From assembly GCF_003464595.1 (NCBI RefSeq), contig NZ_QRZF01000037.1:1-14937 (forward strand): DNA of 14,937 nucleotides, written 5' to 3'. Shown piece after piece: positions 1 to 14,937 of the stretch. Origin of the DNA: Bacteroides intestinalis (GTDB lineage Bacteria > Bacteroidota > Bacteroidia > Bacteroidales > Bacteroidaceae). The translations under genes were made by a program, and so were the position numbers. Numbering within the stretch: position 1 is the stretch's first letter; each line of letters starts with the position of its first letter. The notes under the pieces were generated by a model. That model did not search any database, was not told where the DNA came from, and saw only the letters and a program-made list of their open reading frames with translations.

Positions 1-1463
1 GCCCGTGCAATACCAATTCTTTGTTTTTGACCACCGGACAATCGGCTACCGTATTCGCCTAATGGTGTGTCCAATCCTTGTGGTAATTCATCTACCCATT
101 CCTTCAGTTGCACTTGTTCCAGAACCTGCATCACCTTCATCCGGTCAACTTGCGATTGCCCAAGTGCAATGTTATCCGCAAGCGTCCCTTCTATAATAAA
201 TATTTCCTGCGGTACGTACCCCACCAGCTTATGCCACTCACTTCGGTTAGTAGAAGTCAGTTTCCTGCCATCTATAAGTATCTCGCCGGAAGTAGGTGGG
301 AAGAAGCCGAGCATCAGGTTAAAGAGGGTTGATTTGCCAGTTCCACTTGCTCCCCGTATTCCGATACGTTCACCGCAACTAATATTTAGATTCAAACCAT
401 TGAACAACATGTCTCCGTCAGGAAAAGCGAAACCGAGTCCGCGTAATTCAAGTGTATACTTAAATGTAAACGATGTACCTTCCGATGCACCCTCTTCCTG
501 CCGCCGACCGCCTTGCACATCTTGCTGTGGTTCATTGTTGATGCCTTCTTCCACCACCGCTATGGTATGCGAAGCGTTCTGTAGTGTCACCCAACTGTTC
601 AATAGGTTTCTTACGGCAGGAATCAGTCTGAAAGCAGCTACTGCAAATACACCGCTCACCAATCCCAGGTCACCGCTTCCCGTACCAATCAGCAATGCCA
701 GTCCCACTACCACCGCCACTTCCGAGAGGAAGGACGGAAAAAGTTGGTACACTTCTGTGCGCAGACGGTTACGGACAATAAATTCCAGACCTTGGTCAAA
801 AGAAGTAAGCGAAGTATGAAAGGCTTGTGCAATTTCCAATTCCGCATATCCCCGGAAAGCCTCCACCACTGTGCGGCTCTGCTTGCGGCGTGCTTCCAAT
901 TCCTCCATGCCGTAACGGCGCAGACGCTTCCGTACCAAACCCACATACAGAGCGGCCAGAGGAAAAAAGGAAGCACAAAGCAAAAATCCGGCAAGCGGTT
1001 CCCAGACGACAAGAGCCGATACCATCAACAGTACCAGCACTGCTTCTCCCGCCATACGAAAGACCGGAGCCAGCACACACAAACTGAATGTATAACAAAC
1101 ATAGTTTACCTCGTGTCCCAGTTGTACGCTACTCTTCCTTTTCAGGAAAAGCAGTCCGCGATGATAGTAATTGGCAAACATCCGGCGACTGAATTCACGA
1201 TAGATTTCCAGTTGATAACTGCTTTGTACACGTGCCAGGAGCGTAACCAAAGCATTCTTCAATAAAACAAATAGCAATACGGCACCGCACAACGTCAGCA
1301 TCCTTCCCCGTCCGCCATCCTGCTTTACCACTACCAGCAATATAGGTATCAGTGCCGCTACTCCTGCAAAATCGAGAATAGCACGCAGCAATACCGAAAA
1401 AGCCACCCAAATGCTTCGTTTACGTTGCCTTTCCGGCAACATCTGAAATATTCTTTTAATCAT
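1..1463 (-). CDS. ABC exporter, fused permease and ATPase, left copy (C-terminus beyond window)
   Basis: This is a half-transporter with an N-terminal six-helix membrane domain followed by an ATPase domain. It probably works as a homodimer in the inner membrane and exports a peptide or lipid-linked substrate. From the ATG at 1461-1463 the frame is open for 487 codons to the window edge. Walker A (GASGTGKS) is at residues 371-378, the Q-loop reads GYVPQ, and the LSGGQ signature is near 475-479. Walker B and the H-loop lie outside the window. No C39 peptidase domain precedes the membrane part, so it is not a self-cleaving bacteriocin exporter. It starts 7 nt after the stop of the Wzz gene and is surely co-transcribed with it. 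It is a close paralogue of the gene at 13217-14875, nearly identical in the ATPase part. The linker at about residues 318-350 differs completely between the copies. The true substrate is unknown. Confidence 0.93.
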   Translation of the reverse strand, partial: MIKRIFQMLPERQRKRSIWVAFSVLLRAILDFAGVAALIPILLVVVKQDGGRGRMLTLCGAVLLFVLLKNALVTLLARVQSSYQLEIYREFSRRMFANYYHRGLLFLKRKSSVQLGHEVNYVCYTFSLCVLAPVFRMAGEAVLVLLMVSALVVWEPLAGFLLCASFFPLAALYVGLVRKRLRRYGMEELEARRKQSRTVVEAFRGYAELEIAQAFHTSLTSFDQGLEFIVRNRLRTEVYQLFPSFLSEVAVVVGLALLIGTGSGDLGLVSGVFAVAAFRLIPAVRNLLNSWVTLQNASHTIAVVEEGINNEPQQDVQGGRRQEEGASEGTSFTFKYTLELRGLGFAFPDGDMLFNGLNLNISCGERIGIRGASGTGKSTLFNLMLGFFPPTSGEILIDGRKLTSTNRSEWHKLVGYVPQEIFIIEGTLADNIALGQSQVDRMKVMQVLEQVQLKEWVDELPQGLDTPLGEYGSRLSGGQKQRIGIAR

Positions 1464-1470
1464 CTGTCAT

Positions 1471-2673
1471 TCACCTGCTTGCTTTCTCTCGCTTACAATC
1501 TGTTCTTTTCTGTCTTATCTTTCTTATAAAGTCCTTCGCAAACAATACCCAGCCTACACTTCCTGCTCCGGTCAGCAAGACACACTCTAAAAGTATTAAC
1601 ATCTTCCGGGGTTTTGACGGAGCGAGGGGAACTATCGCAGGCTGGATAACCGCCAATACGGGAATTACCTTTTCGACTTTTGCCTGAGCAGCCTGTACTT
1701 GCAACTCCGTCCGATTGTAAGTGGACAAAGCCAGCTTCATTTCATTCTGTAACCTTGCCAACTCTGCACGCGAAGCCAGCTTCGCCAGTCCCCGGTTGGC
1801 ATCTGCATACCGGGTATATTTCTCTTGGGCGGCGTAATACTCTGCCTGTGCTTCTTTACGGAGCTCCTCGTTATATTTCAGGATTTTGCGTGCCTTGCCC
1901 GTCCTGTATGCCGTTACGTACTCCTTCAGGTGTGCCAGCACGGTGTCTGCCACGATGGTGGCCACCAGTGGGTCTTGCATGGTGACGGATAATGTAATGG
2001 TCCGCCTCCTATTCCCACTCTTTTTATTTATATCAATACCGATCCTTGAAGCGATGGCCCCCGCCATACCTGCTTCTTCACGGGTCAATCGGAAAATATC
2101 AATTTCCCGGGATACTTTTTCCGTTTGCGACTTCTCACTTAACAGAGACATACCCCAACCCATCAACCTGGATGGCGCTGATGTGACGACACTCCACCAC
2201 GGACTTTTCTGTCGTTCTTTCAGATACTGCGAGAGGGTTATTGCAGTACTATCTTTCTGCTCACGGACCTCGACATTGAAAAGCCGCACAAGAAATGGCG
2301 TAGACTTGATGATGTCGGGATATAAAAGTGAGAAAATGGCATCCCTCTCAGTAGTGGAGGAAGATTTCATGTCAATGCCGGCCATATCTGATAGCTCACT
2401 TATACCTGAAGAGGAGCTTCTGCGCGAATTTTCCGGTACAATGAAGACGCTGGCCGTATATTCCTTAGGAACTCCGGAACCTATAACAATCCCTACTATA
2501 GCTCCAATGGCACAGGCTATAAGAATCAATTTCCGGCAATTCCATAATTTCTTTGCCAGTTCCAGCAAATTGATTTCTTGTTCTTGCACGGATTGTCTCA
2601 CACTTTCTTCGTTTGTTATATTGCTCATTTTCAAGCTATAATTATCACACGATGAATTCATTATCTCAACCAT
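1471..2673 (-). CDS. Wzz/GNVR-type chain-length determinant protein, left copy
   Basis: This is an inner-membrane polysaccharide co-polymerase-like protein of 400 residues. The first membrane helix is at about 48-66, followed by a large periplasmic domain with a predicted helical, charged stretch at about 260-340. The second helix is at about 358-379, preceded by the proline-rich motif PLAPSKPRKM typical of the Wzz family. No tyrosine-kinase domain follows. Alternative starts are M5 (2661) and M16 (2628). M16 aligns best with the start of the right-hand paralogue (MSNITNEE against MNSNTINE), while the upstream ATG keeps the spacing to the preceding hairpin seen on the right. No glycosyltransferase, flippase or polymerase gene is in the window, so the usual role in O-antigen or capsule length control is unproven. 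It may instead be a periplasmic partner of the adjacent ABC exporter. Confidence 0.9.
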   Translation of the reverse strand: MVEIMNSSCDNYSLKMSNITNEESVRQSVQEQEINLLELAKKLWNCRKLILIACAIGAIVGIVIGSGVPKEYTASVFIVPENSRRSSSSGISELSDMAGIDMKSSSTTERDAIFSLLYPDIIKSTPFLVRLFNVEVREQKDSTAITLSQYLKERQKSPWWSVVTSAPSRLMGWGMSLLSEKSQTEKVSREIDIFRLTREEAGMAGAIASRIGIDINKKSGNRRRTITLSVTMQDPLVATIVADTVLAHLKEYVTAYRTGKARKILKYNEELRKEAQAEYYAAQEKYTRYADANRGLAKLASRAELARLQNEMKLALSTYNRTELQVQAAQAKVEKVIPVLAVIQPAIVPLAPSKPRKMLILLECVLLTGAGSVGWVLFAKDFIRKIRQKRTDCKREKASR

Positions 2674-2701
2674 GCTGAATTACTTTATACATCATAAAGA
2701 A

Positions 2702-2729
2702 AGGGGGTATGCCATGATGACATCCCCCT
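2702..2729 (-). terminator. Hairpin between lipoprotein and Wzz genes, left operon
   Basis: Bases 2702-2707 (AGGGGG) pair with 2724-2729 (CCCCCT), and 2709-2711 (ATG) pair with 2721-2723, leaving base 2708 bulged and a 9-nt loop. Read leftward, the stem is followed by TTTCTTTATG, a weak T-rich tract. It lies 28 nt before the first ATG of the Wzz gene and about 100 nt after the lipoprotein stop. It could be a leaky terminator or attenuator that lowers expression of the membrane proteins relative to the lipoprotein. The unpaired base and interrupted T tract make full termination uncertain. Confidence 0.55.
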
Positions 2730-2829
2730 AAGCTTCAATTCTATTCAGGTTTCAATAAATTAAACCCTCTACCTTATAGGAATTATACTCCCCAATAAAT
2801 AAGACATATCTTATCTATAATTTTCCCAA

Positions 2830-5307
2830 TCAATATACTTTAACGATTGATTCAAAAGTAGCTTGGTAATATTTATCACCTGATTTCCATGTAAGTTTCT
2901 TACCGTCTACACCAGTCTGATCTCTAGATACAAAAAGGTTGTAACCCAATGAAGTATTAGTATTTACTATAATAGGATCATTTTCAGTACCTGTTTCAGC
3001 CCCCAGAGAAGCATGGAATGCATTTCCGGCAATATCTGTCACTACTTGGTTAAACATTATTACGGCCTTAGATGCAAGTCCTGTCAATGCACCTTCTTTG
3101 ATAGCTGTTACCTTCTTCAAATTCACGGTAGCCAAAGTGCTTGCTCCATTAAACACATTCTTTTCAAGTGTAGTAACGTCATCAATAACTACAGAAGTTA
3201 ATGTAGCAACATCTTGGAATGCTCCTTCTCCGATAGTTGTGATTCCTGTAAAATCGAATGCAGTGATTGCAGTTCCTTTGAAAGCTTCTTTACCAATTTT
3301 AGTAATCGTATTTTCAAAGTCAATGGCAGCAGTCAAGTTTGTACAGCCAGAGAAAGCCTCGTCACCTACAGAGGTTATCTTATTAAGATTCTTGATGGTA
3401 AAACCAGTAGTACCGGCATTCTTGAAAGCACCTGCTCCAATAGCTGTATTTTCTTGCAAGATAACGTTTAATAGATTTACTTTACCAGCCAAACTAATAC
3501 CTGTATTTCCACCAATAGCACTAACTCCGGAAAGGTCGATATGAGTCAATGCTGTTCCACTCAATAGCTGGGCACGAATCATAGCTTTACTCCAATCATA
3601 GCTGGGTAACAATACTTTAGTCCATGCATTATCCATTTTATAACCAAAGGGTTGGTCTGAAAGCGAAGTCAGTGCAGGAGCATCAATCAATGTCAGATTT
3701 ACTCCGGCAAAAGCATTGTCACCAATAGTAGTCAAAGCAGACGTTTTATTTCCCTCGTCATCAGTAGTACCAATAATTAAACTTTCGGTGCCACATCCAA
3801 TTGTCGTGATATTCGCAGCTCCTTCAAATGCACTTTCACCGATCGTTTCAACCTTCGGGAAATTGAAATTAGTAATCGTAGTATTACTCTTGTAAGCACC
3901 TGCCGGAACAGAAGTTACTTCCGGACCATTCAATGTAGCAAGGCCAGCAAGAGAGGTAATAACCGGAGCTGTAGTAGCTTTTGTCAAGGTCAATTCAGTG
4001 ATAGAGCTACCTTTAGTTACATTCTCCAGATTAGTGCCCAAATCAGCAGCAGGATTGGCCAGTGTCAAAGTTGCGATTCCTGTATATTTATCTTTCAATT
4101 CTGCAAGCTGAGCAGCTGACAATGAAACATTAGAAGTGAAAGTTGTAATAGTTGATGGAGCTTTATTCCCACTATTAGGTATATTTTCAGAGGCATCTAA
4201 TGCAGGCATATTCTTATTAACAATCATAGTATTACCTAAAACAACATAATCCTGTGCTGTGAGGTCAAGCTCTATTGTATAGAAATTATTGGCTGTCCAC
4301 GACTTGCTGGATGATTTATCTAAAGTAATATCTCCATTCTCAAACTCAAACTTAACAGTATAGTCTTCCGAAGAAGAACGGTCTACAGGAAGAATTTGCA
4401 TGAAAGCGTAGTAATCATCACTCCATCCAAGACCGCTACCACTACTATTTAGAGTTAGCTTCGCTGTCTTTACTCCAGTTCCACCAGAAAGTTCCCATTT
4501 TCCATCCACTTTTTTAGCAATATCCACCTTTCCATTGGCATCATTCCAAGCGATATCATTTGTAGTCAATGTAACTTCAATACTCACTAATTTTCCATAA
4601 GTATCAACGTCATATCCTTTGGTATTGAATACCAAACCGGCAAAAGCACGTTCGAAAGATAGGTTCAAGCTTTCACCTACAGCCAATTCGTTAGAATTTA
4701 TATCTTCTATAGGGTCAGCTACCATTACAAAGTTACCAAATGGAGCTTTTTCGCTTGGCTGATCTTGAGTATCGAAGGCAGCTACCGCCAAACTCATTGT
4801 TTCTACATTTGAGATAGCAGATGCGTAAGTCAAATCCGCGTCTACTAGAGGAGTTTTATTTGTACGGAACACTCGGAAAGCAGCATCTGTGCCGCTTTTA
4901 AAAGTCAAAAGACTCGCGGGTTCTTTGGCTGTAAAGTAACCGGCTCTACCCGTGCGCGTAGCTTTATATGTAGCAACAGCAGCACCTAAATTTGTAGAGG
5001 CAACATTTTGATCTGTACCTCTTGTCGCACCACTAACTCCATTCCAGAGAGTCGCATCACCAGCACCATTCTTTTCTACACCAAAATAAGCAATAGAGAT
5101 TTCGTCGACCTCAGCATTCCAATAAGACTTAAATTTACCATCTGCTGGATCTTTATTAATGTCACCACGTGTAACGGCATCATCAACGATACCAAAAGTA
5201 ATACCTTCACTTTCTGCTTTAGGTATTGTAATGTCAAGCAATTCCTCGTTGGCGCAACTGGCAAAAATGAGAGCCGCACTGGCCAGTGTGAATAATTCTT
5301 TTTTCAT
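2830..5307 (-). CDS. Surface lipoprotein: fimbrillin-like N-terminus, BspA leucine-rich repeat C-terminus
   Basis: The 825-residue product begins with an SPII signal (MKKELFTLASAALIFASC), with the lipidated cysteine at residue 18. Residues about 35-355 resemble the fimbrillin/Mfa-like family: a TRGD segment at 46-49, then SYWNAEVDEISIAYFGV, and an Ig-like domain ending near LGNTMIVNKN. Residues about 380-800 hold degenerate repeats of roughly 23 residues with the pattern ITxIGxxAFxG..L..., the BspA/LRR_5 type. These form an elongated solenoid used for adhesion or ligand binding. The protein is expected at the outer membrane or cell surface. It is the second gene of the left operon, 83 nt downstream of the small peptide gene. 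Its right-hand counterpart has the same kind of N-terminus but an unrelated C-terminus. Whether it polymerises as a pilin is not shown. Confidence 0.88.
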   Translation of the reverse strand: MKKELFTLASAALIFASCANEELLDITIPKAESEGITFGIVDDAVTRGDINKDPADGKFKSYWNAEVDEISIAYFGVEKNGAGDATLWNGVSGATRGTDQNVASTNLGAAVATYKATRTGRAGYFTAKEPASLLTFKSGTDAAFRVFRTNKTPLVDADLTYASAISNVETMSLAVAAFDTQDQPSEKAPFGNFVMVADPIEDINSNELAVGESLNLSFERAFAGLVFNTKGYDVDTYGKLVSIEVTLTTNDIAWNDANGKVDIAKKVDGKWELSGGTGVKTAKLTLNSSGSGLGWSDDYYAFMQILPVDRSSSEDYTVKFEFENGDITLDKSSSKSWTANNFYTIELDLTAQDYVVLGNTMIVNKNMPALDASENIPNSGNKAPSTITTFTSNVSLSAAQLAELKDKYTGIATLTLANPAADLGTNLENVTKGSSITELTLTKATTAPVITSLAGLATLNGPEVTSVPAGAYKSNTTITNFNFPKVETIGESAFEGAANITTIGCGTESLIIGTTDDEGNKTSALTTIGDNAFAGVNLTLIDAPALTSLSDQPFGYKMDNAWTKVLLPSYDWSKAMIRAQLLSGTALTHIDLSGVSAIGGNTGISLAGKVNLLNVILQENTAIGAGAFKNAGTTGFTIKNLNKITSVGDEAFSGCTNLTAAIDFENTITKIGKEAFKGTAITAFDFTGITTIGEGAFQDVATLTSVVIDDVTTLEKNVFNGASTLATVNLKKVTAIKEGALTGLASKAVIMFNQVVTDIAGNAFHASLGAETGTENDPIIVNTNTSLGYNLFVSRDQTGVDGKKLTWKSGDKYYQATFESIVKVY

Positions 5308-5390
5308 TTCTTTTTTTATTTAATTAAATAATTTCTTTGTAGCTTCAGCATACTAATTCCTTCTTCAAGAATTAAAGCTTTAACTGTTGG

Positions 5391-5516
5391 CTATGCATCT
5401 TCTGTATTGCCATCGTTAAAATCTCCGCTTGCTGCGAATCCTTTTTCTACAACCACTTCCAAAATATCCACTTCGGGAGCTTCATACTTCATTTCCTTTT
5501 CTACTTTCATAATCAT
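5391..5516 (-). CDS. Small acidic peptide, left copy; RiPP-precursor-like
   Basis: This is a 41-residue ORF starting MIMKVEKEMKYEAPEV, followed by DILEVVVEKGFAASG and a 10-residue tail DFNDGNTEDA. Its reality is shown by the paralogue at 9204-9353: 27 of the first 31 residues are identical, and the 26 nt before the start codon are also conserved. The tails beyond FAASG do not align. A conserved leader with a variable, Gly/Asp/Asn-rich end is what peptide precursors (RiPPs) look like, and a PqqD-family protein is encoded nearby. It is the first gene of the left operon, about 140 nt downstream of the repeated promoter. It has no signal peptide of the Sec type. The ATG two codons later (5510) could also serve as start. 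Its function is unknown. Confidence 0.82.
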   Translation of the reverse strand: MIMKVEKEMKYEAPEVDILEVVVEKGFAASGDFNDGNTEDA

Positions 5517-5542
5517 AAATTTAATTGTTAGTAATATTAAAA
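5517..5542 (-). promoter_or_regulatory. Conserved translation-initiation leader of the left peptide gene
   Basis: The 26 nt just upstream of the ATG match 9176-9203 of the right operon except for two missing T residues. The rest of the leader between promoter and peptide gene has diverged. The element is A/T-rich (AATATTACTAACAATT core) with no Shine-Dalgarno sequence, as is usual in Bacteroides. It supports the MIM start for both peptides. Confidence 0.6.
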
Positions 5543-5651
5543 ATTCTCTTTATTTATTAGTTACATCTGTTCATTTCAGTCAATCTATCTACCTAACAAT
5601 CAAGATTACTACTCAACAATAACCTGACTATTCTTCATATAAATTAGGTAT

Positions 5652-5705
5652 AGTAAAACCTCCTTTCAGCCTGCAAAGTAAGAAACAAATTTCCTAAATA
5701 TATTT
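5652..5705 (-). promoter_or_regulatory. Repeated promoter of the left operon, one arm of a 46-bp perfect inverted repeat
   Basis: Bases 5660-5705 are the exact reverse complement of 9027-9072. One mismatch and 7 more matching bases extend the arm to 5652. Read leftward, it carries TTTAGGAAATTTGTTTC and then TTACTTTG at 5674-5681, a good -7-like element (consensus TAnnTTTG). There is no clear TTTG at -33, so an activator or alternative sigma factor may be needed. Transcription would start near 5668, leaving a leader of about 150 nt before the peptide gene. Promoter function is inferred. Confidence 0.65.
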
Positions 5706-5883
5706 TTAGTGTATTTCGTTGAATATCTGGATACTAATAATAAGTAAGAGGAGAAAATAGGGAAGGAATAGAATTTCCGGGAAATAGTATTAAACGATGT
5801 ATAGGTTTAGTAATTAAGTAGTTGTGCCATTGATAGTTAATGGCAGTCCAAACTATTTATATATATTGGCACTTTATTCTGGC

Positions 5884-5911
5884 ACCATATTATATAGCAA
5901 TATAATATGGT
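5884..5911. repeat. Perfect 12-bp palindrome with a 4-nt spacer
   Basis: ACCATATTATAT (5884-5895) is the exact complement of 5900-5911, separated by AGCA. It is AT-rich with no T tract behind it, so it looks more like a protein-binding site or a recombination core than a terminator. It lies about 180 bp upstream of the left promoter. Confidence 0.6.
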
Positions 5912-6090
5912 AACATGCTTATTATCAAAACATAACGAGGTGGCCAAACGAGAAAACCCCTATTGCTACAAATGGAGTTAGCACCATTATCAGACACCGG
6001 CAATAAAAATCTTATTTACAGCTAAGTAAATAATTCCTTCGGTGACTCTTGGAGAGAAGACTCTCGATAATAATCAACTAACGCATGAAG

Positions 6091-6209
6091 GGAACCAAAC
6101 CGTACCTGGACCGAGTCAAGTCCATACCAAATCCGTACTTGCTCCGTATAAAAGTACCTCTACATGGAGCTGGTACGGACTTGACATGGACTTGGTACGG
6201 AGCAAGACA
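6091..6209. repeat. Two opposing arrays of 11-bp units (GGACTTGGTAC family)
   Basis: On the plus strand four abutting 11-mers occupy 6166-6209: GGAGCTGGTAC, GGACTTGACAT, GGACTTGGTAC and GGAGCAAGACA. On the minus strand five abutting 11-mers occupy 6145 down to 6091: GGAGCAAGTAC, GGATTTGGTAT, GGACTTGACTC, GGTCCAGGTAC and GGTTTGGTTCC. A 20-nt spacer separates the arms. Because the arms oppose each other, the region can also fold as a long imperfect hairpin. It lies just downstream of the recombinase gene. No coding role is likely. Confidence 0.75.
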
Positions 6210-6228
6210 TACACATGTATGTGTAAAA

Positions 6229-6239
6229 GGGCACTCTTT
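6229..6239 (+). repeat. 11-bp inverted repeat flanking the recombinase gene, left arm
   Basis: GGGCACTCTTT is the reverse complement of AAAGAGTGCCC at 7609-7619. The two arms bracket the recombinase gene closely, 12 nt beyond its stop and 69 nt before its start. They could be boundary sites of a small insertion or recombinase binding sites. The match is only 11 bp, so chance is possible. Confidence 0.4.
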
Positions 6240-6250
6240 TTCTTAAGACT

Positions 6251-7540
6251 CTAAGCTAGGATAGCTTTTTCTTTTTTCAGTAACCGGACGAAATCAGTCA
6301 TCAGTTCTTTACTCGATGCTCTCATATAGCGCTGAAATGCTTGGAAAGAACGATGTCCGGAAAGCGACATCACGTAGTTAATCGGATAGCCACGTTTATA
6401 AAGATTGGTCACACAACTTCTTCTGGCCGTATGGAAGCTTATCAATTCGTATTTCGGAATTGTCACTATGGTAGTTTCTCCACCACGGTACTCCTTACGG
6501 CTAACAGCCTCATTAATACCGCATCGCGCAGCAAGAACCTTAATGATTTTGTTGGCCTTCACCTTATCTATAACCGGAAAGCCAATCTGCTGATAGTGTT
6601 CAATCAGTGGCGCTATTTCCTTCAATATCGGAATTTCAACCAGCTCTTTCGTCTTTTTCTGGTAGAGCGATATTACTCCCTTCCGTACGGTTGCTTTATT
6701 CAACTGCTGTATATCACTAATCCTTAATGCTGTATAACAGGCAATAATAAAAGCATCCCTTACCTCACGCTCCTGGTCACTCTCTGTCTTTGCCAAAGAA
6801 AGCTTCTGGATCTCCTTCTCTTGCAGATAAATCTGTTCACTCGAATCAGCAGGCAGTGTAGTCTGAACTTTCAAGAAATAGTTGTTGGTTGTCATCTCGC
6901 TGTCATAAGCACGATGCAACAGATTCTTGATTACTTTCAGCGTATTGATGATTGTATTCTGAGTATAATGCTTTCCGGTTTTCCCATAACTGTACCCGTA
7001 AAGGTAGTTGGTGAAATCCACAAAGAACTTTTTATTGAAGTCGTCGAACGAACCGATCGGCACTTTCCGTTGCTTGTCGTAATCTTCCAGACGCCCTAAT
7101 GCAGTGAGGTAGGTAGCCTTGGTACTTTCGATGCCACGCTTCCCTTTGCGATTTACATTCTTTTCATACTCGCCAACCAATCTTCTCAGACAAGCAATAG
7201 GATTTTGCAAAAGTTGTTCCTTCTGCAGGTTTTTATCAACGATTTGCCGGACAACAGCAGCCGACAAGTACTCGCCTTTCATAGCGAGTTGTTCGTCCAT
7301 TTCGCATAAAGACGTTACTAAATTATCAATTTGTTCATTAATATATTTCAACCGAAGCCTCTCCCGTATGTTCAAGCCTCCATTCTGATAGCATCGATAT
7401 GTTTCATGGTTCCAATACTGTGGCTCTACACGGAGTTTGGTATAAACCCTGATTCTCCGTTTATTGATAGTTGTCACAAGCATTATTTGCGTCAGTTTAT
7501 TCTTTTCACTGACCTGCTTTAGATTGAATCTAATTTTCAT
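6251..7540 (-). CDS. Tyrosine site-specific recombinase (integrase family)
   Basis: This 429-residue protein cuts and rejoins DNA through a 3'-phosphotyrosine link. Its N-terminal part (to about residue 90) has the Bacteroidetes-type arm-binding pattern, and residues about 105-215 form the SAM-like core-binding domain. The catalytic domain keeps the full set: R273 in TALRISD, a lysine in the following beta turn, H370 and R373 in HTARRS, H396 in SGHRS and the nucleophile Y405 in QRYMRAS. It appears intact. The start at 7540 follows an AAAGGAAG stretch. Genes of this family in Bacteroides include integrases of mobile elements and the invertases that flip surface-structure promoters. No other mobile-element gene is nearby, while inverted repeats lie directly upstream of the gene and around the neighbouring PqqD gene. 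I therefore favour a local DNA-inversion role, by inference only. Confidence 0.93.
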   Translation of the reverse strand: MKIRFNLKQVSEKNKLTQIMLVTTINKRRIRVYTKLRVEPQYWNHETYRCYQNGGLNIRERLRLKYINEQIDNLVTSLCEMDEQLAMKGEYLSAAVVRQIVDKNLQKEQLLQNPIACLRRLVGEYEKNVNRKGKRGIESTKATYLTALGRLEDYDKQRKVPIGSFDDFNKKFFVDFTNYLYGYSYGKTGKHYTQNTIINTLKVIKNLLHRAYDSEMTTNNYFLKVQTTLPADSSEQIYLQEKEIQKLSLAKTESDQEREVRDAFIIACYTALRISDIQQLNKATVRKGVISLYQKKTKELVEIPILKEIAPLIEHYQQIGFPVIDKVKANKIIKVLAARCGINEAVSRKEYRGGETTIVTIPKYELISFHTARRSCVTNLYKRGYPINYVMSLSGHRSFQAFQRYMRASSKELMTDFVRLLKKEKAILA

Positions 7541-7608
7541 TTCTTTTTCTTCCTTTCAGTTTAGTGGTAATTGTTCCATAATTATCAAGATTATAGTGAT
7601 ATATAAAC

Positions 7609-7619
7609 AAAGAGTGCCC
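7609..7619 (-). repeat. 11-bp inverted repeat flanking the recombinase gene, right arm
   Basis: AAAGAGTGCCC is the partner of GGGCACTCTTT at 6229-6239. It sits one base before the 18-bp palindromic site, 69 nt upstream of the recombinase start codon. Confidence 0.4.
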
Positions 7620-7620
7620 A

Positions 7621-7638
7621 TCTTATTTTCAATAAGAA
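7621..7638 (+). repeat. 18-bp palindromic site, copy 1 (candidate inversion site)
   Basis: TCTTATTTTCAATAAGAA occurs here on the plus strand and, exactly, on the minus strand at 8796-8813. Each copy is itself a 7-bp inverted repeat (TCTTATT/AATAAGA) around a 3-nt centre. This resembles the paired arms of a tyrosine-recombinase core site, or an operator. The position about 80 bp upstream of the recombinase start is typical for invertase target sites. Confidence 0.6.
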
Positions 7639-7841
7639 TATATAAGAAAGCTATAAAAAAGTTTGTATTTATGCATTTTCGTTGAAAAGCATAAAAAAAA
7701 AGCTTTATTTTGTTTGCAGATGTCAATAAAATATCTACCTTTGGCTCGCAAAAGCATGTAGAATAGAGATGTGTTTTCACGATAAAGGAGAATTTGCCAT
7801 ATTTTTACCCGAAAAGATAAAAAAATAACGAATTCTTTTGA

Positions 7842-7858
7842 ATTTAGGAAATTTGTTT
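7842..7858 (+). promoter_or_regulatory. Third, partial copy of the operon promoter box
   Basis: ATTTAGGAAATTTGTTT is identical to the upstream half of the 46-bp repeat (9032-9048 and its mirror on the left). The downstream half with TTACTTTGC is absent. No rightward gene follows for over a kilobase. It may be an orphan binding site for the factor that controls both operons. Confidence 0.45.
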
Positions 7859-8099
7859 TTGGTGTTTTCTCATGATACATAGAGCTTAAGAGGTCTATAT
7901 CACGCCTATTCGGTAAGAGAATTTCTCTTCAATGTTAACCTCAGGTATATATACAAAGAATGCATCTGCTATTTTCAATACAAAAAAGAGTGTACCAAAA
8001 CAGAATAATTTAATTTATCTGATTATAATACTATCTCATTATATGCAATGAGTTATAGCAAATTATTAATATTTCTCCGGTAAATGTAACAGGAAAGAA

Positions 8100-8366
8100 C
8101 TATCCTATGATTCCACAGTTACTCAAAGCATCCACCCACTTTTGGGTATCAACTAAGGCTTGATCTTTGGATATGCCGTAATGATTCATTAATACCTCTG
8201 CAGCATCTTCCAAAGAAAATTCTCTTCCTTGCAATTCTTTCCAAAGAAGCAGTGCTGTATTATTAAGTGAAATTACTTTAGTCATATCAGACTGGGACTT
8301 TCCTTGCTCGACGATCAGGTTCTCACCTGCAATCTCCCGAACTTTATAATTCTCTTTAATTTTCAT
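8100..8366 (-). CDS. PqqD-family protein (peptide-recognition domain, RRE type)
   Basis: This 88-residue, free-standing domain begins MKIKENYKVREIAGENLIVE, with a central MTKVISLNNTALLLWKEL and a C-terminal winged-helix part (EFSLEDAAEVLMNHYGI...QKWVDALSNCGIIG). This is the usual PqqD pattern of an N-terminal beta hairpin pair followed by three helices. Members of the family bind the leader of a ribosomal peptide and present it to modification enzymes in PQQ, lasso-peptide and similar pathways. The small peptides at 5391-5516 and 9204-9353 are the obvious candidate partners. No radical-SAM, cyclase or protease gene is in the window, so the partner enzyme must lie outside or be absent. The gene stands alone between the two operons and has its own promoter-like element. 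The family assignment is firm; the peptide partnership is inferred. Confidence 0.85.
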   Translation of the reverse strand: MKIKENYKVREIAGENLIVEQGKSQSDMTKVISLNNTALLLWKELQGREFSLEDAAEVLMNHYGISKDQALVDTQKWVDALSNCGIIG

Positions 8367-8400
8367 AGTGACAAACGTTAAATTAGTGTTTCAAGAAATG

Positions 8401-8408
8401 CAAAGGTA
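8401..8408 (-). promoter_or_regulatory. -7 promoter element of the PqqD gene
   Basis: Read leftward the sequence is TACCTTTG, a full match to the Bacteroides -7 consensus TAnnTTTG, 34 nt before the start codon. A clear TTTG at -33 is not present, so strength is uncertain. Confidence 0.5.
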
Positions 8409-8520
8409 AACATTCTCTTGAAAATTATATACTATAATATAAAAAAAGAGTCTATAACAGATTTAATTGTTTTTTATCAGTGATTATCTTCCATCTATTA
8501 AGGTGGCAATCTCTCTTTAT

Positions 8521-8632
8521 GCGAGTATTAATTCGTCCCCTTATAGCGGGACGCAATGTTCCTTATAAGGGAACGCAATGTTCTCCATAAGGGGACGCAA
8601 TGTACTCCATAAGGGGACGAATTAATATTCGC
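8521..8632. repeat. 22-bp tandem units closed by a 24-bp inverted repeat
   Basis: The outer arms are 8521-8544 and 8609-8632, complementary over 24 bp with one mismatch; the inner 19 bp are perfect (TATTAATTCGTCCCCTTAT). Inside, a 22-bp unit repeats with starts at 8548, 8570, 8592 and, partly, 8614. It is built of GGGACGCAATGT followed by TCTCCATAAG or a variant. One unit contains the palindrome CCTTATAAGG. A transcript would fold into a long stem, and alternative pairings between units are possible. The role is unknown: possibly a small non-autonomous element, a regulator-binding array or an RNA structure. Confidence 0.8.
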
Positions 8633-8795
8633 TAATTCAGCACCAAGTTATTACGAGGGAGGGAGGTGGTATAGCTACATGGCTTCACTGAGTGTGTTCG
8701 ATGGTTCTTTGTAAATGCATTTCTTGTTGTTAGTGCCTAAAAATGGTGTCATTACTATTAAAAAAAGTGAGTTTCTTATCATTTATAAAATCCGT

Positions 8796-8813
8796 TTCTT
8801 ATTGAAAATAAGA
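8796..8813 (-). repeat. 18-bp palindromic site, copy 2 (candidate inversion site)
   Basis: This is the exact reverse complement of 7621-7638. The two copies face each other across 1.16 kb that contains the PqqD gene, the promoter-box fragment and the 22-bp repeat element. Recombination between them would invert that segment. Confidence 0.6.
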
Positions 8814-9026
8814 GAATTACTATCGTGTGCTCTTATTCTATAAGGTGCAAGAAAGAGGTGTCAATATATGCAGAGGACTAAAATAGAATGTTTCCTACTA
8901 AATATGTAATAAGCTGTGTGCTAATATATTGAATCATTCTTTTTGATTATAACAAATTCTTTTCTTTTTATTTAAAAAGATTTCTCCTAAGCACATAACA
9001 ATCATATTATCAATACAATATCACTC

Positions 9027-9080
9027 AAATATATTTAGGAAATTTGTTTCTTACTTTGCAGGCTGAAAGGAGCTTTTACT
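9027..9080 (+). promoter_or_regulatory. Repeated promoter of the right operon, second arm of the 46-bp inverted repeat
   Basis: Bases 9027-9072 are the exact reverse complement of 5660-5705, and the match extends to 9080 with one mismatch. It contains AGGAAATTTGTTTC and the -7-like TTACTTTG at 9051-9058; transcription should start near 9064. A -33 TTTG is lacking at the usual spacing, which points to activator dependence. Flanking DNA on both sides is not conserved between operons. Confidence 0.65.
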
Positions 9081-9175
9081 GAGCTTTTTTATAGAAATAT
9101 TTGCAGGATTGTAAGAACGGTCTTGATTCTTTTAATAGTAAAAGAGGTGCATTACTAGTTAATAATGAAGATACA

Positions 9176-9203
9176 TTTTAATATTACTAACAATTTAAAT
9201 TTT
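9176..9203 (+). promoter_or_regulatory. Conserved translation-initiation leader of the right peptide gene
   Basis: The 28 nt before the ATG match 5517-5542 of the left operon, differing by two T insertions. The conservation up to the ATG at 9204, together with the diverged DNA further upstream, argues against the earlier in-frame ATG at 9165. Confidence 0.6.
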
Positions 9204-9353
9204 ATGATTATGAAAGTAGAAAAGGAAATGAAGTATGAAGCTCCGGAAGTGGAAGTTCTGGAGGTAGAAGTAGAATTAGGTTTCGCTGCTTCTGGCATTG
9301 AAGGTCCTGGGATAGGTGGAGACGACGGTGACTTTAGTGGTGGTGACGACTAA
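9204..9353 (+). CDS. Small acidic peptide, right copy; RiPP-precursor-like
   Basis: The 49-residue product begins MIMKVEKEMKYEAPEV, then EVLEVEVELGFAASG, then an 18-residue tail IEGPGIGGDDGDFSGGDD that is almost entirely Gly, Asp and small residues. The first 31 residues match the left peptide at 27 positions; the tails do not align. The frame is open back to 9165 (62 residues), but only the ATG at 9204 is conserved in the left copy. There is no Sec signal or membrane segment. The FAASG junction could be a processing site. It is the first gene of the right operon and precedes the lipoprotein gene by 65 nt. Similar small peptides are common upstream of fimbrillin-like genes in Bacteroides, and I know of no established function. 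Confidence 0.82.
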   Translation: MIMKVEKEMKYEAPEVEVLEVEVELGFAASGIEGPGIGGDDGDFSGGDD

Positions 9354-9418
9354 ATAAAAGTTGTTGAATCTAGGCGAACGTATATCAATTAATGTATTTA
9401 AAATTTAAACTAATTGCA

Positions 9419-11923
9419 ATGAAAACAAAACATTTATTAATGGCTTGTGCGCTGCCTGCTTTATTTGCAGCATGTAGCCAGGAAGAGGCTCTGGTGAACG
9501 TAGAACCGGAAGTACAATACAAAGGGAAACCGTTGGAGAACGTCACTTTATCCTTTAATAAGGAAACAAATGCCGCAACCAGAATGGTAAATGACGGTTG
9601 GAATTTAAAGTGGAAGGCAGGAGACCAAGTTGGGCTAGTTTGGGTGAATGCACCGGAAATCCAACAACAATTTACTGGCGGGAAAGAATATGATCCGACT
9701 GTACTTCCAAATACTGCATTTTGGGCAAGCAATACCCGTATGACTTGCAACGATCCTGACAATAATATTTTTGGAATGCAGGATGGTCAGGTATTAGAAG
9801 GCCAATACTTTGCTTACTATCCTTATTCTGACAGATATAAAGTAGATGGTAAGTTTGGCTTGAGTGTTGATGCAATACAACCGCAGGGAAGTACGGACTT
9901 GACCCAGCCGACAGAGGTACTGTCTTATGTTGTGGACAATATGCCGTGGGTGTCAAGAAGAGTAGATGAGCAAACTGAAGAAACAAACAAAAATGCTACT
10001 TACATTTATCCGTTGCAAAATGAAGAGGCCGGCATGTCGAAAGCTATTAATATGGAGATGTTTCGTTTTGCCAACATGTTGGATGCTCGTGTGACCTTTA
10101 AAGCAGGTTCGCAGACAATCATAAATCCTGAAAAGGTACAGATTGAAAGCGTTGACCTGATAGTGACAACCCAAAATGAAGGTTGGGCTGTAGACAAAAT
10201 TGCGACTTCCGGCCTGTTTGACATGAGTAAGATCAAAAGACGTAATAATGGTGCATATGATGAATTTGGTATTCCATCGTTGAGCGGTACTTCCAAATAC
10301 GCATTGCCTACGACAGAAACTCAGGAGGGGCTGTTTGTCAATGATAATAAAGTTTCAAGCATCACTACTATTATCGAACAACCTGTGGCTAAATCTACTG
10401 GTCGCGTAAATTTCCTGTTGATGCCTTACACAGAAAAAAACAGCTATTTTACGAAAGAGTACTATAAATTGGCTTTGGTTATCCATACTAACTATGGTGT
10501 TGCGACAGTTGAAGAAAGCGACTGGTATAAAAGTAAAGAAAGCGATCCTACTGGTATGCTCGTTTTAGGTCCTAATGCAATAGAGAGTGACAAATTTGTC
10601 AAGATCAGCGATATTGAAGCATTCTATGCAGGTGGATGGGCTGCAAGAACAGGAGCATTCTGTACTCGTTTTATAGAAGTTAATGTAGATGATTTGGAAT
10701 TTGAAACCAACTGTATTAAAACTCAGGACGATTTGCTTGCTACCATCGGACGTATCAATAGCAGAAATGTAACGAATAAGCGCTTTGATCTCTGTGTTGA
10801 CGGTAATGACGCTAACAATGTTTTGGAATTGACTGATTTCGACTGGTCTGCTGAAAGTGATAACGAAGCTATCAAAACATTCATTACTGCAGGCAATACA
10901 TTACGTTTGAAGGAACACTCAGATAAACAAGTGACTATCAAATTTAATGGTAATAACAAGATTGGCGCTGGTCAGTTGACTAATCTTTCTAACAAAATAG
11001 ATATAGTAGTTTCAGAAAATGCTGTTCTGGATGTAAACGCTGATTTCACAACAGGTATTTTTGCAACAGAGCAAAACTCCATTCTGAACGTTAACGGTGC
11101 AAAATTGACTACTGGTGTTGCAACTTTGAGCGGAAGCACTAACATTTTAGTTACGAATGAAGAAGCTGGTGAATTGAATGTTGTAAGCAAGAGTGAGAAC
11201 AAGGGTACTATGGAAGTTAAGGGTATCCTAAGCTTCAAGGGTAATGCTGTCGTAAGTAATACAGGCACTATCAACTTATACTATACTGCTCAGTTGACGG
11301 GTGTTGCCGGCCAAGTAGCAACATTGAACAACAGCAATGTTATCAACTATTACTATGCTAAGAGTGGAGACAAGAAAAATGTCAATATTACTAACGTAGA
11401 GGGTGGTCAATTCATTGCTGAGTACAATAATGGTATTGTTCCTGGGACAGGTGACAATGAAAAGAAGGCAGATTTCATGAAGAACGCCAATTCTTATGGT
11501 GTAACTCACTATATCATTTCTAAGGCTTCTGATGCCAACTCTGAAGCTTGGAGCTTGCCCAATGCTACTAAGATCACAGTAAAGCAAGGTGTTACATTGA
11601 CATTTAACCCGACTAAGGCTTCTACTATGGGACTTACAGCATCGAAAGCTCTGTTGTACTTCGAAGGTGATAATGAATTAGCTTCTACAGGTGACTATAC
11701 TAGCTATGCAAAAGTTGCAGTGAAAGACATCACCTTGGCATATGGTACAAAATTGACGAATAATGTAGAAGTTGTCTTGACTGGCAATTTCCAGGCAGAA
11801 GTTGACGGTAACAATTCCACAACCTACACTGTAGACAATAAGGGGTATATTTATGGTGGTACCCGCGTTAGCCAGTCTGGTACAATTACTTGGTTGGGTA
11901 AGGAATACGGAGTCAAGAAGTAA
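9419..11923 (+). CDS. Large surface lipoprotein: fimbrillin-like N-terminus, beta-repeat C-terminus
   Basis: The 834-residue product starts with the SPII signal MKTKHLLMACALPALFAAC, with the lipidated cysteine at residue 19. The upstream in-frame ATG at 9392 would bury this signal, so 9419 is preferred. Residues about 45-430 resemble the fimbrillin/Mfa-like family: ATRMVNDGWNLKWKAGDQVGLVW, then FAYYPYSD and FRFANMLDARVTFKAG. From about residue 450 the chain becomes rich in Asn, Thr, Val and Gly with short beta-type repeats (for example ENAVLDVNADF and NSILNVNGAKL), suggesting a beta-helix-like stalk. It should sit on the outer membrane, facing outward. It occupies the same operon position as the leucine-rich-repeat lipoprotein of the left operon. 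Its C-terminus is unrelated to that protein, as if the exposed domain had been exchanged. Ligand and assembly state are unknown. Confidence 0.85.
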   Translation: MKTKHLLMACALPALFAACSQEEALVNVEPEVQYKGKPLENVTLSFNKETNAATRMVNDGWNLKWKAGDQVGLVWVNAPEIQQQFTGGKEYDPTVLPNTAFWASNTRMTCNDPDNNIFGMQDGQVLEGQYFAYYPYSDRYKVDGKFGLSVDAIQPQGSTDLTQPTEVLSYVVDNMPWVSRRVDEQTEETNKNATYIYPLQNEEAGMSKAINMEMFRFANMLDARVTFKAGSQTIINPEKVQIESVDLIVTTQNEGWAVDKIATSGLFDMSKIKRRNNGAYDEFGIPSLSGTSKYALPTTETQEGLFVNDNKVSSITTIIEQPVAKSTGRVNFLLMPYTEKNSYFTKEYYKLALVIHTNYGVATVEESDWYKSKESDPTGMLVLGPNAIESDKFVKISDIEAFYAGGWAARTGAFCTRFIEVNVDDLEFETNCIKTQDDLLATIGRINSRNVTNKRFDLCVDGNDANNVLELTDFDWSAESDNEAIKTFITAGNTLRLKEHSDKQVTIKFNGNNKIGAGQLTNLSNKIDIVVSENAVLDVNADFTTGIFATEQNSILNVNGAKLTTGVATLSGSTNILVTNEEAGELNVVSKSENKGTMEVKGILSFKGNAVVSNTGTINLYYTAQLTGVAGQVATLNNSNVINYYYAKSGDKKNVNITNVEGGQFIAEYNNGIVPGTGDNEKKADFMKNANSYGVTHYIISKASDANSEAWSLPNATKITVKQGVTLTFNPTKASTMGLTASKALLYFEGDNELASTGDYTSYAKVAVKDITLAYGTKLTNNVEVVLTGNFQAEVDGNNSTTYTVDNKGYIYGGTRVSQSGTITWLGKEYGVKK

Positions 11924-11937
11924 TATACCTTTGAATT

Positions 11938-11967
11938 AAAGAAGAATGAGTCTATTCATTCTTCTTT
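11938..11967 (+). terminator. Perfect 12-bp hairpin after the right lipoprotein gene
   Basis: AAAGAAGAATGA (11938-11949) pairs exactly with 11956-11967 around a 6-nt loop. It is followed by A-rich rather than T-rich DNA on the plus strand, so it is not a classical terminator for the lipoprotein gene. It may be an mRNA-stabilising or processing structure ahead of the strong terminator at 12018. Confidence 0.5.
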
Positions 11968-12017
11968 AAAAGGAAAAACTGACTGGATAGGATTATATAA
12001 TCTGAATGTTTAATTTT

Positions 12018-12055
12018 CGCTTGTCAAGACATTCGTCTTGGCAAGCGTTTTTTTT
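12018..12055 (+). terminator. Strong intrinsic terminator between lipoprotein and Wzz genes
   Basis: CGCTTGTCAAGAC (12018-12030) pairs with 12035-12047, with one T-G wobble and a 4-nt loop, followed by eight T residues. This is a textbook Rho-independent terminator. It stands only 26 nt before the start of the Wzz gene, with no room for an ordinary promoter in between. The downstream genes must therefore rely on read-through, antitermination, or a promoter overlapping or upstream of the hairpin. Confidence 0.85.
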
Positions 12056-12081
12056 CAGAAGAAGTTCCGAGTGAAACTAAG

Positions 12082-13224
12082 ATGAATAGCAATACTATAA
12101 ACGAGAGGAAAGATATGAGACCACCATCTTCTCAAGAACAGGAGATTAATCTGTTGGAACTGGTAAAGAAAGTCTGGGACTCGCGGAAATTGATTTTGAG
12201 AATGTGTGGCATTGGAGCTGTTGTTGGGTTAGTTATAGGTTTCAGCACTCCTAAGGAATATACAGCAAGTACCCTTATTGCCCCGGAAAGCAGAAGGGCT
12301 TATCCGGGTAAAAGTGCATTGGTAGATATGGAAGATGACAATCTGAGTTCATCAATCACAGGTGAAAAAGATGCCATTTTTCCGGTTTTATATCCGGAAA
12401 TCATCAATTCGACGCCGTTTCTTATACGGCTTTTCGACATCAAGGTACGCGAACAGAAAGATAGTGTTTCGATTCCTCTTTCACAGTATCTAAAAGAACG
12501 TCAGAAAGCACCATGGTGGAGAATTATTACTTCAGCTCCGTTCAAACTGACTGGATGGATCGTATCTCTATTCAAAGATGAGTCAAATGAAGATAGCGGG
12601 CAAGCAGGGACAAAGACGGGTATAAACCCTTTTCGGCTGACTCGCAAAGAAGCAGGCATGGCAGGTGCTATCGCTTCGAGAATCAACATCGGGGTGGACA
12701 AAAAGAAAAGAACTATAACTATATTTGTCACCATGCAAGATCCGTTAGTTGCTGCTACTGTGGCAGATACCGTACGAGTATACTTGAAAGAATATATAAC
12801 GGAATACAGGACAGGTAAAGCACGCAAGTTCCTGAAATATACAAAAGAACTTCGTAAAGAGGCACAGGAGGAATATTACAGTGCACAGGAGAAATATACC
12901 CGGTATGCGGATGTTAACCGAGGGTTAGTGAAGTTAGCCTCACGCGCTGAACTGGTAAGGTTACGGAATGAAATGAAGCTGGCTCAAACTACCTACAATC
13001 AGACGGAGCAACTGGTTCAGGCAGCTATGGCAAGAGTGGAAAAGATAAGGCCTGTTTATGCGGTTATCCAGCCGGTAGTAGTTCCACTTAAACCCTCTAA
13101 ACCCAGGAAGATGACGATTCTTGTGATGTATGTCTTTTTGAGTGGTGCAGGAAGTTTGGTCTGGGTATTGTTTGCAAAAGGCTTCCTTAAAGATCTAAAA
13201 AAGAGAAGAGTAGCAGATGGTTAG
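12082..13224 (+). CDS. Wzz/GNVR-type chain-length determinant protein, right copy
   Basis: This 380-residue paralogue of the protein at 1471-2673 has the first membrane helix at about 37-54 and the periplasmic domain between. A long charged helical stretch includes LKYTKELRKEAQEEYYSAQE. The second helix is at about 344-365, after PLKPSKPRKM. The family normally forms inner-membrane oligomers with a periplasmic barrel that set polysaccharide chain length. No kinase domain is attached. Compared with the left copy, the region around residues 155-185 is the most divergent (SNEDSGQAGTKTG here). Its last 8 nt overlap the start of the ABC exporter gene, so the two are translationally coupled and probably act together. 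A terminator lies directly upstream. An adaptor role for the exporter is an alternative to polysaccharide length control. Confidence 0.92.
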   Translation: MNSNTINERKDMRPPSSQEQEINLLELVKKVWDSRKLILRMCGIGAVVGLVIGFSTPKEYTASTLIAPESRRAYPGKSALVDMEDDNLSSSITGEKDAIFPVLYPEIINSTPFLIRLFDIKVREQKDSVSIPLSQYLKERQKAPWWRIITSAPFKLTGWIVSLFKDESNEDSGQAGTKTGINPFRLTRKEAGMAGAIASRINIGVDKKKRTITIFVTMQDPLVAATVADTVRVYLKEYITEYRTGKARKFLKYTKELRKEAQEEYYSAQEKYTRYADVNRGLVKLASRAELVRLRNEMKLAQTTYNQTEQLVQAAMARVEKIRPVYAVIQPVVVPLKPSKPRKMTILVMYVFLSGAGSLVWVLFAKGFLKDLKKRRVADG

Positions 13225-14875
13225 AAATATTGTTCGATTGTTGTCAGAAAAGCAACGCAGGCGTGGTGTATGGGTAGTTTTCTCTGTATTAGCACGTGCC
13301 ATACTCGACTTTGCAGGAATAGCGGCACTGGTGCCAATATTATTAATAGTGGTAAAGCAAGATGGCGGTCGGAGTATGATGCTGGCAATATGCGGTGTCG
13401 TATTACTGTTTGTATTGCTAAAGAACACCTTAGTTATGCTTCTGGCACATGTACAAAGCTGTTATCAGTTGGAAATATATCGGGAGTTTAGTACCCGTAT
13501 GTTTGCCAATTATTATCATCGAGGGCTACTCTATTTAAAAGGAAAAAGCAGTGTACGGCTTGGGCATGAGGTGAATCATGTATGTTATATGTTCAGTCTA
13601 TGCGTATTGGCCCCTGTTTTCCGTATAGCAGGAGAAGCGGTACTGATATTGTTAATAGTATTGGCACTTATCATCTGGAAACCATATGCTGGTTGTTTGC
13701 TCTGTGGAGCGTTCCTGTTCTTATCGGTATTGTATATCTGTTTAGTTAAGAAACGTCTGCGACGTTACGGTATGGAGGAATTGGAAGCACGTCGCAAGCA
13801 GAGCCGTACGGTAGTGGAAGCCTTTCGTGGATATGCAGAACTGGAAATTGCCCAGGCTTTTTATACTTCTCTTGCTTCCTTCAATCAAGGCCTGGATTCT
13901 ATTATTGGGAACCGTTTGCGTATGGAAGTGTACCAACTTTTTCCATCTTTCCTTTCTGAAGTAGCCATAGTGATCGGACTGGCATTGCTGATTGGTACGG
14001 GAAGTGGTGACCTGGGATTGATAAGCGGTGTGTTTGCAGTAGCGGCTTTCAGACTAATTCCTGCAGTGAGATCCGTATTGAATAGTTGGGTAACGCTTCA
14101 AAATGCTTCGCATACCATAACGGTGGTGGAAGAGGGTATTACTGTTATAAGCGACGGACTACCCAAAAACTTATCAAATGAATCTCTTTTAGAATTTACC
14201 CATACCTTTGAATTGCGTGGATTGGAATTTGCATTTCCCGATGGACATACACTTTTCAGTGGTTTAGATCTGGTTGTCAGTCGTGGTGAACGTATCGGCA
14301 TACGGGGAGCAAGTGGAACTGGCAAATCAACTCTCTTTAACCTGATGCTCGGCTTTTTCCCACCTACATCCGGCGAGATACTTATAGATGGCAGAAAGCT
14401 GACCTCTACCAACCGAAGTGAGTGGCATAAACTGGTGGGATATGTACCGCAGGAGATATTTATTATAGAAGGTACACTCGCTGATAATATAGCACTTGGG
14501 CAACCGCAGGTTGACCGAACAAAAGTAATGCAGGTTCTGGAGCAAGTGCAACTGAAGGAATGGCTAGATGAATTACCACAAGGATTAGACACCCCGTTAG
14601 GTGAATATGGCAGTCGGCTGTCTGGTGGTCAGAAACAACGGATTGGCATTGCACGGGCACTTTACAAGGAAGCTGAAGTACTATTCTTTGATGAAGCCAC
14701 TTCTGCTCTGGACAACAAGACGGAAAAGGAAATTAATCATGCTCTGGAAACACTCTCCTTGCGGCACCGTGAACTGACATTGATTGTCATAGCCCACCGT
14801 GAAAGTTCGTTGGCTTTCTGCGACCGGATATTCGATCTTGATACATGCGATATAGTATATAACAATAAGGAATAA
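13217..14875 (+). CDS. ABC exporter, fused permease and ATPase, right copy
   Basis: This complete 552-residue half-transporter has membrane helices at about 18-46, 54-78, 130-175 (two) and 245-285 (two). The ATPase domain has Walker A GASGTGKS at 364-371, Q-loop Gln412, signature LSGGQ at 468-472, Walker B LFFDE at 489-493, D-loop ALD at 497-499 and H-loop His527. All catalytic residues are present. It belongs to the MsbA/lipid- and peptide-exporter type, without a peptidase domain. It overlaps the Wzz gene by 8 nt. Because a partial gene follows 5 nt after its stop, the operon continues. Its ATPase part is nearly identical in DNA sequence to the left copy (1-1463), while membrane and linker parts differ more. 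The substrate could be the small peptide of the same operon, by inference. Confidence 0.95.
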   Translation: MVRNIVRLLSEKQRRRGVWVVFSVLARAILDFAGIAALVPILLIVVKQDGGRSMMLAICGVVLLFVLLKNTLVMLLAHVQSCYQLEIYREFSTRMFANYYHRGLLYLKGKSSVRLGHEVNHVCYMFSLCVLAPVFRIAGEAVLILLIVLALIIWKPYAGCLLCGAFLFLSVLYICLVKKRLRRYGMEELEARRKQSRTVVEAFRGYAELEIAQAFYTSLASFNQGLDSIIGNRLRMEVYQLFPSFLSEVAIVIGLALLIGTGSGDLGLISGVFAVAAFRLIPAVRSVLNSWVTLQNASHTITVVEEGITVISDGLPKNLSNESLLEFTHTFELRGLEFAFPDGHTLFSGLDLVVSRGERIGIRGASGTGKSTLFNLMLGFFPPTSGEILIDGRKLTSTNRSEWHKLVGYVPQEIFIIEGTLADNIALGQPQVDRTKVMQVLEQVQLKEWLDELPQGLDTPLGEYGSRLSGGQKQRIGIARALYKEAEVLFFDEATSALDNKTEKEINHALETLSLRHRELTLIVIAHRESSLAFCDRIFDLDTCDIVYNNKE

Positions 14876-14880
14876 AAGAA

Positions 14881-14937
14881 ATGGAACAAGATTATTTAAT
14901 AGCCGGACATCGTATCCGGGTGGAAGGTGAGAGGCTG
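14881..14937 (+). CDS. Start of the next operon gene (partial; possibly HPr-kinase-like)
   Basis: An ATG 5 nt after the exporter stop opens a frame of 19 codons to the window edge: MEQDYLIAGHRIRVEGERL. Tight spacing and absence of a terminator show it is part of the right operon. The opening resembles, from memory, proteins related to HPr kinase or ATP-type PEP carboxykinase that accompany PqqD and ABC exporter genes in peptide clusters. Nineteen residues are too few to be sure of that. Confidence 0.5.
   Translation, partial: MEQDYLIAGHRIRVEGERL

Follow-up and report, generated by a model that had tools for sequence, protein, structure and literature searches.

Inverted repeats flanking a tyrosine recombinase gene of Bacteroides intestinalis as candidate recombination sites for the assembly of a promoter

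The window, that is, the whole analysed stretch of 14,937 nt from Bacteroides intestinalis (assembly GCF_003464595.1, contig NZ_QRZF01000037.1, positions 1 to 14,937), harbors two mirror-image operons which represent diverged duplicates. The left operon, on the minus strand, is headed by a short peptide gene (5391..5516), whose product combines a YEAPEV leader with a variable acidic tail, followed by genes for a lipoprotein with BspA-type leucine-rich repeats (2830..5307; PF13306, E=3e-30), a Wzz-like chain-length protein (1471..2673; PF02706), and an ABC exporter (3..1463), which runs off the window and which, lying outside the Pfam scan, is assigned as an open frame and as the DNA-level mirror of the right exporter. 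The right operon, on the plus strand, comprises a peptide gene of the same family (9204..9353), a lipoprotein gene (9422..11923), and genes for a Wzz-like chain-length protein (12082..13224; PF02706) and an ABC exporter (13217..14875; PF00005). The right lipoprotein yielded no Pfam match above the cut-off, and its predicted structure (mean pLDDT 51, pTM 0.46) was too poor for a fold search. Between the operons, both on the minus strand, lie the genes of a 429-aa tyrosine recombinase (6251..7540; PF00589 with E=1.6e-17, PF13102, and PF17293), the proposed invertase acting on the sites described below, and of a PqqD-family protein (8100..8366; PF05402, E=7.2e-12). Lasso-peptide biosynthesis, which involves a precursor, a PqqD-like B1 protein, a B2 protease, and a cyclase C, was considered for the peptide: a peptide and a PqqD-family protein are present, and the B. 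oleiciplenus operon includes NTP_transf_5, but neither B2 nor C was found among the proteins scanned, a subset of the ORFs.

The segment between the operons is bounded by two arms which match exactly over 46 nt in inverted orientation (5660-5705 and 9027-9072), a match which widens to 54 nt at 98% identity (5652-5705 and 9027-9080); the perfect mirror repeat of the initial annotation was therefore recovered, as was the tyrosine recombinase that it had placed between the arms. The repeat block contains TTACTTTGC and forms a putative recombination site on the minus strand at the left (5660..5705; 25-mer core at 5674-5698, -7 box TTACTTTG at 5674-5681) and an identical one on the plus strand at the right (9027..9072; core at 9034-9058, -7 box TTACTTTG at 9051-9058). 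When the 400-nt segments preceding each arm were compared, the best local match was weak (24/30 nt, score 30, away from the arms, against a maximum of 27 over 50 shuffles of a different pair of flanks), and the downstream leaders are approximately 73% alike (185/255 columns); similarity is therefore much higher within the repeat block than around it, in agreement with the earlier observation that the identity is limited to a short block. By eye, a few bases directly outside the arms are also similar. The proposal that both operons use the repeat as their promoter was not borne out, as each arm provides a -7 box only and TTTG is absent at the right distance from that box at both arms. In relatives, this element forms a complete promoter only at copies adjoining a -33-bearing half. 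Both upstream halves are of the OFF type, the left one being located on the 3′ side of the recombinase gene. Inversion of the 3.3-kb center, which had been regarded as conceivable, is plausible, and in this window would amount to a swap of two OFF-type halves. Rfam returned no match at the gathering score, and scans for sigma-70 promoters and terminators gave numbers at chance level.

Within the genus, 17 of 158 genomes carry the site, with up to 16 copies each, and a reversed-pattern control gave 0 matches in all 158. Ninety-nine of 100 pattern matches were kept as sites, the remaining one (G087 C14), which has one mismatch and no peptide, being judged a chance match and left out of the counts. 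With the window and G049 counted in, 17 genomes hold at least two copies, which do not differ freely: all 25-mers are identical in 15 of these 17 multi-copy sets, including that of the window, the exceptions being G039 (8/9 copies) and G140 (12/13 copies). Over 20 genomes, 12 majority 25-mer types were distinguished, with central bases that differ between genomes. This concerted evolution, in which copies agree within a genome while their central bases differ between genomes, points to recombination and not to a regulator, so that, of the two explanations initially offered for the identity of the arms, recombination is retained and the regulator is not. A reading in which selection preserves the identity of the arms as targets bound by a single regulator, with the recombinase as an unrelated passenger, would suit a promoter-sized block with a -7 box and the peptide gene that follows 75 of the 78 copies for which 450 nt or more of downstream sequence is available (a large lipoprotein gene mostly being next); it is nevertheless very unlikely in view of central bases which differ between genomes but agree in all or nearly all copies, up to 16, of one genome. 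Short identical inverted repeats flank the segment in the window and in stretches L043-L047, L049, L050, L052, and L054. Of five contig stretches compared, L001 (Tannerella) and L004 (Clostridia) showed no match to the window at E<=1e-5. A short reading frame whose end would be encoded by the site was apparent on visual inspection in only part of the genomes, and this idea was abandoned.

Sites and recombinase occur together in 11 genomes (Fisher p=3e-11), an association which speaks against a regulator. In an alignment which left out the truncated G039 copy, R273, K296, H370, R373, H396, and Y405 are invariant in 14/14 sequences; we take this R/K/H/R/H/Y set to be the catalytic residues of a tyrosine recombinase. 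At E<=1e-60, no recombinase was found in 6 of the 17 site-bearing genomes (G120 has a 60-bp remnant), and the G039 recombinase is truncated, yet 8/9 of the G039 sites are identical. Beyond the genus, a search at E<=1e-100 detected the recombinase in 1 of 393 genomes sampled from the order, namely, B. oleiciplenus, and in 2 of 399 sampled from the family (B. oleiciplenus and G248). The enclosed tyrosine recombinase is considered the likely agent keeping the arms identical. Its domain make-up is that of phage-type integrases, which would also fit arms that originated as attachment sites of a mobile element which brought in the recombinase upon integration; such an origin is, however, extremely improbable, as the copies are inverted, multi-copy, and nearly all at the head of a peptide operon, and nothing matching window positions 5300-9500 was found among 72,556 plasmid and 50,697 phage records. 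Viral contigs likewise gave 0 matches.

Of the 99 copies, 13 carry TTTG at a spacer of 17-21 nt from the -7 box, the spacer always being 19 nt and the resulting -33 box reading TTTTG. These 13 copies are spread over 12 of 20 genomes, the thirteenth being a 55-nt contig overlap in G120, which is accordingly counted once; 12 genomes hold exactly one -33-bearing copy, none holds two, and 8, including the window, hold none. Such uniqueness per genome is only moderately improbable as a chance outcome, having arisen in 272 of 20,000 random draws. Of the 13 copies, all 8 which share a contig with the recombinase are located on its 5′ side; a contig bearing both the -33 half and the recombinase was not found in G140, G109, G118, or G120. 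The -33 half is at a contig end in G049 and G113, approximately 30 nt including the -33 box are missing in G138, the half is orphaned in the window (0/2 copies) and in B. oleiciplenus (0/3 copies), and none was seen in G002, G028, or G044. The sites of the window and of B. oleiciplenus are uniform despite the absence of a -33-bearing copy. Only 1 of the 20 listed pairs of similar lipoproteins combines an ON copy in one genome with an OFF copy in another, the ON label being assigned by a -33 box of only 5 nt. As there is at most one -33 half per genome, with many -7/operon halves, recombination appears to assemble the promoter.

The orphaned -33 half of the window is a third, half copy of the site, which was missing from the initial annotation: on the plus strand at 7836..7858, TTTTG (7836-7840), preceded by an A-tract, is followed by the left half of the site (7842-7858; 17/17 nt), the right half being absent. 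The window thus contains three site matches, with at least three being found in 1 of 200 shuffles. With both arms of the OFF type and an orphaned -33 half, the repeat falls short of a complete promoter here, and because that half is apart from any intact site, both operons are predicted not to use that promoter; the window probably represents a version of the system that has degenerated or is regulated in another way. Upstream of the half lies P_up (7713..7743, plus strand), a promoter-like, near-consensus TTTG-N19-TACCTTTG in a block of which 59/60 columns are conserved between the window and B. oleiciplenus. In relatives, a regex search placed counterparts 212-247 nt upstream of the site for 10 of the 13 -33-bearing copies, two of the remaining three having too little upstream sequence. 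Of 16 halves with P_up or a variant (4 of the 16 assigned by eye), 15 have TTTTG positioned at the boundary of the site or half-site, two of these being at a contig end. It is possible, if doubtful, that P_up, approximately 220 nt upstream of the crossover in the recombinase segment, is the real promoter and would alone drive the attached operon; the site would then be part of the 5′ leader, with an incidental -7 box. The retention of the A-tract and the -33 box at the site, with a box spacing of 19 nt in 13/13 copies, speaks against such promoter capture, as does the sequence between P_up and the site, which by eye is mostly unconserved between distant genomes.

Junction changes between related genomes are apparent at the sites. 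The left operon of the window is orthologous to one of B. oleiciplenus (85.7% over 5.5 kb), while its upstream half is that of a B. oleiciplenus site 9,350 bp away; an orthologous operon on a differing upstream half implies one cassette that is present or absent and whose end is at the site, a change of halves which speaks against a common regulator. G002 matches B. oleiciplenus at 92.7% over 4.3 kb, the similarity stopping at the site with only 19 nt upstream readable. The same -33 half (93% over 802 columns) precedes different operons in G087 and G120, although the connection in G120 depends on the contig overlap. In the G117 assembly, one operon flank (50/50 nt, against 5 for the next best copy) is attached to two distinct upstream halves, as is a second (40/40 nt, against 12), these double joins extending over only 40-50 nt at contig ends. 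Upstream halves common to several copies of one genome were observed in G117, G140, and B. oleiciplenus (P1 and P3). A short G117 spacer seen in both orientations was rejected, contig orientation being arbitrary. Homogenization of the arms by general homologous recombination or gene conversion between the duplicated operons, with no dedicated enzyme, would accord with the diverged-duplicate nature of the operons, with some leaders being shared past the site (that of G002 shows 95% similarity to the leader of a different B. oleiciplenus copy), and with the uniform G039 sites beside a truncated recombinase. We nonetheless regard it as improbable, since similarity ends at the -33 side of the site where upstream halves differ, and a recombinase with intact catalytic residues is linked to the sites.

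We propose, with reasonable confidence in a model built on comparative sequence data, that the enclosed recombinase uses the arms as its recombination sites and that crossover between such sites would assemble a promoter, one operon being ON at a time. Each operon cassette (peptide and lipoprotein, plus the Wzz-like protein and exporter in the window) would start with one site, which holds the -7 box and leads into the operon, while a single extra half would supply the A-tract and -33 box, mostly with P_up as a second complete promoter upstream. Joining of the -33 half to a cassette site is predicted to create a complete sigma-ABfr promoter, TTTTG-N19-TTACTTTG, from which that cassette would be transcribed, the remaining cassettes, which do not carry a -33 box, staying silent. 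Inverted site pairs would give rise to inversion, and direct pairs to the gain or loss of whole cassettes. We infer both the switching itself and its individual components, namely, that the recombinase makes the crossover, that the -33 box decides expression, and that expression is mutually exclusive. On balance, we lean toward a fuller version in which a shared -33 half serves up to approximately 16 -7-headed cassettes, invertible or gained and lost like integron cassettes, such that exactly one peptide-lipoprotein pair would be made, the variable tail of the peptide being matched to its own lipoprotein.

If the model is correct, recombination builds a promoter instead of moving one, and mutually exclusive expression follows directly from there being only one -33 half. 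It would furthermore imply that gut Bacteroides conceal an extensive repertoire of small peptides and surface lipoproteins, that the ON state can be read from genome sequence alone, and that peptide tail and lipoprotein are paired. No title or abstract describing a system of this kind was found among the papers listed in a literature search covering few subscription journals or preprints, and the term “split promoter” was absent from those listed for it.

Several known systems bear a resemblance to that proposed here. The Vpma locus of Mycoplasma agalactiae, to which the vsp locus of M. bovis and vsa of M. pulmonis are related in kind, encodes the Xer1 tyrosine recombinase alongside silent surface lipoprotein genes, one of which is linked to a unique promoter by DNA inversions (PMC2268961). 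The likeness extends to the locus-encoded tyrosine recombinase and the surface lipoprotein genes, switching here being proposed from sequence comparison; however, as far as the portions of that account consulted describe it, the Vpma promoter is whole, with recombination occurring between position -72 and the start codon (PMC2268961), whereas here the site contains the -7 box, its partner would supply the -33 box, and a peptide gene and a lipoprotein gene are proposed to switch together. The S-layer lipoprotein BT1927 of Bacteroides thetaiotaomicron is similarly a phase-variable Bacteroides surface lipoprotein, but it has its own promoter flanked by inverted repeats, and no shared -33 half is described in the parts of the report consulted (PMC12548429). 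The invertible promoters and shufflons of Bacteroides fragilis (Mpi, Tsr19, and Tsr0667) likewise involve recombinase-driven inversion affecting surface molecules in Bacteroides; there, promoters invert between repeats or genes are shuffled, and the portions of that literature consulted describe no promoter divided by a crossover site. In integrons, cassettes are headed by a recombination site and their expression is set by position next to a recombinase-linked promoter, from which the arrangement proposed here differs in its operon-sized cassettes, in its inverted as well as direct sites, and in a promoter that is split by the site.

The window's two arms (5660-5705, minus strand; 9027-9072, plus strand) form the exact 46-nt inverted match described in the initial annotation, which sits inside a 54-nt match at 98%; the divergence claimed around them holds for the nearly unrelated upstream sides and less so for the downstream leaders, which are still ~73% alike. 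Two mirror-image operons, each encoding a peptide, a lipoprotein, a Wzz-like protein and an ABC exporter, flank a PqqD-family gene and the tyrosine recombinase gene previously noted between the arms. A third, half copy of the site lies at 7842-7858 (plus strand; 17/17 nt). Also present are an intergenic palindromic element at 8521-8632 (arms 8521-8544 and 8609-8632; 22-nt direct repeats) and a further intergenic element at 6100-6204, both with matches to dispersed places in two relatives, G001 and G002.

A pattern scan of genome contigs yielded five stretches, two of which, with three sites on one contig, belong to Bacteroides oleiciplenus YIT 12058. Among 158 genomes of the genus, the recombinase (E<=1e-60) was present in 13, being partial in G039, and the site pattern (<=1 mismatch, three central bases free) in 17, a reversed-pattern control giving 0 in every genome; both occurred together in 11, the recombinase alone in 2 and the site alone in 6 (Fisher p=3e-11). 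Copy numbers reached 16 in G117, 13 in G114 and in G140, and 9 in G039. The G039 recombinase (L054:9793-11400) is truncated after ~207 residues, running in-frame into an apparent lipoprotein end, and 8 of the 9 sites are nevertheless identical there.

Fetched stretches were scanned at <=2 mismatches and the window, G049 and G248 were added; with one chance match discarded, the set comprises 99 copies from 20 genomes, copies with >2 mismatches falling outside it. Rather than differing freely, the 25-mer cores are all identical in 15 of the 17 genomes with at least two copies (window included), and the remaining two have one deviating copy each. Across the 20 genomes there are 12 majority types, or 14 counting deviants; the site centre reads ...TTTGTTTCTTAC... 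in the window and ...TTTGTTTTTTAC... in all three B. oleiciplenus copies. Because the centre changes in step across all copies of one genome, the sites would hardly be explained as binding sites of a regulator. Partner sites of a recombinase need to match each other, and uniform sites in the window and in B. oleiciplenus, with a base differing between them, speak for continued recombination.

Most copies are preceded by OFF halves, which lack a -33 box; one distinct kind of upstream half is an A-tract whose last bases, right at the site, are TTTTG(A/T)A. A TTTG is found 17-21 nt from TTACTTTG in 13 of the 99 copies, with a spacing of 19 nt every time; the other 86 lack it at that distance, a single one of them having just 4 nt of upstream sequence. 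According to PMC7366714, the sigma-ABfr promoter combines TAnnTTTG at -7 with TTTG at about -33, and such a motif lies upstream of 81% of primary starts in B. thetaiotaomicron. The 13 copies fall in 12 genomes, as G120 contributes two through a 55-nt overlap of its contigs C48 and C56 at this place. A -33-bearing copy is absent in 8 of the 20 genomes: none was seen in G002, G028 and G044; contigs of G049 and G113 terminate exactly at the box; and G138 by eye misses ~30 nt, box included, relative to G109 (L052:8190-8300), which we read as natural loss of the promoter half. The repeat had been proposed as the promoter of both operons; both window arms are instead OFF-type, and the -33 half is orphaned at 7836-7858 (plus strand), as it also is in B. 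oleiciplenus, the window and B. oleiciplenus being the other two of the eight. G120 further shows, beside its -33 half (L118:9088-9947), only a 60-bp aligned remnant of the recombinase gene, most of which was not found.

Between the window and B. oleiciplenus, 59/60 columns are conserved in the block of P_up, a promoter-like element at 7713-7743 (plus strand), and 50/55 in the A-tract, -33 box and half-site, falling to only 44/82 in the stretch thereafter; the -33 half has therefore lost its partner in the window's lineage, whose switch system is either decayed or under other control. When halves are picked by linkage rather than by motif, P_up or a variant of it occurs in 16 (12 matched by regex and 4 assigned by eye), and TTTTG stands at the boundary in 15 of these. 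P_up and its counterparts (window 7713-7858) may give a short RNA ahead of the site, and hairpin-like stretches with T runs were seen by eye in this region of some relatives.

The left operon of the window has its orthologue in operon 1 of B. oleiciplenus (85.7% over 5.5 kb), but the half upstream of it corresponds to the one at site P2 rather than P1 (local scores, 78 vs 32). Sites P1 and P2 lie 9,350 bp from each other in direct orientation and enclose one cassette (a site-headed operon), so the two genomes differ by one cassette ending at the site. Operon 2, common to G002 and B. oleiciplenus, is 92.7% identical over 4.3 kb as far as the site; beyond it, where 19 nt are readable, the two diverge. 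The G002 leader is nearer to that of site P3 (95%). The -33 half common to G087 and G120 (93% identity across 802 columns, rising to 100% in the final 150) leads into different operons, the G120 link being made via the contig overlap.

Two sites of G117, C62:16744 and C84:10457, are followed in the assembly by an identical 50 nt (5 nt in the next best copy) but lie behind different upstream halves; the two ends of C55 show the same pattern, with 40 nt in common (12 in the next best copy). A mixed population would be expected to give this; two operons sharing their first 40-50 nt, or two strains, are alternative sources of such double junctions. Several divergent site pairs in G117 (L108:8640-8787, L109, L110, L112), 123 bp apart start to start, have the same two upstream halves, so the short intersite spacers are themselves repeated. 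Repeats commonly sit at contig ends in short-read assemblies, and contig breaks as such were therefore not counted as evidence (48/97 sites lie within 300 nt of one). It is from between-species comparison and fragmented assemblies that we infer that switching may occur.

Further site copies near similar peptide genes, suggested as a check, were found in relatives' genomes: of the 78 copies whose downstream sequence runs to 450 nt or more, 75 have a peptide gene 85-351 nt further on, and for one of the other three, in G049, tblastn recovered the peptide. Large ORFs (>300 aa) were chosen for 75 copies, 71 having a peptide, with one ORF counted for two G138 copies; the ORF of the G033 ON copy (site joined to a -33 half) and one G049 ORF have no visible signal peptide. 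Peptide tails go with their own lipoproteins: among 70 peptides, mean tail similarity was 0.72 over 20 cross-genome pairs with similar lipoproteins, which are not independent, whereas 2000 permutations within genomes gave 0.325 (sd 0.042, maximum 0.49). The sole ON/OFF pair among the 20 listed joins an ON lipoprotein of G117 to an OFF one of G114 (54% identity, peptide tails matching). In 40 large site-linked proteins, the Pfam scan found LRR_5 in 6 and every other family in <=3. Searching with the peptide yielded 192 clusters at E<=1, with no Pfam domain among the 120 listed. Among the proteins encoded at the operon ends of B. oleiciplenus are one of the NTP_transf_5 family and one without a Pfam match, in which a P-loop-like motif was seen by eye; together with PqqD, these are reminiscent of modified-peptide pathways such as those of PMC8498205.
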